From Oryzisolibacter propanilivorax (GTDB taxonomy: Bacteria > Pseudomonadota > Gammaproteobacteria > Burkholderiales > Burkholderiaceae_C): a stretch of DNA of 64,000 nt. The notes under the pieces were generated by a model. It was not told the DNA's origin, made no database searches, and saw nothing but the letters and a program-made list of their open reading frames with translations. The DNA is taken from positions 62,001 through 126,000 of the forward strand of contig NZ_FNHP01000006.1 of assembly GCF_900103645.1 (NCBI RefSeq), given 5' to 3'. The position numbers and the translations under genes were made by a program. Every line of letters begins with the position of its first letter. Position 1 is the first letter of the stretch. Below, piece by piece: positions 1-64,000 of this stretch.

Positions 1-43
1 TTGCGGGCTATCCCGAATACCCAAAAACTCTACGATTGCTCCC

Positions 44-367
44 ATGACTCACGTCGTCACCGAAAACTGCATCAAGTGCAAATACACCGATTGCGTGGAC
101 GTGTGCCCCGTGGACTGCTTCCGCGAAGGCCCGAACTTCCTCGTCATCGATCCGGACGAGTGCATCGACTGCGCGGTCTGCATCCCCGAGTGCCCTGCCG
201 AAGCCATCTTCGCCGAGGAAGACCTGCCGGCCGACCAGCTGCCCTACATCAAGATCAACGCCGACCTGACGCCGAAGTTCAAGAGCATCACCAAGCGCAA
301 GGGCGCACTGCCGGACGCCGACGAATGGAACGGCAAGCCGGACAAGCTGCAGTATCTCGAGAAATGA
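44..367 (+). CDS. fdxA: 7Fe-8S ferredoxin FdxA
   Basis: Soluble low-potential electron carrier of 107 residues, the usual FdxA length. The N-terminal half carries cysteines at 9, 12, 17, 21 and 25 and a second group at 40, 43, 46 and 50, the arrangement known to hold one [3Fe-4S] and one [4Fe-4S] cluster in this family. The C-terminal part is the typical acidic/lysine tail. It is followed after 250 bases by a ferredoxin-NADP reductase gene on the same strand, a natural redox partner. The start is the ATG of the MTHVV sequence; no strong Shine-Dalgarno sequence is visible in the 43 bases of upstream DNA present. Confidence 0.95.
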
Positions 368-617
368 CGGCCACCCCCCTGAGGCGCTGGCGCGCCTTCT
401 CCCCGCTCTTGCGGCGCTGCGCGCCCTGGGCATGGGACGACGCCAGCGCGGCGGGGGGGGCCAAAGCGCGGCGTCTGCCGGCATGGCGCGCGCTCTGGGC
501 GCATGAGGTTCCAGGAACCAGCAGTTGCCGCAGTGCAACCCGGCACAGCCGTGTGCCGAATTTGTCGCCCAGAGATTCTTCTTTTGCCCATGTAGTTTTT
601 CCCCAGGGGCGGCGGGC

Positions 618-1673
618 ATGAGCTTTGAGTCAGATGCCACGGCGCTGCAGGCCGATGCCGTCGTCATCGGCGCAGGCCCCGTGGGCCTGTGGCAGGTGTT
701 CCAGCTGGGCCTGCAGGGCATCGCGGCGCATCTGATCGACGCCCTGCCGCATGCCGGCGGGCAGTGCGCCGAGCTGTATGGCGACAAGCCGATCTACGAC
801 ATCCCCGGCATCGGCGTGTGCAGCGGGCAGGAGCTGACCGAGCGCCTGCTGGCGCAGATCGTGCCGTTCGCGCCGGTGTGCCACTTCGGCCAGCAGGTCG
901 AGACGCTGGCGGCGCAGCCGGACGGCCGGCTGCTGCTGGGCACCAGCGCCGGCACGCGCATCGCCGCGCGCGGCGTGTTCATCGCCGCCGGCGTCGGCGC
1001 CTTCGTGCCCCGCGCGCTCAAGGTCGAGGGCATTGCGCCTTTTGTCGGCACCCAGGTGCTGTACCACCCCGGCGACGTGCAGGCGGCGCGCGGCCGGCAG
1101 GTGGTGGTGCACGGCGGCGACGCGGCCGCGGTGCAGGCGGCAATCGACTGCGCGCTGCTGGCCGCCAGCGTCACCCTGCTGCACCGGCGCGATGCCTTCC
1201 AGGCCGCGCCCGGGCAGTTGGCGCAATTGCAGGCGTTGCGCGACGCCTGCCGCGTGCGGGTGCTGGCCGGGCAGATCGCCGGTGTGCAGGTCGAAGGCAA
1301 GCGTCTGTGCGCGCTCACGCTGCTGGACGCTGGCGGCCAGGCCAGCGCGCTGCCGCTCGACCTGCTGCTGGCCTACCTCGGCATATCGCCGCGCCTGGGG
1401 CCGATCGCCGACTGGGGCCTGGCCATGCAGCGCAAGCAGCTGCAGGTGGACCCGGCGACCTTTGCCACCAGCGTGCCGGGCATCTACGCGGTGGGCGACG
1501 TCGTCGCCTATCCCGGCAAGCGCCGGCTGATCGTGTGTGGCTTCCACGAGGCGACGCTGGCCGCCTTTGCCTGCGCCGAACGGCTGGCCGGCGCGCCGGT
1601 GCCGCTGGAATACACCACCAGCAGCGCGCGGCTGCAGCAGCGCCTGGGCGTGGTGCCGCCGCCCGGCGCCTAG
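618..1673 (+). CDS. Ferredoxin--NADP(+) reductase, thioredoxin-reductase-like type
   Basis: Flavoprotein of 351 residues that would move electrons between NADPH and ferredoxin. An FAD-binding GAGPVG motif lies at residues 18-23, followed by the GGQC/ELYGDKPIYDIPG stretch characteristic of the TrxR-like FNR group. A second nucleotide-binding segment is in the middle (HGGDAAAVQ), and an FAD-contacting YAVGDVVAYPG motif is near the C terminus. The redox-active CxxC of true thioredoxin reductases is absent, which supports the FNR call. The second dinucleotide motif is slightly unusual, HGGDAA rather than GGGDSA. The ATG at 618 is preferred over upstream in-frame starts because the flavin fold begins right after it. 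The gene probably works with fdxA just upstream. Confidence 0.88.
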   Translation: MSFESDATALQADAVVIGAGPVGLWQVFQLGLQGIAAHLIDALPHAGGQCAELYGDKPIYDIPGIGVCSGQELTERLLAQIVPFAPVCHFGQQVETLAAQPDGRLLLGTSAGTRIAARGVFIAAGVGAFVPRALKVEGIAPFVGTQVLYHPGDVQAARGRQVVVHGGDAAAVQAAIDCALLAASVTLLHRRDAFQAAPGQLAQLQALRDACRVRVLAGQIAGVQVEGKRLCALTLLDAGGQASALPLDLLLAYLGISPRLGPIADWGLAMQRKQLQVDPATFATSVPGIYAVGDVVAYPGKRRLIVCGFHEATLAAFACAERLAGAPVPLEYTTSSARLQQRLGVVPPPGA

Positions 1674-1715
1674 AATCGCGCCCGTGCGCCAGCCGTGCCT
1701 TCGCGGCCGGCGCGC

Positions 1716-1811
1716 TTTGCTGGGGGTGCCCCGCTGTCTGGCCGATGGGCTGGCAGCGAGGGCTGAGACAGTCCCTTCGAACCTGATTGAGATCATCCTC
1801 GCGCAGGGAAA
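1716..1811 (+). promoter_or_regulatory. TPP riboswitch (THI box)
   Basis: The interval carries the conserved thiamine pyrophosphate aptamer blocks in the right order: GGGGTGCC at about 1723, CTGAGA at 1763-1768, a CCCTTCGAACCTGAT block ending at 1787, and a closing GCAGGGAA near 1810. It lies about 100 bases ahead of the CytX permease start. Known behaviour of this RNA class is to repress thiamine biosynthesis or uptake genes when TPP is plentiful. I saw no obvious intrinsic terminator after it, so translational control by masking the AAGGAG at 1900 is the likelier mode (inference). Confidence 0.9.
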
Positions 1812-1913
1812 GCACGCCGCATCGCTCCGATGGGCCTCCAGGTACGCCGTGTCCGTGCGTGCCCGGCGCCGCGTGCTGCCTTTCCCGCGCGGCACGCACA
1901 AGGAGCACGCCGC

Positions 1914-3227
1914 ATGAACCCGACCCCTTCCCCCGCCGCCACCGCGCCGGCCAACGAGGCGCTGACGCCCGTGCCCGCGGGCGAGCGCGTGTTCCAGTGG
2001 CGCGACCACACGGCGCTGTGGTTCAGCCTTGGGGTGGGCCTGCTGGTGATGCAGGTGGGCGCCTACCTGATGCCTGCGCTGTCGCCGCCCGAGGCGCTGG
2101 CGGCCATCGTCGCCGGTTCGCTGATCGGCGGCGGGCTGCTGGGCTGGGTCGCCAAGATCGGCTGCGACAGCGGGCTGGCCAGCGCCGGGCTGATGCACGC
2201 GGTGTACGGCCGGCGCTTCGCCAGCCTGCCGATCGTGCTGAACATCGTGCAGCTGGTCGGCTGGGGCACGTTCGAGCTGGTGGTCATGCGCGATGCCACG
2301 CTGGCCATCGCGCGCCAGTCGCTGGGCGAAGGCAGCCTGGCCGGCAGCGCCTGGACACTGGCGGCGACGCTCCTATGGGGTGGCGTGGTGCTGCTGCTCA
2401 TCAGCGGCTCGATGGTGCGGCTGGTGCGCCGCGTGATAGCGCGTGTGGCGCTGCCGCTGGTGGTGCTGTCGCTGCTGTGGCTGTCGTGGCAATTCCTGTC
2501 GCTGGCGCAGGCCCAGGGCTGGGCGCAACTGTGGCAGCGCCCGGGTGCGGGCGGCCTGGGTGTGATGGGAGCGCTGGATCTGGTCATCGCCATGCCCGCA
2601 TCCTGGCTGCCGCTGGTGGCCGATTACGCGCGCCACGGCAAGAGCGGCCGCTCGGCGCTCACTGGCAGCTGGGCCGGCTACGTGCTGGCCAACATCTGGT
2701 GCTACAGCCTGGGCGTGCTGGTGGCGCTGGTGCTGCCCAGCCAGGACCTGGTCACGGCGCTGCTGCTGGCGCAGGGCGGGCTGATCGCGCTGTCGCTGGT
2801 GCTGATCGATGAAGTGGACAACGCCTACGGCGATGCCTACTCGGGCGCGGTGTCGGCGCACAGCCTGCTGCCGCGCTGGAGCATCCGCCGCTTCGGCGTG
2901 GTGATCGCGCTGGCGTGCACCGCCGGCGCGCTGGCGCTGCCGATGCACAGCCTGGAGCCGTTTCTGCTGATGCTCAGCTCCGTCTTCGTGCCGCTGTTCG
3001 GCGTGGTGCTGGGACGACTGGGGGGTGGCGCGGCCATCGGCCTGCGGCTGGACACAGCCGCGCCGGTGCACTGGTCGTCGGTGGGACTATGGCTGGCAGG
3101 TATCGCCTTCTACCACCTGGTGCCAAGGGTGCTGCCCGGCATCGGCGCGGCGCTGCCGACGCTGGCGCTGTGCCTGGTGGTGTCGTGGGCTACACGCGGC
3201 CAGGCACGGCAGGCCCTGGCGGCTTGA
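1914..3227 (+). CDS. cytX: CytX-type hydroxymethylpyrimidine/thiamine-precursor permease
   Basis: Inner-membrane transporter of 437 residues in the purine-cytosine permease (NCS1) family, with about twelve hydrophobic segments. The N-terminal WRDHTALWFSLGVGLLVM and the SWLPLVADYAR segment are typical. The TPP riboswitch directly in front identifies it as the CytX branch, thought to import hydroxymethylpyrimidine for thiamine synthesis, rather than as a cytosine permease. The ATG at 1914 has AAGGAG nine bases upstream. No thiamine biosynthetic gene follows; the next gene is convergent. The family is clear; the exact substrate is inferred from the riboswitch. Confidence 0.88.
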   Translation: MNPTPSPAATAPANEALTPVPAGERVFQWRDHTALWFSLGVGLLVMQVGAYLMPALSPPEALAAIVAGSLIGGGLLGWVAKIGCDSGLASAGLMHAVYGRRFASLPIVLNIVQLVGWGTFELVVMRDATLAIARQSLGEGSLAGSAWTLAATLLWGGVVLLLISGSMVRLVRRVIARVALPLVVLSLLWLSWQFLSLAQAQGWAQLWQRPGAGGLGVMGALDLVIAMPASWLPLVADYARHGKSGRSALTGSWAGYVLANIWCYSLGVLVALVLPSQDLVTALLLAQGGLIALSLVLIDEVDNAYGDAYSGAVSAHSLLPRWSIRRFGVVIALACTAGALALPMHSLEPFLLMLSSVFVPLFGVVLGRLGGGAAIGLRLDTAAPVHWSSVGLWLAGIAFYHLVPRVLPGIGAALPTLALCLVVSWATRGQARQALAA

Positions 3228-3246
3228 GCCGCCAGATGACGGCAGC

Positions 3247-3290
3247 CGGGCAGCTCTTGGGTGCCTGCAACCCAAGACCTCTGGGCTGCC
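3247..3290. terminator. Nested hairpin between convergent genes
   Basis: GGCAGC and GCTGCC flank an inner CTTGGGT/ACCCAAG pair, giving a two-tier hairpin between the ends of cytX and the DEAD-box gene. There is no T-run, so function as a terminator is only suggested by position. Confidence 0.35.
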
Positions 3291-3378
3291 ATGAAAAGAT
3301 CCAACCCCTCAGGCCGCAGCGCCTGTACCGCCCTCTGCTGCCGAGGTGCAGCAGTCGGGCAGCGCGGGAACGCGTCTT

Positions 3379-4851
3379 TCAGTGCTCCAGGGTTTCCGGG
3401 AGAGGTGCTCTGAAGAGCGCCGCCACCTTGCGCCGTGGCTTGATGTTGGGCGACAGGCCGGGACGCACCGGGCCGGAGCGCGGCGCGGCCTCCCAGCTCG
3501 GCGCCGCCTCGGGCGCGGCGCTGGGCTCATAAGGCCGCTCGAAGAACGGATCACGCGACACCGCAGCGCGGTGGTAGCTGCTGCCACCGCCGGCACTGCT
3601 GCCGCTGCTGCGCGCCGGCCGGCGTTCGGGCGCATGGGCGCCACGCCCGCCTGCATCGCCCTCGCCCCAGGCGCGGCGACCGTCATTGAAGCGGCCGCGC
3701 GGGCGCTCATCCTCCAGCTGCAGCGGCTCCAGCTCGATTTTCTTCTTGATGAGCTTCTCGATCTCGGCCACCAGGCGCGCATCGCTGCTGGCCGCCAGCG
3801 TGACCGCCAGCCCCGAGGCCCCGGCGCGGCCGGTGCGGCCGATACGGTGTACATAGTCCTCGGCGTTGAAGGGCACGTCGTGGTTGAACACCGCCGGCAC
3901 GTCCTTGATGTCCAGGCCGCGCGCTGCCACATCGGTGCAGACCAGCAGGTCCACCTCGCCGGCCTTGAAGGCCTCCAGCGCCTTCAGGCGCTCGTCCTGG
4001 CTCTTGTCGCCGTGCAGCGCAGCGGTCTTCAAACCGTCGCGCTCCAGCGCGCGCGCCAAGCGCGCGCAGCCGAGCTTGCTGTTGACGAAGATGAAGGCCT
4101 GGCGGATGTTGCGTTCCTTGAGCACCTTGTGGATGGCGCGGCGCTTGTCGTCGCCGCTGACGCTGAAGAAGCGCTGCTCGACGGTGGAAGCGGTCTCGTT
4201 GGGCCGTGCGACCTCGATCACCACCGGTTTCTGCAGGTAGCTGCCGGCCAGGCGCTTGATCTCGGGCGAGAAGGTCGCCGAGAACAGCAGCGTGGTGCGC
4301 TGCTGGGGCAGGTAGCTCAGGATGCGCTGCAGGTCGGGCAGGAAGCCGATGTCCAGCATGCGGTCGGCCTCGTCGAGCACCACGTACTCGACCTGATTCA
4401 GCACCGCATTCTTGGCCTCGATATGGTCCAGCAGGCGTCCGGGCGTGGCCACCAGCACCTCGACGCCCTTTTTCAGCTCCAGCGTCTGCGGCTTCATGTC
4501 CATGCCGCCGAAAACCACGGTGCTGCGCAGCTTGGTGTATTTGGCGTACAGCGCGATCTGCTGCGCCACCTGGTCGGCCAGTTCGCGCGTGGGCAGCAGC
4601 ACCAGCGCGCGCACCGGGTGGCGCGCGGGCGAGGCGGAGGCGTTTTCGTGCTTCATCAGGCGCTGCAGCAGCGGCAGCGAGAAGGCAGCCGTCTTGCCGG
4701 TGCCCGTCTGGGCCGCGCCCATCACATCCTTGCCCGTCAGCACCACGGGAATGGCCTCGGCCTGGATCGGCGTCATGTTCTCGTAGCCCATGTCGGCCAC
4801 GGCGCGCTTCAAAGGTTCAGCCAGCGCAAGGCTTGAATATGCTTGTGTCAT
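3379..4851 (-). CDS. DEAD-box ATP-dependent RNA helicase (RhlE-like)
   Basis: RNA helicase of 490 residues. All family motifs are visible in order: Q motif GYENMTPIQ (22-30), motif I AQTGTGKT (47-54), PTREL, TPGR, DEAD, SAT, a helicase-C domain with FVNSK, ARGLD and HRIGRTGR, then a low-complexity Arg/Gly/Pro-rich tail of about 110 residues. RhlE-type proteins act in ribosome assembly and mRNA turnover, often in the cold. The start is the ATG of MTQAYSS. An in-frame extension of 70 residues further upstream would overlap the metallopeptidase gene and has no helicase homology. Assignment to RhlE rather than another DEAD-box paralogue is tentative. Confidence 0.92.
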   Translation of the reverse strand: MTQAYSSLALAEPLKRAVADMGYENMTPIQAEAIPVVLTGKDVMGAAQTGTGKTAAFSLPLLQRLMKHENASASPARHPVRALVLLPTRELADQVAQQIALYAKYTKLRSTVVFGGMDMKPQTLELKKGVEVLVATPGRLLDHIEAKNAVLNQVEYVVLDEADRMLDIGFLPDLQRILSYLPQQRTTLLFSATFSPEIKRLAGSYLQKPVVIEVARPNETASTVEQRFFSVSGDDKRRAIHKVLKERNIRQAFIFVNSKLGCARLARALERDGLKTAALHGDKSQDERLKALEAFKAGEVDLLVCTDVAARGLDIKDVPAVFNHDVPFNAEDYVHRIGRTGRAGASGLAVTLAASSDARLVAEIEKLIKKKIELEPLQLEDERPRGRFNDGRRAWGEGDAGGRGAHAPERRPARSSGSSAGGGSSYHRAAVSRDPFFERPYEPSAAPEAAPSWEAAPRSGPVRPGLSPNIKPRRKVAALFRAPLPETLEH

Positions 4852-4891
4852 CAAGCCGCTATTGTCGCATTGCAGCAAAAAACGGCCACAT

Positions 4892-5752
4892 TCAAAGGGC
4901 GGAGGCGTTGAATGTGTCGCAAGACTGCACGCTTCCCGTGCGATAGCCCTGGGTGAACCAGCGCACGCGCTGGGCACTGCTGCCGTGCGTGAACGCGTCG
5001 GGGCGCACGGCGCCGGTCTGCTTGCGTTGCAGCGTGTCGTCGCCAATCTGCTCGGCGGCATTGATGGCCGACTGGATATCGCCTTCCTCCAGCCAGTTGC
5101 GCGCCTGTTGCGAATGGTGCGCCCACAAGCCGGCGTAGCAGTCGGCCTGCAGCTCCAGGCGCACCGAGAGGGCGTTCTGTTCGCGCTGGCTGACCCGCCC
5201 GCGCCGGCTGTCCACCTGGCCCGTGGTGCCCAGCAGCGTCTGCACGTGGTGGCCGACCTCGTGCGCCACTACGTAGGCCTGGGCAAATTCGCCCGGCGCT
5301 CCGAGCTGGCGGCGCATGGTGTCGAAGAAATCCATGTCCAGATAGACCTTCTGGTCGCCCGGGCAATAGAACGGCCCCATGGCGCTCTGACCGGTGCCGC
5401 ACGCCGTCGGGGTGGCACCGCGGAACAGCACCAGCTTCGGCGCCCGGTATTGCGCCCCGCCCTGACGGAAGACCTGGCTCCACACGTCCTCGGTCGAGGC
5501 CAGCACGGTCGAGACAAAGGCCGCCTGACGGTCGCCTTCGGGCGGTGCCTGGGCGGGGCCCTGCTGCACCTGTGGCGAACCGCCGCCCGACAGCACGCCG
5601 ATGGTGGTCAGCGGATTGATGCCGAACACACCCCAGCCGATCAGCGCGATCACCACCGTGCCGATGCCGATGCTGCGCCCACCGATCATGCCGCCGCCGC
5701 CACCTCGGCGATCCTCGACGTTGCTGGATTCGCGGTTGCCTTCCCATTTCAT
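4892..5752 (-). CDS. Neutral zinc metallopeptidase (YpfJ/PF04228 family)
   Basis: Membrane-anchored protease-like protein of 286 residues. A Gly-rich N terminus (RRGGGGGMIGG) precedes one transmembrane segment at about 27-46, and the zinc-binding HEVGH lies at 164-168, followed by LLGTTGQVDSRRG and a conserved ELQADCYAGLWAHH, which supplies the third ligand. These features define the YpfJ/KPN_02809 group; no physiological substrate is established. It lies 40 bases upstream of the helicase gene on the same strand, so the two may share transcripts. The catalytic domain should face the periplasm if the single segment is a signal anchor. Confidence 0.9.
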   Translation of the reverse strand: MKWEGNRESSNVEDRRGGGGGMIGGRSIGIGTVVIALIGWGVFGINPLTTIGVLSGGGSPQVQQGPAQAPPEGDRQAAFVSTVLASTEDVWSQVFRQGGAQYRAPKLVLFRGATPTACGTGQSAMGPFYCPGDQKVYLDMDFFDTMRRQLGAPGEFAQAYVVAHEVGHHVQTLLGTTGQVDSRRGRVSQREQNALSVRLELQADCYAGLWAHHSQQARNWLEEGDIQSAINAAEQIGDDTLQRKQTGAVRPDAFTHGSSAQRVRWFTQGYRTGSVQSCDTFNASAL

Positions 5753-5825
5753 GGTGTTGCTCTCCGACTGAAGGCAGGGCCCCAGGGCTCTGGCCGAACG
5801 TGGCGCGCCCGGCGCGCCGGACTCA

Positions 5826-6089
5826 TCAATTGCCTGCCACCAGCATCCGTTCGCCGGATGCCTGGGCCGGCTGCGCCGACGCGGGCTGCTGCAGCGTCAC
5901 CGTCACATAGCGCGCCGCCTGTGCCCGCGCATCGTGAACATGGCGTTCCACCAGCCGGTCGAAGGCCAGCAGTTGCAGGGCGATGAGCGCCAATCCAGCC
6001 AGCATCAGCCACAGCGGCGAGCACACACCATCGGCGGGCATTTTCGAGGAGCGAACGGGGGACGATGGCGAGGCGGGCGAGCGGGACAT
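5826..6089 (-). CDS. Small single-pass membrane protein, unknown
   Basis: I do not recognise this 87-residue protein. It has a polar, Ser/Pro-rich N terminus, one clear hydrophobic segment at about 28-43 (LWLMLAGLALIALQLLAF), then a charged stretch (DRLVERHVHDARAQAARYV) and a Gln/Ala-rich tail. It lies 73 bases upstream of the zinc peptidase on the same strand, so they may be co-transcribed. A GGAG lies about 11 bases before the ATG. The reading frame is clean and its hydrophobicity pattern is protein-like, but no homology supports it. Confidence 0.4.
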   Translation of the reverse strand: MSRSPASPSSPVRSSKMPADGVCSPLWLMLAGLALIALQLLAFDRLVERHVHDARAQAARYVTVTLQQPASAQPAQASGERMLVAGN

Positions 6090-6410
6090 GGCAACGGGCT
6101 CCGGCGATTTCTGGTGGCTGAAAACTGGAGCCGATGCTAGGGCAGCGCGCCTGGGCCCGCGCAGGCAGGCACTGCCCGAACCCGCGTAGGACGGCGGCGG
6201 CAGCTGCCGGGTGCCCCTGCGCCCAGGCCTCGGTGCGTGCCTGCGAGCTCAGAACGCGTGAATGAACCCGGCGTGGCCGAGCAGGCCGCGAAAACGCAGC
6301 CGATCCAGGCGCAAAGCGCAGCCATGGCGTGGGCTATGGCGAGCATTGGCAACAACAAGCGGGTGTGTTTTGGCGGGATGAGCGGGCATGGCGGGTTCTT
6401 TCACCCGTTC
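6090..6410. other. Intergenic stretch without a convincing gene
   Basis: About 320 bases between the small membrane protein and dcd. Two short minus-strand frames exist (6137-6358 and 6249-6389), but neither has recognisable features beyond a hydrophobic start in the first. A small GGGTGAAAGAACCC hairpin lies just after the dcd stop. I see nothing else in it. Confidence 0.4.
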
Positions 6411-6977
6411 TCAGGCCTTGGGCAGCGTCACGCCGCTCTGGCCCTGGTATTTGCCGTTGCGGTCGCGGTAGCTGACCTCGCAGGGCTGGTCGCCCTTGAA
6501 GAACAGCACCTGGGCGCAGCCCTCGCCGGCATAGATCTTGGCTGGCAGCGGCGTGGTGTTGGAGAACTCCAGCGTCACGTAGCCCTCCCACTCGGGCTCG
6601 AACGGCGTGACGTTGACGATGATGCCGCAGCGCGCGTAGGTGCTCTTGCCCAGGCACACGGTGAGCACGTCGCGCGGGATGCGGAAATACTCCACCGTGC
6701 GCGCCAGCGCGAAGCTGTTGGGCGGGATGATGCAGTGGTCGCCCTCGAAGTCAACGAAGCTCTTCTCGTCGAAATTCTTCGGGTCCACCACGGTGCTGTG
6801 GATGTTGGTGAAGACCTTGAACTCGCGCGCGCAGCGGATGTCGTAGCCGTAGCTGCTGGTGCCATAGCTGATGATCTTGCGGCCTTCTTGCTCGCGGATC
6901 TGGCCGGGCTCGAACGGCTCGATCATGCCGTGCTGCTCGGCCATGCGGCGGATCCACTTGTCGCTCTGGATGGTCAT
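6411..6977 (-). CDS. dcd: dCTP deaminase
   Basis: Cytosolic enzyme that deaminates dCTP to dUTP, feeding dTTP synthesis. At 188 residues it has the normal Dcd length. It shows the expected trimer-core sequences: SYGYDIR near 43-49, the GKSTYAR active-site loop, and [15 protein letters not shown] containing the catalytic glutamate. The C terminus ends [10 protein letters not shown] as in other betaproteobacterial Dcd proteins. The ATG has AGGAG upstream. It is a free-standing gene; upstream lies a divergent diguanylate cyclase gene. Confidence 0.96.
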
Positions 6978-7009
6978 GCTGGGTCAACTCCTGGCGCGCG
7001 ATTCTAGGG

Positions 7010-7052
7010 CAGCTACGCATTTGATAGCTGCATGTCTATATGCATCATGGGC
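7010..7052 (-). repeat. Dispersed palindromic element, partial copy A
   Basis: Short, eroded copy read on the minus strand, ending ATGCAGCTATCAAA. It lies between the divergent dcd and diguanylate cyclase genes. Confidence 0.45.
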
Positions 7053-7171
7053 CACGGCGCCAAATGGCTGCAGTGACGCCATGGCTGGCGGGGCGCTGCA
7101 GGCGCGGCGAAAATAGCCATCCCGCTCGTACAGCCGCCAGGCGGCTTCCAGCGACCCATCGGTTGTCCTCC

Positions 7172-8890
7172 ATGCGCCTGCTTTCCCGTCTCGGCCGCGC
7201 CAGCCTGCGCGTGCAAATCATGCTGGTCTTCGGCACCCTGGTGCTGGTACTGGCGCTGCTGCTGTCGCTGGGCTTCAGCGAACTGCTGCGCCAGTCCACG
7301 CAGCGCAGCGTCGGCGCGGCGCTGCGCCATGTGGCCGAGAACGCCAATACCCTCCTCGCCGACGGCCTGCTGACGCGCCAGCGCGAGGCGCAGGTGCTGG
7401 CCAGCGCGCAGAACATCTGGGAGCATGGGCTGGACACGGCGGATGGCCGGCACCTGCTGGAGCGGCACAAGTCGCTCGACCCGTTCAACTCCTGGATCGG
7501 CGTGGCGGCGCCAGACGGCGCGGTGCTGAACGCCACCGGCGGCATGCTGGTCGGCCAGAGCGTGCGCGAGCGGCCGTGGTTCCAGCAGGGCCTGGCGCAG
7601 TCCTATGTGGGCGACGTGCACCCGGCCAAGCTGCTGGACAAGCTGCTGCCGCCCACCGCCTATGGCGAACCCAACCGCTTCCTGGACTTCGCCGCGCCGA
7701 TCCGCCTGCGCGGCGAGGTGGTCGGCGTGCTGGGCGTGCACGGCAGCTGGGAGTGGACGCGGCATGTGCTGCAAAGCTTGGTGCCGCAGTCGGCCCGCGC
7801 CCGTGGCGTGGAGCTGTTCATCTTCAACCGCGAAGGCCAGCTGATCCTGGCGCCGGCGGCGCGCGACGCCATGCTGGAGGCCAAAAGCCAGCAGCTTCCC
7901 GCCGCGCTGGCATCTGGCGGCAGTGATGCGCCCGATCGCGACAGCGCCAGCCCGGACGGAGAAACGGCAGTGGTGCGCTGGGACGACGGCGTGCGCTACC
8001 TGACCGCCACCACCCGGCTGGCGGCGCGCACCACGGCCAGCGATCTGGGCTGGACCATCGTGGCGCGCCAGCCCATCGGCATGGCGTTCGAGGAGGCCGA
8101 CCGCCTGGTGCGTCTGACGCTGGCCTGCGGCCTGGCCGCCGTACTGCTGGCCTGGCTGCTGGCCTGGCGCGCGGCGCACCGCCTGGGCCACGACCTGGAA
8201 ACCCTGGCCGGCGCCGCGGCCCGGGTGCATGCCGGCGACAGCGAAGCGCATATCCCCGAAATGCGCAGCAGCACCGAGGCACGCCAGCTCGGCCAGGCGC
8301 TGGCCGGCATGACGCAGCGCCTGCTGGCGGCCAACCAGGCGCTGGAAGAAACCGTGCAGCAGCGCACCCGCCAGCTGCAGCAGGCGCTGCAGGCGCTGGA
8401 GCGCCAGGCCAGCACCGACCCGCTGACCGGGGTGCTGAACCGGCGCGGCTTCGACGCCCGCATGGTGGCCCTGCTGGGCCTGGCACGGCGCAGCGCACGC
8501 CCGCTGAGCGTGGTGGCGCTGGACGTGGACCATTTCAAGCGCATCAACGACACCCATGGCCATGGCGCGGGCGACGAAGTGCTGCGCCGCCTGGCGGCCA
8601 GCCTGCAGGCGCGTGCGCGGCGCTCGGACGTGGTGGCCCGCGTGGGCGGCGAGGAGTTCGTGGTGCTGTTGCCCGACACCGACGTGGCCGGCGCCCGCAC
8701 CATCGCCCAGGCCCTGCTGCAGGTGGTGGCCGAGCAGGAAGACCCGGTGGTGGGCCGCGTCACCATCAGCGCCGGCGTGGCCGGCCTGCGCGGCCCCGAG
8801 GAAGAACCGGCGACGCTGCTGGACCGCGCCGATGCGGCCCTGTACCGCGCCAAGCGCGAGGGCCGCAACCGCGTCTGCGCGCAGGCCTGA
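7172..8890 (+). CDS. Membrane diguanylate cyclase with periplasmic sensor domain
   Basis: Probable c-di-GMP synthase of 572 residues. Order of parts: a cytoplasmic start, a transmembrane segment at about 15-35, a periplasmic sensor region to about 310 that looks like a Cache-type fold, a second membrane segment (LTLACGLAAVLLAWLLAW), a HAMP-like linker and a Gln-rich coiled coil, then a GGDEF domain. The active-site GGEEF is at 492-496, and an RRSD inhibitory site lies at the canonical distance before it, so the cyclase should be active and product-inhibited. The ATG at 7172 is chosen because the first membrane helix follows directly. Its ligand is unknown. Confidence 0.92.
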   Translation: MRLLSRLGRASLRVQIMLVFGTLVLVLALLLSLGFSELLRQSTQRSVGAALRHVAENANTLLADGLLTRQREAQVLASAQNIWEHGLDTADGRHLLERHKSLDPFNSWIGVAAPDGAVLNATGGMLVGQSVRERPWFQQGLAQSYVGDVHPAKLLDKLLPPTAYGEPNRFLDFAAPIRLRGEVVGVLGVHGSWEWTRHVLQSLVPQSARARGVELFIFNREGQLILAPAARDAMLEAKSQQLPAALASGGSDAPDRDSASPDGETAVVRWDDGVRYLTATTRLAARTTASDLGWTIVARQPIGMAFEEADRLVRLTLACGLAAVLLAWLLAWRAAHRLGHDLETLAGAAARVHAGDSEAHIPEMRSSTEARQLGQALAGMTQRLLAANQALEETVQQRTRQLQQALQALERQASTDPLTGVLNRRGFDARMVALLGLARRSARPLSVVALDVDHFKRINDTHGHGAGDEVLRRLAASLQARARRSDVVARVGGEEFVVLLPDTDVAGARTIAQALLQVVAEQEDPVVGRVTISAGVAGLRGPEEEPATLLDRADAALYRAKREGRNRVCAQA

Positions 8891-9065
8891 AAGCGGGTGG
8901 GGGGCCTCCGCGCAGTGGCGCGGCCGCGCCCCCGGCCGGGCCGCATTGTCGCCAATCTTCAGGACAGCGGCGGCCATCGCTGCGGCTCGCGCCTTGCGGC
9001 CGGGCCTGCCTTCCTCGCACTGAGATTGCCAGCCTGCCCGGCGCGGCAACGCTGGCAACCTACTA

Positions 9066-9129
9066 CCAAATCCATAGCTGGATGCCCTTTTTTGATAAGG
9101 GCCAAAGGCAGTTTTGGCTTGAAATCAGG
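9066..9129 (-). repeat. Dispersed palindromic element, copy B
   Basis: The GGCCCTTATC...AAGGGCATCCAGCTAT core on the minus strand lies at the guaD stop. The element's strong hairpin may end transcription. Confidence 0.7.
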
Positions 9130-10402
9130 CGATGACGGTGCGCTCGATCAAACGGTCGTCGCCCAGCACGATCATGGCGAACAGCAGCTCTGCCAGGTTG
9201 CCCGCCGCCTGCGTGCGCCGCGCCAGCAGCGGTGTGGCCCCGGGGTTCAGCACCACGAAGTCGGCTTCGCTGCCCGGCTGCAGGCTGCCCACGCTGCCTT
9301 GCAGGCCCAGCGCGCGCGCCGCGCCGGCGGTGTGCTGCCACCACAGCTGCTCGGGCGCAAGCGACACGCCCGGCTTGGCCCGGCCCTCGCGCCCGACGTA
9401 GTAGGCCGCCAGCATGGTGCGGAACGGGCTGAACGAGGTGCCGCCACCGACATCGCTGGCTAGGCCATAGGCCATGCCTGCGCGGTCCGCTGCCACGTAG
9501 TCGAAGAAGCCGCTGCCCAGGAACAGGTTGCTGGTGGGGCTCACGGCCGCAGCCGCGCCGCGCTCGCGCATCAGCGCGCGGTCGGTGTCGTCCAGGTGGA
9601 TGCAGTGCGCGTAGATGGCGCGCTGGCGCAGCAGGCCGAAGTCGTCGTACACGCCCAAGTAGCTGCGCGCGGCCGGGAACAGCTCGCGCACCCAGCGGAT
9701 CTCGTCCAGGTTCTCGGCGACGTGCGACTGGATCCAGACGTCCGGGTGCGCGGCGGCGATCTCGCCGGCGCCGCGCAGCTGCGCCTCACTGCTGGTGGGG
9801 GCGAAGCGCGGCGTGATGGCATAACCCAGCCGATCGGTGCCATGCCATCGGCGGATCAGCGCCTCGGTGTCGCGCAGGCTCTGCACCGTATCGTCGCGCA
9901 CGCCGTCGGGCGAATGCCGGTCCTGCAGCACCTTGCCGGCGATCAGGCGCAGACGCCGGCGCTGCGCTTCCTGCATCAGCGCATCCACCGCCGGCACGTG
10001 CGAGGTGGCGAAGGTGAGCGCCGTGGTCACGCCGTTGCGCGCCAGCTCGTCCAGGAAAAAGCCTGCCACCTCGGTGGCGTGCTCCGGGTCGTGGAAGCGC
10101 GACTCGTGCGGGAAGGTGTAGTGCTCCAGCCAGGGCAGCAGCCCGTCGGCGGGCGAGCCGATCACGTCGGTCTGCGGGTAGTGGATGTGCAGATCGACGA
10201 AGCCCGGCGCGATGATGCGGCCGGGCCAGTGGGTGACGGGCTGGTCGGCGTAGGAGTGCCGCAGCGCCGACCAGGCGGCGGCGGCGACCACGCGCTGCAC
10301 GCCTTGCGCGTCGGCAGCGGTGGCCAGCAGACCATCTTCTTCATACAGGGCCGAGCCATCGTCGGCAAAACGCAAAAGCGCGCAGCGGTACAGGTGTTGC
10401 AT
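9125..10402 (-). CDS. guaD: Guanine deaminase
   Basis: Amidohydrolase of 425 residues converting guanine to xanthine and ammonia. Zinc-binding features are present: FVDLHIHYPQTD near residue 70, the THVAENLDE-type segment (here SHVAENLDEI), an IYAHCIHLDD motif and a late SDVGGGTSFS segment, all matching GuaD rather than cytosine deaminase. It opens the purine-degradation region and its product would be oxidised to urate by xanthine dehydrogenase. It is followed 70 bases upstream on the same strand by puuD, with no shared operator visible immediately before guaD. The start codon lacks a strong Shine-Dalgarno sequence, suggesting expression coupled to puuD. Confidence 0.93.
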   Translation of the reverse strand: MQHLYRCALLRFADDGSALYEEDGLLATAADAQGVQRVVAAAAWSALRHSYADQPVTHWPGRIIAPGFVDLHIHYPQTDVIGSPADGLLPWLEHYTFPHESRFHDPEHATEVAGFFLDELARNGVTTALTFATSHVPAVDALMQEAQRRRLRLIAGKVLQDRHSPDGVRDDTVQSLRDTEALIRRWHGTDRLGYAITPRFAPTSSEAQLRGAGEIAAAHPDVWIQSHVAENLDEIRWVRELFPAARSYLGVYDDFGLLRQRAIYAHCIHLDDTDRALMRERGAAAAVSPTSNLFLGSGFFDYVAADRAGMAYGLASDVGGGTSFSPFRTMLAAYYVGREGRAKPGVSLAPEQLWWQHTAGAARALGLQGSVGSLQPGSEADFVVLNPGATPLLARRTQAAGNLAELLFAMIVLGDDRLIERTVIA

Positions 10403-10472
10403 GGCGCCACTGTACGGCTGCGCGCGGCAGGCTTCATGCGCCCATGGCGATGGGCGCTATACGCTCAGGGAA

Positions 10473-11720
10473 TCAAGGCGTGACGGGCGCGCCGGCTTCG
10501 AACCAGCGCTTGAATTCGCCGCGCTGCTCGTCGCTCAGGGCGCCAGGATTGCCGAACGGCATCTTCTTGAGCTGCACCACCTGCTGGTAGATCTGCTGCG
10601 CGTGGGCCTTGACCTGCTCGGGCGAGTCCAGACGCACGTTCTTCTGCGCAATGGCCGCGCCATGGCACATCACGCAGTGCTGCTGGATCAGCGCCTGCAC
10701 CGGGGCGAAGCCGCCAGCGGCAGCTGCACCCGTGGCAGCGCCGGCAGCGGGCGCCGTGGCGGCAGCGGGCGCTGCGGCAACCGCTGCTGCGGGCGCCGGC
10801 TTGAGCCAGGCAGCCACGGCCAGCAGCACCACCACGCCGACGGCGGCATAGGGCCAGGGATGGCTGTTGCGGCCCAGCTTGAAGCCGTGGCGCATCACGA
10901 AGAACTGGCGGATGGCGGCGCCGGCGAACATCATCAGGATCAGCACCAGCCAATTCAGCTCGTGGCTGTACAGCCAGCCGTAGTGGTTGGACAGCATGGC
11001 GAACAGCACCGGCAGGGTGAAGTAGGTGTTGTGCACGCTGCGCTGCTTGGCGCGCTTGCCGTGCAGCGGGTCCACCGGGTCGCCGGCCTTCAGGGCAGCC
11101 ACGACCTTGCGCTGGCCGGGGATGATCCAGAAGAACACGTTGGCGCTCATCGAGGTCGCCAGCATGGCGCCCATCAGCAGGAAGGCGGCTTGGCCGGGGA
11201 AGATGTGGCAGGCCAGGAAGGCTGCAATGCACACCAGCACCAGCACGCAGGCACCGACGATGCCGTCACCGTTCTCCTTCTGGCCGAAGGTGCGGCAGAT
11301 GCCGTCATACAGCAGCCAGAACACCACCAGGAAGCCCAGCGCGGCCACGATGGCCATGGACGAGGACATGATGGGGTTGGACGGACTCACCAGGTAGATG
11401 CCGGCGTTCCACAGGTACGAGACCGTCAGCAGCGCGAAGCCGCTCAGCCAGGTGGTGTAGCTCTCCCAGTAGAACCAGTGCAGGTGGTCCGGCATCTTCG
11501 GCGGCGACACGTTGAACTTGACGGGGTGGTAGAAGCCACCGCCGTGCACGGCCCAGAGCTCGCCGCTCACGCCGTCGCGCTTCATCTTCTCGTCGACCGG
11601 CGGCGTCAGGCTGCTGTCGAGGAACACGAAGTAGAACGAGGAGCCGATCCAGGCGATCGCGGTAATGACGTGCAACCAGCGCAGCAGCAGGTTGGCCCAG
11701 TCCAGAAAGTAGCTTTCCAT
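10473..11720 (-). CDS. puuD: Urate hydroxylase PuuD (membrane type) with C-terminal cytochrome c domain
   Basis: Integral membrane protein of 415 residues. An N-terminal block of about eight membrane helices matches the PuuD family (opening MESYFLDWANLLLRWLHVITAIAWIG), known from Agrobacterium as a urate hydroxylase yielding 5-hydroxyisourate. An Ala/Pro-rich linker follows, then a cytochrome c domain with CVMCH at 349-353, implying electron transfer to the respiratory chain. The ATG at 11720 has AGGAA upstream; a longer in-frame start lacks membrane homology. An operator-like motif lies about 140 bases upstream. It sits between guaD and xdhC, fitting urate breakdown, and the next enzyme (UraH) is encoded nearby. 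Confidence 0.92.
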   Translation of the reverse strand: MESYFLDWANLLLRWLHVITAIAWIGSSFYFVFLDSSLTPPVDEKMKRDGVSGELWAVHGGGFYHPVKFNVSPPKMPDHLHWFYWESYTTWLSGFALLTVSYLWNAGIYLVSPSNPIMSSSMAIVAALGFLVVFWLLYDGICRTFGQKENGDGIVGACVLVLVCIAAFLACHIFPGQAAFLLMGAMLATSMSANVFFWIIPGQRKVVAALKAGDPVDPLHGKRAKQRSVHNTYFTLPVLFAMLSNHYGWLYSHELNWLVLILMMFAGAAIRQFFVMRHGFKLGRNSHPWPYAAVGVVVLLAVAAWLKPAPAAAVAAAPAAATAPAAGAATGAAAAGGFAPVQALIQQHCVMCHGAAIAQKNVRLDSPEQVKAHAQQIYQQVVQLKKMPFGNPGALSDEQRGEFKRWFEAGAPVTP

Positions 11721-11861
11721 GGTGTTTCCTGTCTCGCCGGCGTGGGGTGCCGGCGCCAAGCTGCTCACCACTGCGGGCGCTCTGAGCAGGAATGAAAATC
11801 GGGCCGCGCACCAAGGCTGTGGAAGCCGGGCACCGCTGCGACCCATTTTGTGGACACGAAG

Positions 11862-11879
11862 TGTATGCAGTTTTTGCTG
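11862..11879 (+). promoter_or_regulatory. Purine-regulon operator motif, copy 1 (before puuD)
   Basis: TGTATGCAGTTTTTGCTG. It shares the core TGTAT-purine-CA-N-TTTTTG with three other sites in this purine region. It is the only such site between puuD and xdhC. The assignment to the GntR regulator of the cluster is inference. Confidence 0.6.
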
Positions 11880-11918
11880 CCAATCGCCCTAGTAGTCACC
11901 CTAGTGCGATGCAGCGGC

Positions 11919-12770
11919 TCACCCCGGTGAAAGTTGCTGCAGCAACTGCGCCGCGACCGATACGGCAATGACCTGCGGCTGCTTGCCGCCGATTCCCGGC
12001 ACACCGATGGGACAGGTCACATGGTCGAGTTCCGCCTGGCTGAACCCCCGCGCCTCCAGCCGGTGGCGGAACGTGGCCCACTTGGTGCGACTGCCGATCA
12101 GGCCGATGAATGGCAGGTCGCCGTGCTGGCGCTGGCGCTGCAGGCAAGCGGCGACCACGTCCAGGTCCTCGGCGTGGCTGAAGCTCATGATGACCACGAA
12201 CGAGTCCGGCGCCAGCGTCGGCACTGCGGCATGCACCGGCTCGGAGTGCTCGCACAGCGCATCGGGCGCGGCCTGCAGATCGAACACGCCTTCGCGGCTG
12301 TCCACCCAGTGCAGCGAAAACGGCAGCATGCCCAGCACCCGCGCCAGCGAATGCCCGACATGCCCGCCGCCGAACAGCGCCACCGGCTGCAGCGGCGGCG
12401 CCAGTCGCGTGCGCAGCGCCGGGGCGTCCTGCAGGCCCACGCATTCCAGCCGCAGCTGCACCACGCCGCCGCAGCACTGGCCCAGGCTGGGCCCCAGCGC
12501 CTGGCGCAATTCCTGCACCGGCGTGGGCTCGCCCGCCAGGTGCCGGTCCAGCATCTGCCGCGCCTGCTGCAGTGCCACCATTTCCAGGTGGCCGCCGCCG
12601 ATGGTGCCGAAGAACGCTGGCTCGCCGCGCGCCGGCACGGCCAGCCAGGCGCCGGGCTCGCGCGGCACGGAGCCCTGGGTGGCCAGCACCGTCACCAGGC
12701 AGGCAGGGGCGCGCTCCAGGCTTTGCAGCAGGCGCTGCAAGGGCTCGGTCACCGTGGTGGAGGTCATCAT
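11919..12770 (-). CDS. xdhC: Xanthine dehydrogenase accessory protein XdhC
   Basis: Chaperone of about 283 residues that binds and sulfurates molybdenum cofactor before insertion into xanthine dehydrogenase. The N-terminal XdhC domain shows VTVLATQGSVPREPGAWLAV and GTIGGGHLE; the C-terminal Rossmann-like domain shows ALFGGGHVGHSLARVL and FIGLIGSRTKWATF, ending PIGVPGIGGKQPQVIAVSVAAQLL. Two adjacent ATG codons (12770 and 12767) are possible starts, and the ribosome site is weak. The xanthine dehydrogenase subunit genes themselves are not in the window, which is unusual for xdhC. Confidence 0.93.
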   Translation of the reverse strand: MMTSTTVTEPLQRLLQSLERAPACLVTVLATQGSVPREPGAWLAVPARGEPAFFGTIGGGHLEMVALQQARQMLDRHLAGEPTPVQELRQALGPSLGQCCGGVVQLRLECVGLQDAPALRTRLAPPLQPVALFGGGHVGHSLARVLGMLPFSLHWVDSREGVFDLQAAPDALCEHSEPVHAAVPTLAPDSFVVIMSFSHAEDLDVVAACLQRQRQHGDLPFIGLIGSRTKWATFRHRLEARGFSQAELDHVTCPIGVPGIGGKQPQVIAVSVAAQLLQQLSPG

Positions 12771-12832
12771 GGGGAAAGCTCTTGTCGTTGTGTGTCGTGG
12801 CCCGGCGCTGACGCATACTGGCACGCATTGCC

Positions 12833-13357
12833 ATGCCCCACTCTTCCCGCCAGCGCGATCGAAGCCGCGCAACATCGGATCCTGCTGCGATCTGGCGCCG
12901 CATTCTGGCCCTGTTCGGCCATTCTGTTCCGTCGCAACCGGCACCGGAAACCCAAGCCGCTACGTTGCCGCAGCCCCGGCCGCGCACGGAGGCGGTCAAT
13001 CCGCCCGCTGCGCCGGCATCGGCTGCTGCCAGTGACCGCGACTACCGCCGCGATGCCGCGGCGCATGTGTATGCCTTGAACGCCGGGCGCATCTACCAGG
13101 GCCCGCTGCCGCCGCTGCTGCATGCGATCGGCGTGCTGCAGGTGGAGATCGAGGCCAGCGGTGCGGTGCGGCAGCTGCGCTGGCTGCGCGCGCCGCGCCA
13201 TGCGCCGCAGGTGGTGGCCGAGATCGAGCGCACGGTACATGCCGCCGCTCCGTTCCCGGCACCGCTGCGCCTGGGCCGGGTGACCTACACCGACACCTGG
13301 CTGTGGGATGAGTCCGGGCGCTTCCAGCTGGACACGCTGACCGAAGGCCAACTGTGA
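12833..13357 (+). CDS. Hypothetical protein with TonB-C-like half
   Basis: Protein of 174 residues not confidently recognised. The first 60 residues are polar and Pro/Ala-rich with no signal peptide. From about residue 70 the sequence AAHVYALNAGRIYQGPLPPLLHAIGVLQVEIEASG..VRQLRWLRAPRHAP resembles the TonB C-terminal/AgmX-type fold seen in small Comamonadaceae proteins. It starts 62 bases from the xdhC start in divergent orientation, and it ends against uraH in convergent orientation. The protein-like C-terminal half and the placement argue it is real. A role in purine breakdown is not demonstrated. Confidence 0.65.
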   Translation: MPHSSRQRDRSRATSDPAAIWRRILALFGHSVPSQPAPETQAATLPQPRPRTEAVNPPAAPASAAASDRDYRRDAAAHVYALNAGRIYQGPLPPLLHAIGVLQVEIEASGAVRQLRWLRAPRHAPQVVAEIERTVHAAAPFPAPLRLGRVTYTDTWLWDESGRFQLDTLTEGQL

Positions 13358-13379
13358 CCGCCGCAGCCGCCGCTGCGGC

Positions 13380-13730
13380 TCAGGAGCCGCGGTAGGTCGA
13401 GTACGACCAGGGGCTGACCAGCAGCGGCACGTGGTAGTGCTGATCGGCGTGCGCGATGCCGAAGTCCAGGCTCACGCGGTCCAGGAAGTTGGGCTCGGGC
13501 AATTGCACGCCGCGCGCCTTGAAGTAGGCCGCGACGTCGAAGGTCAGGCGGTAGGTGCCGGTGCGCAGGCTGTCGTTGTCGAACAGCGGGCCATCGGTGC
13601 GGCCGTCATGGTTCAGCACCAGGCGCTTGATCAGGGTGGCCTGATCGCCGTCGGTGGAATACAGGGCGATGGCCATGCCGGCGGCCGGGCAGCCGTTCAT
13701 GGTGTCGAGGACGTGGGTGCTCAGGCCCAT
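13380..13730 (-). CDS. uraH: 5-hydroxyisourate hydrolase (transthyretin-like)
   Basis: Enzyme of 116 residues opening 5-hydroxyisourate to OHCU, the step after PuuD. Family marks are complete: LSTHVLDTMNGCPA at the N terminus with the active-site His, an HYHVPLLVSPWSYSTYRGS end with the C-terminal YRGS tetrad, and the conserved Arg between them. The ATG at 13730 has AGGAG ten bases upstream, which decides against the longer in-frame start. It is separated from the upstream glxR gene by a terminator hairpin and an operator motif, so it is probably its own transcription unit. Confidence 0.95.
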   Translation of the reverse strand: MGLSTHVLDTMNGCPAAGMAIALYSTDGDQATLIKRLVLNHDGRTDGPLFDNDSLRTGTYRLTFDVAAYFKARGVQLPEPNFLDRVSLDFGIAHADQHYHVPLLVSPWSYSTYRGS

Positions 13731-13787
13731 GGTGGAAGTCTCCTGAAGGGGCGGACTCTGCGGCCCGCCTGCCATGTTGAGGGAATC

Positions 13788-13837
13788 AAAAAAAGACGCC
13801 GCGGCCCGTCGGCTGCGTGCCGCCAGGCCGCGGCGCC
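13788..13837 (-). terminator. Intrinsic terminator after glxR
   Basis: On the minus strand a perfect GGCCGCGGC/GCCGCGGCC stem (13826-13834 with 13798-13806) is followed by a run of seven T. It lies after the glxR stop and before uraH. Confidence 0.75.
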
Positions 13838-13854
13838 ATCAAAGGACGGCAAAG

Positions 13855-13872
13855 TGTATACAGTTTTTGTAC
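13855..13872 (+). promoter_or_regulatory. Purine-regulon operator motif, copy 2 (before uraH)
   Basis: TGTATACAGTTTTTGTAC, about 125 bases upstream of the uraH start and immediately after the glxR stop. It shares the 18-bp pattern of the sites at 11862, 20195 and 25207. On the minus strand the TATACA could also serve as a -10 element. Confidence 0.6.
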
Positions 13873-13897
13873 GCCTTTGCCGCCCCCTTCCCTGTTT

Positions 13898-14815
13898 TTA
13901 CGATTCCTGGACCTTCTGGCCGACCTCGAAGTTGGCCATGAACTCCAGCGCGCGCACCATGCCCGAGTGGTCCCAGGCTGCGCCGCCGTGCGCCACGCAG
14001 GCGTTGAACAGCTGCTGCGCGTTTGCGGTGTTGGGCAGCGACACGCCCAGTTCCTTGGCGGCCGACAGCGCTAGATTCAGGTCCTTCTGGTGCAGTGCGA
14101 TGCGGAAGCCCGGATCGAAGGTGCGCTTGATCATGCGCTCGGCGTGCACTTCCAGGATCTTGGAGGAAGCAAAGCCGCCCAGCAGGGCTTCGCGCACGCG
14201 GGCCGGGTCGGCACCGGCACGCGAGGCGAACAGCAGCGCCTCGCCCACGGCCTCGATGTTCAGCGCGACGATGATCTGGTTGGCCACCTTGGCGGTCTGG
14301 CCGTCGCCGTTGCCGCCCACCAGGGTGATGTTCTTGCCCATTTTTTCGAACAGCGGCTTGACGCGGGCAAAGGCTGCATCGGGGCCGCCGACCATGATCG
14401 ACAGGGTGGCGTTCTTGGCGCCGACCTCGCCACCGGAGACGGGAGCATCCAGGTACTGGGCGCCGGCAGCCTCGATGCGCTTGGCGAAGTCCTTGGTGGC
14501 CACGGGCGAGATGGAGGACATGTCGACCACGATCTTGCCGCTGCTGCCCTTCAGGCCGGCGGCCACACCGTCTTCGCCGAACAGCACCTTCTCCACGTCG
14601 GGAGTGTCGGGCACCATCACGAAGATGATGTCGGCGCGCTCGGCCACGCCGCGGGCGGTGGTGCACTGGGTGGCGCTGCTCTCGGCGATGGGCGCCGGCA
14701 CCTTGCCCACGGTGTTGACGAACAGCTGGTGGCCGGCAGCAATCAGGTGGCCGCACATGGGCGCGCCCATGATGCCCAGGCCGATGAAACCGAGCTTGAG
14801 GGAAGAGGCGTTCAT
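13898..14815 (-). CDS. glxR: Tartronate semialdehyde reductase (2-hydroxy-3-oxopropionate reductase)
   Basis: NAD(P)H-dependent enzyme of 305 residues reducing tartronate semialdehyde to D-glycerate. It has the beta-hydroxyacid dehydrogenase layout: GLGIMGAPM dinucleotide motif at the N terminus, the substrate signature DAPVSGGEVGAKNATLSIMVGG around residue 120, and the catalytic Lys in the GNGDGQTAKVANQI segment. It is the third gene of a gcl-hyi-glxR operon on the minus strand and follows hyi with about 93 bases between. The ATG at 14815 has AGGAG upstream. The operon order and family marks make the call firm. Confidence 0.94.
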   Translation of the reverse strand: MNASSLKLGFIGLGIMGAPMCGHLIAAGHQLFVNTVGKVPAPIAESSATQCTTARGVAERADIIFVMVPDTPDVEKVLFGEDGVAAGLKGSSGKIVVDMSSISPVATKDFAKRIEAAGAQYLDAPVSGGEVGAKNATLSIMVGGPDAAFARVKPLFEKMGKNITLVGGNGDGQTAKVANQIIVALNIEAVGEALLFASRAGADPARVREALLGGFASSKILEVHAERMIKRTFDPGFRIALHQKDLNLALSAAKELGVSLPNTANAQQLFNACVAHGGAAWDHSGMVRALEFMANFEVGQKVQES

Positions 14816-14908
14816 GGTTTTTCTCCTAATGGTTCTGGGGGTCAAGGCTGGCCCGGCGCAGCGTTGCATGCGCGGGCCGCAGATCGGGCGCTACTCGCCC
14901 TGTAAAGC

Positions 14909-15712
14909 TCAGGCAGCGACGGCGGAGCGCTTCTGGCCGGCCACCTTCTCGATCCAGCCCAGGCCGGCCTCGGTGCTGGCGGCAGGCTTGTATTCGCAGC
15001 CTACCCAGCCGGCATAGCCGATGCGGTCGAGCAGCGCGAACAGGAACGGGTAGTGGATCTCGCCGGTGCCGGGCTCGTTGCGGCCGGGATTGTCGGCCAG
15101 CTGCACGTGGCCGATGCGCGCCAGATGCTTTTGCAGCGTGGCGGCCAGCTCGCCTTCGGTGCGCTGGGCGTGGTAGATGTCGTACTGCACGAAGGCGTTG
15201 TCCGCGCCGACTTCGTCCAGGATGGACAGGGCCTCGTCCGTGCGGTTCAGGTAGAAGCCGGGGATGTCGAACGGGTTGATGGGCTCGATCAGCAGGCGCA
15301 GGTCGGCCATCTTCAGCGCGGCGGCGGCGAAGCGCAGGTTCTCGACGAACGTGCGGCGCAGCGTGGCGGCGTCGACGCCGGCCGGCGCCTTGCCGGCCAG
15401 GCAGTTCAGCTGCGGCACGCCCAGGGCGTGCGCATAGGTCACGGCCTTGGCCACGCCGGCGCGGAATTCGTCCACGCGCTTGGGGTCGCAGGCGATGCCG
15501 CGCTCACCCGCGTCCCAGTCGCCGGCGGGCAGGTTGTGCAGCACGATCTTCAGGCCGGTGGCGTTCAGGCGCTCCTGGATCTCCTCGACGGTGTGGGCGT
15601 AGGGAAACAGGAACTCCACGGCTTCGAAGCCAGCATTGGCGGCGCGCTCGAAGCGCTCGAGGAACGGCACCTCGGTGAAGAGCATGCTCAGGTTGGCAGC
15701 AAAACGGGGCAT
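14909..15712 (-). CDS. hyi: Hydroxypyruvate isomerase
   Basis: TIM-barrel enzyme of 267 residues interconverting hydroxypyruvate and tartronate semialdehyde. It opens MPRFAANLSMLFTEVPFLERF and contains LLIEPINPFDIPGFYLN, HVQLADNPGRNEPGTGEI and YAGWVGCEYKPA, which carry the metal-binding acids and histidines typical of Hyi. The ATG at 15712 has GGAG upstream; an in-frame longer start adds 20 unrelated residues. It lies between gcl (89 bases upstream) and glxR on the same strand, the order known from other glyoxylate-assimilating bacteria. Confidence 0.94.
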   Translation of the reverse strand: MPRFAANLSMLFTEVPFLERFERAANAGFEAVEFLFPYAHTVEEIQERLNATGLKIVLHNLPAGDWDAGERGIACDPKRVDEFRAGVAKAVTYAHALGVPQLNCLAGKAPAGVDAATLRRTFVENLRFAAAALKMADLRLLIEPINPFDIPGFYLNRTDEALSILDEVGADNAFVQYDIYHAQRTEGELAATLQKHLARIGHVQLADNPGRNEPGTGEIHYPFLFALLDRIGYAGWVGCEYKPAASTEAGLGWIEKVAGQKRSAVAA

Positions 15713-15801
15713 GGCCAGGATCTCCAGGGAACGGTTTTTATCGGGAAGAAAGCAAATGCGAGGCAGGGCCACCGGCCCCGCCCCGTTCGGACACGCAGGT
15801 G

Positions 15802-17592
15802 TCAGTCAAGCATGGCCAGCGCGCTGGGCACGTCGGCCTTGTCCGAGGCGACGTCCTCGAACTCGACCACATTGTCGATCTCGGTGCCCATGGCGATGTT
15901 GGTCACACGCTCCAGGATGCACTCGATGACCACCGGCGTCTGGTGCTCGGCCATCCAGGCCTCGGCCTGCTTCATGGCGGCGTTGAACTCATCCGGGCTG
16001 TGCACGCGGATGGCCTTGCAACCCAGGCCCTCGACGACCTTGACGTGGTCCACGCCGTAGCCGCGGCTGACCTCGTCCTCGGACATGTTGATGTTGTCGA
16101 ACGCCAGCTGCACGCAGTAGTCGATGGAGAACGCGCGCTGTGCCTGGCGGATCAGGCCCAGGTAGCTGTTGTTCACCAGCACATGCACGTAGGGCAGCTT
16201 GAACTGCGCGCCCACGGCCAGCTCCTCGATCATGAACTGGAAGTCGTAGTCACCCGACAGCGCGACGATCTTGCGCTTGGGGTCGGCAGCGCGCACGCCC
16301 AGGGCGGCAGGCACGGTCCAGCCCAGCGGGCCGGCCTGGCCGCAGTTGATCCAGCGGCGCGGCTTGTACACGTGCAGGAACTGGGCACCGGCGATCTGCG
16401 ACAGGCCGATGGTGGACACGTAGGTCGTGTCGCGGTCCAGGTTGCGGTTCATGCACTGGTACACGCGCTGGGGCTTCATCGGCACGTTGTCGAAGTTGGT
16501 CTTGCGCAGGTACTCGACGCTGTTCTTGCGGCCCTGGCACTCGGAGACCCAGGCGCTGCGGTCCTTGAGCTTGCCGGCGGCCTTCCACTCGCGGGCCACG
16601 GCGACGAACTGCTCCAGCGCCGCCTTGGCGTCCGAGACGATGCCGTAGTCGGGCGCGAACACGCGGCCGATCTGCGTGGGCTCGATGTCCACGTGCACGA
16701 ACTTGCGGCCGCGGGTGTAGACCTCGACCGAGCCGGTGTGGCGGTTCGCCCAGCGGTTGCCGATGCCGAACACGAAGTCCGACGCCAGCATGGTGGCGTT
16801 GCCGTAGCGGTGGCTGGTCTGCAGACCGCACATGCCGGCCATCAGCGGGTGGTCGTCGGGAATGGTGCCCCAGCCCATCAGCGTGGGGATCACCGGCACG
16901 TTCAGGATTTCGGCCAGCTCGACCAGCAGGTCGGAGGCGTCGGCATTGATCACGCCGCCACCGGAGACGATCAGCGGACGCTCGGACTCGCCCAGCATCT
17001 CGATGGCCTTCTCGGCCTGCTTGCGCGAGGCGGCCGGCTTGTACGCGGGCAGCGGCTCGTAGGTGTCGATGTCGAACTCGATCTCGGCCAGCTGCACGTC
17101 GATCGGCAGGTCGATCAGCACCGGACCGGGACGGCCCGAGCGCATCAGGTGGAAGGCCTGCTGGAAGGCGCGCGGCACCTGGGCCGGCTCGAGCACGGTG
17201 GTGGCCCACTTGGTCACGGGCTTGGCGATGGAGGCGATGTCCACGGCCTGGAAGTCTTCCTTGTGCAGGCGGGCACGCGGCGCCTGGCCGGTGATGCACA
17301 GGATCGGGATGGAGTCGGCGCTGGCCGAGTACAGGCCGGTGATCATGTCGGTGCCGGCCGGGCCGCTGGTGCCGATGCACACGCCGATGTTGCCGGCCTC
17401 GGCACGGGTGTAGCCCTCGGCCATGTGGCTGGCGCCCTCGACGTGGCGGGCCAGGATGTGGCCGATGCCGCCGTGCTTCTTCATTGCCGCGTACAGCGGG
17501 TTGATTGCCGCGCCGGGAACGCCGAACGTGATGCTGACGCCTTCCTTTTCCAGAACCTGGACGGCTGCCTCGATCGCTTTTATCTTTGCCAT
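15802..17592 (-). CDS. gcl: Glyoxylate carboligase (tartronate-semialdehyde synthase)
   Basis: ThDP- and FAD-binding enzyme of 596 residues that condenses two glyoxylates to tartronate semialdehyde and CO2, close to the E. coli Gcl length. The N-terminal [16 protein letters not shown] is present. The valine where other ThDP enzymes have a catalytic Glu is the Gcl-specific feature to look for near residue 50. The [17 protein letters not shown] and [12 protein letters not shown] motifs bind ThDP-Mg. The start codon at 17592 has AAGGAG upstream. It heads the gcl-hyi-glxR operon and is divergent from a LysR regulator that likely controls it. Confidence 0.96.
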
Positions 17593-17671
17593 GGTGGCTA
17601 TCTCCTTAAAACCTGGAGCCGACTGTAGGCAGCGGTGCCGCTTTCGGGAACGCCCGTGGAGGCTATAAAAT

Positions 17672-17690
17672 TTATTCCCCCAAGGAATAA
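17672..17690. promoter_or_regulatory. Inverted repeat between gcl and lysR
   Basis: A perfect TTATTCC / GGAATAA repeat separated by five bases lies between the divergent gcl and lysR starts, close to lysR. LysR-type proteins bind such partial dyads in divergent promoter regions and usually autoregulate, so this is a good candidate site for the neighbouring regulator (inference). Confidence 0.55.
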
Positions 17691-17707
17691 CAGGCGGGAA
17701 ACAGCCC

Positions 17708-18676
17708 ATGAGCGAACGCGAACGCAGCAGCAGCCGCCGGCAGGCGATGGACCGCATCGACGCCATGCACATGTTCGTGCGCGTGGCCGAGACCGGCAGC
17801 TTCACCAAGGTCGCGCACGAGTTCACCACCACCCAGCCCACCGTGACCAAGCAGGTGGCGGCGATGGAGGCGCGCCTGGCGGTGCGCCTGCTCAACCGCA
17901 ACACGCGCGGGGTCAGCCTGACCGAGGCCGGGGCGCTGTACTACGAGCGCTGCAAGGCCATCGTCTCCAGCGTCGCCGAGGCCGAGAGCGCCGTGCGCGG
18001 GCCGCAGACGCGCGTGCAGGGGCAGCTGCGCATCGGCAGCTCGGTGGCGTTCGGGCGGCGCGTGGTCATCCCGCTGGCGTTGGAGTTCATGCAGCTCAAC
18101 CCCGAGGTGCAGGTGGACCTGAGTTTCGAGGACCGCTACACCGACCTGGTGGCGCACGGCATCGACGTGGCGCTGCGCCTGGGCAAGCTGGCGGACTCGT
18201 CGCTGGGCGCGCGCACGCTGGGCGTCAATCCTTGGGTGCTGGTGGCCTCGCCGCGCTACCTGCGCCAGCACGGCACGCCGCGCCGCCCGGCGGACCTGCG
18301 CGACCACGCCACGCTGATCTACAGCAGCGTGCAGGGCAACGATGTCTGGCGCATGCGCGGCGCGCAGGGCGAGCAGGTGTCCGTCACCGTCACCGGTCGG
18401 CTGCGCTCGAACAACCTGTCGGCGCTGCTGGCCGCGGCGCGCTCGCACATGGGCATCGCTGCCGTGCCGCGCTATGTGGCGCACGAGTCGCTGCAGGACG
18501 GGCGCATCGTCGAGGTGCTCAAGGCCTGCCGGCTGCCCGAGCAGGAGATCCACGCCGTCTACCCGTCGCCGCGCCTGGTGCCGCAGAAAGTGCAGGCCTT
18601 CATCGCCTTCCTGCAGGGGCGCTTCGACCAAGAATGGTGGGAGGCGCTGGGGCGCGAGGATGCTATCAAGAAGTGA
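17708..18676 (+). CDS. LysR-family transcriptional regulator
   Basis: Regulator of 322 residues. The winged helix-turn-helix lies at about 18-75 ([52 protein letters not shown]), followed by a periplasmic-binding-like effector domain. It is divergent from gcl with a strong inverted repeat in the shared intergenic region, so it probably controls glyoxylate carboligase, with an effector such as glyoxylate or a related acid (inference). The last codons (EDAIKK) fall inside a dispersed palindromic element, so the C-terminal end may have been set by that insertion. Confidence 0.9.
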
Positions 18677-18730
18677 GCTGGAAGCCCTCTGAGACAAAGG
18701 GCTTGCAGCACTTTTGACTTAAAAACGGCG
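18660..18730 (-). repeat. Dispersed palindromic element, copy C
   Basis: On the minus strand AAGTCAAAAGTGCTGCAAGC, then CCTTT and a loop, then GGGCTTCCAGCT. It overlaps the last codons of the LysR gene and reaches to the glycerate kinase stop. Confidence 0.75.
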
Positions 18731-18731
18731 A

Positions 18732-20054
18732 TTACAGGACCAGCAGCGCGCGGAAGTCGTTGACGTTGGTGTGCGTGGGTCCGGTGACCACCAGGTCGCC
18801 CAGGCCGCCGAAGAAACCGTAGGCGTCGTTGCGCTCCAGGTAGTCGGTCAGGCGCTGGCCCTTGGCCTGCGCGCGCGCCAGCGTGTCGGGCGCGACGCGG
18901 GCGCCGGCGTTGTCCTCCACGCCATCGATGCCATCGGTGTCCGCCGCCAGCGCCCAGACGTTGTCCTGGCCCTGCAGCGCCTGCGCCAGGCCCATGCAGA
19001 ACTCCCCGGCACGCCCGCCGCGACCCTTGGCGGCGCCGGGCTGGCGCGGACGGATGGTCACTGTGGTCTCGCCGCCCGACAGGAGGACGCAGGGCCGCGC
19101 AAAGGGCTGGTCGTGGCGCGCCACGGCGCGGGCCAGCGCGGCGTGCACCTTGCCGACCTCGCGCGACTCGCCCTCAATCTCGTCGGACAGGATGTGCGCG
19201 GCCACGCCGGCGGCGCGCGCGGCCTCGGCCGCCGCCTCCAGCGACTGCTGCGGGGTGGCGATCAGGTGCACCTCGTGGCCGGCGAAGCGCGCGTCACCGG
19301 GCTTGGGGGTCTCGAGCGTGCCGGCCTCCAGGGCGGCGCGCACGCTCGGGGCGATGTCGATGCGGTAGCGCGTGAGGATGGCCAGGGCGTCGGCGCAGGT
19401 GCTGGCATCGGGCACCGTGGGGCCGCTGGCGATGATGGACGGGTCGTCGCCCGGCACGTCGCTGATGGCCAGCGTGACCACGCGCGCCGGCGCGCAGGCC
19501 GCCGCCAGGCGCCCGCCCTTGATGCGCGAGAGGTGCTTGCGCACGCAGTTCATCTCGTCGATGGCGGCGCCGGACTCGAGCAGCGCGCGGTTGATGCGCT
19601 GCTTGTCGCCCAGCGTGATGCCCTCGGCCGGCAAGGTCAGCAGCGCCGAGCCGCCGCCCGAGATCAGGCACAGCACCAGATCGTCCTCGGACAGGCCGCG
19701 CGTCAGCTCCAGGATGCGCCCGGCGGCGGCCAGGCCGGCGGCGTCGGGCACCGGGTGCGCGGCCTCGACCACCTCGATGCGCTGGGCCAGGCCTTCGGGG
19801 CGCGGCGGCGTGTGGTCGTAGCGCGTGACCACCAGGCCCGACAGCGGCGCGTCCTGCGGCCACAGCGCCTCCAGCGCGTGCGCCATGGCGCCGCCGGCCT
19901 TGCCCGCGCCCAGCACCAGGGTGCGTCCCTTGGGCGGCGGCGGCAGGTGGCGCTCCATGCCGTGCAGCGGCTGGGCGCTTTGCACCGCGGTCTGGAACAG
20001 CGACAGCAAGAAGCCTTGCGGGTCGGCGAGCTGCGGGCGGGAAGGCGTGGTCAT
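18732..20054 (-). CDS. Glycerate kinase, MOFRL/TtuD family
   Basis: Enzyme of 440 residues phosphorylating D-glycerate, almost certainly to 2-phosphoglycerate as in the GckA/TtuD family. Conserved segments are VLGAGKAGGAMAHALE, LISGGGSALLTLPAEGITLGDKQ, NCVRKHLSRIKGGRLA and a late ALAADTDGIDGVEDNAGARV. The ATG at 20054 is decided by the match of the following residues to the family and by a weak upstream ribosome site. It completes the glyoxylate-to-phosphoglycerate route begun by gcl. Transcription would start in the region shared with the GntR gene, which contains an operator motif. Confidence 0.92.
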   Translation of the reverse strand: MTTPSRPQLADPQGFLLSLFQTAVQSAQPLHGMERHLPPPPKGRTLVLGAGKAGGAMAHALEALWPQDAPLSGLVVTRYDHTPPRPEGLAQRIEVVEAAHPVPDAAGLAAAGRILELTRGLSEDDLVLCLISGGGSALLTLPAEGITLGDKQRINRALLESGAAIDEMNCVRKHLSRIKGGRLAAACAPARVVTLAISDVPGDDPSIIASGPTVPDASTCADALAILTRYRIDIAPSVRAALEAGTLETPKPGDARFAGHEVHLIATPQQSLEAAAEAARAAGVAAHILSDEIEGESREVGKVHAALARAVARHDQPFARPCVLLSGGETTVTIRPRQPGAAKGRGGRAGEFCMGLAQALQGQDNVWALAADTDGIDGVEDNAGARVAPDTLARAQAKGQRLTDYLERNDAYGFFGGLGDLVVTGPTHTNVNDFRALLVL

Positions 20055-20194
20055 GTAGGTGTCTCCGTGGAAATGGGGCGCCCGTGCGGGCGAAAAAACC
20101 TGTGGCGATCGGCATGCCGCGGCAGGCTGCGGCGGCGTCTGGCAGCCACTCAGGGCGCATTGGGGCACGAGCCAGCACAAATTACAAGATTAGT

Positions 20195-20212
20195 CCACAA
20201 AAATTGCATACA
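20195..20212 (-). promoter_or_regulatory. Purine-regulon operator motif, copy 3 (between glycerate kinase and gntR)
   Basis: Read on the minus strand the site is TGTATGCAATTTTTGTGG, matching the other three copies. A further AATTTTTG half-site adjoins it on the upstream side. It lies 31 bases before the GntR start and about 140 bases before the glycerate kinase start, as expected for autoregulation plus target control. Confidence 0.65.
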
Positions 20213-20242
20213 AAAATTGTGTTCCGCCGGTATGATGGGCCT

Positions 20243-20920
20243 ATGGAGACTTCCACCACTGGCTTTATCGTCGAGAGTCTGACGCGCGCCATCGTCGAGC
20301 ATCGCCTGCTGCCCGGCACCAAGCTGGCCGAGCAAAAGCTGGCCGACCATTTCGGCGTCTCACGCACGCTGGTGCGCCAGGCACTGTTCCAGCTGTCGCA
20401 AAACCGCCTGATCCGCCTGGAGCCGGCGCGCGGCGCGTTTGTCGCCACGCCCTCGGTGCAGGAGGCGCGCCAGGTCTTCGCCGTGCGCCGCATGGTCGAG
20501 AGCGCCATGGTGCGCGCCTTCCTGGCGCAGAGCACCGCGGCGCAGATCCGCGCCCTGAAAGCCCACGTCGCGGCCGAGAAGAAGGCCATGGACGGCGGCG
20601 ACGTCAACCAGCGCACCGAGCTGCTGGGCGACTTCCACGTGCGCATGGCCGAACTGATGGGCAACGACGTGCTGGCGCAGCTGCTGGGGGAGCTCATCTC
20701 GCGCTGCGCACTGATCACGCTGATGTACCAATCCACCAGCGCCGCCGAACACTCCCACGAAGAACACGAGGCCATCGTCGCCGCCCTGGCGCGCCGCGAC
20801 GAGGAAGCTGCCGTGCGGCTGATGCAGGAGCACCTGGACAACGTGCAGGCCGGCCTGCAGTTCGACCGCGAGCTTCCCACCAGCGACCTGTCCCACGCCC
20901 TCTCGGGCGCCCTTGGTTGA
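20243..20920 (+). CDS. GntR-family (FCD domain) transcriptional regulator
   Basis: Regulator of 225 residues. The winged helix is at about 15-75 (LAEQKLADHFGVSRTLVRQALFQLSQNRLIRLEPARGAFV), followed by an all-helical FCD effector domain with conserved His residues. It begins 31 bases after an operator-like motif and is followed after 12 bases by puuE, so it is probably the first gene of the puuE-uraD/allC-M20 transcript. Of the two regulators in the cluster it is the better candidate for binding the four repeated operator sites because one lies right in front of it. Repression relieved by a purine catabolite is expected but not shown. Confidence 0.92.
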   Translation: METSTTGFIVESLTRAIVEHRLLPGTKLAEQKLADHFGVSRTLVRQALFQLSQNRLIRLEPARGAFVATPSVQEARQVFAVRRMVESAMVRAFLAQSTAAQIRALKAHVAAEKKAMDGGDVNQRTELLGDFHVRMAELMGNDVLAQLLGELISRCALITLMYQSTSAAEHSHEEHEAIVAALARRDEEAAVRLMQEHLDNVQAGLQFDRELPTSDLSHALSGALG

Positions 20921-20932
20921 TTCCATCCTGCC

Positions 20933-21892
20933 ATGACGAAGATCTACGACGCCTGCTCCTCCTACCCGCGCGACCTGGTCGGCTACGGCCGCCACACGCC
21001 GCACCCGCACTGGCCCGGCGGCGCCCGCGTGGCGGTGCAGTTCGTGCTGAACTACGAGGAAGGCGGCGAGAACCATGTGCTGCACGGTGACGCCGGCAGC
21101 GAGCAGTTCCTGTCCGAGCTGTTCAATCCGGCGTCCTATCCCGAGCGCCACATGAGCATGGACGGCATCTACGAATACGGCTCGCGCGCCGGCGTGTGGC
21201 GCCTGCTGCGCGAGTTCGAACGCCGCGGCCTGCCGCTGACGGTGTTCGGCGTGGCCACGGCCCTGAAGCGCCACCGCGAGCTGGCCCAGGCCTTCGACGA
21301 GCTGGGCCACGAGGTGGCCTGCCACGGCCTGAAGTGGATCCACTACCAGGGCATGTCCGAGGAGGTCGAGCGCGCGCACATGCAGGAATGCCTGGCGATC
21401 TTCGACGAGCTGTACGGCCAGGGCACGGACCACGCCCTGGGCTGGTACACCGGGCGCGACAGCCCCAACACCCACCGCCTGGTGGCCGATGCCGGCCGCT
21501 TCGTCTACGACAGCGACTACTACGGCGACGACTTGCCGCTGTGGATGCGCGTGGGCAAGACCGACGGCAGCCCGGCCACGCAGCTGATCGTGCCCTACAC
21601 GCTGGACTGCAACGACATGCGCTTCGCCCTGCCCCAGGGCTACTCGCACGCCGACCCGTTCTTCCAGTACATGAAGGACAGCTTCGACGTGCTGTATGCC
21701 GAGGGCGACCCGGCCGGCGACAACGCACCCAAGATGATGAGCATCGGCATGCACTGCCGCCTGCTCGGCCGTCCGGGCCGCATCACCGCGCTGCAGCGCT
21801 TCCTGGACCACATCCAGCAGTACCCGGACGTCTGGGTGTGCCGCCGCATCGACCTGGCGCGGCACTGGGCGCAGCAGCACCCGGCGCCGTAA
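20933..21892 (+). CDS. puuE: Allantoinase PuuE
   Basis: Enzyme of 319 residues hydrolysing allantoin to allantoate. It belongs to the polysaccharide-deacetylase-like allantoinase group, not the metal-dependent amidohydrolases. Typical parts are the opening YPRDLVGYGRHTPHPHWPGGARVAVQFVLNYEEGGEN, the SMDGIYEYGSRAGVWRLL segment, a GHEVACHGLKWIHYQ block and SIGMHCRLLGRPGRI near the end. It follows the GntR gene by 12 bases and precedes the UraD-AllC fusion, so enzymes for consecutive steps are adjacent. Confidence 0.95.
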   Translation: MTKIYDACSSYPRDLVGYGRHTPHPHWPGGARVAVQFVLNYEEGGENHVLHGDAGSEQFLSELFNPASYPERHMSMDGIYEYGSRAGVWRLLREFERRGLPLTVFGVATALKRHRELAQAFDELGHEVACHGLKWIHYQGMSEEVERAHMQECLAIFDELYGQGTDHALGWYTGRDSPNTHRLVADAGRFVYDSDYYGDDLPLWMRVGKTDGSPATQLIVPYTLDCNDMRFALPQGYSHADPFFQYMKDSFDVLYAEGDPAGDNAPKMMSIGMHCRLLGRPGRITALQRFLDHIQQYPDVWVCRRIDLARHWAQQHPAP

Positions 21893-21897
21893 AACCA

Positions 21898-21957
21898 AGG
21901 CAAATCATGCGCCAGCCCTTTGGATACATGGGCTGGCAGCTATCTTTTTCGTAGTGA
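21898..21957 (+). repeat. Dispersed palindromic element, copy D
   Basis: Core CCAGCCCTTTGGATAC then ATGGGCTGGCAGCTATC. It lies between puuE and the UraD-AllC gene, inside a probable operon. Confidence 0.75.
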
Positions 21958-21971
21958 TACAAGGAGACACC

Positions 21972-23759
21972 ATGGCCCTGACCCTGGACCAACTCAATGC
22001 TGCCTCGACCCAGGAGGCCGTGGCGCTGCTGGACGGCGTGTACGAACACTCGCCCTGGATTGCCGAGGCGGCCCTGGCGCAGCGCCCGTTCAAGTCGCTG
22101 GCGCACCTCAAGCACGCCATGGTGCAAGCGCTGGAAGCGGCCGGCGTAGACAAGCAGCTGCAGCTCATCCGCGCCCACCCGGAGCTGGCAGGCAAGGCCA
22201 TGGTCAGCAACACGCTGACGGCCGAATCGACCAACGAGCAGAACAAGGCGGGCCTCACCAACTGCACGCCCGAGGAGTTCGCGCGCATCCAGGAGCTGAA
22301 CCGCCTGTACAACGAGCGCTTCGGCTTTCCGTTCATCCTGGCCGTGCGCGGCCCGCGCGGCCTGGGGTTGCCCAAGCAGGAAATCATCGACACCTTCGAG
22401 CGCCGGCTGCACAACCACCCCGACTTCGAGCGCGGCGAGGCGCTGCGCAACATCCACCGCATCGCCGAGATCCGCCTGAACGACAAGTTCGGCTACGAGC
22501 CGACGCTGGGCCACGACGTCTGGGACTGGCAGGAGCGCCTGAGCACCAACAGCGACCCGGGCTATGCCGAGAAGGGCCAGCTCACCGTCACCTACCTGAC
22601 CGACGCACACCGTGCCTGCGCCCAGCGCATCAGCCACTGGATGCGCGACTGCGGCTTCGACGAGGTCGAGATCGATGCCGTGGGCAACGTGGTTGGGCGC
22701 TACCACCCGGCCGAGACGGGCGGCAAGTACGTCCTCACCGGCAGCCACTACGACACGGTGCGCAACGGCGGCAAGTACGACGGGCGCCTGGGCATCTTTG
22801 TGCCTATGGCCGTGGTGCGCGAACTGCACCGCGCCGGCCGCCGCCTGCCCTTCGGGCTGGAGGTGGTGGGCTTTGCCGAGGAAGAAGGCCAGCGCTACAA
22901 GGCCACCTTCCTGGGCTCGGGCGCGCTGATCGGCGACTTCCAGCAGGAGTGGCTGGACCAGAAGGACGCCGACGGCATCACCATGCGCGAGGCGATGGAG
23001 CATGCCGGCCTGTGCATCCCCGACATCCCGAAGCTCAAGCGCGACCCGTCCAAGTACCTCGGCTTCATCGAGGTGCACATCGAGCAGGGCCCGGTGCTGA
23101 CCGAGCTGGACATCCCGCTGGGCGTGGTCACCTCGATCAACGGCAGCGTGCGCTACGCCTGCGAGATGCGCGGCATGGCCAGCCACGCCGGCACCACCCC
23201 AATGGACCGCCGCCGCGACGCCGCTCTGGGCGTGGCCGAGCTGGCGCTGTACATGGAGCAGCGCGCCGCGCGCGACGGCAACAGCGTGGCCACCATCGGC
23301 ATGCTGGAAGTGCCCTCGGGCTCGATGAACGTGGTGCCCGGCCGCTGCAAGTTCAGCATGGACCTGCGCGCGCCGACCAACGAGCAGCGCGACTCCCTGG
23401 CCGCTGACATTCTGGCCAAGCTCGACGAGATCGCCCAGCGCCGCGGCCTGCAGTACACCACCGAAAAGACCATGGAAGCGGCCGCCGCGCCGAGCTGCCC
23501 GACCTGGCAAAAGCGCTGGGAAAACGCCGTGCAGGCTCTGGGCGTGCCGCTGTTCCGCCTGCCCAGCGGCGCCGGCCACGACGCCATGAAGCTGCACGAG
23601 GTCATGCCCCAGGCCATGCTGTTCGTGCGCGGCATCAACAGCGGCATCAGCCACAACCCGCTGGAGTCGAGCACCAGCGACGACATGCAGCTGGCGGTGG
23701 ATGCGTTCAGCCACGTGCTGGAGCAGCTCGCCGACGAGATGGCCACCGAGACCGCCTGA
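21972..23759 (+). CDS. Bifunctional OHCU decarboxylase - allantoate amidohydrolase (UraD-AllC fusion)
   Basis: Fusion protein of 595 residues. Residues 1 to about 170 are OHCU decarboxylase (UraD), with IRAHPELAGKAM containing the catalytic His and RFGFPFILAVRG near the end, so OHCU would be converted to S-allantoin. From about 195 onward is an M20-family allantoate amidohydrolase: GSHYDTVRNGGKYDGRLG, EEEGQRYKATFLGSGAL, FIEVHIEQGPVL, MASHAGTTPMDRRRDA and SGAGHDAM, with all metal ligands apparently kept. It therefore catalyses the steps on either side of allantoinase, whose gene is directly upstream. AAGGAG precedes the ATG. Confidence 0.94.
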   Translation: MALTLDQLNAASTQEAVALLDGVYEHSPWIAEAALAQRPFKSLAHLKHAMVQALEAAGVDKQLQLIRAHPELAGKAMVSNTLTAESTNEQNKAGLTNCTPEEFARIQELNRLYNERFGFPFILAVRGPRGLGLPKQEIIDTFERRLHNHPDFERGEALRNIHRIAEIRLNDKFGYEPTLGHDVWDWQERLSTNSDPGYAEKGQLTVTYLTDAHRACAQRISHWMRDCGFDEVEIDAVGNVVGRYHPAETGGKYVLTGSHYDTVRNGGKYDGRLGIFVPMAVVRELHRAGRRLPFGLEVVGFAEEEGQRYKATFLGSGALIGDFQQEWLDQKDADGITMREAMEHAGLCIPDIPKLKRDPSKYLGFIEVHIEQGPVLTELDIPLGVVTSINGSVRYACEMRGMASHAGTTPMDRRRDAALGVAELALYMEQRAARDGNSVATIGMLEVPSGSMNVVPGRCKFSMDLRAPTNEQRDSLAADILAKLDEIAQRRGLQYTTEKTMEAAAAPSCPTWQKRWENAVQALGVPLFRLPSGAGHDAMKLHEVMPQAMLFVRGINSGISHNPLESSTSDDMQLAVDAFSHVLEQLADEMATETA

Positions 23760-23790
23760 TCCAGTCCCGAATACCCAAGGAGCATTACCG

Positions 23791-25059
23791 ATGAATCCCG
23801 ACCGCCAAGCCACCTACGCCGCCCTGGACGCCTGGATCGACCAGCACTTCGACGAACAGGTGCAGTTCCTGCAGGAACTGGTGCGCGTGCCCACCGACAC
23901 CCCGCCCGGCAACAACGCGCCGCACGCCGAGCGCACCGCCGAGCTGATCGCCCCCTTCGGCTTCGAGGCAGAGCGCCATGCCGTGCCCGAGGCCGAAGTG
24001 CGCGACTACGGCATGCAGTCCATCACCAACCTGATCGTGCGCCGCCCCTACGGCGACGGCGGCCGCACCGTCGCGCTGAACGCGCACGGCGATGTGGTGC
24101 CCCCGGGCGAAGGCTGGACGCACGACCCCTACGGCGCCGAGATCGTGGACGGGGCCATGTACGGCCGCGCCACCGCCGTGAGCAAGAGCGACTTCTCCAC
24201 CTTCACCTTCGCCGTGCGCGCGCTGGAGGAGGTGGCCAAGCCGGCCAAGGGCGCGGTCGAGCTGCACTTCACCTATGACGAGGAGTTCGGCGGCCTGCTG
24301 GGCCCCGGCTGGCTGCTGGCGCAGGGTCTGACCAAGCCGGACCTGATGATCGCCGCCGGCTTCAGCTACGAGGTGGTGACCGCGCACAACGGCTGCCTGC
24401 AGATGGAGATCACCGTGCACGGCAAGATGGCGCACGCTGCGGTGCCCGAGACCGGCGTGGACGCGCTGCAGGCCGCCACGGCCATCATGAACGGCCTGTA
24501 CGCCGAGAACGTGAAGTACAAGGCCGTGCGCTCCCAGGTGCCGGGCATCAACCACCCGTACGTGAACATCGGCCGCATCGAGGGCGGCACCAACACCAAT
24601 GTGCTGCCCGGCAAGGTGGTGCTGAAGATCGACCGCCGCATGATCCCCGAGGAGAACCCGGCCGAGGTGGAAGCCAGCATCCGCGGCGTGATCGACCAGG
24701 CGGTGCAGAGCTTCAACACCGAGCGCGGCTACACCGGCGAGGACGCCGTGCGCGTGGAGATCAAGCGCCTGCTGCTGGCCAACGCCATGACGCCGCTGGC
24801 CGGCAACGCCCCGCTGGTGGACGCCATCCAGCGCCACGGCGAGCAGCTGTTCGGCGCCAAGCCCCCGGCCGTGGGCACGCCGCTGTACACCGACGTGCGC
24901 CTGTACGTCGAGCGCGGCATTCCCGGCGTGATCTACGGCGCCGGCCCGCGCACGGTGCTGGAAAGCCATGCCAAGCGCTCAGACGAGCGCGTGCAGCTGG
25001 AAGACCTGCGCCGCGCCACCAAGGTGGTGGCGCGCAGCCTGGTGGATCTGCTCGCCTGA
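23791..25059 (+). CDS. M20-family peptidase/deacylase-like protein with degenerate metal site
   Basis: Protein of 422 residues in the ArgE/DapE-like M20 group. It keeps HGD at 99-101, a DEE at 163-165 with the catalytic Glu, and a C-terminal His at 393. By eye, the bridging Asp expected in the GRGxxDxK motif is Val130 (GRATAVSKSD), and the Glu expected in GEPT is Ala or Gly near 189. Such changes would remove one metal site. It lies 31 bases after the UraD-AllC gene with AAGGAG before its ATG, and ends at a terminator, so it belongs to the purine operon. It could act on ureidoglycolate or another carbamoyl compound, or have a non-catalytic role; function unknown. Confidence 0.85.
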   Translation: MNPDRQATYAALDAWIDQHFDEQVQFLQELVRVPTDTPPGNNAPHAERTAELIAPFGFEAERHAVPEAEVRDYGMQSITNLIVRRPYGDGGRTVALNAHGDVVPPGEGWTHDPYGAEIVDGAMYGRATAVSKSDFSTFTFAVRALEEVAKPAKGAVELHFTYDEEFGGLLGPGWLLAQGLTKPDLMIAAGFSYEVVTAHNGCLQMEITVHGKMAHAAVPETGVDALQAATAIMNGLYAENVKYKAVRSQVPGINHPYVNIGRIEGGTNTNVLPGKVVLKIDRRMIPEENPAEVEASIRGVIDQAVQSFNTERGYTGEDAVRVEIKRLLLANAMTPLAGNAPLVDAIQRHGEQLFGAKPPAVGTPLYTDVRLYVERGIPGVIYGAGPRTVLESHAKRSDERVQLEDLRRATKVVARSLVDLLA

Positions 25060-25089
25060 CACGGCGCCAGCAGCCCCGCACATGACCCG

Positions 25090-25112
25090 ACCCGGCCAAG
25101 GCCGGGTTTTTT
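25090..25112 (+). terminator. Intrinsic terminator of the purine operon
   Basis: An ACCCGGCC/GGCCGGGT stem with a two-base loop is followed by six T, just after the M20-like gene. Confidence 0.9.
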
Positions 25113-25206
25113 CATGGCTTCCTGACAACCCTTTGAGCCTGGACAAAACCTACATGACTCAGGGTTTTCACCGCCGGGTTTCCCCCTTCTGCGTCATACG
25201 CCGTTT

Positions 25207-25224
25207 TGTATACACTTTTTGTAT
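25207..25224 (+). promoter_or_regulatory. Purine-regulon operator motif, copy 4 (before NCS2 permease)
   Basis: TGTATACACTTTTTGTAT, 94 bases upstream of the permease start. It is the closest of the four copies to the shared consensus, with a second TTTTGTAT half-site overlapping the first. Confidence 0.65.
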
Positions 25225-25317
25225 GGATCGGTGTGCGCAATCTGGCGCCGATCCGGTATAGAGGCCTGCCCCAGGGCAGTGCCGCAACAGCATATCGAGG
25301 AACCAAGGAAGACCCTC

Positions 25318-26805
25318 ATGGCAACGTCCGTCCATCCTGTCGACGAAAAACTCCCGTGGGGCCGCGCCACCACGCTGGGCCTGCAGCACGTGCTGGTGAT
25401 GTATGCCGGCGCAGTCGCCGTGCCGCTCATCGTCGGGCGCGCGCTGAACCTGCCGCCCGACCAGGTGGCGCACCTGATTTCCGCCGACCTGTTTGTCTGC
25501 GGCCTGGTCACGCTGATCCAGGCCTGGGGCATGACGCAGTGGTTCGGCATCAAGCTGCCGGTGATGATGGGCGTGACGTTTGCCGCCGTGGCGCCCATGG
25601 TGTCGATGGCACAGGCCAATGGCGGGCAGGTGGGCGCGGGGCTGATCTTCGGCTCGGTCATCGGCGCCGGCATTGTCTCGATCCTGATCGCACCGGCGAT
25701 GAGCCGCATGCTGCGCTTCTTCCCGCCGGTGGTCACCGGCACCATCATCGCGGTCATCGGCATCAGCCTGATGCGCGTGGGCATCAACTGGATCTTCGGC
25801 AACCCCGTCGGCCCCACGGCCCCTTCCGTGCCCAACCCCGAGCACCTGAAGTGGCTGGCCGAGGCGCAGGCCGCCGCCGGCGCGCCCGGCTCGTCGCTGC
25901 CGCCGGTGCCCAAGGGCTTCGCCGTGGTGCCCACGGTGCCCAACCCCAAGTACGCCGACCTGACCGGCGTGGGCATCTCGGGCATCGTGCTGGTGACTAT
26001 CCTGCTGATCGCGCGCTTCGGCCGCGGCTTCTGGGCCAACATCTCGGTGCTGCTGGGCATCATCGTCGGCGGCGTGATCACCGCCGCCATGGGCCTGATG
26101 AACTTCAGCAAGGTCGGCAAGGCCAACTGGTTCGACGTCATCCTGCCGTTCCAGATCGCCACGCCGGTGTTCGACCCGATCCTGATCCTGACCATGACGC
26201 TGGTGATGATCGTGGTGATGATCGAGTCCACCGGCATGTTCCTGGCCCTGGGCGACATGACCGGCAAGGAGATCACCCCCGCAGACTTGAAGCGCGGCCT
26301 GCGCACCGACGGCCTGGGCACGCTGATCGGCGGCATCTTCAACACCTTCCCCTACACCAGCTTCTCGCAGAACGTGGGCCTGGTGGCGGTGACCGGCGTG
26401 AAGAGCCGCTGGGTCTGCATCGCGGGCGGCTTCATCCTGATCATCCTGGGCGTGCTGCCCAAGATGGCCGCGCTGATCGAGTCCCTGCCCACCGTGGTGC
26501 TGGGCGGCGCCGGCCTGGTGATGTTCGGCATGGTGGCTGCCACCGGCATCCGCATCCTGTCAACCGTGGATTTCCAGCGCAACCGCAACAACGCCATGAT
26601 CGTCGCCGTGTCCATCGGCGTGGGCATGATTCCGCTGGTCGCGCCGAACTTCCGCCAGTGGATGCCGCACGGCATCCACCCGCTGATCGAATCCGGTATC
26701 CTGCTGTCTTCGCTCGCGGCGGTGGCCCTGAACGTGTTCTTCAACGGCGCCAGCCACGACACCTCGGCGGCTGTGCTGGCCGCCAAGCAGGCCGATGCCC
26801 ACTGA
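25318..26805 (+). CDS. NCS2 (NAT) family purine permease
   Basis: Inner-membrane symporter of 495 residues with about twelve to fourteen hydrophobic segments. The family signature QNVGLVAVTGVKSR is present (SFSQNVGLVAVTG), and GLQHVLVMYAGAVAVPLIVG opens the first helix. An Ala/Pro/Gly-rich loop after the fourth helix (near 175-205) is longer than usual. The operator motif upstream and the neighbouring urate and allantoin genes point to urate or xanthine as substrate rather than uracil (inference). The ATG at 25318 has AAGGAAG upstream; a 33-residue in-frame extension would cross the regulatory region. Confidence 0.92.
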   Translation: MATSVHPVDEKLPWGRATTLGLQHVLVMYAGAVAVPLIVGRALNLPPDQVAHLISADLFVCGLVTLIQAWGMTQWFGIKLPVMMGVTFAAVAPMVSMAQANGGQVGAGLIFGSVIGAGIVSILIAPAMSRMLRFFPPVVTGTIIAVIGISLMRVGINWIFGNPVGPTAPSVPNPEHLKWLAEAQAAAGAPGSSLPPVPKGFAVVPTVPNPKYADLTGVGISGIVLVTILLIARFGRGFWANISVLLGIIVGGVITAAMGLMNFSKVGKANWFDVILPFQIATPVFDPILILTMTLVMIVVMIESTGMFLALGDMTGKEITPADLKRGLRTDGLGTLIGGIFNTFPYTSFSQNVGLVAVTGVKSRWVCIAGGFILIILGVLPKMAALIESLPTVVLGGAGLVMFGMVAATGIRILSTVDFQRNRNNAMIVAVSIGVGMIPLVAPNFRQWMPHGIHPLIESGILLSSLAAVALNVFFNGASHDTSAAVLAAKQADAH

Positions 26806-26852
26806 CGGCACCGTGACGCCGCGTTCCCCCACAAGGGGGCGCTGAAAATCCC

Positions 26853-26886
26853 GCCCCGCCGGCCTGACAGCCGTCGGGGCTTTTTT
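26853..26886 (+). terminator. Intrinsic terminator after the NCS2 permease
   Basis: A GCCCCG/CGGGGC stem followed by TTTTTT; a second short CCCCC/GGGGG hairpin lies just before it. Confidence 0.85.
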
Positions 26887-26992
26887 GGTCTTGCGGTGCG
26901 GCGCTTAGTCACCGCCCGCACGAGATGTGTTTTGATTGTTTCAGACCGGCACATCGCCGGTTTTTCCTTCGAGCTGTCGCTCCTTTTCTGCC

Positions 26993-29302
<2,310 letters not shown>

Positions 29303-29325
29303 GCCACCGTACCCAGCTTGGCCTG

Positions 29326-29346
29326 GCCAGGCCAGGCCAGGCCAGG
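29326..29346. repeat. Short GCCAG tandem repeat
   Basis: Four perfect copies of GCCAG plus a partial one lie just after maeB and before its terminator. They are probably a slippage-prone microsatellite. Confidence 0.7.
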
Positions 29347-29361
29347 CACCTGAGCCGATCA

Positions 29362-29400
29362 CGGCCCCTGCATGTCCGCATGCAGGGGCCGTTGTCTTTT
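29362..29400 (+). terminator. Intrinsic terminator after maeB
   Basis: A 13-bp perfect stem, CGGCCCCTGCATG paired with its complement, four-base loop, followed by TTGTCTTTT. Confidence 0.85.
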
Positions 29401-29585
29401 GTGCGCCCGGGCAGGTCACGCTGGCCACGCCTCGTCTCCTGTCGGCACGGCGTCTTCACGTCTGCGCCAGCACGGGGTAACGCCGTGTCTTCCGTCCAGC
29501 ACTTTTCACAAACTTTCCGCTGAATACGTGTTTTCCCTCACATGGGACATGGAATGAGCGGCGCGCCACCCCGCTCTAGACCACC

Positions 29586-30161
29586 ATGATCCCCACCGCA
29601 GAGTCGCGCTACAACCAATGGGTGCGCGAGCATTACCGCTTCCTGCTGCGCAGCGCCTGGGCCCTGACGGGCTCGCGTGCGCTGGCGGAAGACGTGGTGC
29701 AGGACTGCTTCACCAGCGCCTGGCGGCACCGCGACCAGCTGCGCGATGCCAGCCTGGCGCGCGCCTGGCTGTTCCAGATCATGCGGCGCCACGCGCTGCG
29801 GCATCTGGCGCCGCAGCAGGCGCTGGTCTACGACGATGCCCAGGCCGTGGGTGCACTCGAGGCCCAGACCTCGCCGCAAGCGCTGGACGACCAGCTCGAC
29901 GTGGTCAAGGCACTGGCGCGCATCGCCCCCATCCACCGCGAAGTGCTGGTGCTGTACTACTTCGACGACATGCCCACCGCGCAGATGGCCGAGGCACTGG
30001 ACATCGCACCCGGCACCGTGCTGTCGCGCCTGGCGCGGGCGCGCGATGCCCTGAAGGCGGCGCTGGCGCCGCCGCGCCCTGGCGCCGTGGACGCGGCCTC
30101 TGCCGATGCGCGCGCAGCCGAGCCGAGCGCCAGCGTCATCCCGTTGCGAAAGAGCCTGTGA
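29586..30161 (+). CDS. ECF-type RNA polymerase sigma factor
   Basis: Sigma factor of 191 residues. Region 2 is near 10-75 (YNQWVREHYRFLLRSAWALTGSRALAEDVVQDCFTSAWRH), and region 4 near 105-165 (IAPIHREVLVLYYFDDMPTAQMAEALDIAPGTVLSRLARARDALK) holds the -35-reading helix. Its stop overlaps the ATG of the next gene by one base, the usual sign of translational coupling with an anti-sigma factor. A sulfite dehydrogenase and its cytochrome follow, so it may control sulfite oxidation. I found no clear ECF-type promoter sequence upstream. Confidence 0.93.
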   Translation: MIPTAESRYNQWVREHYRFLLRSAWALTGSRALAEDVVQDCFTSAWRHRDQLRDASLARAWLFQIMRRHALRHLAPQQALVYDDAQAVGALEAQTSPQALDDQLDVVKALARIAPIHREVLVLYYFDDMPTAQMAEALDIAPGTVLSRLARARDALKAALAPPRPGAVDAASADARAAEPSASVIPLRKSL

Positions 30162-30742
30162 TGCATCCGTCGGAACTCCCCCCGGAAACCGCGCTGGACC
30201 TGCGCGCGCGCGCCGAGCTGGCGCTGGCCTTTCCCGCCGGCGACCCGCCGGCCAGCCTGTTCCGCCACACGCCGTGGCATGCGCAGCGCGGCGTGCGCCG
30301 GGTGCTGGCGGCGCTGCTGATCGGTGGCGGCGCGGCCTCGGCGGTGTTCGCCATGCGCCCGCCCGAGCTGGTGCGCGCAGCACTGGAACATGAATACCAC
30401 GAGCGCACGCTGCGCGGCAGCTTCCTGCAGGAGGCCGAGATCGCGCGCCGCCTCGACCTGCCCGCCGGCCGCCCCCTGCCCGGCTACACGCAGCTGGTGC
30501 GGCCCTGCGACATCGACGGCACGCGCGCCTACCACCTCACCACCTTCTTCGAGCGCGGCGGGCTGGTCACCGTGATGGCCTTCGAACAGCCGCAGCAACT
30601 GGCCGATGGCCAGGGCTGGTGGGGCAACACCTACTGGAAGGTGGCGCGCTCGCAGCAAGGCCGCCCGCTGCTGTTCATCTCGCAGAAGAAGCAGGCGATT
30701 GCCGTGGCCAGCCAGGCGCTGGCGGCAGCGCCCGCGCACTGA
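30161..30742 (+). CDS. Putative anti-sigma factor, membrane-anchored
   Basis: Protein of 193 residues with a cytoplasmic N terminus of about 45 residues, one transmembrane segment at about 46-66 (VLAALLIGGGAASAVFAM) and a periplasmic domain of about 125 residues. Size, topology and one-base overlap with the sigma gene indicate an anti-sigma factor. The domain itself is not one I recognise firmly. A periplasmic sensing domain suits a signal such as sulfite or an oxidant, but that is inference. There is no CxxC or zinc-binding anti-sigma motif in the N-terminal part. Confidence 0.7.
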   Translation: MHPSELPPETALDLRARAELALAFPAGDPPASLFRHTPWHAQRGVRRVLAALLIGGGAASAVFAMRPPELVRAALEHEYHERTLRGSFLQEAEIARRLDLPAGRPLPGYTQLVRPCDIDGTRAYHLTTFFERGGLVTVMAFEQPQQLADGQGWWGNTYWKVARSQQGRPLLFISQKKQAIAVASQALAAAPAH

Positions 30743-30791
30743 CCTTTACCCCCTGTTTGCTTCACCCACGACCCACCCTGAGGAGACACCC

Positions 30792-32027
30792 ATGACCACC
30801 GCTACCCCAGCCACCAACCTGCCACGCCGCCGCCTGCTGGCCGGCAGCGCCAGCGCCCTGGCTGCCGCCGGACTGGCCGGCATGCATGGCGGCGCGCTGG
30901 CGCAGTCCGCCGCCGCACCGGCCGCCACGCCCGCAGGCAAGCCCCTGCCGGGCTATGCCAGCTGGAAGAACGCCGACGCCGTCACGGTGCACAGCGCCAC
31001 CACCATCGAGACCAAGCGCAGCGCCTTCGGCACCAGCGTCATCACGCCCACCGACCAGCTGTACGTGCGCAACAACCTGCCCACGCCGCCCGAGTCCATC
31101 GTCGCCGACCGCGACGCCTGGAAGGTGCAGGTCGAGGGCGTGAAGCAGCCGCGCGCGCTCAGCGTGGCCGAACTGAAGACCCTGGGCCTGGACACCATCA
31201 CCATGGTGCTGCAGTGCTCGGGCAACGGCCGGGGCTTCTTCCCGTCCAAGCCCAGCGGCACCGCCTGGACCGTGGGCGCCGCCGGCTGCGTGGTCTGGAG
31301 CGGCGTGCCGGTGCGTGACGTGGTCGCGGCGCTAGGCGGAGTGGCCGATGGCATGCCTTACATGACCGGCACCGGCGGCGAAGTGCTGCCCGAGGGCATC
31401 GACCCCAAGACCGTGGTCGTTGAGCGCTCGGTGCCCGTCGCCGCGATGCAGGACGCATTGCTGGCCTGGGAGATGAACGGCGAGCCGATCCCGCTGGCGC
31501 ACGGCGGCCCGCTGCGCCTGATCGTGCCGGGCTTCACCGGCGTGAACAACATCAAGTACATCAAGCGCCTGGCCTTCACTCCGCAGGAGAGCGAGGCGCG
31601 CATCATGGCGCACGGCTACCGCATCTCGCCGCCTGGCGTGAAGGCCGACCCGAGCCAGCCCTCGGTGCAGGAGATGGACGTCAAGTCCTGGATCAACAGC
31701 CCGCTGCCCGAGGACGGCACGCAGGCCGCCGGCCTGGTGCAGATCAACGGCGTGGCCTTCGGCGGCATGCACGCAGTCAAGGGCGTCGAGGTGTCCACCG
31801 ACGGCGGCAAGACCTGGCAGCCCGCGCGCCTGATCGGCCCGGACATGGGCAAATACGCCTGGCGCCAGTTCGTGCTGTCCACGCGCCTGCCCAAGGGCAC
31901 GCACACCCTGGCCAGCCGCGCCACCAACACCAACGGTGCGACACAGCCCCAGGAACGCCTGGAAAACCGCAGTGGCTACAACAACAACAGCTGGGCCGAC
32001 CATGCGGTGACGGTGACCGTCGCCTGA
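30792..32027 (+). CDS. Sulfite dehydrogenase, molybdopterin subunit (SorA-like)
   Basis: Periplasmic molybdoenzyme of 411 residues that would oxidise sulfite to sulfate. A twin-arginine-type leader (PRRRLLAG near residues 11-18, hydrophobic stretch, AQ cleavage) implies Tat export. VLQCSGNGRGFF contains the cysteine that binds molybdenum, and GPLRLIVPGFTGVNNIKYIKRL and KSWINSPLP are conserved in the family. A C-terminal dimerisation domain (VEVSTDGGKTWQPA) completes the SorA/SoxC layout. The small cytochrome gene 101 bases downstream is the matching SorB-type acceptor. SoxC is less likely because no sox genes lie nearby. Confidence 0.88.
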   Translation: MTTATPATNLPRRRLLAGSASALAAAGLAGMHGGALAQSAAAPAATPAGKPLPGYASWKNADAVTVHSATTIETKRSAFGTSVITPTDQLYVRNNLPTPPESIVADRDAWKVQVEGVKQPRALSVAELKTLGLDTITMVLQCSGNGRGFFPSKPSGTAWTVGAAGCVVWSGVPVRDVVAALGGVADGMPYMTGTGGEVLPEGIDPKTVVVERSVPVAAMQDALLAWEMNGEPIPLAHGGPLRLIVPGFTGVNNIKYIKRLAFTPQESEARIMAHGYRISPPGVKADPSQPSVQEMDVKSWINSPLPEDGTQAAGLVQINGVAFGGMHAVKGVEVSTDGGKTWQPARLIGPDMGKYAWRQFVLSTRLPKGTHTLASRATNTNGATQPQERLENRSGYNNNSWADHAVTVTVA

Positions 32028-32128
32028 CGCCGAACCTTCGCTGATTCCCCGTGCAAGTGCCCCCGCCCGCCGGGCGGGAGGCCCTTGCCTTGCCTTTTTT
32101 GCCTCACTTCTTATCTCTTCGCCCCGCC

Positions 32129-32467
32129 ATGAAACACCAGAACCTGATCCGCGCCGCCTCCCTGACCGCCCTGCTGCTGGCCGGTGCCGGCGCCCATGCC
32201 GCCGATGAGGCCGCGCAGATGAAACTGGGCAAGCAGCTCTTCACCAGCGCCAAGCCGGTGGCCTGCGCCGTCTGCCATACCCTGAAGGACGCCGGCAGCG
32301 AGGGTGCCATCGGCCCGGTGTTCGACGAGCTGCAGCCCGACGCGGCGCGCGTCTCGCGCGCCATGCGTGACGGCATCGGCGCCATGCCGGCGTTCAAGAG
32401 CACCCTGAGCGATGTGGAGATCGCCGCCGTGGCGCTGTACGTGAGCCGCGCCAGCCGCATGAAGTAA
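32129..32467 (+). CDS. Sulfite dehydrogenase cytochrome c subunit (SorB-like)
   Basis: Secreted monohaem cytochrome c of 112 residues. A signal peptide ending AHA, then CAVCHT at about 46-51 for haem attachment and MPAFKSTLSD with the methionine axial ligand. The size and the MKLGKQLFTSA lead match SorB proteins that accept electrons from SorA. It directly follows the molybdenum subunit gene. The start at 32129 follows a purine-poor leader without a strong ribosome site. Electrons probably go on to another cytochrome c or an oxidase. Confidence 0.85.
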   Translation: MKHQNLIRAASLTALLLAGAGAHAADEAAQMKLGKQLFTSAKPVACAVCHTLKDAGSEGAIGPVFDELQPDAARVSRAMRDGIGAMPAFKSTLSDVEIAAVALYVSRASRMK

Positions 32468-32517
32468 GCGCGCGGCCGGAACGCTGCCGGCGCAGGCGCC
32501 GCGGCACGGTTTTGGGT

Positions 32518-32578
32518 AAAAATTCGCCTCAGCCCTTTCAAACAAAGGGCCTTTAGCTATATTTTCAATAGCGCATTA
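32518..32578 (+). repeat. Dispersed palindromic element, copy E
   Basis: Core CAGCCCTTTCAAACAAAGGG followed by CCTTTAGCTAT. It separates the convergent SorB-like and FUSC genes. Confidence 0.75.
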
Positions 32579-32580
32579 AT

Positions 32581-34785
32581 TCAGCCACCGGCCGCCGCCG
32601 GGTCCGCTGCATGCACCAGCGCCGCCGCCGCGGCCCGCAGCGCCGGCAACTGGACACTGACCTGCGCCAGCTGCTGGCGCAGCACCGACGGCTCGGCCTC
32701 CGGGCCGGACGGAGCGCGCAGTGCCTCGGCCCAGGGCAGCGCGGCGTCAGCCACCAGCTCCTCCTCTATCACCGCCTGGACGCGCAGCGCCTGCGCCAGT
32801 GCCTCGATGCGGGCGGCGAGCGCCTCGCCCACCTGCACCGCCCGTGCATCGCCCTCCGCGCCGGCGGACTGCAGCTCGCGGTGCGCGCCCAGCGCCGACA
32901 GCTGTCCCAACAAGGTATGCACCTGCACCAGCAGGTCCAGGCCCGCACGCGCGTGGCGCCGCACCCAGGGCGGCTCACGCAGCATGTGACCCAGCATGGC
33001 CGACAGCGCCGCGTCGGCGTCGTGGGCGCGCCGCCGCGCCACGCGGTAGGCCAGGTCGTCGACGCGGCCGGTGGCGTACTGGCCCACGATCTGGCGCAGG
33101 TAGGCGGCGCAGGCGGCCAGCGCGTCCGCCGCCGACGCCCCCAGGCGCCGGCCCTGCCAGTCGGGCAGCACCAGCAGCTGCGCGGCAGCGGCGATCAGCG
33201 CCCCGGCCAGCGTGTCCAGCAGGCGCGGCACGATGAGCGCGGACGCCGCGCCGGTGCCGTGGTTGAACAGCATCAGCACCATCAGCGTGACGGCGGCGCT
33301 GGCCAGCAGGTAGCGCTGGGCGCGGGTGACGAAAAACACCACGCCGCCCGCCACCGCCAGCAGCGCCTGCAGCTGCGGCTGCGGAAACAGCCGCATCAGC
33401 ACCCAGCCCAGCAGCAGCCCCGCCACCGTGCCGCCCATGCGCTGCGCCAGCCGCGCCAGCGTGGCCCCATAGGTCGGCTGGCAGACGATCAGCGTGGCCA
33501 TCATGATCCAGTAGCCGTGCGCCGGGTCGGCCCACTGCATCAGGCCCCAGGCCGCCGCCAGCGCCAGCGACAGGCGCACCGCGTGGCGGAACAGCGGCGA
33601 GCGCACGCGCAGCTGGGCGCGCACCCGCGACCAGGCTTCGGCCAGCGACTGCGGCGCTGCGTCCCGCAGCGCCACATCGTCCTGGACCGGCGCGGCGCCC
33701 TCGCCGGTGGCCGCGGCCAGCTGCGCCCCCAGCCGGTCCAGGTTGCGCGCCACTGCGCGCAGCGTGGCCAATGGCCGGCGCCAGGCGGCCAGGTCCTGGC
33801 GCGCCAGCCAGGCCAGCGACGCATGCAGGTCGGCCAGCGCCTGGCCATGTGGCGCCTGCACGCGCGGCGGCCGGCCGCGCCGCAGCCCCTGCGCCAGCTG
33901 TTTGCAGGCGTCGGCCTGCAGCAGCAGCACGCGCTGGCAGCGGTACAGCACGTCGCTGTGGAACAGCTCCTCGGTCCACTGGCCATAGGGGTAGTGCGAG
34001 GCACTGGCGCGCTCGTGGATGTCCTGGGCGATGAAGTACCCCTGCAGCAGCCGCGCCAGCGCCGCCGGCGGCGGCTGCCCGGGCACTGTGCGCGCCAGCA
34101 GGCTTTCCTTGGCAGCGTTCAGCGCCGCGACCACGCGGGCGTTGGACCAGGCCAGCGCCAGGCGCCGCTGGCGCAGGTCCACGCCGCGCACCGGCTCGAA
34201 CATCGCCGCCTTGCGCCGCAGGTGCGCCGCCAGCGCGGCATACACCCCGGCCAGCGCCCGGCGCACCGGCGGCAGCGGCGCGGCCGCGCTCCACAGCACC
34301 GACAGCAGGCCGTAGCCGGCGGCGCCGGCCAGCAGCAGCGCCGCCACCTGTCGCGCCGGCAGCCGGGCGGCGCCGCCGGTGCTTTCGGTCATGGCCGCGT
34401 ACAGCGCCAGGATGATGGTGGCCGCGGCGATGGCGCGGTAGCGCCCGCCGATGGCGCCCAGCAGCGTGAACACGAAGCTGCACGCCAGCAGCGCTGCCAA
34501 CAGTGCCGGCGGGCGCGCCGCCAGCTCCGTGACCGCCAGGCCCACGCTGCCGAAGCACGCCAGCGTCACCGCCAGCGCACGCAGACGCCCACGCCAGCTG
34601 TCGTCGGTCTCGGCAATCGCGCTGGCGAACACGCCCAGCAGCAGCGGCACCAGCGCCTCGGCGTGGCCGCCCCACAGGCCCAGCGCCAGCACGGCCGACA
34701 GCGCCAGCGCCAGCCGCGCGGCATAGGCCCAGGCAATGTCGGCGCCCAGGCGCTGCGCCCACGGCGGCGCGATAAAGCGGTCCAT
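32581..34785 (-). CDS. FUSC-family membrane protein (YccS/aromatic acid exporter-like)
   Basis: Inner-membrane protein of 734 residues with two clusters of about six helices each (residues about 20-165 and 385-520) separated by cytoplasmic helical domains, the layout of the FUSC/YccS group. Substrates are unknown; relatives are implicated in efflux of aromatic acids. The ATG at 34785 is 20 bases downstream of the ppc stop on the same strand, suggesting the two genes share a transcript, though no functional link is known. The C-terminal third is very Ala/Leu-rich. The reading frame continues upstream through most of ppc, but the membrane protein starts here. Confidence 0.8.
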   Translation of the reverse strand: MDRFIAPPWAQRLGADIAWAYAARLALALSAVLALGLWGGHAEALVPLLLGVFASAIAETDDSWRGRLRALAVTLACFGSVGLAVTELAARPPALLAALLACSFVFTLLGAIGGRYRAIAAATIILALYAAMTESTGGAARLPARQVAALLLAGAAGYGLLSVLWSAAAPLPPVRRALAGVYAALAAHLRRKAAMFEPVRGVDLRQRRLALAWSNARVVAALNAAKESLLARTVPGQPPPAALARLLQGYFIAQDIHERASASHYPYGQWTEELFHSDVLYRCQRVLLLQADACKQLAQGLRRGRPPRVQAPHGQALADLHASLAWLARQDLAAWRRPLATLRAVARNLDRLGAQLAAATGEGAAPVQDDVALRDAAPQSLAEAWSRVRAQLRVRSPLFRHAVRLSLALAAAWGLMQWADPAHGYWIMMATLIVCQPTYGATLARLAQRMGGTVAGLLLGWVLMRLFPQPQLQALLAVAGGVVFFVTRAQRYLLASAAVTLMVLMLFNHGTGAASALIVPRLLDTLAGALIAAAAQLLVLPDWQGRRLGASAADALAACAAYLRQIVGQYATGRVDDLAYRVARRRAHDADAALSAMLGHMLREPPWVRRHARAGLDLLVQVHTLLGQLSALGAHRELQSAGAEGDARAVQVGEALAARIEALAQALRVQAVIEEELVADAALPWAEALRAPSGPEAEPSVLRQQLAQVSVQLPALRAAAAALVHAADPAAAGG

Positions 34786-34805
34786 GCGTTGCGGCCCGGC
34801 GCGCG

Positions 34806-37688
34806 TCAGCCGGTATTGCGCAGGCCGGCGGCGATGCCGTTGATGCAGATGTGGATGCCGGTCTGCACGCGCTCGTCGCCCTGGCCGGCGCGCCAGCGCC
34901 GGATCAGCTCGACCTGCAGGTGGTGCAGCGGATCGATGTACGGGAAGCGGTGGCGGATGGAGCGCGCCAGCGCGGTGTTGCCGGCCAGGCGCTGGCGCGT
35001 GCCGGTGATGCGCGCCAGCGCATCGGCAGTGCGCTGCCACTCGGCCTCGATGGCGGCGAACACGCGCCGGCGCAGGCGCGCGTCGGGCACCAGTTCGCTG
35101 TAGCGCGAGGCCAGCGCCAAGTCGCTCTTGGCCAGCACCATGTCCATGTTGGACAGCAGGGTGTGGAAGAACGGCCATTGGCGGTACATCTTTTGCAGCA
35201 GCTGCAGGCGCGCCCGGGGGTCCTCGCCAGGGGCCTTGACGAACGCCTCCACCGCCGCGCCGAAGCCGTACCAGCCCGGCAGCGTCAGGCGGCACTGGCC
35301 CCAGCTGAAGCCCCAGGGAATGGCGCGCAGGTCCTCGATCTTCTGGCTGGCCTTGCGCGAGGCCGGGCGCGAGCCGATGTTCAGCTCGGCGATCTCGCGG
35401 ATCGGCGTGGCGTTGAAGAAATATTGCGTGAAGCCGGGCATCTCGTACACCAGCGCCCGGTAGGCGGCCATGCTGGCGCGCGACAGCTGCTCGGCGGCTT
35501 CCAGGAAGGCCTCGGTGGCCGGCTTGGTCGGCTGCAGCAGCGTGGCCTCCAGCGTCGCCGCCACCAGGGTTTCCAGATTGCGCCGGCCGATCTCGGGGTT
35601 GGCGTACTTGGAGGCGATGACCTCGCCCTGCTCGGTCAGGCGGATCTGTCCGCGCACCGTGCCCGGCGGCTGCGCCAGGATGGCCTGGTAGCTGGGCCCG
35701 CCACCGCGCCCCACGGTGCCGCCGCGGCCGTGGAACATGCGCATGCGGATCTGCGCCACGCCGCGCGCGGCCTCGGCATTCAGCTCGTCGAAGAACTGCA
35801 CCAGCGCGATCTCGGCGCGGTACAGCTCCCAGTTGCTGGTGAAGATGCCGCCGTCCTTGTTGCTGTCGCTGTAGCCCAGCATGATGTCCTGCAGCGCCCC
35901 GCCGCGCCGCACCAGCGCGGCGATGCCGGGCTGCGCATAGAACGCGCGCATGATGGGCGCGGCATTGCGCAGGTCCTCGATGGTCTCGAACAGCGGCGTG
36001 ACGATCAGCTCGGCCTGCGCATCGGCGTCGCCCAAGGCGCCGTGCATCAGGCCGGCCTCCTTTTGCAGCAGCAGCACCTCCAGCAAGTCGCTGACGGTTT
36101 CGGTGTGGCTGATGATGTAGTGGCGGATGGCCTGGGCGCCGAAGCGCCGGCGCGCACTGGCGGCGGTCTCGAAGATCGCCAGCTCGCCCTGGGTGTGCTC
36201 GCTGTAGGCCGCGCCGACCACGCGCAGCGGCCGCGCGTCCTGCAGCAGCGCCAGCAGCAGCGCGCGGCGCCGCTCCTCGTCCAGGGCGGCGTAGTCGGCC
36301 TCGACGCGCGCGGTGGCCAGCAACTCGGCGACCACGCGCTCGTGCTGGTCCGAGCTCTGGCGCAGGTCCACGGTGGCCAGATGGAAGCCAAACACCTCCA
36401 CGGCGCGCATCAGGGGCCGCAGCCGGCCTTCGGCCAGCACCGCGCCCTGGTGCGAGCGCAGCGAGGCGTCGATGACGCGCAGGTCGGCCAGGAACTCGTC
36501 GGCATCCCCATACGGGTTCTGCGGCGCGACGGCGTGGCGCGCGGCCTCGGTGCCGGTCAGGTTGCGCAGCGTGGCCGCCAGGCGCGCATAGATACCGGTT
36601 AGCGCGCGCCGGTAGGGCTCGTCCAGCCGGTGCTCGCTGGTATCGGGCGAGCGCTCGGCCAGCTGGCGCATCTCGGGCGAGACCTCCACCAGCCGCGCCG
36701 ACAGCGACAGCTCGCCGCCCAGCAGGTGGACCTCGGTCAGGTGGTGGCGCAGCGCCACCTCGGCCTGGCGCGACAGGGCCAGCGACAGGGTGGCGGCGCT
36801 GACGTTGGGGTTGCCGTCGCGGTCGCCGCCGGTCCACTGGCCCATGCGCAGAAAGCTGGCCACCGGCTGCTGCCCGCCCAGCTCGCGTTCGATGTCGGCG
36901 TAGATCTTGGGGATCTCGGACAGGAAGGTGGTCTCGTAGTAGGACAGGGCGTTCTCGATCTCGTCGGCCACCGTCAGCTTGGCGTGGCGCAGCAGCCGTG
37001 TCTGCCACAGCTGCGCCACGCGCGCGCGCAGCTGCGCCTCGTTGGCCGCCAACTCGCGTGGGGTGAGCGTGTCGCGCGCGCTCTTGTACAGCTGCGCGCG
37101 GGTGGCGATGTCGTCGCGCTGCGCCAGCAGCTGGGCGATCTCGCGCTCGGCGTCCAGGATGCTCTTTCTCTGCACCTCGGTCGGGTGGGCGGTGAGCACC
37201 GGCGCCACGTAAGCGCGCGCCAGCGTCTCGGCCACCGTGCGCGGCGCGATGCCGGCCCAGCGCAGGCGCGCCAGCGCCACCTCGATGCTGCCCTCCTGCG
37301 TGCTGCCGGCGCGCTCGTGTACCGCGCGGCGGCGGATGTGGTGCCGGTCCTCGGCCAGGTTCGCCAGGTGGCTGAAGTAGGTGAAGGCGCGGATCACGCT
37401 CACCGTCTGGTCGGTGGTGAGCGACTTCAGCAGCTTCTTCAGCGCCCGGTCGGCCTCGTGGTCGGCGTCGCGCCGGAAGGCCACCGACAGCTTGCGCACC
37501 TGCTCGACCAGGTCATAGGCAGCCACGCCCTCCTGCTCGCGGATCACATCGCCCAGGATGCGCCCGAGCAGGCGGATGTCCTGGATCAGGGGCTGGTCCT
37601 TGTCCGCCCGGCGGGGCGCGGGGGCGGCCGGGGCCGGGGCGGTGCTGGCGTCGGCCTCGCGTGGGGCTGCGGCGTCGGGGGCGTTCAT
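34806..37688 (-). CDS. ppc: Phosphoenolpyruvate carboxylase
   Basis: Anaplerotic enzyme of 960 residues producing oxaloacetate from PEP and bicarbonate. [13 protein letters not shown] with the catalytic His, [11 protein letters not shown] with the catalytic Lys, a [12 protein letters not shown] glycine loop and the C-terminal RNTG end are all present. An Ala/Pro-rich N-terminal segment of about 30 residues precedes the conserved core. The ATG at 37688 follows a short divergent promoter region shared with hemC. The gene is whole. Confidence 0.97.
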
Positions 37689-37832
37689 GCGGTTGGGTCT
37701 CCTGGCGCACCAGGCAGAACACGGAAGAAAGCAGCAAGACGGCCCGGCGCGGCTGTTGCAGCGCAGCATGCTAGCATCCCGCGCGGCCGGCGCCAGCCCT
37801 TCGGCGCCACGGGCCGCCATACGGTTTTGCTG

Positions 37833-38771
37833 ATGTCCTCCTCCCCCGATTCCCCCTCCCTTTCCATCGTCATCGCCACCCGCGAAAGCCAGCTGGCGCT
37901 GTGGCAGGCCGAGCATGTGCAGCAGCTGCTGGTCGCGCGCGGCCACCGCGTCAGCCTGCTGGGCATGACCACGCGCGGCGACCAGATCCTGGACCGCACG
38001 CTGTCCAAGGTCGGCGGCAAGGGCCTGTTCGTCAAGGAGCTGGAAACCGCCCTGGAGGAAGGCCGCGCCGACATCGCCGTGCATTCGCTCAAGGACGTGC
38101 CGATGCAGCTGCCGGCCGGCTTCGCGCTGGCCTGCGTGATGGAGCGCGAGGACCCGCGCGATGCCTTCGTCTCGCCGCGCTTCGCGTCGCTGGACGAGGT
38201 GCCCCGCAGCGGCGTGGTCGGCACCTCCAGCTTGCGCCGGCAGGTGCTGCTGCAGGCGCTGCGCCCGGACCTGCGCATCGAGCCGCTGCGCGGCAACGTC
38301 AACACCCGGCTGCGCAAGCTCGACGAGGGCCAGTACGACGCCATCGTGCTGGCGGCCGCGGGCCTGAAGCGCCTGGGGCTGCACGAGCGCATCCGCAGCA
38401 TCTTCGAGCCCGAACAGATGCTGCCCGCCGCCGGCCAGGGCGCCCTGGGCATCGAAATCCGCGCCGGTCGCGCCGACCTGACGGCGGCGCTGGCGCCGCT
38501 GGCGCACCAGCGCACCTGGCTCACGGTGACGGCCGAGCGCGCCGTCAGCCGTGCCATGGGTGGCAGCTGCTCGATGCCGCTGGCCGCGCACGGCCAGTGG
38601 CAGGACGACGGCACGCTGCGCCTGCGCGCCGCCTGGGGCGACGTCGAGCAACGCGTGCCGCTGGTGCGCGCCGAGGGCGCAGCGCCGGTGACGACCCTGG
38701 AGCAGGCCGACGCACTGGGGCTGGACGTCGCCGGGCGGCTGCGCGCGGCGGGCGCCGTCGGCGCGGCGTGA
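37833..38771 (+). CDS. hemC: Porphobilinogen deaminase (hydroxymethylbilane synthase)
   Basis: Tetrapyrrole enzyme of 312 residues polymerising four porphobilinogens. The opening [26 protein letters not shown]-type segment ([12 protein letters not shown]), SSLRRQ and the dipyrromethane-cofactor cysteine in [12 protein letters not shown] (Cys246) are all present. It starts the hemC-hemD-hemX-hemY operon and is divergent from ppc with 144 bases between. The start codon has a poor ribosome site. Its stop overlaps the GTG start of hemD. Confidence 0.96.
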
Positions 38772-39604
38772 GCCGGGCAGCCGTGCCAGCGCCGCGCGCC
38801 ATCGTCACCCGCCCGGCGCGCGAGGCCGCACGCTGGACCGCCGACCTGTGCGCCCACGGCATCGACGCGCAGGCGCTGCCGCTGATCGAGATCCGCACGC
38901 TGCGCGAGCCGGCGCTGCGCCAGGCGTTGGAGCAGGCGCGGCGCGACCTGACGCGCTACCGCGCGCTGATGTTTGTCAGCCCGAATGCGGTGGCGCATTT
39001 TTTCGCCGATTCCGAGTCAAATCCGGCCCTGGTCCATATGCAGCAATGGCCTGCAGCTATCAATACCAGAGCATGGGCACCCGGCCCCGGCACCGCGCAG
39101 GCGTTGCGCGCAGTGGGCGTGGCGGACGTGCTGATCGACGCCCCGCCGGCGGACAGCGCGCAGTTCGACTCCGAGGCGCTATGGCCGGTGGTGGCCGCGC
39201 AGCTGCGCCCGGGCGACCGGGTGCTGGTGGTGCGCGGCAGCCAGACGCCCGCCGTGCCCGGCGGCCAGGGCCGGCAGTGGCTGGGCGAGCAGCTGCAGGC
39301 CGCCGGCGTGCAGGCCGATTTCGTCGCCGCCTACGAGCGCGGCGCGCCCTGCCTGGACGCCGCGCAGCAGGCGCTGGCGCGCAGCGCCGCGGCCGATGGC
39401 GCGCTGTGGCTGCTGAGCAGCTCCGAAGCCGTGGCGCACCTGGGCGCCGCCCTGCCCGGCGCCGACTGGAGCCGCGCCCGCGCGCTGGCCACGCACGGCC
39501 GCATCGCGCAGTCCGCACGCGCGGCGGGTTTCGGCACGGTGCATGAGTGCCGCCCGGCGCTTGCCGACGTGGTGGCGTCGATAAAATCGCTGCATGTCCA
39601 CTGA
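38768..39604 (+). CDS. hemD: Uroporphyrinogen-III synthase with in-frame palindromic element
   Basis: Enzyme of 278 residues closing hydroxymethylbilane to uroporphyrinogen III. Recognisable parts are [13 protein letters not shown] at the start, [25 protein letters not shown] and [15 protein letters not shown]. The start is a GTG at 38768 overlapping the hemC stop, which gives the correct family N terminus. Between HFF and RAWAPG is an extra stretch of roughly twenty residues (about 82-101) encoded by a copy of the dispersed palindromic element. The segment lies where other HemD sequences have a short loop, so the fold may tolerate it. Confidence 0.88.
39011..39072 (+). repeat. Dispersed palindromic element, copy F, inside hemD
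   Basis: GAGTCAAATCCGGCCCTGGT ... GGCCTGCAGCTATCAATACC. Same order of blocks as the other copies, but in frame within a coding region. Confidence 0.8.
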
Positions 39605-40661
39605 GCCAGCTTTCGAGCCAGCCAAGTCGCCCGCCGCCGCGCCCCGGCCGGGCCCTGATGCCGCGCTGCGCGCCGGGCTGTGGCTGTTGGGCATGCTGGC
39701 GTTGGCCGGGCTGGTCAGCTCGCTGCTGCTGTGGCAGCGCCTGTCGTCCATTCAGGAGCAGCTGGCGCGCCAGAGCGCCGACGCGGGCGCGCAGTCCATC
39801 GAGGCGCGCACCCTGGCGCGCGAGGCGCAGGAGCTGGCGCGCGACACCGCTGCGCGCCTGGCGCTGACCGAGACCCGCGTGGCCGAGGTGGCGCTGCAGC
39901 GCAGCCAGCTCGAAGAACTCATGCACAGCCTGTCGCGCACCCGCGACGAGAACCTGGTGGTGGACATCGAGGCCGGCCTGCGCCTGGCGCAGCAACAGTC
40001 CCAGCTCACCGGCAGCCTGCAGCCGCTGGTGGCCGCGCTCAAGAGCGCGCACCAGCGCATCGAGCGTGCCGCGCAGCCACGCCTGGCACCAGTACAGCGC
40101 GCCATTGCCCAGGACCTGGAAAGCCTGGAGCGCGCCAAGGTCACCGACACCGCTGGCCTGCTGGGCCGGCTGGACGACCTGGTGCGGCAGGTGGACGAGC
40201 TGCCGCTGCTGGCCGCCGTGGCGCGGCCGCACGACATGCGCGGCGCCGGCCAGCTGCCCGAGGCCGAAAACCCGCCGGCCGACGAGCCGGCCTGGCGCGC
40301 GCTGCTGCGCCGCGCCTGGGACGGCGCGCGCGACGAGGCGCGCGGCCTGGTGCGCGTGCGCCGCATCGACCATCCGGACGCGGTGCTGGTCGCGCCCGAC
40401 CAGGCGTTCTTCCTGCGCGAGAACCTCAAGCTCAAGCTGCTGAACGCGCGTCTGGCGCTGCTGGCGCGGCGCACCGATTCGGCGCGCGCGGACCTGCAGG
40501 GCGCGAATGCGGCGCTGGCCAAGTATTTCGACCCGACCTCGCGCCGCACCCAGGGCGCCATCGCCGCGCTGTCGCAGCTGCAGGGGCACATCCAGTCGGC
40601 CGAGCTGCCGGCGCTGGACAACACGCTGGCCGCGCTGGCCACGGCGGCGGCGGGGCGCTGA
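39594..40661 (+). CDS. hemX: HemX protein (membrane-anchored, HemD-associated)
   Basis: Protein of 355 residues. A short cytoplasmic Pro-rich start, one transmembrane segment at about 24-44 (LWLLGMLALAGLVSSLLLW), then a coiled-coil region rich in Gln/Glu/Arg and a HemX domain. It overlaps the 3' end of hemD by 11 bases and precedes hemY by 4 bases, the fixed order in betaproteobacteria. No methyltransferase domain is present, so the common label of uroporphyrinogen C-methyltransferase does not fit. Its role in haem synthesis is poorly defined. Confidence 0.88.
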   Translation: MSTEPAFEPAKSPAAAPRPGPDAALRAGLWLLGMLALAGLVSSLLLWQRLSSIQEQLARQSADAGAQSIEARTLAREAQELARDTAARLALTETRVAEVALQRSQLEELMHSLSRTRDENLVVDIEAGLRLAQQQSQLTGSLQPLVAALKSAHQRIERAAQPRLAPVQRAIAQDLESLERAKVTDTAGLLGRLDDLVRQVDELPLLAAVARPHDMRGAGQLPEAENPPADEPAWRALLRRAWDGARDEARGLVRVRRIDHPDAVLVAPDQAFFLRENLKLKLLNARLALLARRTDSARADLQGANAALAKYFDPTSRRTQGAIAALSQLQGHIQSAELPALDNTLAALATAAAGR

Positions 40662-40665
40662 CGGC

Positions 40666-41952
40666 ATGCGCGCCGCGTTGTGGCTGTTGGCCCTGTTTGG
40701 CGGTGCTGTCGCCGTCGCCCTGTTCGCCGGCAGCAACCAGGGCAGCATCACCATCTTCTGGCCGCCCTACCGGGTCGACCTGGCGCTGAACATGGTACTG
40801 GTGCTGCTGCTAGCTGCCTTCGTGCTGCTGTACGCCGCGCTGCGCGGCTTCGACACGCTGGCCGGACTGCCGCTGCGCGCGCGCCGTTGGCGCATGCTGC
40901 AAAAGGAGCGCGCCATGCACGGCGCGCTGCTGGACGGCTTGGCGCAGCTGCTGGCCGGGCGCTTCCTGCGCGCACGGCGCGCCGCCGAGGCCGCCATTGC
41001 CCGCGAGCGCAGCCTGGCCGAAGGCCCCGAGCGCGTGCCGCACGGCCGCCAGCTGCGCGTGCTGGCGCACCTGCTGGCGGCCGAGGCCGCGCATGCGCTG
41101 CAGGACGGCGGCCTGCGTGAATCGCACCTGCAGCGGGCGCTGGACAGTGCCGGCGCCGCAGCTGGCAGCGAGGCCGAACTGCGCGAAGGCGCACAGCTGC
41201 GCGCCGCGCGCTGGGCGCTGGACGAGCGCGACGCCGAGGCAGCGCTGGAGCGCCTGGCCAGCCTGCCCGTGGGCGCGTCGCGCCGCACCCTGGCGCTGCG
41301 CGCGCGCCTGAAGGCGGCGCGCCTGACGCGGCGCCACGGCGAGGCGCTGGACACCGCGCGGCTGCTGGCCAAGCACCACGCCTTCTCGCCCGCCGCGGCG
41401 GCCAGCATCGTGCGCGGTCTGGTCTTTGAACGCATCGACGATGCACGCGACAGCGCGCAGCTGGAGCAGCTGTGGGCGGAGCTGGAAAGCAGCGAGCGCG
41501 CCATGCCCGAAGTCGCCATGCACGCCGCGCAGCGCCTGGTGCAGCTGGGCGGCGAGCCGGTGCGCGTGCGCGCCTGGCTGCTGCCGGCCTGGGAGCGCCT
41601 AGCCAGCCCGGACACGCAGCCCCCGCTGCTGGAGAGCCAGGCACGCAAGCTGATCACGGTGCTGCAGGACAGCCTGGGCGGCCTGGACGCCGCCTGGCTG
41701 GCACGCATCGAGGCCGCCAGTCAGGCGCGGCCGCAGGACGCGCGGCTGCAATACCTGTCGGCCATGGCCTGCCTGCAGCGCGGGCTGTGGGGCAAGGCGC
41801 AGCAGCTGCTGGCGGCCTGCGCCACGCAGCTGCCGGACGCCGTGCTGCGCGCCAACGCCTGGCGTGCCCTGGCCACCCTGGCCGAGCAGCGGGGCGACGC
41901 GCCGGCCGCCGCCCAGGCGTGGAAGGCGGCGGCACAGGCCGGCGTGCGCTGA
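40666..41952 (+). CDS. hemY: HemY protein (tetratricopeptide-containing, membrane-anchored)
   Basis: Protein of 428 residues with two N-terminal transmembrane segments (about 4-22 and 40-60), a SITIFWPPYRVDLALN connecting loop typical of the HemY_N domain, then an Ala/Leu/Arg-rich helical-repeat region of the TPR type. It is the last gene of the hem operon, starting four bases after hemX. It is not the protoporphyrinogen oxidase also named HemY in Bacillus. Function is thought to be assembly or scaffolding of late haem enzymes. Confidence 0.9.
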   Translation: MRAALWLLALFGGAVAVALFAGSNQGSITIFWPPYRVDLALNMVLVLLLAAFVLLYAALRGFDTLAGLPLRARRWRMLQKERAMHGALLDGLAQLLAGRFLRARRAAEAAIARERSLAEGPERVPHGRQLRVLAHLLAAEAAHALQDGGLRESHLQRALDSAGAAAGSEAELREGAQLRAARWALDERDAEAALERLASLPVGASRRTLALRARLKAARLTRRHGEALDTARLLAKHHAFSPAAAASIVRGLVFERIDDARDSAQLEQLWAELESSERAMPEVAMHAAQRLVQLGGEPVRVRAWLLPAWERLASPDTQPPLLESQARKLITVLQDSLGGLDAAWLARIEAASQARPQDARLQYLSAMACLQRGLWGKAQQLLAACATQLPDAVLRANAWRALATLAEQRGDAPAAAQAWKAAAQAGVR

Positions 41953-41984
41953 GGCCACGTGCTGGCGCCACGCCTTTTTTCTTG

Positions 41985-42046
41985 TGAAAACCCGCTCAGG
42001 CCCTTGTGAAAAAAGGGCTTTCAGCTACTGAAAGCATAGTTGCATC
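41985..42046 (+). repeat. Dispersed palindromic element, copy G
   Basis: Core CAGGCCCTTGTGAAAAAAGG then GCTTTCAGCTA. It lies between convergent hemY and the Trp-rich protein gene. Confidence 0.75.
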
Positions 42047-42049
42047 ACC

Positions 42050-42292
42050 TCAACGCGGGCGCCGCGGGCGCACGCCCATGGCCTGCTTGTGCCGGTCGAT
42101 GCGCTCTTGGCGGCGGCGCTCCATCTTCTCCATGGCGCGGCGCTTGCTCAAGCCCGACGCATCGGCCCAGCCCCACCACGCGGCGGTGACGGCGAACGGC
42201 GCCAGCACCCACCACCACGACCAGCCCGCGACCGGAGCCACCCCCAGGTACTTGAGCGTGATCAACAGAAGACCCAATAGCAGGCTGTACAT
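42050..42292 (-). CDS. Small Trp-rich membrane protein (TIGR04438 type)
   Basis: Protein of 80 residues. Two hydrophobic segments (about 4-19 and 24-42) contain the tryptophan-rich stretch AGWSWWWVLAPFAVTAAWWGWAD, followed by a charged tail, KRRAMEKMERRRQERIDRHKQAMG. This matches a small family widespread in Burkholderiales whose function is unknown. It is convergent with the hem operon, with a palindromic element between the two stops. Confidence 0.85.
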   Translation of the reverse strand: MYSLLLGLLLITLKYLGVAPVAGWSWWWVLAPFAVTAAWWGWADASGLSKRRAMEKMERRRQERIDRHKQAMGVRPRRPR

Positions 42293-42401
42293 GCCGCTTC
42301 CTCCCCGGTGACGCCGGCGCCGCAGGCCCCTGCGTCAACCGCGAACACTACAATCGCATTGAAAAGAACCAATGTACTGCAACCCCCACAGGAACCTCCG
42401 C

Positions 42402-42710
42402 ATGAAACGCACCTTGTTCACCCTGGCCATGGTCCTTTCCGTGGCTGCCCCCGCCATGGCCGACGAGGCCCTGGCGAAGTCCAAGAACTGCATGGCCTGC
42501 CACTCGGTGGACAAGAAGCTGGTCGGCCCGGCCTACAAGGACGTGGCCGCCAAGTACGCCGGCCAGGCCGGCGCCGCCGACAAGTTGGCTGAGCACATCA
42601 TGAAGGGCAGCTCCGGCGTCTGGGGCCCCGTGCCCATGCCGCCGAATGCCCAGGTCAACGCCGACGAGGCCAAGAAGCTGGCCAACTGGGTGCTGGCGCA
42701 GAAGAAATAA
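42402..42710 (+). CDS. Cytochrome c, class I (c551/c8-like)
   Basis: Periplasmic monohaem cytochrome of 102 residues. A signal peptide ending APAMA precedes a mature chain with CMACHS for haem attachment, [14 protein letters not shown], a PMPPN methionine-ligand motif and a closing [12 protein letters not shown] helix. This is the classical small cytochrome c551/c8 that carries electrons to oxidases or reductases. It is a single gene followed by a good terminator. Which pathway it serves cannot be told from its neighbours. Confidence 0.93.
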
Positions 42711-42761
42711 GCGCCCTGCCCCGCGCCATGGCCCTGCACTGCAGGTAGCCATGGCAGGCAA

Positions 42762-42797
42762 AAGCCGCAGCACCCTGTCGGGCCTGCGGCTTTTTTG
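42762..42797 (+). terminator. Intrinsic terminator after cytochrome c
   Basis: An AGCCGCAG/CTGCGGCT stem around a 13-base loop is followed by TTTTTT. Confidence 0.9.
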
Positions 42798-42815
42798 TGC
42801 GCCCGGGCGCGGCGC

Positions 42816-43310
42816 TCAGGGATGCAGTCCGGGCTCGATGCGGGTGGCCGTGGGCGTGTCGGCGCGGCGCTGCTGCAGCTGGTCGCCGAGCTGCCCGACG
42901 TAGGCGGCGGTGACGTTCTCGGTCTCGCGCACGCGGGCGTTCATGCGCGCCTCCAGCGCGTCCATGCGCGCCAGCACCGCCCCATGCTGCAGCTCCAGGA
43001 AGTTGCGCAGCTCGGTGAAGCGCGAGGCCTCGGCCTTGTCGGCCAGGTCGCGCTGGGCGGTCATTTCCTTGTTGTGCCGGCGGGTTTCCATCAGCACCGT
43101 GCCCTGCAGGGTCAGCACGTAGGCGACGAAGAAGATGGCCAGCAGCGCCGTCAGCGCGAGCATGATCAGCCCCAGCGGCGCTTGCACGGTGGTCAGACCC
43201 AGCGAGACCACGGTGGGCGCCGACAGCGTGGGCCAGTTCAGCGCCGCCAGCGCGCCGATCGCCAACACCACCAGCAGCAGGATCAGGGTTCGCAGGTTCA
43301 TGGATGCCAT
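42816..43310 (-). CDS. LapA-like membrane protein with C-terminal coiled coil
   Basis: Protein of 164 residues with two transmembrane helices (about 7-25 and 44-68) and an opening MNLRTLILLLVVLAIGALAALNW, like LipopolysaccharideA/LapA-type proteins. The C-terminal half is a long amphipathic helix (ELRNFLELQHGAVLARMDALEARMNARVRETENV). Some homologues carry a misleading histidine kinase label, but there is no kinase domain here. It lies downstream of acs on the same strand but after the acs terminator. No function is known. Confidence 0.75.
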   Translation of the reverse strand: MASMNLRTLILLLVVLAIGALAALNWPTLSAPTVVSLGLTTVQAPLGLIMLALTALLAIFFVAYVLTLQGTVLMETRRHNKEMTAQRDLADKAEASRFTELRNFLELQHGAVLARMDALEARMNARVRETENVTAAYVGQLGDQLQQRRADTPTATRIEPGLHP

Positions 43311-43416
43311 CCTCGGAAGTGGAACACGCCCGTTTGTAGCGGATGCAGCTACGCCAGGGCGTGCATCCAGGTCGGCTTGCGCCCTGCTCCTACAGCGCCT
43401 GCCCCCTGTGGAGCGG

Positions 43417-43448
43417 AAAAAAAGCCGCCCCGGCTTGACCGGGGCGGC
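43417..43448 (-). terminator. Intrinsic terminator after acs
   Basis: On the minus strand a perfect ten-base GCCGCCCCGG/CCGGGGCGGC stem with five-base loop is followed by seven T. Confidence 0.92.
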
Positions 43449-43477
43449 TGCAAGAGCGTGTTGGCGCGCAGCGGCGG

Positions 43478-45472
<1,995 letters not shown>

Positions 45473-45563
45473 GGTTTTGTCTCCTGCAAGGCTGACGGAT
45501 GGTGAAATTTTGGCGTATCACTGTCGTCGGTGGGACTTACAAGCCACTGACGCAGCGCCACAG

Positions 45564-45584
45564 TGGCAGGCACCTCCTGCCACG
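45564..45584. other. Perfect hairpin in the acs leader
   Basis: GTGGCAGG and CCTGCCAC pair exactly around a five-base loop about 90 bases upstream of acs. There is no T-run on either side. It could stabilise or regulate the acs leader RNA. Confidence 0.4.
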
Positions 45585-45619
45585 GCGCGGCCGTCCTTTC
45601 GGCCAGCGGCCCAGCCATT

Positions 45620-45685
45620 TTTCAATGAAAAACGGCTTCAGTCATTGAAAAACAATGGCTGGCAGCTATCTATTGGATAGCAATA
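45620..45685 (+). repeat. Dispersed palindromic element, copy H
   Basis: Core CTTCAGTCATTGAAAAACAA then TGGCTGGCAGCTATC. It lies in the acs leader interval. Confidence 0.65.
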
Positions 45686-45712
45686 GCGAATCTCGTTGCC
45701 ACATGGTTAGCA

Positions 45713-45741
45713 TATTTACAAAAACCTGTGTTTTGACTCAA
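45713..45741 (-). promoter_or_regulatory. Candidate sigma-70 promoter toward acs
   Basis: On the minus strand TTGAGT is followed after 17 bases by TAAATA. It lies in an AT-rich pocket in otherwise GC-rich DNA and overlaps the divergent promoter at 45733. Transcripts would have a leader of about 230 bases before acs. Confidence 0.4.
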
Positions 45742-45761
45742 ACATAAGTAATAAATATACT
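45733..45761 (+). promoter_or_regulatory. Near-consensus sigma-70 promoter toward proV
   Basis: TTGACT, a 17-base spacer and TATACT: each hexamer matches the consensus in five of six positions. The nearest gene in this direction, proV, starts about 500 bases downstream. Confidence 0.6.
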
Positions 45762-45767
45762 GAATCG

Positions 45768-46267
45768 GTGTTTTACAACCTGCCACGCAGGTAATCCGGT
45801 TTTGGCGAGGCGTTTCTTGGCGTCTGACCAAAGGCGGATCCCGGTGGCGGCGCTCCCTGCCTGATGCGCAGTGGCGCCCGCTGCTCTGGCCGAGGTTTCG
45901 GCCCTGATGCCTTTTGCCGGGCGCCCCGCCGCATTGCGCGGCGCCGTGGCCCCGGTGGGTTCCGGCGCGACGATTCGTGCGCCGACCCGTCTGTCCTGGC
46001 GCTTTTTGCCGGGCCCTTGCGCACTGCCTTCGACCAGGTGCCATGCGGGTCCGGGCCCAGGCTGGTTCATCGCCTTCGTCGGCGTCGGCCATCCGGTGTC
46101 CCCTGTCGCGTTCGCTCCGCCGGAGCCTGAATGCCGGTGGCGGGCGCCAAAGCATCGGGGTTTGCGGTTCACCTGTGACCGCCCTGCCTCGGCCTTCGCG
46201 TTCCGCGAGGCCGTCCTGGCTTTTCGGGATATTTCATGACCCCACAAGCGAGGGAGGCTGCCCCAGC
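45768..46267 (+). other. Long leader or non-coding stretch before proV
   Basis: About 500 bases between the strong promoter and the transporter operon. Open frames exist on both strands (for example 45871-46239 plus, 45738-46247 minus), but their products are compositionally odd, rich in Gly/Ala/Pro/Arg, and match nothing I recognise. The stretch could be a long 5' leader, a non-coding RNA, or a decayed or repeated segment. I cannot decide which from sequence alone. Confidence 0.35.
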
Positions 46268-47557
46268 ATGGCCAAGCAAATCATCATCGACCACGTCTTC
46301 AAGGTCTTCGGCGACGAGCCGAAGCAGGCCCTGGACCTGGTGGCCCAGGGACTGTCGAAGCAGGAGATTCTGGCGCGTACCGGCCAGTCCATCGGCGTGT
46401 TCGACGCCAGCTTCACCATCGAGGCCGGCGAGATCTTCGTCGTCATGGGCCTGTCGGGCTCAGGCAAATCCACCCTGGTGCGCATGCTGAACCGGCTGAT
46501 CGAACCCACCGCCGGGCGCATCCTGGTCGAGGGCCAGGACATCGGCTCCTTGAGCGACCGCGCATTGCGCGCGCTGCGCCGCAAAGACATCTCGATGGTG
46601 TTCCAGTCCTTCGCCCTGATGCCGCACCTGACGGTGCTGGACAACACCGCCTTCGGGCTGGAGCTTGCCGGCGTCGGCCGCAAAGAGCGCGAACAGGCCG
46701 CCGAGCAGGCCCTGGCCCAGGTCGGCCTGGACGGCTGGGGCGCCAGCTACCCGGACGAGCTCTCGGGCGGCATGCAGCAGCGCGTCGGTTTGGCGCGGGC
46801 GCTGGCGTCCGACCCGTCCATCCTGCTGATGGACGAGGCGTTCTCGGCGCTGGACCCGATCATCCGCACCGAGATGCAGTCCGAGCTCTTGCGCCTGCAG
46901 GAGAAGAAGCGCCGCACCATCGTCTTCATCTCGCACGACCTGGACGAGGCCATGCGCATCGGCGACCGCATCGCCATCATGAAGGACGGCCAGGTAGTGC
47001 AGGTCGGAACGCCCGACGAGATCCTGCGCTGCCCGGCCGACGACTACGTGCGCAGCTTCGTGCGCGGCGTGGACGCCGCTGCCGTGTTCAAGGCCGCCGA
47101 CATCGCGCGCCAGGCGCTCACCGTGGTCTCCACGCACGACGACCGCGGCTGCCGCGCGGCGCTGCGCATCCTGGAGGATTCGGATCGCGAGCACGCCTAT
47201 GTGCTGGACAACGACAAGCGCCTGCTGGGCGTGGTGTCCTCGCAATCGCTGCGCGAGGCGCTGCACGGCCACCAGGGGCCGCTGGGCCTGCGCCAAGCCT
47301 TCCTGGCCGATGCCCACCCGGTCAGCGCCGACATGCCGGTGGCCGACCTGTTTGGCCCGATGTCGCACGCGCCCTGCCCGCTGGCGGTGGTGGACGAGGC
47401 CGGCCGTTACCTGGGCGTCATCAGCCGCACCGGCGTGATGCGTTTCCTGGACCGCGACACGCCGCCGGTGCCGCCGCAGGAGCAGGAACTGGCACCGCTG
47501 CAGCTGAACCCGCACTACACCCACGCCGCCGCCGACCCTGTCGCGCCGGCGCACTGA
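46268..47557 (+). CDS. proV: Glycine betaine/proline-type ABC transporter ATPase (ProV-like)
   Basis: ATPase subunit of 429 residues. An N-terminal extension of about 50 residues typical of ProV precedes Walker [10 protein letters not shown], signature [15 protein letters not shown], Walker [14 protein letters not shown] and the switch His in [15 protein letters not shown]. The last 130 residues are a tandem CBS pair like that in betaine ATPases, known to sense ionic strength or nucleotides. It starts a proV-proW-proX-proX operon; GGAGG precedes the ATG. Confidence 0.94.
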
Positions 47558-47583
47558 ATCGAAGAAGACTGCAAGGAGGCTTG

Positions 47584-49002
47584 ATGAGCACCACCGAGAC
47601 CCTGCCCGCCACCCAGAACGCCGCCGGCGTGGAAACCCCGGCCTGGAGCGCGGATGCGCCCGCCAGCGTGAGCGCCCCCGACGCCGCCCCCACGGCCGTC
47701 GCCGCCGACCCGTGGACCGGCGAACCCATGGCCGACACGGCGGCGCTGGCCAGCGCGTCCGACCCCTGGGCGGACGCGGGTGCCACGCCGTCCGTGGACG
47801 CGGCCGACCCCTGGGCCGAAGCTTCCGACGGCGGCGCCAGCGCCGCGGCCGCCGACCCCTGGGCCACATCCGACGGTGGCGCAGCTGCCGACTGGCTGAG
47901 CAGCGGCGCGGCAACACCCGACGCCGCACCCGACACCGGCCTGGCCGCCCTGTGGCACCAGTGGCAGACCGACGGCCTGCCCATCCAGGGCTGGATCAAC
48001 GACGGTCTGGCCTGGAGCGTGGACCATCTGCGCCCGTTCTTCCAGAGCGTGCGCGCGCCCATCGACGCCACCCTGACCGGCGTGACCGACCTGCTGCTGG
48101 CCGTGCCCATGCCGGCCATGATCGTGCTGGCCACGCTGCTGGCCTGGCAGTTCGCGGGACGCACACTGGCGATCGGCACCGCCGTGTCGCTGGCTGCCGT
48201 GGCGGTGCTGGGCATCTGGCCCGACGCCATGGTGACGCTGGCGCTGGTGCTCACCGCCCTGCTGTTCTGCGTGCTGATCGGCCTGCCCGCCGGCGTGCTG
48301 CTGGCATCGAGCGACCGCACCCAGCGCTGGACGCGCCCGCTGCTGGACGCCATGCAGACCACACCCGCCTTCGTGTACCTGGTGCCGGTGGTCATGCTGT
48401 TCGGCATCGGCAACGTGCCGGGGGTGATCGTGACCATCGTTTTTGCGCTGCCACCGCTGATCCGCCTGACCAACCTGGGCATCCGCCAGGTGCGTCCGGA
48501 CCTGATCGAGGCCAGCCGCGCCTACGGCGCCTCGCCCTGGCAGCTGCTGTGGAAGGTGCAGCTGCCGCTGGCCATGCCGTCCATCATGGCCGGCATCAAC
48601 CAGGCGCTGATGCTGTCGCTGTCGATGGTGGTCATTGCCTCGATGATCGCCGTGGGCGGTCTGGGCCAGATGGTGCTGCGCGGCATCGGCCGCCTGGACA
48701 TGGGCCTGGCCACCGTCGGCGGCCTGGGGATCGTGCTGCTGGCCATCGTGCTGGACCGCCTGACGCAGGCTATGGGCGTGCCGCGCCGCGGCAGCGACCG
48801 CTGGTGGCAAAACGGCCCGGTGGGCTTGGTGGCGCGCCTGGCGCGCCCACGTGCCACGGCCCAGGCACCGGCAACGCCGGCCGCGACCGAGCCGTCTGCG
48901 CCCAAGGCCGACGCCGCTGCGAAGGCTGCCTCCCCGGCAGCGCAGCGCAGCGCCGCTGCCCCGGCCAAGCCGCGCTCGTTGCCCGGACAGCCGGCCGTCT
49001 GA
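47584..49002 (+). CDS. proW: Glycine betaine-type ABC permease with DPW-repeat N-terminal tail (ProW-like)
   Basis: Permease of 472 residues. The membrane core (about 165-410) has the expected helices and the EAA-type loop [35 protein letters not shown]. The N terminus is an Ala/Asp/Pro-rich tail of about 120 residues with four ADPW or SDPW motifs at 41-44, 59-62, 74-77 and 90-93 and an ADW at 102-104. The C-terminal 60 residues are Ala/Pro/Lys-rich and also disordered. ProW proteins do have N-terminal tails, but this repeated DPW pattern is striking. AAGGAGG lies before the ATG, 26 bases after proV. Confidence 0.92.
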
Positions 49003-49096
49003 CCTGGCTGCCGCCGCGCTCAAGGCCGGTGCGGCGGCAGCTCCCTGCCTTTCGCATTTTTCCGCCCACTCACACATATACAAGGACTTTCCAAGG

Positions 49097-50164
49097 ATGA
49101 CGTATCACATGACCTTTTCCGCCACGCCTTTCCCTGCCGCGCACGCCGCACCGCGCAAGCTGCGCATCGCCCTGGCGACCGCCGCCACCGGCATGGCACT
49201 GATGTGCGCCGGCACTGCCGCCTGGGCCGCCGGTGACCTACCCGGCAAGGGCGTCACGGTGCAGCCACTCAAGAGCTCGCTGGCCGAGGAAACCTTCCAG
49301 ACCACGCTGGTCATGAAGGCGCTGGAGAAGCTCGGCTACACCGTCCAGCCAATCAAGGAAGTGGAATACCCCACGGCGCACATCGCCATCGCCAATGGCG
49401 ACGCGACCTTCATGGCCGACCACTGGAACCACCAGCACGCCGACTACTACAAGAATGCTGGCGGCGACGCCAAGCTCTACCGCAAGGGCGTGTTCTCGGA
49501 CAACGCGGCGCAGGGCTACCTGATCGACAAGAAAACCGCCGACCAGTACAAGATCCATAACATCGAACAGTTCAAGGACCCGAAGATCGCCAAGCTGTTC
49601 GACACCGATGGCGACGGCAAGGCCGATCTGACCGGCTGCACCCCCGGCTGGGGCTGCGAGGTAATGATCGAGCACCAGCTGGACGCCTACGGTCTGCGCC
49701 CGACGGTCACGCACCAGCAGGGCACCTACTCGGCGCTGATGGCCGACACCATCACGCGGTACAAGGCCGGCAAGCCCATCCTGTACTACACCTGGACGCC
49801 CTACTGGGTGAGCAACGTGCTCAAGCCCGGCAAGGATGTGGTCTGGCTGGAGGTACCGTTTTCCTCGCTGCCCGGTGAACAGAAGGGCCTGGACACCAAG
49901 CTGCCCAACGGCAAGAACTACGGCTTCGTGGTCAACAGCCAGCACATCGTCGCCAACAAGGCGTTCACCGAAGCGCACCCGGACGCCGCCAAGCTATTCG
50001 CTCTCATGCAGCTGCCGGTGGGCGACATCAATGCCCAGAACCACCTGATGAGCCAGGGCCAGTCCAAGCCGGCGGACATCGAGCGCCACGTGAACGGCTG
50101 GATCAAGGCGCACCAAAAGACCTTCGACGGCTGGATCGATCAGGCCAAGGCCGCCGCGAAGTAA
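49097..50164 (+). CDS. proX: Glycine betaine-binding periplasmic protein, first copy (ProX-like)
   Basis: Substrate-binding protein of 355 residues with a signal peptide ending AWA near residue 43. Trp-rich segments [12 protein letters not shown] and [13 protein letters not shown] carry the aromatic residues that cage quaternary ammonium groups. [10 protein letters not shown] contains two cysteines six apart that could form a disulfide, as in E. coli ProX. It follows proW by 94 bases. The second ATG at 49109 is an alternative start. A strong intercistronic hairpin follows before the second copy. Confidence 0.92.
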
Positions 50165-50174
50165 GCCGGCCCCT

Positions 50175-50199
50175 GCCGCACGCGGCCTGTGCGTGCGGC
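50175..50199. other. Intercistronic hairpin between the two proX genes
   Basis: A perfect nine-base stem GCCGCACGC/GCGTGCGGC with a seven-base loop lies just after the first proX stop. It has no T-run, so it may protect the upstream message or attenuate the downstream gene instead of ending transcription. Confidence 0.5.
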
Positions 50200-50380
50200 G
50201 CCATGGCGCGCTCGCTACGCGCCGGGGCTGGCGCCCTACCGGCCCTGTTTTCAGCGCCCCGGCCCGCACGCCGGGCGCGCACCCGCAGCCCTCCCGGGCT
50301 TTTGTCACACACACCGCCCCACCGGCGCACGGCCCCCATGCGCCCGGCTGGCGCGGACTGCATATGGAGTATCCCTTCGC

Positions 50381-51421
50381 ATGACGACGACCGTTCGACC
50401 GTTCTCGCTTCCCACCTTCCTGCGCGGCACCAGCCTGGCTGCCGCCCTGTCGCTGGCCGCGCTGGGGGGCGCCGCCCATGCGTCGACGGACCAGCCCGGC
50501 AAGGGCGTGAAGGTGACGATCCTCAAGAGTTCGCTGGCCGAGGAGTCCTTCCAGACCGTGCTGGTCATGAAGGCACTGCAGAAGCTGGGCTACGACGTCG
50601 CGCCGTACAAGGAGGTCGAGTACCCGCTGGCGCACATGGCGGTGGCCAACGGCGATGCCACGCTGATCGCCAACCACTGGAACCCGCACCACTCCGAGTT
50701 CTACAAGGCCGCCGGCGGCGACGCCAAGCTGTCGCGCAAGGGGGTGTATTCCGCCGGCGCGGCGCAGGGCTACATGATCGACAAGAAAACCGCCGACCAG
50801 TACAACATCAAGAGCATCGACCAGCTCAAGGACCCCAAGCTGGCCAAGCTGTTCGACATGAGCGGCGACGGCCGCGCCGATCTGGTCGGCCCCAACGCCG
50901 GCTGGGGCGGCGAGGCGGTGGTCGAGCACCAGATCAAGGAGTTCGGCCTGGGCAAGACGGTGAACTACACGCAAGGCAACTACCCGGCGCTGATCACCGA
51001 GACGCTGGCGCGCTACGAGTCGGGCAAGCCGGTGCTGTTCTACGCCTGGACGCCGCACTGGCTGAGCAACGTCCTCAAGACCGGCCAGGACGTGGTCTGG
51101 CTGGAGGTGCCCTACTCGTCCATGCCCGGCGTGCAGGCCGGCACCGACACCAAGCTGTCCAACGGCAAGAACTACGGCTTTCCGCTGAACAACGAGTACA
51201 TCGTGGCCAACAAGGAATGGGTGGCGAAGAACCCGGCCGCCGGCAAGCTGTTCGAGATCATGCAGATCCCGCTGGCCGATATCAGCGCGCAGAACCGCCT
51301 GGTGCACCAGGGCGAGAAGAGCGCCGCCGACATTGAGCGCCACGCCGACGCCTGGATCCGCGCCCACCAGAAGACCTTCGACAGCTGGATCGACCAGGCG
51401 CGCGTGGCCGCGCAGAACTGA
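50381..51421 (+). CDS. Glycine betaine-binding periplasmic protein, second copy (ProX-like)
   Basis: Substrate-binding protein of 346 residues, clearly paralogous to the gene just upstream along its whole length. It keeps the aromatic ligand segments (NHWNPHHSEFYK, FYAWTPHWLSNVL), but the two cysteines of the first copy are replaced (GPNAGWGGE). The signal peptide ends AHA near residue 34. Sequence divergence at the ligand loops and loss of the Cys pair suggest a different substrate preference or affinity. GGAG lies before the ATG, and a strong terminator follows. Confidence 0.92.
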   Translation: MTTTVRPFSLPTFLRGTSLAAALSLAALGGAAHASTDQPGKGVKVTILKSSLAEESFQTVLVMKALQKLGYDVAPYKEVEYPLAHMAVANGDATLIANHWNPHHSEFYKAAGGDAKLSRKGVYSAGAAQGYMIDKKTADQYNIKSIDQLKDPKLAKLFDMSGDGRADLVGPNAGWGGEAVVEHQIKEFGLGKTVNYTQGNYPALITETLARYESGKPVLFYAWTPHWLSNVLKTGQDVVWLEVPYSSMPGVQAGTDTKLSNGKNYGFPLNNEYIVANKEWVAKNPAAGKLFEIMQIPLADISAQNRLVHQGEKSAADIERHADAWIRAHQKTFDSWIDQARVAAQN

Positions 51422-51481
51422 CGCAGCCCGCAGGGGCCTGCACGCCCGGCCGGGCGCACACCCGCCGGGCCTGGAATTTTT

Positions 51482-51535
51482 GCAGCCGTCCTCGGCAGCA
51501 CTGCGCGGTGCGAGCCGGACGGCTGCTTTGTTTTT
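51482..51535 (+). terminator. Intrinsic terminator after the betaine transporter operon
   Basis: A perfect ten-base stem GCAGCCGTCC/GGACGGCTGC with a 25-base loop is followed by TTTGTTTTT. It runs directly into a copy of the dispersed palindromic element. Confidence 0.82.
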
Positions 51536-51592
51536 GATAGCTGCAAGCCCTTTGTTATCGCGGGCTACAGCCTCTAAACGCTCAAAATTTCG
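51531..51592 (-). repeat. Dispersed palindromic element, copy I
   Basis: Read on the minus strand with GTAGCCCGCGATAACAAAGG then GCTTGCAGCTATC. It directly follows the terminator of the betaine operon. Confidence 0.75.
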
Positions 51593-51683
51593 CTCTCCGC
51601 CGCACGGGGGCACAGCGCTCTCCCACGCGGCGCGGTGGCGCACGCCGACAGCCCCGGCAGGGTCGCCGCGGTGTGATCGTCGC

Positions 51684-52976
51684 ATGCCCACCGCCCCTGC
51701 GCCCGCCCCCGCCCGCCCGCCGCGCCTGCCCGCCGGCCTGGTATATGTGGACCGCCGCCGGCCCGGCATCACCCGCGTGCGCGACGGCGACACCTTCCGC
51801 TACCGCACGCCGCAGGGCGACTGGCTGCAGGACGAAGAACACCTGGCGCACATCCGCCGCCTGGCGATTCCGCCGGCCTACGCCGACGTGTGGATCTGCC
51901 CGCTGCCCAACGGCCACCTGCAGGCCACCGGGCGCGACGCGCGCGGACGCCTGCAGTACCGCTACCACCCCGACTGGCGGCGCGTGCGCGACACATCCAA
52001 GTTCGAGCGCATGCGCGCCTTTGGCCAGGCGCTGCCGCGCATCCGCCGCTGCATCGAGCGCGACCTGCAGGCTTGCAGCAAGAAAACGCTGACGCGCCAG
52101 TGCGTGCTGGCGGCCATCGTGCGGCTGCTGGACACGACCTACGTGCGCGTCGGCAACGAGGAATACGCGCTGGCCAACGGCTCCTATGGCCTGACCACGC
52201 TGCGCACGCGCCATGCGGCGGTGAAGGGCAGCAGTACCGTGCTGCGCTTTCGCGGCAAGAGCGGCGTGCAGCAGCAGGCGCAGCTGGACGACCCGCGCGT
52301 GGCGCGCGTGGTGCGCCGCTGCCAGCAGCTGCCGGGGCAGGAGCTGTTCCAGTGGCAGGACCAGGACGGCGGGCTGCATAGCGTCGGCTCGGGCGACGTG
52401 AACGCCTATCTCGCCGAGATCGCCGGCGAGGCCGGGCACTTCACGGCCAAGGACTTCCGCACCTGGCACGGCACGGTGCAGGCACTGGAGCTGACGCGCG
52501 TGGCCTGCACGCGCGCCGGCGAGCCCGACGCGCTGCCAGCGCGCGGCGTGGCGCGGCAGATCCTGGTGGAGGTGGCGCGCCAGCTCGGCAACACGCCGGC
52601 GGTGTGCCGCAAGTCCTATGTGCACCCTACGGTGCTGGCGCTGGGCGAGCGCCTGGCGTCAGACGCCGGGCCGGGCCTGCAGCGCGTGTGGCAGCGCCTG
52701 GGGCGCACGGGCGCCAGCCCGCGCGGCCTGAGTGCGGCCGAGCGGCGCCTGCTGGCCTTCCTGCGGCGCCCGCCCCGGCTGCCGGCGCAGCCGCCCGCCG
52801 CGCCGCGCAAGCGGCCGGGAGCCAGCCCAAGCAACGCGGCAGCCGGCAAGAGCGCGCGCCAGAGTCTGGCCACGCAAGGCCGCCAGCGCGGCGCACGCCC
52901 CGCCGCAACCAGGCGTCATGCTGCCCCCGTGCGACGCGGCGCACCCCCTGCGGCGTCCATGCAGCGCGCTGCGTGA
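51684..52976 (+). CDS. DNA topoisomerase IB (poxvirus type)
   Basis: Enzyme of 430 residues relaxing supercoils through a 3'-phosphotyrosine link. The N-terminal domain contains LPAGLVYVDRRRPGITRVRDGDTFRYRTPQGDWL, and the catalytic domain has RLLDTTYVRVGNEEYA, a LRFRGKSGVQQ lysine loop, TAKDFRTWHGT and the active-site tyrosine in CRKSYVHPTVL. The last 60 residues are very basic and Pro/Ala-rich, a likely DNA-binding tail. Bacterial topoisomerase IB is scattered across Proteobacteria and is not essential. The start at 51684 gives the family N terminus. Confidence 0.93.
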   Translation: MPTAPAPAPARPPRLPAGLVYVDRRRPGITRVRDGDTFRYRTPQGDWLQDEEHLAHIRRLAIPPAYADVWICPLPNGHLQATGRDARGRLQYRYHPDWRRVRDTSKFERMRAFGQALPRIRRCIERDLQACSKKTLTRQCVLAAIVRLLDTTYVRVGNEEYALANGSYGLTTLRTRHAAVKGSSTVLRFRGKSGVQQQAQLDDPRVARVVRRCQQLPGQELFQWQDQDGGLHSVGSGDVNAYLAEIAGEAGHFTAKDFRTWHGTVQALELTRVACTRAGEPDALPARGVARQILVEVARQLGNTPAVCRKSYVHPTVLALGERLASDAGPGLQRVWQRLGRTGASPRGLSAAERRLLAFLRRPPRLPAQPPAAPRKRPGASPSNAAAGKSARQSLATQGRQRGARPAATRRHAAPVRRGAPPAASMQRAA

Positions 52977-53000
52977 GCCGGGCAAGCCAGCACCAGTCAC

Positions 53001-53068
53001 TCATGTTTTGATAGCTGCACGTCCTTGCGAATAAAGGACTGGATGCTGATTTGCCATCAAAATGGCTG
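53001..53068 (-). repeat. Dispersed palindromic element, copy J
   Basis: Minus-strand copy with CCAGTCCTTTATTCGCAAGG then ACGTGCAGCTATCAAAA. It merges into a ten-base tandem repeat next to fumC. Confidence 0.75.
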
Positions 53069-53100
53069 GCAGCGGCTGGCAGCGGCTGGCAGCGGCTGGC
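53064..53100. repeat. Ten-base tandem repeat (GGCTGGCAGC)
   Basis: Nearly four head-to-tail copies of GGCTGGCAGC lie right after the fumC stop, adjoining a palindromic element whose own sequence ends in the same unit. They probably arose by slippage from the element end. Confidence 0.85.
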
Positions 53101-53108
53101 GCCGCTGT

Positions 53109-54536
53109 TCAGCGCCCGACCATCTTGCCCGGCACCACCCACTCGTCGAACTGCTGCGCCGTCACATGCCCCAGGGCCAGCGCCGCCTCGCGCAGGCTGG
53201 TGCCTTCTTTGTGCGCCTTCTTGGCGATCTGCGCGGCCTTGTCGTAGCCGATATGCGTATTGAGCGCCGTCACCAGCATCAGCGAGCGCTCGACCAGCTC
53301 GTCGATGCGCTGGCGCTGCGGCTCGATGCCGACGGCGCAGTGCTCGTTGAAGCTGACCATGCCGTCGGCCAGCAGGCGCACGCTCTGCAGGAAGTTGTGC
53401 GCCACCATCGGGCGGAACACGTTCAGCTCGAAATTGCCGCTGGCGCCGCCGATGTTGATGGCCACGTCGTTGCCCATGACCTGGGCGCACAGCATGGTCA
53501 GCGCCTCGCACTGCGTCGGGTTGACCTTGCCCGGCATGATGGACGAGCCGGGCTCGTTCTCGGGGATGGTGATCTCGCCGATGCCGCTCCTCGGCCCGCT
53601 GGCCAGCCAGCGCACGTCGTTGGCGATCTTCATCAGGCTGGCGGCCAGGGTCTTCAGCGCGCCGTGCGCCGCGACCAGCGCGTCGCAGCTGGCCAGCGAC
53701 TCGAACTTGTTGGGTGAGGTGACGAAGGGCTGGCCGGTGAATTGGGCGATCTCCTGCGCCACCTGCTCGGCATAGCCCCTCGGGGCGTTCAGCCCGGTGC
53801 CCACGGCCGTGCCGCCCAGCGCCAGCTCGCACAGGTGCGGCAGCGCGTTGCGCACGTGCCGCTCACCATGCGCCAGCTGCGCCACCCAGCCGGAGACCTC
53901 CTGGCCCAGGGTCAGCGGCGTCGCATCCTGCAGGTGCGTGCGGCCGATCTTCACGATGTCGTCGAAGGCTTCGGCCTTGGCCTGCAGTGTCTCGCGCAGC
54001 TCCTGCACGGCCGGCAGCAGCCGGTGCACCAGCGCCTGCACCGCCGCCACGTGCATGGCGGTGGGGAAGACGTCGTTGCTCGACTGGCTCTTGTTCACGT
54101 CGTCGTTCGGGTGCACGCGCCGGCCCTCGCCGCGCTCGCCTCCCAGGATCTCGCTGGCACGGTTGGCCAGCACCTCGTTGACGTTCATGTTGGTCTGCGT
54201 GCCCGAGCCGGTCTGCCAGACCACCAGCGGAAACTCGCCGTCGTGCCGGCCTTCCAGCACCTCGTCGGCAGCGGCGACGATGGCGCGCGTCTTCTCCGAG
54301 TCGAGCAGGCCCAGCGCCTGGTTGACCTTGGCCGAGGCGCGCTTAACCTGCACCAGCGCGCGGATCAGTTCGGCCGGCTGGCGCTCGCCCGAGATGTCGA
54401 AGTTCTGCAGCGAACGCTGCGTCTGCGCGCCCCACAGCCGGTCGGCCGGCACCTCGATGGAGCCGAAGGTGTCGCGCTCGGTGCGCGTGCCGCCGCCGGC
54501 GTGCGGGTCGGGGTGGGGGTGGTCGTTGTTGCTCAT
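53109..54536 (-). CDS. fumC: Fumarate hydratase class II
   Basis: Oxygen-stable iron-independent fumarase of 475 residues. It shows [28 protein letters not shown], the catalytic [16 protein letters not shown] and the superfamily signature [16 protein letters not shown] 17-residue His/Pro/Gly-rich start precedes the conserved FGSIEVP. The ATG at 54536 is supported by family alignment. It is divergent from the class I fumarase gene, with 221 bases between. Confidence 0.96.
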
Positions 54537-54757
54537 GCGGTCATGCTCCTCACGAAGGGGATCGAAGAAAACCACTGGCTGGGGGTGGTGCGTGCGCCGG
54601 CGCGGGTGCGCGCCACCCTGGCTGGGATTGGCGCCCATGCTAATCAAAGCCGCGCGGCCCTGGCGCGGGTGCGGTCGCCGCGCCAGATCCGCGCAAGGTG
54701 CCAGGGGGATAATCCGGCGCGTTCGTTTTTCCCTTCCCCACGAGAGTCCATAAGACC

Positions 54758-56317
54758 ATGACCACGACCATCCGCTACGGCGATCTGGTGGAATCCATCG
54801 CCGGCGCGCTGCAATACATCAGCTACTACCACCCGGCCGACTACATCCAGCACCTGGCGCGCGCCTACGAGCGCGAGCAGTCCCCGGCGGCCAAGGACGC
54901 GATGGCGCAGATCCTCACCAACAGCAAGATGGCCGCCTACGGCCACCGCCCGATTTGCCAGGACACCGGCATCGTCAACGTCTTCCTGAAGGTCGGCATG
55001 GACGTGCGCTGGGAGGGCTTCCCGGCCGGCACCGGCCTGGAGGACGCCATCAACGAGGGCGTGCGCCGCGGCTACCAGCACCCGGACAACACGCTGCGCG
55101 CCAGCGTGGTGGCCGACCCGCACTTCGCCCGCAAGAACACCAAGGACAACACCCCGGCCGTCATCAGCGTGCAGCTGGTGCCCGGCGGCACCCTGGACGT
55201 GACCGTAGCGGCCAAGGGCGGCGGCAGCGAGAACAAGTCCAAGATGGTCATGATGAACCCCAGCGACAGCCTGGTGGACTGGGTGCTCAAGACCGTGCCC
55301 GAGATGGGCGCCGGCTGGTGCCCGCCGGGCATGCTGGGCATCGGCATCGGCGGCACGGCGGAAAAGGCCGTGCTGCTGGCCAAGGAAAGCCTGATGGACG
55401 ACCTGGATATGTACGAGTTGCAGGCCAAGGCCGCGCGCGGCGACAAGCTGGACCAGGTGGAAGAGCTGCGCCTGGAACTGTTCGAGAAGGTGAACGCCCT
55501 CGGCATCGGCGCGCAGGGCCTGGGTGGCTTGGCAACGGTGCTGGACGTGAAGATCAAGATGTACCCGACGCACGCCGCCAGCAAGCCTGTCGCCATGATC
55601 CCCAACTGCGCCGCCACGCGGCACGCGCATTTCGTCATGGACGGCAGCGGGCCGGTGTACCTGGAGGCGCCCAGCATCGACCTGTGGCCGCAGGTGCAGT
55701 GGGAGCCCAACACCCAGACCAGCCAGCGCGTCGACCTGAACACGCTGACGAAGGAAGAAGTCGCCAGCTGGAAGCCCGGCCAGACGCTGCTGCTGAACGG
55801 CAAGATGCTCACCGGCCGCGACGCCGCGCACAAGCGCATCCAGGACATGCTGGCCAAAGGCGAGAAGCTGCCGGTGGACTTCACCAACCGCGTCATCTAC
55901 TACGTCGGCCCGGTCGACCCGGTGCGCGACGAGGTCGTCGGCCCGGCCGGCCCGACCACCGCCACGCGCATGGACAAGTTCACCCGCATGATGCTCGAGC
56001 AGACCGGCCTGATCGCCATGATCGGCAAGTCCGAACGCGGCCCGGTGGCCATCGAGGCGATCAAGGACAACCGCAGTGCCTACCTGATGGCGGTGGGCGG
56101 TGCGGCCTACCTGGTCAGCAAGGCCATCAAGCACGCGCGCGTGGTCGGCTTCGAGGACCTGGGGATGGAAGCGATCTACGAGTTCGACGTGGTGGACATG
56201 CCCGTCACCGTGGCCGTGGACGCGGGCGGCACCAGCGCCCACATCACCGGCCCGGCCGAATGGCAAAAACGCATCGCCAGCGGCGAGTTCAAGGGCATCG
56301 CGCTGGCGACGGCCTGA
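54758..56317 (+). CDS. Fumarate hydratase class I (iron-sulfur)
   Basis: Iron-sulfur fumarase of 519 residues. The N-terminal alpha domain has [32 protein letters not shown] and [12 protein letters not shown], which carry cluster-binding cysteines, and the C-terminal beta domain shows [16 protein letters not shown] and [17 protein letters not shown]. This class has higher activity but is destroyed by superoxide and peroxide, so having the stable class II gene next door gives a back-up. The start has GAG upstream. It is single-gene, with a transporter gene following after 152 bases. Confidence 0.95.
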
Positions 56318-56469
56318 GGCGGCAACGGGCGGCGGCGAGGCGAATCAGGTTTCACCATGTGTTTTGCCCCCGACCCTGATCACCCGCTCAGAGCCGCGCC
56401 GCCGGTCTCGGTACGCCTCGCAACCGCCCCCGGCGTGCACGCCTGCGCGGCACCGCCTTGGGGCCTTGG

Positions 56470-57348
56470 ATGAGCCCGCCGCGCCTGGCCGCGCTGTCAG
56501 CCCTGGCGATGCTGGCGTTTGCCTGCAACTCGCTGCTGTGCCGCCTGGCACTGACGCAGACCGGCATCGACGCGGCGTCCTTTGCCGTCACCCGGCTGGT
56601 ATCCGGCGCGGCCGTGCTGTGGCTGATCGTGCGCCTGCGCCAGAGCGCGCGCGCCGGCGGCAACTGGCGCTCGGCCACGGCGCTGTTCGCCTATGCCGCC
56701 ACGTTTTCCTATGCCTATGCCACCCTGACGGCCGCCACAGGGGCGCTGCTGCTGTTCAGCGCGGTGCAGGCCACGATGATCGGCTATGGGCTGTGGCAGG
56801 GAGAGCGGCTGCGCCCAGGGCAACTGGCGGGCGTGGCGCTGGCCGTCGGCGGGCTGGCCGTGTTGCTGGCGCCCGGCCTGGCGGCGCCTCCGGCGGGTGG
56901 TGCGCTGCTGATGGTGGCGGCAGGTGCTGCCTGGGGCATTTATTCGCTGCGCGGGCGCGGCGTCGTCGACCCGCTGGGAGTCACCGCGGGCAACTTCGGC
57001 CGGGCGGCCTGGCTGGCGCTGGCCCTGGTGCTGGGTGCGCTGGCGGCGGGCAGCGCGCGCTGGGACGGTCCGGGGCTGGGCTATGGCGTGCTGTCCGGCG
57101 CCCTCGCGTCCGGCATGGGCTACATCATCTGGTACGCCGCGCTGCCGGCCCTGCGCGCGACCAGCGCCGCCATCATGCAGCTGAGCGTTCCCGTTCTGAC
57201 CGCGCTTGGCGGGGCACTGCTGCTGCAGGAAGCGCTGACGCCGCGGTTCGTGTTGTCGTCATTGGCCATTTTGGGCGGCATCGCCCTGGTGGTGCGGCAC
57301 CAGGCCCAGCCAGCGCCACCGCCCGCCTCGCATGGCCCCGCCCGCTGA
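56470..57348 (+). CDS. EamA/DMT-family transporter
   Basis: Drug/metabolite-type transporter of 292 residues with about ten transmembrane segments in two homologous halves (residues about 5-135 and 145-285). The second half has the AALPALRATSAAIMQLSVPVLTALGGALLLQEAL pattern typical of EamA domains. Substrate is unknown. The ATG at 56470 is chosen over a TTG start at 56458 because it begins the first hydrophobic segment. No regulatory link to the fumarase upstream is visible. Confidence 0.85.
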   Translation: MSPPRLAALSALAMLAFACNSLLCRLALTQTGIDAASFAVTRLVSGAAVLWLIVRLRQSARAGGNWRSATALFAYAATFSYAYATLTAATGALLLFSAVQATMIGYGLWQGERLRPGQLAGVALAVGGLAVLLAPGLAAPPAGGALLMVAAGAAWGIYSLRGRGVVDPLGVTAGNFGRAAWLALALVLGALAAGSARWDGPGLGYGVLSGALASGMGYIIWYAALPALRATSAAIMQLSVPVLTALGGALLLQEALTPRFVLSSLAILGGIALVVRHQAQPAPPPASHGPAR

Positions 57349-57482
57349 CAGCGCGCCCGGCGGGGTTGCGCCCACCCTGTGACGCGGCTTTGCACGACAC
57401 GCGTGCCAGACAAAGCCGGCAGTACGGCAGCGACGCGCGTGACCAGACTGGCGCCTCGGATTATTCCTTCTCAGGAGCACAC

Positions 57483-57908
57483 ATGCAGCGCAGCCAGGAA
57501 TTCAAGAACGTCGCCCAGGCCATGGGCAAGATCGACTTTTGCATGATGCAGACCGTCGGCGAGCAGGGCGTGCGCACACGGCCGATGTCCAACAACGGCG
57601 AGGTCGAGTACGACGGCGACAACTGGTTCTTCACCAGCGCCGACACCGTCAAGGTGCGCGAGATCCAGCAGGACGCGCGGGTGCAGCTGGTCTTCGTCGA
57701 CAGCCAGGCCGTGAACTTCATTGCGGTCTGGGGCCGGGGCGAGGTGGTCGAGGATGCCGGCTTGAAGAAGAAACTCTGGCGCGAGGAACTCAAGGAGTGG
57801 TTCCCCGAGGGACCTGAGGATAAGGACGTGCTGCTGATCAAGGTCAGCGCCACCCGCATCCAGAGCTGGGGGCAGATGGGCGAGCACGTGCTCCACCTCG
57901 ACGCCTGA
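57483..57908 (+). CDS. Pyridoxamine 5'-phosphate oxidase-like (general stress type) protein
   Basis: Flavin-binding split-barrel protein of 141 residues. FCMMQTVGEQGVRTRPMSN, DGDNWFFTSADTVKVREIQQDARVQLVF and KKLWREELKEWFPEGPEDKDVLLIKVSATRIQSWG match the general-stress FMN-binding family (PF16242). The role is probably flavin-dependent reduction or stress response; substrate unknown. AGGAG lies nine bases before the ATG. It is a single gene, convergent with mgtE. Confidence 0.88.
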   Translation: MQRSQEFKNVAQAMGKIDFCMMQTVGEQGVRTRPMSNNGEVEYDGDNWFFTSADTVKVREIQQDARVQLVFVDSQAVNFIAVWGRGEVVEDAGLKKKLWREELKEWFPEGPEDKDVLLIKVSATRIQSWGQMGEHVLHLDA

Positions 57909-57943
57909 GCGCGGGCTGACGCTCAGGCCCTGCCCCGGCCTCG

Positions 57944-59278
57944 TCAAAGCAAGGCTCCGCCCAGCACCGCCGCCGCCACCGAGAAATAGATCACCAGCCC
58001 CAGCACGTCCACCAACGTGGCCACCAACGGGGCCGACGCGCTGGCCGGGTCCAGCCCGAGGCGCTGCAGCACGAATGGCAGCATCGAGCCGATGGACGAG
58101 CCGAAGCACACGATGCCCACCAGCGATGCCCAGATGGTGGCTGCGATCAGCAGGTAGTGTTCGCCATAGTCATAGAAGCCCAGGTGTTGCCAGGCCACGA
58201 TGCGCGCAAAGCCGATGGCGCCCAGGCCTGCGCCCAGCACCAGACTGGTGGGCAGCTCGCGCCCCAGCACGCGCCACCAGTCGCGCAGGCGCACCTCGCC
58301 CAGCGCGAGGCCGCGGATCAACAGCGATGTGGCCTGCGAGCCCGAGTTGCCGCCCGAGCTCATGATGAGCGGGATGAACATGGCCAGCACCACGGCCTTT
58401 TCCAGCGCCAGCTCGTAGTGCTGCATGGCGCTGGATGTCAGCATCTCGCCCAGGAACAGCAGCGCCAGCCAGGCGCCGCGCTTTTTCACCATGGCCAGAA
58501 AGCCGGTCTCCAGATACGGAGCACCCATGTGCTCGCCGCCGCCGAAACGGTTCATGTCCTCCTGCGCTTCCTCCATCAGCGCGTCGATCACATCGTCCAC
58601 GGTGACGATGCCGATCACGCGCTGCGCCTCATCGACCACCGGCAGCGCCAGGAAGTTGTACAGCCGGATCAGGCGCGTGACGTCTTCGCGGTCGGCCAGC
58701 GCGTGGACGGTGATGGGCGCGGCGCCGCTCCACAGCGCGGCCAGCGGCTGCTCCGGGTCGGCGTTGACCAGCTCGCGCAGCGACAGCACGAAGCGCAGGC
58801 GGCCTTCCGCATCCGCCACGTAGAGGGCATACACCGTGCCGTGGCGATGACCTGGCTGGCGCAGGTACGCCAGCGCCTGGCCCGCGCTCCAGTCCTGCGG
58901 CACCTGCACGAAGCGTGTGGTCATGATGCGGCCGGCCGAGTCCTCGGGGTAGTCCATCAGCTGCTGCACCGACGCGCGCGTGGCAGGCTGCAGCAGGCGC
59001 AGCGCGGCATCCCGATCGGCTTCGGGCAGCCGGGCCAGCCGGTCGGCCAGGCGGTCGTCGTCCATGCCCTCCAGCACATCGGCCGCGCCGTCCTGGACGA
59101 TGGCGCGCAGCAGTGGCACGCTGCGGCGCAGCTCGGCGCTTTGCAACACCTTCACCAGCATGGCGCGGTCGAGCTGGTGCGCCCAGGCGACCACCTCGTC
59201 GCGCGGTAGGGCGTTGAGATAAACGACGGCGTCGGCGACGTGCAGGAAGGTGGGCGCGGAAGTCGGAGGGGTCGTCAC
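57944..59278 (-). CDS. mgtE: Magnesium transporter MgtE
   Basis: Mg2+ channel of 444 residues. An N-terminal helical domain (about 1-125), a CBS pair (about 130-255 with AGRIMTTRFVQVP and IGIVTVDDVIDALMEEAQED) and five membrane helices at the C terminus (LFLGEMLTSSAMQHYE, PLIMSSGGNSGSQATSLLIRGLALGEV, GLVIYFSVAAAVLG) give the full MgtE arrangement. The start is read as GTG at 59278 because family homology begins there. It is divergent from the MliC-like gene. Confidence 0.92.
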   Translation of the reverse strand: MTTPPTSAPTFLHVADAVVYLNALPRDEVVAWAHQLDRAMLVKVLQSAELRRSVPLLRAIVQDGAADVLEGMDDDRLADRLARLPEADRDAALRLLQPATRASVQQLMDYPEDSAGRIMTTRFVQVPQDWSAGQALAYLRQPGHRHGTVYALYVADAEGRLRFVLSLRELVNADPEQPLAALWSGAAPITVHALADREDVTRLIRLYNFLALPVVDEAQRVIGIVTVDDVIDALMEEAQEDMNRFGGGEHMGAPYLETGFLAMVKKRGAWLALLFLGEMLTSSAMQHYELALEKAVVLAMFIPLIMSSGGNSGSQATSLLIRGLALGEVRLRDWWRVLGRELPTSLVLGAGLGAIGFARIVAWQHLGFYDYGEHYLLIAATIWASLVGIVCFGSSIGSMLPFVLQRLGLDPASASAPLVATLVDVLGLVIYFSVAAAVLGGALL

Positions 59279-59535
59279 GTCGGGTGGCAGCCTTTCGCAG
59301 TAAACGGTTGAAACCAGACAGCTGCGCCAGCGCGGGAAGGCGGCGCGGCCCGCAGCTCGGCCGCCCAGCGCAGTGACGACCAGCCTGCAGGCGTACAGCC
59401 AAGCATAGTCGCCCATCCGGCGCCTGCGCCAGGCCGTGCGCAAGCCACCCTGCACGGCAGGCAGCGCGCGCAGCCACCCCGGCATTACAGTAGCCTCAGG
59501 GCTGGCCGCATGGCGCGGCCGCCCATGCCCGGAAC

Positions 59536-59886
59536 ATGCCGATGAAAATTCTCCGCGCCCTTGCTTCTGCCGTTGCCGGCGCCAGCGTGCTGGCGGCCTG
59601 CTCGCATGACGTGCCCTCGTCCGCCGCCGGCGCGTTCGGCACGGCAGCGCATCGCTTCCGCTGCGACGATGGCAGCACGCTGGTCGTCGCTTACCCGACA
59701 TCCGATACCGCCACGCTGCAGCTGCGGGGCGCAACGCATGCGCTGCGGATCGCGCGCTCGGGCAGCGGCGCGCGCTACACCGGCAGCGGGCTGCAGTGGT
59801 GGAGCAAGGGCAATGCAGGCACGTTGTCGCGCTTGGGCCCCGACGGCCATGGCGCGCAGCAGCTGGCGCAGTGTCAGTTGCAGTGA
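59536..59886 (+). CDS. MliC-like lysozyme inhibitor lipoprotein
   Basis: Small lipoprotein of 116 residues. A signal sequence ends in the lipobox LAAC near residue 22, so it is probably anchored in the outer membrane. The mature part, HRFRCDDGSTLVVAYPTSDTATLQLRGATHALRIA..GARYTGSGLQWWSKGNAGTL, matches the MliC family of C-type lysozyme inhibitors, including the WxxKG segment of the inhibitory loop. Two starts are possible, 59536 and 59542. It is alone on its strand. Confidence 0.82.
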   Translation: MPMKILRALASAVAGASVLAACSHDVPSSAAGAFGTAAHRFRCDDGSTLVVAYPTSDTATLQLRGATHALRIARSGSGARYTGSGLQWWSKGNAGTLSRLGPDGHGAQQLAQCQLQ

Positions 59887-59949
59887 GGCGCTGGCGCGCC
59901 CACCTGCACCACCCGTCGGGCCTGCGCGACGCAGTTGCGCCGCCTGCAT

Positions 59950-60020
59950 GGATTTTTTACATGTTTTTGGCCACCAGCCCTTGCCAACAAAGGGCTCTCA
60001 GCTATGAATAGCGAAGCAAT
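59950..60020 (+). repeat. Dispersed palindromic element, copy K
   Basis: Core CCAGCCCTTGCCAACAAAGG then GCTCTCAGCTATGAAT. It lies between the MliC-like and hemerythrin genes. Confidence 0.75.
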
Positions 60021-60101
60021 CGCTCGGCTGTTGGCCAGCTTTCCCACGGCGCTATGCCCAGCGTGCATGCGCCCTTGTCCTGTCCTGTCCCGCGTATTGC
60101 C

Positions 60102-60605
60102 ATGACCGATTCCCCCGTTCCCGTCGACACCTGCGCGCCCGGCCATTTCGAGCGCCAGCACGAGTGCCTGGATGCGCTGCTGCACGCTCATCTGCTGGAT
60201 GTCGTCGGCGGCGACTTCGCCAGCGCCCTGGACCGCCTGCGGCAGTGGCGCGCGGGCCTGGCCGAACACATCGAGATCGAGAACACCCTGCTGCTGCCGC
60301 ACGTGCCCGAAGGGGCGCGCTGGGCGGCGCGCGTGTACCTGGTGGAGCACGACCGCATCGCGCTGCTGGCCGATGAATACCAGGACAAGGTGCGCGCTGC
60401 GGCGCAGGCGCCTGCCGCTGCCGATGAACGCACCCGGCGCGAGCGCATTCTGGCGCTGGTGGATGCGGCGCATGCGCTGCGCCATGTGCTGGAGCATCAC
60501 CACGAGCGCGAGCACACCGCGCTGGCACACGAATTGCCGGCCGCGCTGCAGGAAGCAGCGTGGCGCGACACGCCCCTGGGCAGCAACGCGCCCACCGAGG
60601 GTTAG
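60102..60605 (+). CDS. Hemerythrin-like (HHE domain) protein
   Basis: Protein of 167 residues with a four-helix hemerythrin-type fold. Metal-binding residues appear at H..E..H spacing: CLDALLHAHLLDVV, GLAEHIEIENTLLLPHV, EHDRIALLADEYQDK and VLEHHHEREHTAL. HHE proteins bind oxygen, nitric oxide or iron and are linked to redox stress. Downstream lie a DUF305 protein and peroxiredoxin genes. The ATG at 60102 is favoured over an upstream in-frame ATG because the hydrophilic start fits. Confidence 0.85.
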   Translation: MTDSPVPVDTCAPGHFERQHECLDALLHAHLLDVVGGDFASALDRLRQWRAGLAEHIEIENTLLLPHVPEGARWAARVYLVEHDRIALLADEYQDKVRAAAQAPAAADERTRRERILALVDAAHALRHVLEHHHEREHTALAHELPAALQEAAWRDTPLGSNAPTEG

Positions 60606-60665
60606 CCCTCTCGGCCCGGCAGCCGCCGCGGGCGGCGCCCGGCCCCCCGGTCGGGCATGCGGACT

Positions 60666-60717
60666 GCCGTGTCCGCGCCAGCCTGTCCGTCCGCGCAGGG
60701 CGGGAACACGGCTTTTT
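60666..60717 (+). terminator. Intrinsic terminator after the hemerythrin gene
   Basis: A GCCGTGT/ACACGGC stem with a long internal loop is followed by TTTTT. Confidence 0.6.
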
Positions 60718-60854
60718 CCTACTGCGACAGCTGCGTCCGGCAGCAACGGACTGCGCCGCCGCCTGTTTCACACTGGAGCGACGACCCGCGGCCATGCATC
60801 GCCGCGCCGGCTGCGCCTGCCCTTTGCCTCCCCTGCCCTGAAAGGACCCAGACC

Positions 60855-61322
60855 ATGGAACACGCTCACCCCTACCGCCGCTTCCTGCTCATGATCGCCG
60901 TGGCCTCGGTGCTGATGTACGTGTTGATGTACCTGAACACCTACGAGGTGGCCCACGTGCATTTCAGCCAGACGCGGCTGTTTATGACCTGCATCATGGC
61001 CGGCAGCATGGCCTTGGTGATGCTGTTCTTCATGCGCCACATGTACCAGGACCGGCGCGCCAACACAGCTATCGCGATCGGCAGCGTCGTGCTGATCATC
61101 GCCGGCCTGGGCCTGGTGCGCAGCCAGGCCACGGTGGGCGACGTGGCGTGGATGCAGGCCATGATTCCGCACCATTCGATCGCCATCCTGACCAGCGAGC
61201 GCGCCCGCATCACCGACCCGCGCGTGCGCAAGCTGGCCGACGGGATCATCGAGACGCAGCGGCGCGAGATTGGCGAAATGGACGCACTGGTCGCCGACCT
61301 CAAGAACCAGGCGCGCCGCTGA
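60855..61322 (+). CDS. DUF305-domain membrane protein
   Basis: Protein of 155 residues. Three transmembrane helices (about 10-27, 40-60 and 73-88) are followed by a C-terminal DUF305-type segment with MQAMIPHHSIAILTSERARITDPRVRKLADGIIETQRREIGEM. The IPHHS motif often binds metals and appears in many copper-linked proteins, although its function is unsettled. It is convergent with ahpF and close to a hemerythrin gene. Not enough context to assign a substrate. Confidence 0.85.
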   Translation: MEHAHPYRRFLLMIAVASVLMYVLMYLNTYEVAHVHFSQTRLFMTCIMAGSMALVMLFFMRHMYQDRRANTAIAIGSVVLIIAGLGLVRSQATVGDVAWMQAMIPHHSIAILTSERARITDPRVRKLADGIIETQRREIGEMDALVADLKNQARR

Positions 61323-61332
61323 CCACTGCATG

Positions 61333-61365
61333 AAAAATCCCCTGCGCCTTGGCAGGCCAGGGGAT
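61333..61365 (-). terminator. Intrinsic terminator after ahpF
   Basis: On the minus strand an ATCCCCTG/CAGGGGAT stem is followed by TTTTT. Confidence 0.75.
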
Positions 61366-61415
61366 GGGTGCTCTTGCCCGGGGCGCCCTGTTTCAAGCGC
61401 GCCCCTCCAGCGTCT

Positions 61416-62984
61416 TCAGGCCGGCGCCGTGGTGCGGATCAGGTGGTCGAAGGCCGACAGCGCGGCCTTGGAGCCCTCACCCGCGGCGATCACGATCTGC
61501 TTGTACGGCACCGTGGTGCAGTCGCCGGCGGCGAACACGCCCGGCACGTTGGTGTGGTTGCGCGCATCGACCTCGATCTCACCGAAGCGCGACAGGTTCA
61601 CCGTGCCTTTCAACCAGTCGGTGTTGGGCAGCAGGCCAATCTGCACGAAGATGCCCTCCAGCGCGACCTGGCGGGTCTCGTCGGTGGTGCGGTCCTTGTA
61701 CATCAGGCCGTTCACGCGGCTGCCGTCGCCCAGCACCTCGGTGGTCTGCGCATTCAGGATCACGTCAACGTTGGGCAGGCTGCGCAGCTTGCGCTGCAGC
61801 ACCGCGTCGGCTTTGAGCTCGGGGGCGAATTCCAGCACCGTCACGTGCGCCACCACGCCCGCCAGGTCGATGGCCGCCTCAATGCCCGAGTTGCCGCCGC
61901 CGATCACCGCCACGCGCTTGCCCTTGAACAGCGGGCCGTCGCAGTGCGGGCAATACGTCACGCCCTTGGTGCGGTACTGCTCCTCGCCGGGCACGTTCAT
62001 GCTGCGCCAGCGCGCGCCGGTGGACAGGATGACGGTGCGGCTGCGCAGCGTCGCGCCGTTCTCCAGCTCGACCTCGATCAGGCCGCCCTCCTCGGCCGCG
62101 GGCTTCAGGGCCTTGGCGGTCTGCAGGTTCATGATGTCCACCTCGTAGTCGCGCACGTGGCGCTCCAGCGCAGCGGCGAACTGCGGGCCTTCGGTCTTCT
62201 GAATGGAGATGTAGTTCTCGATGTCCACGGTATCGAGCACCTGCCCGCCGAAGCGCTCGGCAGCAATGCCGGTACGGATGCCCTTGCGCGCGGCGTAGAT
62301 GGCGGATGCCGCGCCGGCCGGACCACCGCCGACGATCAGCACGTCGAAGGCTTCCTTGGCGCCGATCTTGGCCGCATCCTTGGCGGCCGCGCCCTTGTCG
62401 ATCTTGCCGACGATCTCGGCCAGCTCCATGCGGCCCTGGCCGAAGCGCTCGCCGTTCAGGAACACGGTGGGCACGCCCATGACCTCGCGGTCCTGGATCT
62501 CCTGCTGGAACACGCCTCCGTCGATGGCGGTGTGCGTGATGCCGGGGTTCAGCACGCTCATCAGGTTCAGCGCCTGCACCACGTCCGGGCAGTTGTGGCA
62601 CGACAGCGAGTAGTACGTCTCGAAGTGGTGCTCGCCTTCCAGGTTCTTCACCTGCTCGAGCAGGTCGGCGGCTTCCTTGCTGGGGTGGCCGCCGACGTGC
62701 AGCAGCGCCAGCACCAGCGAGGTGAATTCATGGCCCAGCGGCACGCCGGCGAAGCGCACGCCGCTGTCCAGGCCGGGGTTGGTGATCAAAAACGACGGCT
62801 TGCGCACCGGCACGTCGTTGGCTTCCACCACGGTGACCTTGTCCGACAGGGAGGCGATCTGGTTCAGGAGTTCGCGCAGCTCGCGCGCGGTGGCGCTGTC
62901 GTCCAGCGTGGCCACCAGCTCCACGGGGCGCTGCAGGCGCTCCAGGTAGGCTTTCAGTTGGGCTTGGAGGTTGGCATCGAGCAT
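61416..62984 (-). CDS. ahpF: Alkyl hydroperoxide reductase subunit F
   Basis: NADH-dependent flavin disulfide reductase of 522 residues supplying electrons to AhpC. An N-terminal thioredoxin-like domain carries the CHNC motif ([15 protein letters not shown]), followed by [17 protein letters not shown] for FAD, the redox site CPHC in [11 protein letters not shown], a NADH-binding GGGNSG motif and a closing [20 protein letters not shown] precedes the ATG. It is second in the ahpC-ahpF order, with a terminator-like hairpin between. Confidence 0.96.
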
Positions 62985-63017
62985 CGGAAAACTCCTGACA
63001 TTTCTGGTTGTTCGGGC

Positions 63018-63050
63018 AAAAAAAAGCCCGGGCGCCTCAGCACCCGGGCG
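63018..63050 (-). terminator. Intrinsic terminator or attenuator between ahpC and ahpF
   Basis: On the minus strand GCCCGGG/CCCGGGC is followed by a run of eight T, only 34 bases upstream of the ahpF start and after the ahpC stop. Partial read-through would make ahpC more abundant than ahpF. Confidence 0.85.
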
Positions 63051-63102
63051 TCGTAGCCTGGTTGCTCGGGCAGCCAGGGCTTGCAGGCGGGTAGCCGGTG
63101 GC

Positions 63103-63666
63103 TTAGATCTTGCCGACCAGGTCCAGCGACGGGGCCAGGGTCTTGGCGCCCTCTTCCCACTTGGCGGGGCAGACCTCGCCGGGGTGGTTGCGCACGTACT
63201 GGGCAGCCTTCACTTTGCGCAGCAGGTCGGCGGCGTTGCGGCCGATGCCCTCGGCGGTAATTTCCATGGCCTGGATCACGCCGTCCGGATCGACGATGAA
63301 CGTGGCACGGTCGGCCAGGCCCTGGCCTTCGCGCAGGCAGTCGAAGTTCTGGCTGATCTGCCAGCTGGGGTCGCCCAGCATGGTGTACTTGATCTTGCCA
63401 ATGGTGTCGGACGTGTCGTGCCAGGCCTTGTGCACGAAGTGCGTGTCGGTGGAGACGGAGTACACCTCGACGCCCAGCTTCTGCAGCTCGTCGTAGTGAT
63501 CGGCCACGTCACCCAGCTCGGTCGGGCAGACGAACGTGAAGTCCGCGGGGTAGAAGAAGAACACGGCCCACTTGCCCAGGACGTCCTTTTCGGTCACTTC
63601 GATGAACTTGCCGCTCTTGAAGGCCTGGGTCTTGAAGGGCTTGATGGTGGTGTTGAGCACGGACAT
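63103..63666 (-). CDS. ahpC: Alkyl hydroperoxide reductase subunit C (peroxiredoxin)
   Basis: Peroxiredoxin of 187 residues. It has the peroxidatic cysteine in [11 protein letters not shown] near residue 47, the resolving cysteine in [11 protein letters not shown] near 166, and [16 protein letters not shown]. It reduces hydroperoxides and is recycled by the AhpF gene downstream. AGGAA precedes the ATG at 63666. The divergent intergenic region to bacterioferritin contains a candidate OxyR-like dyad. Confidence 0.96.
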
Positions 63667-63764
63667 GTGTCGTTTCCTCTCGGGTTGGTTGATGAACAAG
63701 AACGAGACTGAAGTCTAGGCCCTTCATCATGATTGATCCAATGAATTGAGGGAATCATTTTGAT

Positions 63765-63779
63765 TGATACACGCTATCA
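63765..63779. promoter_or_regulatory. Palindrome in the ahpC-bfr intergenic region
   Basis: A perfect TGATA-N5-TATCA dyad lies between the divergent ahpC and bacterioferritin genes. It resembles half of an OxyR-type site in spacing and AT content and could respond to peroxide; I could not see the complete four-part consensus. Confidence 0.4.
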
Positions 63780-63909
63780 AACGATGTTGGCGATACGAAA
63801 ACGACTCAGCATCACCTGCAGGCCACCCCGCGCGGCGGGGGCATTGCCTTGCCGCCTGTGCCGGGCGTCGTGACAATCGACCGTCAACCCACCCACAAGG
63901 AGAAGAACG

Positions 63910-64000
63910 ATGCAAGGCGATCCCCAGGTCATTGCCCATCTGCAGGCGCAGCTGAAGAATGAACTCACCGCCATCAACCAGTACTTCGTGCACTACCGCA
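63910..64000 (+). CDS. bfr: Bacterioferritin, N-terminal fragment (cut by window edge)
   Basis: Thirty codons are visible before the window ends. MQGDPQVIAHLQAQLKNE followed by LTAINQYFVHYR is the opening helix of bacterioferritin, including the Glu used by the ferroxidase centre. AAGGAG precedes the ATG by seven bases. Incompleteness is due to the window border, not to any defect. It is divergent from ahpC, which fits joint control by oxidative stress. Confidence 0.93.
   Translation, partial: MQGDPQVIAHLQAQLKNELTAINQYFVHYR

Follow-up and report, generated by a model that had tools for sequence, protein, structure and literature searches.

Positions 9128 to 26805 of the window, by which we mean the whole 64,000-nucleotide stretch of DNA that was analysed, form one long purine cluster that ends in genes for a PuuE-type allantoinase, a UraD-AllC fusion, an M20-fold protein and a xanthine permease. 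The cluster also includes guanine deaminase, XdhC and 2-hydroxy-3-oxopropionate reductase, and genes for hydroxypyruvate isomerase, glyoxylate carboligase and glycerate kinase were named by eye, with the glycerate kinase match falling below its cut-off. The product of the M20 gene at 23791-25059 (+) is here named M20v, and the end of the cluster reads as follows.

20084..20920, + strand: probable GntR-type regulator, assigned by eye and sharing 37% identity with an annotated GntR protein of locus L187
20933..21892, + strand: PuuE-type allantoinase, matched by a curated model
21954..23759, + strand: UraD-AllC fusion (OHCU decarboxylase plus allantoate amidohydrolase), matched by a curated fusion model, AllC ligand motifs intact
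23791..25059, + strand: M20v, an M20-fold protein of 422 aa without the metal ligands expected at Val130, Ala189 and the Lys395 position (open reading frame, Pfam and alignments)
25219..26805, + strand: xanthine permease of the PbuX type, matched by a curated model

The fusion protein scores 1093.6 bits against the curated fusion model (cut-off 1087), and the GntR-type regulator has no NCBIfam match at E <= 1e-60. The initial annotation had placed an M20-family gene 31 bases downstream of UraD-AllC, and this holds: the stop of the fusion lies at 23759, M20v starts at 23791, its 422-aa frame is intact, and both M20 domains exceed their curated cut-offs, with 84.5 bits against 24.6 for PF01546 (Peptidase_M20) and 66.7 against 21 for PF07687 (M20_dimer). 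These two domains are all that Pfam returns at E <= 0.001, a match to PF04115 (AllA-type) being absent, and the ArgE/DapE deacylase model TIGR01910 reaches 210.3 bits, just below its cut-off of 217.6. A structure predicted from 57 sequences (mean pLDDT 87.6, pTM 0.86) superposes on the solved M20 structure 3pfo over 400 residues with Z 40.1 and 2.8 A. 3pfo, at 24% identity, is the top solved relative, followed by 7uoi (Z 39.4, 27% identity), and a sequence search of solved chains found none nearer to M20v than these two. A degenerate gene or a sequencing error was ruled out by the stop-free matches, the dN/dS values and the intact AllC motifs: no internal stops occur among the M20v matches listed from the family genomes, and dN/dS against 10 orthologues is 0.10-0.40 (dS being unsure at this G+C). 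In one 80% complete genome (G041) the M20v gene is split over two frames, and in G104 and G246 the copies are cut off at contig ends.

M20 enzymes share a conserved two-metal centre. In M20A enzymes, two zinc ions are held by two histidines, two glutamates and a bridging aspartate (PMC11511702). The corresponding positions of M20v were placed in two ways, once with MAFFT against canonical M20 proteins of other genomes and once by aligning a profile of 57 M20v orthologues to a profile of 8 canonical proteins, and the following features emerged.

24085..24093, + strand: codons 99-101 (H-G-D), retained ligand His99 and Asp101, in 134 of 134 rows
24166..24195, + strand: codons 126-135 (RATAVSKSDF), the GRGxxDxKG motif with Val130 in place of the bridging Asp, from the alignments
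24277..24285, + strand: codons 163-165 (DEE), catalytic Glu164 and ligand Glu165, invariant
24352..24366, + strand: codons 188-192 (AAGFS), the PEP/GEP ligand motif with Ala189 in place of Glu, from the alignments
24433..24435, + strand: codon 215, invariant; this is the His that the dimerisation domain contributes in canonical M20 proteins
24967..24975, + strand: codons 393-395 (H-A-K), variable His393 and, at the place of the canonical ligand His, Lys395, from the alignments and the tree

Both placements agree that His99, Glu164 and Glu165 are kept, that the bridging Asp has become Val130, the Glu has become Ala189, and the C-terminal His has become Lys395. The initial annotation had counted two replaced ligands, and both replacements are real across the subfamily, but the count falls short in the clade of the window, where three of five ligands are gone since Lys395 must be added. 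It was right about Val130, and right that His99 and the Glu164-165 pair are retained; the loss of the GEPT-type Glu near 189, which it had read as Ala or Gly, also stands, the residue being Ala and not Gly. Its reading of His393 as a retained ligand did not survive, as position 393 varies among H, N and G and the profile alignment matches the canonical His of H-x-x-D-E to Lys395. Pairwise HMMER alignments to 3pfo did put His393 on the ligand His, via a gap opened after His393, and we disfavour this pairing because position 393 varies and the far clade described below is fixed for His395. In the predicted structure, residues 388-394 have pLDDT below 50, so the placement of Lys395 cannot be judged from it. 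A shift of the ligands to neighbouring positions such as 133 had also been envisaged; residue 133 is Ser, and no alignment moves a ligand Asp to Asp134. Asp134 itself is invariant (134/134 rows) where most of the canonical proteins aligned have Gly, and the model places it at the first turn of helix 131-149, one helical turn past Val130, so that, judged from sequence, it could be a displaced carboxylate that has taken on part of the role of the bridging Asp. Alignment drift was ruled out by two internal controls, the AllC half of the fusion and the DapE-like protein L002, the other M20 match in the genome, both of which keep their ligand motifs. In the AllC half, His265, Asp276, Glu310/311, His375 and His567, which we take to be its ligand motifs, are retained in all 76-78 aligned rows.

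A usable match was found in 180 loci, and 160 full-length family members gave 134 distinct rows including that of the window; identical rows alone were merged and many close kin are present, so the rows are not independent. The 115 rows with at least 60% identity to the M20v of the window are called near rows and the remaining 19 far rows. Among the near rows, Val130 occurs in 115, Ala189 in 114 (Pro in one) and Lys395 in 115, and position 393 is His in 103, Asn in 11 and Gly in one. The far rows carry Val130 in 18 of 19 (one Thr), Ala189 in 18 (one Ser) and His395 in all 19, with Asn in 16, Arg in two and His in one at position 393. Ten residues do not vary in any of the 134 rows: H99, D101, K132, D134, E164, E165, H215, N270, D281 and R282. 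The replaced residues are thus fixed, or nearly so, as Val130 and Ala189 among close homologues, the comparison that the initial annotation had named as a check. In a tree of 20 near representatives, the 19 far rows and 5 distant canonical outgroup proteins, built by a quick method and with 18 open forks, all Lys395 rows form one clade (SH-aLRT 100) among His395 members when rooted on the distant canonical proteins; Asn393 is frequent on the early branches of this clade, and the branches leading to L138 and L191 are long. The most parsimonious account is an early loss of two ligands, followed by loss of the third in the clade of the window alone. L191, at 9001-10185 of its locus on the Tistrella mobilis plasmid pTM3, is a long-branched member of 43% identity with His at both 393 and 395, and it should help in rooting the ligand losses.

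From sequence, a one-metal site formed by H99, E165 and H395 is plausible in the far clade, and this bears on the proposal that M20v is itself an M20-type amide hydrolase holding one unusual metal on His99, Glu165 and a displaced ligand such as Asp134 or His393. In its favour, none of His99, Glu165 and Asp134 varies, M20 structures with a single zinc have been solved (3isz, 4o23), and the far clade, by keeping His395, could hold one metal. Set against this, His393 is replaced by N or G in 12 of the 115 near rows and Lys395 is present in 115 of 115, which leaves two certain protein ligands, and we regard a single-metal M20v as improbable. The altered single-metal site using His393 that had been put forward earlier is weakened in particular, given the variation at 393 and the presence of Lys395, in this clade, at the real position of the third ligand.

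In the family of the window, as drawn by the search tool, 205 of 250 genomes have a match at E <= 1e-60, and among 369 genomes spread over the class, matches at E <= 1e-40 occur in three, all belonging to that family. A phylum-wide sample gave matches at E <= 1e-30 in 34 of 349 genomes, of which 18 have their best match at 2e-127 or lower and the other 16 at 1.7e-36 or higher; the empty gap between the two groups indicates that M20v is a discrete subfamily. Plasmid records contributed 36 matches of at least 43% identity, from Variovorax, Azospirillum, Roseomonas, Aminobacter, Caballeronia, Burkholderia and Tistrella hosts, and 4 more at 30% or less. Phage records contained 23 matches, of which 5 were listed at 23-26% identity.

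The assignment of M20v to purine breakdown in the initial annotation is well borne out by its coupling to AllC. In 79 of 80 loci, M20v is immediately preceded by an AllC gene of the same orientation, and a median of 26 bases separates the two matches. The remaining locus, L096, is on a short MAG contig in which PuuE is still present. The frequent locus order is GntR, PuuE, UraD-AllC and M20v, then often a xanthine permease. Across the 250 family genomes, 201 have both M20v and AllC, 4 have M20v only, 4 have AllC only and 41 have neither (thresholds 1e-60 for M20v and 1e-70 for AllC; Fisher p 1e-37 without correction for kinship), and five of the eight single-gene genomes are 65-85% complete. 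AllC stands directly 5' of M20v in Azospirillum plasmids and in a Roseomonas plasmid, where the two genes overlap by one base, and an Aminobacter plasmid carries racemase-PuuE-AllC-M20v, three further genes, and then urea transport and urease genes. These AllC partners from the far clade keep His395, so the third ligand loss is not needed for the link to AllC. The arrangement also varies: in G885 (L177, Lys395 clade), urate oxidase and LysR genes lie between M20v and an opposite-strand UraD-AllC. The 2.6 Mb genome G006, which has no PF04115 or urease matches, has AllC without M20v; its UraD-AllC gene lies at 6766-8571 of L204 (G006:C16), with neither M20v nor PuuE in the 18 kb fetched.

Pseudoenzymes often stabilise or gate partner enzymes, and M20v might likewise be a non-catalytic partner of AllC that acts through the M20 dimerisation domain, stabilising AllC or gating its product. 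The tight coupling just described, including the one-base overlap in Roseomonas and the 201/4/4 co-occurrence, would suit such a role, as would a dimerisation domain retained while the metal ligands were lost. It is harder to reconcile with the invariance in 134 rows of the Glu pair, His99-Asp101 and His215, which a scaffold would not need, with family members away from AllC, and with the full ligand motifs of the AllC half, and for these reasons we consider a purely structural partner unlikely.

The enzymes that would be expected to follow AllC give a further clue. The product of AllC is ureidoglycine, which ureidoglycine aminohydrolase (UGHY) converts to ureidoglycolate (PMC4016543), and ureidoglycolate in turn gives glyoxylate and urea, through lyase action or spontaneously, or is hydrolysed to glyoxylate and ammonia (PMC3793230; PMC3527362). 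The survey of family genomes covered M20v, AllC, UGHY, PF04115 and urease, while ureidoglycolate amidohydrolase (UAH) was checked in the genome of the window, where no second AllC/UAH-type protein was found at E <= 1e-8. None of the 201 genomes carrying M20v and AllC has UGHY (TIGR03214) above its cut-off; the one genome of the 250 in the family that does has neither M20v nor AllC, and 45 others give weak matches below the cut-off. PF04115 is present in 42 of the 201 genomes, 32 of them at E < 1e-20, and has no match in 159. The initial annotation had described the ureidoglycolate step as otherwise missing here, which is correct for the operon and incorrect for the genome, as another contig carries a PF04115 gene.

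G000:C19:1049-1504 (L182 977-1618), minus strand: AllA-type gene of the window's genome, identified by PF04115

This gene passes a subfamily model and none of the seven equivalog models listed, and its neighbours, a short-chain dehydrogenase, an MFS transporter and a GntR-type regulator, form a non-purine setting. Urease has no match at E <= 1e-100 in the genome of the window or in either of the two sampled congeners. Among 240 genomes, taken from the listing by assumption to be those numbered G000-G239, urease is absent from 35 of the 193 with M20v and AllC, and PF04115 occurs in one of these 35 (that of the window) versus 39 of the 158 with urease (p 0.002, uncorrected for kinship). The retention of M20v and AllC in 35 urease-free genomes suggests that M20v is not coupled to a route yielding urea; the pathway is kept where urea would be a dead end, unless there is another urea-using enzyme.

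These data bear directly on the idea that M20v degrades ureidoglycolate, standing in either for AllA (giving urea and glyoxylate) or for UAH (giving ammonia, CO2 and glyoxylate). In its favour, PF04115 is missing from most of the genomes with the gene pair, the Aminobacter plasmid has urea transporter and urease genes three genes past PuuE-AllC-M20v, and the cluster of M20v in the window contains a glyoxylate-to-glycerate gene. On the other hand, L171, from an alphaproteobacterium as judged by its place outside the class of the window and its likeness to named ones, holds AllC, M20v and AllA within about 10 kb, which weakens a simple replacement of AllA by M20v, at least there. A urea product is also at odds with the 35 urease-free genomes unless some other enzyme uses the urea, and UAH-type chemistry, in the known UAH and AAH enzymes, uses metals, for which the Lys395 clade lacks the customary binding site. 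Ureidoglycolate moreover decays spontaneously (PMC3527362). Degradation of ureidoglycolate as the main function is accordingly a possibility that we find doubtful.

Not all members accompany AllC. In the far clade, those away from it, of about 49-54% identity and with His395 kept, are L130/L179, L131/L180, L132/L181, L189, L173, L192, L187 and L172. Their neighbours include kynureninase and tryptophan dioxygenase (L173), kynureninase (L192), a sarcosine-oxidase-like fusion (L179, with a gene of similar size there in L180 and L181), a deaminase-type amidohydrolase (L172), and a deaminase-type amidohydrolase, a C-N hydrolase and a racemase (L187). A member of the Lys395 clade, L178 (G768, 8995-10221), likewise lies away from AllC, beside a DAO-family FAD oxidoreductase and an alanine racemase. 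The AllC-free far members probably act on other substrates with the same altered centre, and together with L178 their non-purine settings indicate that the family is not bound to ureides. The purine link of M20v might also be a genomic habit, with something else as the real substrate, such as an N-acyl or N-carbamoyl molecule present in the medium. Members beside amino-acid, kynurenine and deaminase genes would fit this; the adjacency of AllC and M20v across Burkholderiales and several alphaproteobacterial genomes, and the joint gain and loss of the two genes in the family surveyed, would not, and an incidental purine link seems very unlikely to us.

We therefore prefer, tentatively and at somewhat less than even confidence, to see M20v as an active M20 descendant that works on the product of AllC without the usual metal centre, most likely by releasing ammonia from ureidoglycine. 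Since the ligand losses are common to its relatives, M20v is probably a reworked enzyme for a later step of the pathway, and the ureidoglycine step is our first choice in view of the pairing of M20v with AllC, the absence of UGHY, the ability of M20v to co-exist with AllA and the lack of any need for urease. M20v would take (S)-ureidoglycine and release ammonia to give ureidoglycolate, the conversion that UGHY performs elsewhere, and it may also aid the collapse of ureidoglycolate to glyoxylate. N-acyl aminal and hemiaminal substrates of this kind should be able to fall apart by acid-base chemistry with no metal-activated water required, and such breakdown by proton transfer would suit a fold whose acid-base residues are kept while its metal ligands are lost. 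Glu164/Glu165, His99-Asp101 and His215 would serve in proton transfer and substrate orientation, and Lys395 may give the positive charge formerly provided by metal. Also in favour of this reading, ten residues are invariant although non-ligands have become fixed, or almost so, at three ligand positions, a glyoxylate-to-glycerate gene belongs to the cluster of the window, and the M20 fold has an aminohydrolase precedent in 5-nitroanthranilate aminohydrolase. Against it stand G006, the AllC partners that keep His395, the AllC-free members, and G854, which has AllC-M20v and, in a separate cluster, UGHY and AllA, so that M20v is not a strict replacement of UGHY. It could also be that spontaneous decay, rather than M20v, makes UGHY dispensable.

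The anomaly in M20v is hence real, conserved and deeper than first noted, in a protein with a strong pathway link and a putative catalytic role. A still more tentative scenario is that this M20 lineage passed from two metals through a possible one-metal stage, seen in the far clade with H99, E165 and H395, to a metal-free form with Lys395, and that in many Burkholderiales the latter performs the ureidoglycine/ureidoglycolate step, releasing ammonia with no need for UGHY, AllA or urease. If this is true, a large retained M20 subfamily without a metal centre would be a natural experiment in the loss of a metal cofactor, in which the far clade looks like a still-living intermediate stage. M20v is also a candidate to fill the ureide gap in the surveyed family, whose genomes with M20v and AllC are without UGHY over the cut-off and mostly without an AllA-type lyase. 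Searches of open-access literature for M20v, for its step in the pathway, for fitness data and for M20 enzymes depleted of metal turned up nothing recognisable as concerning this protein, and in the available part of a review of inactive metallopeptidase homologues M20 appears only in reference identifiers (PMC11266112). The annotation of members as ArgE/DapE deacylases or M20 metallo-hydrolases probably misleads as to both substrate and mechanism.

Compared with known systems, M20v resembles the M20 metallohydrolases of ArgE, DapE and CPG2 type in its fold, both domains, the HxD and Glu-Glu motifs and the His motifs of the dimerisation domain, but differs in that the bridging Asp, the second Glu ligand and the C-terminal His ligand are replaced and that it falls below the cut-off of TIGR01910. 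With UGHY/YlbA (TIGR03214) it would have in common the proposed step, right after allantoate amidohydrolase, whereas UGHY/YlbA has the unrelated cupin fold (its model is named 'ura-cupin') and M20v consists of M20 domains only in Pfam. AllA/DAL3 (PF04115), which stands for the alternative proposed step, is unrelated in sequence. UAH (4pxe) and AAH (4pxd) have the M20 fold in common with M20v at Z of about 28, and the step of UAH is the alternative one that M20v might perform; UAH binds metals, both enzymes using them, its chemistry attacks the ureido carbonyl, and it is AllC-like, unlike M20v. A closer structural parallel is 5-nitroanthranilate aminohydrolase (5k8m, 5k8n, 5k8o, 5k8p), an M20-fold aminohydrolase with Z of about 37 to the M20v model at 22-23% identity, whose entries include, by their titles, Mn-bound, Zn-bound and apo forms; it acts on another substrate, and its likeness to M20v is one of fold.
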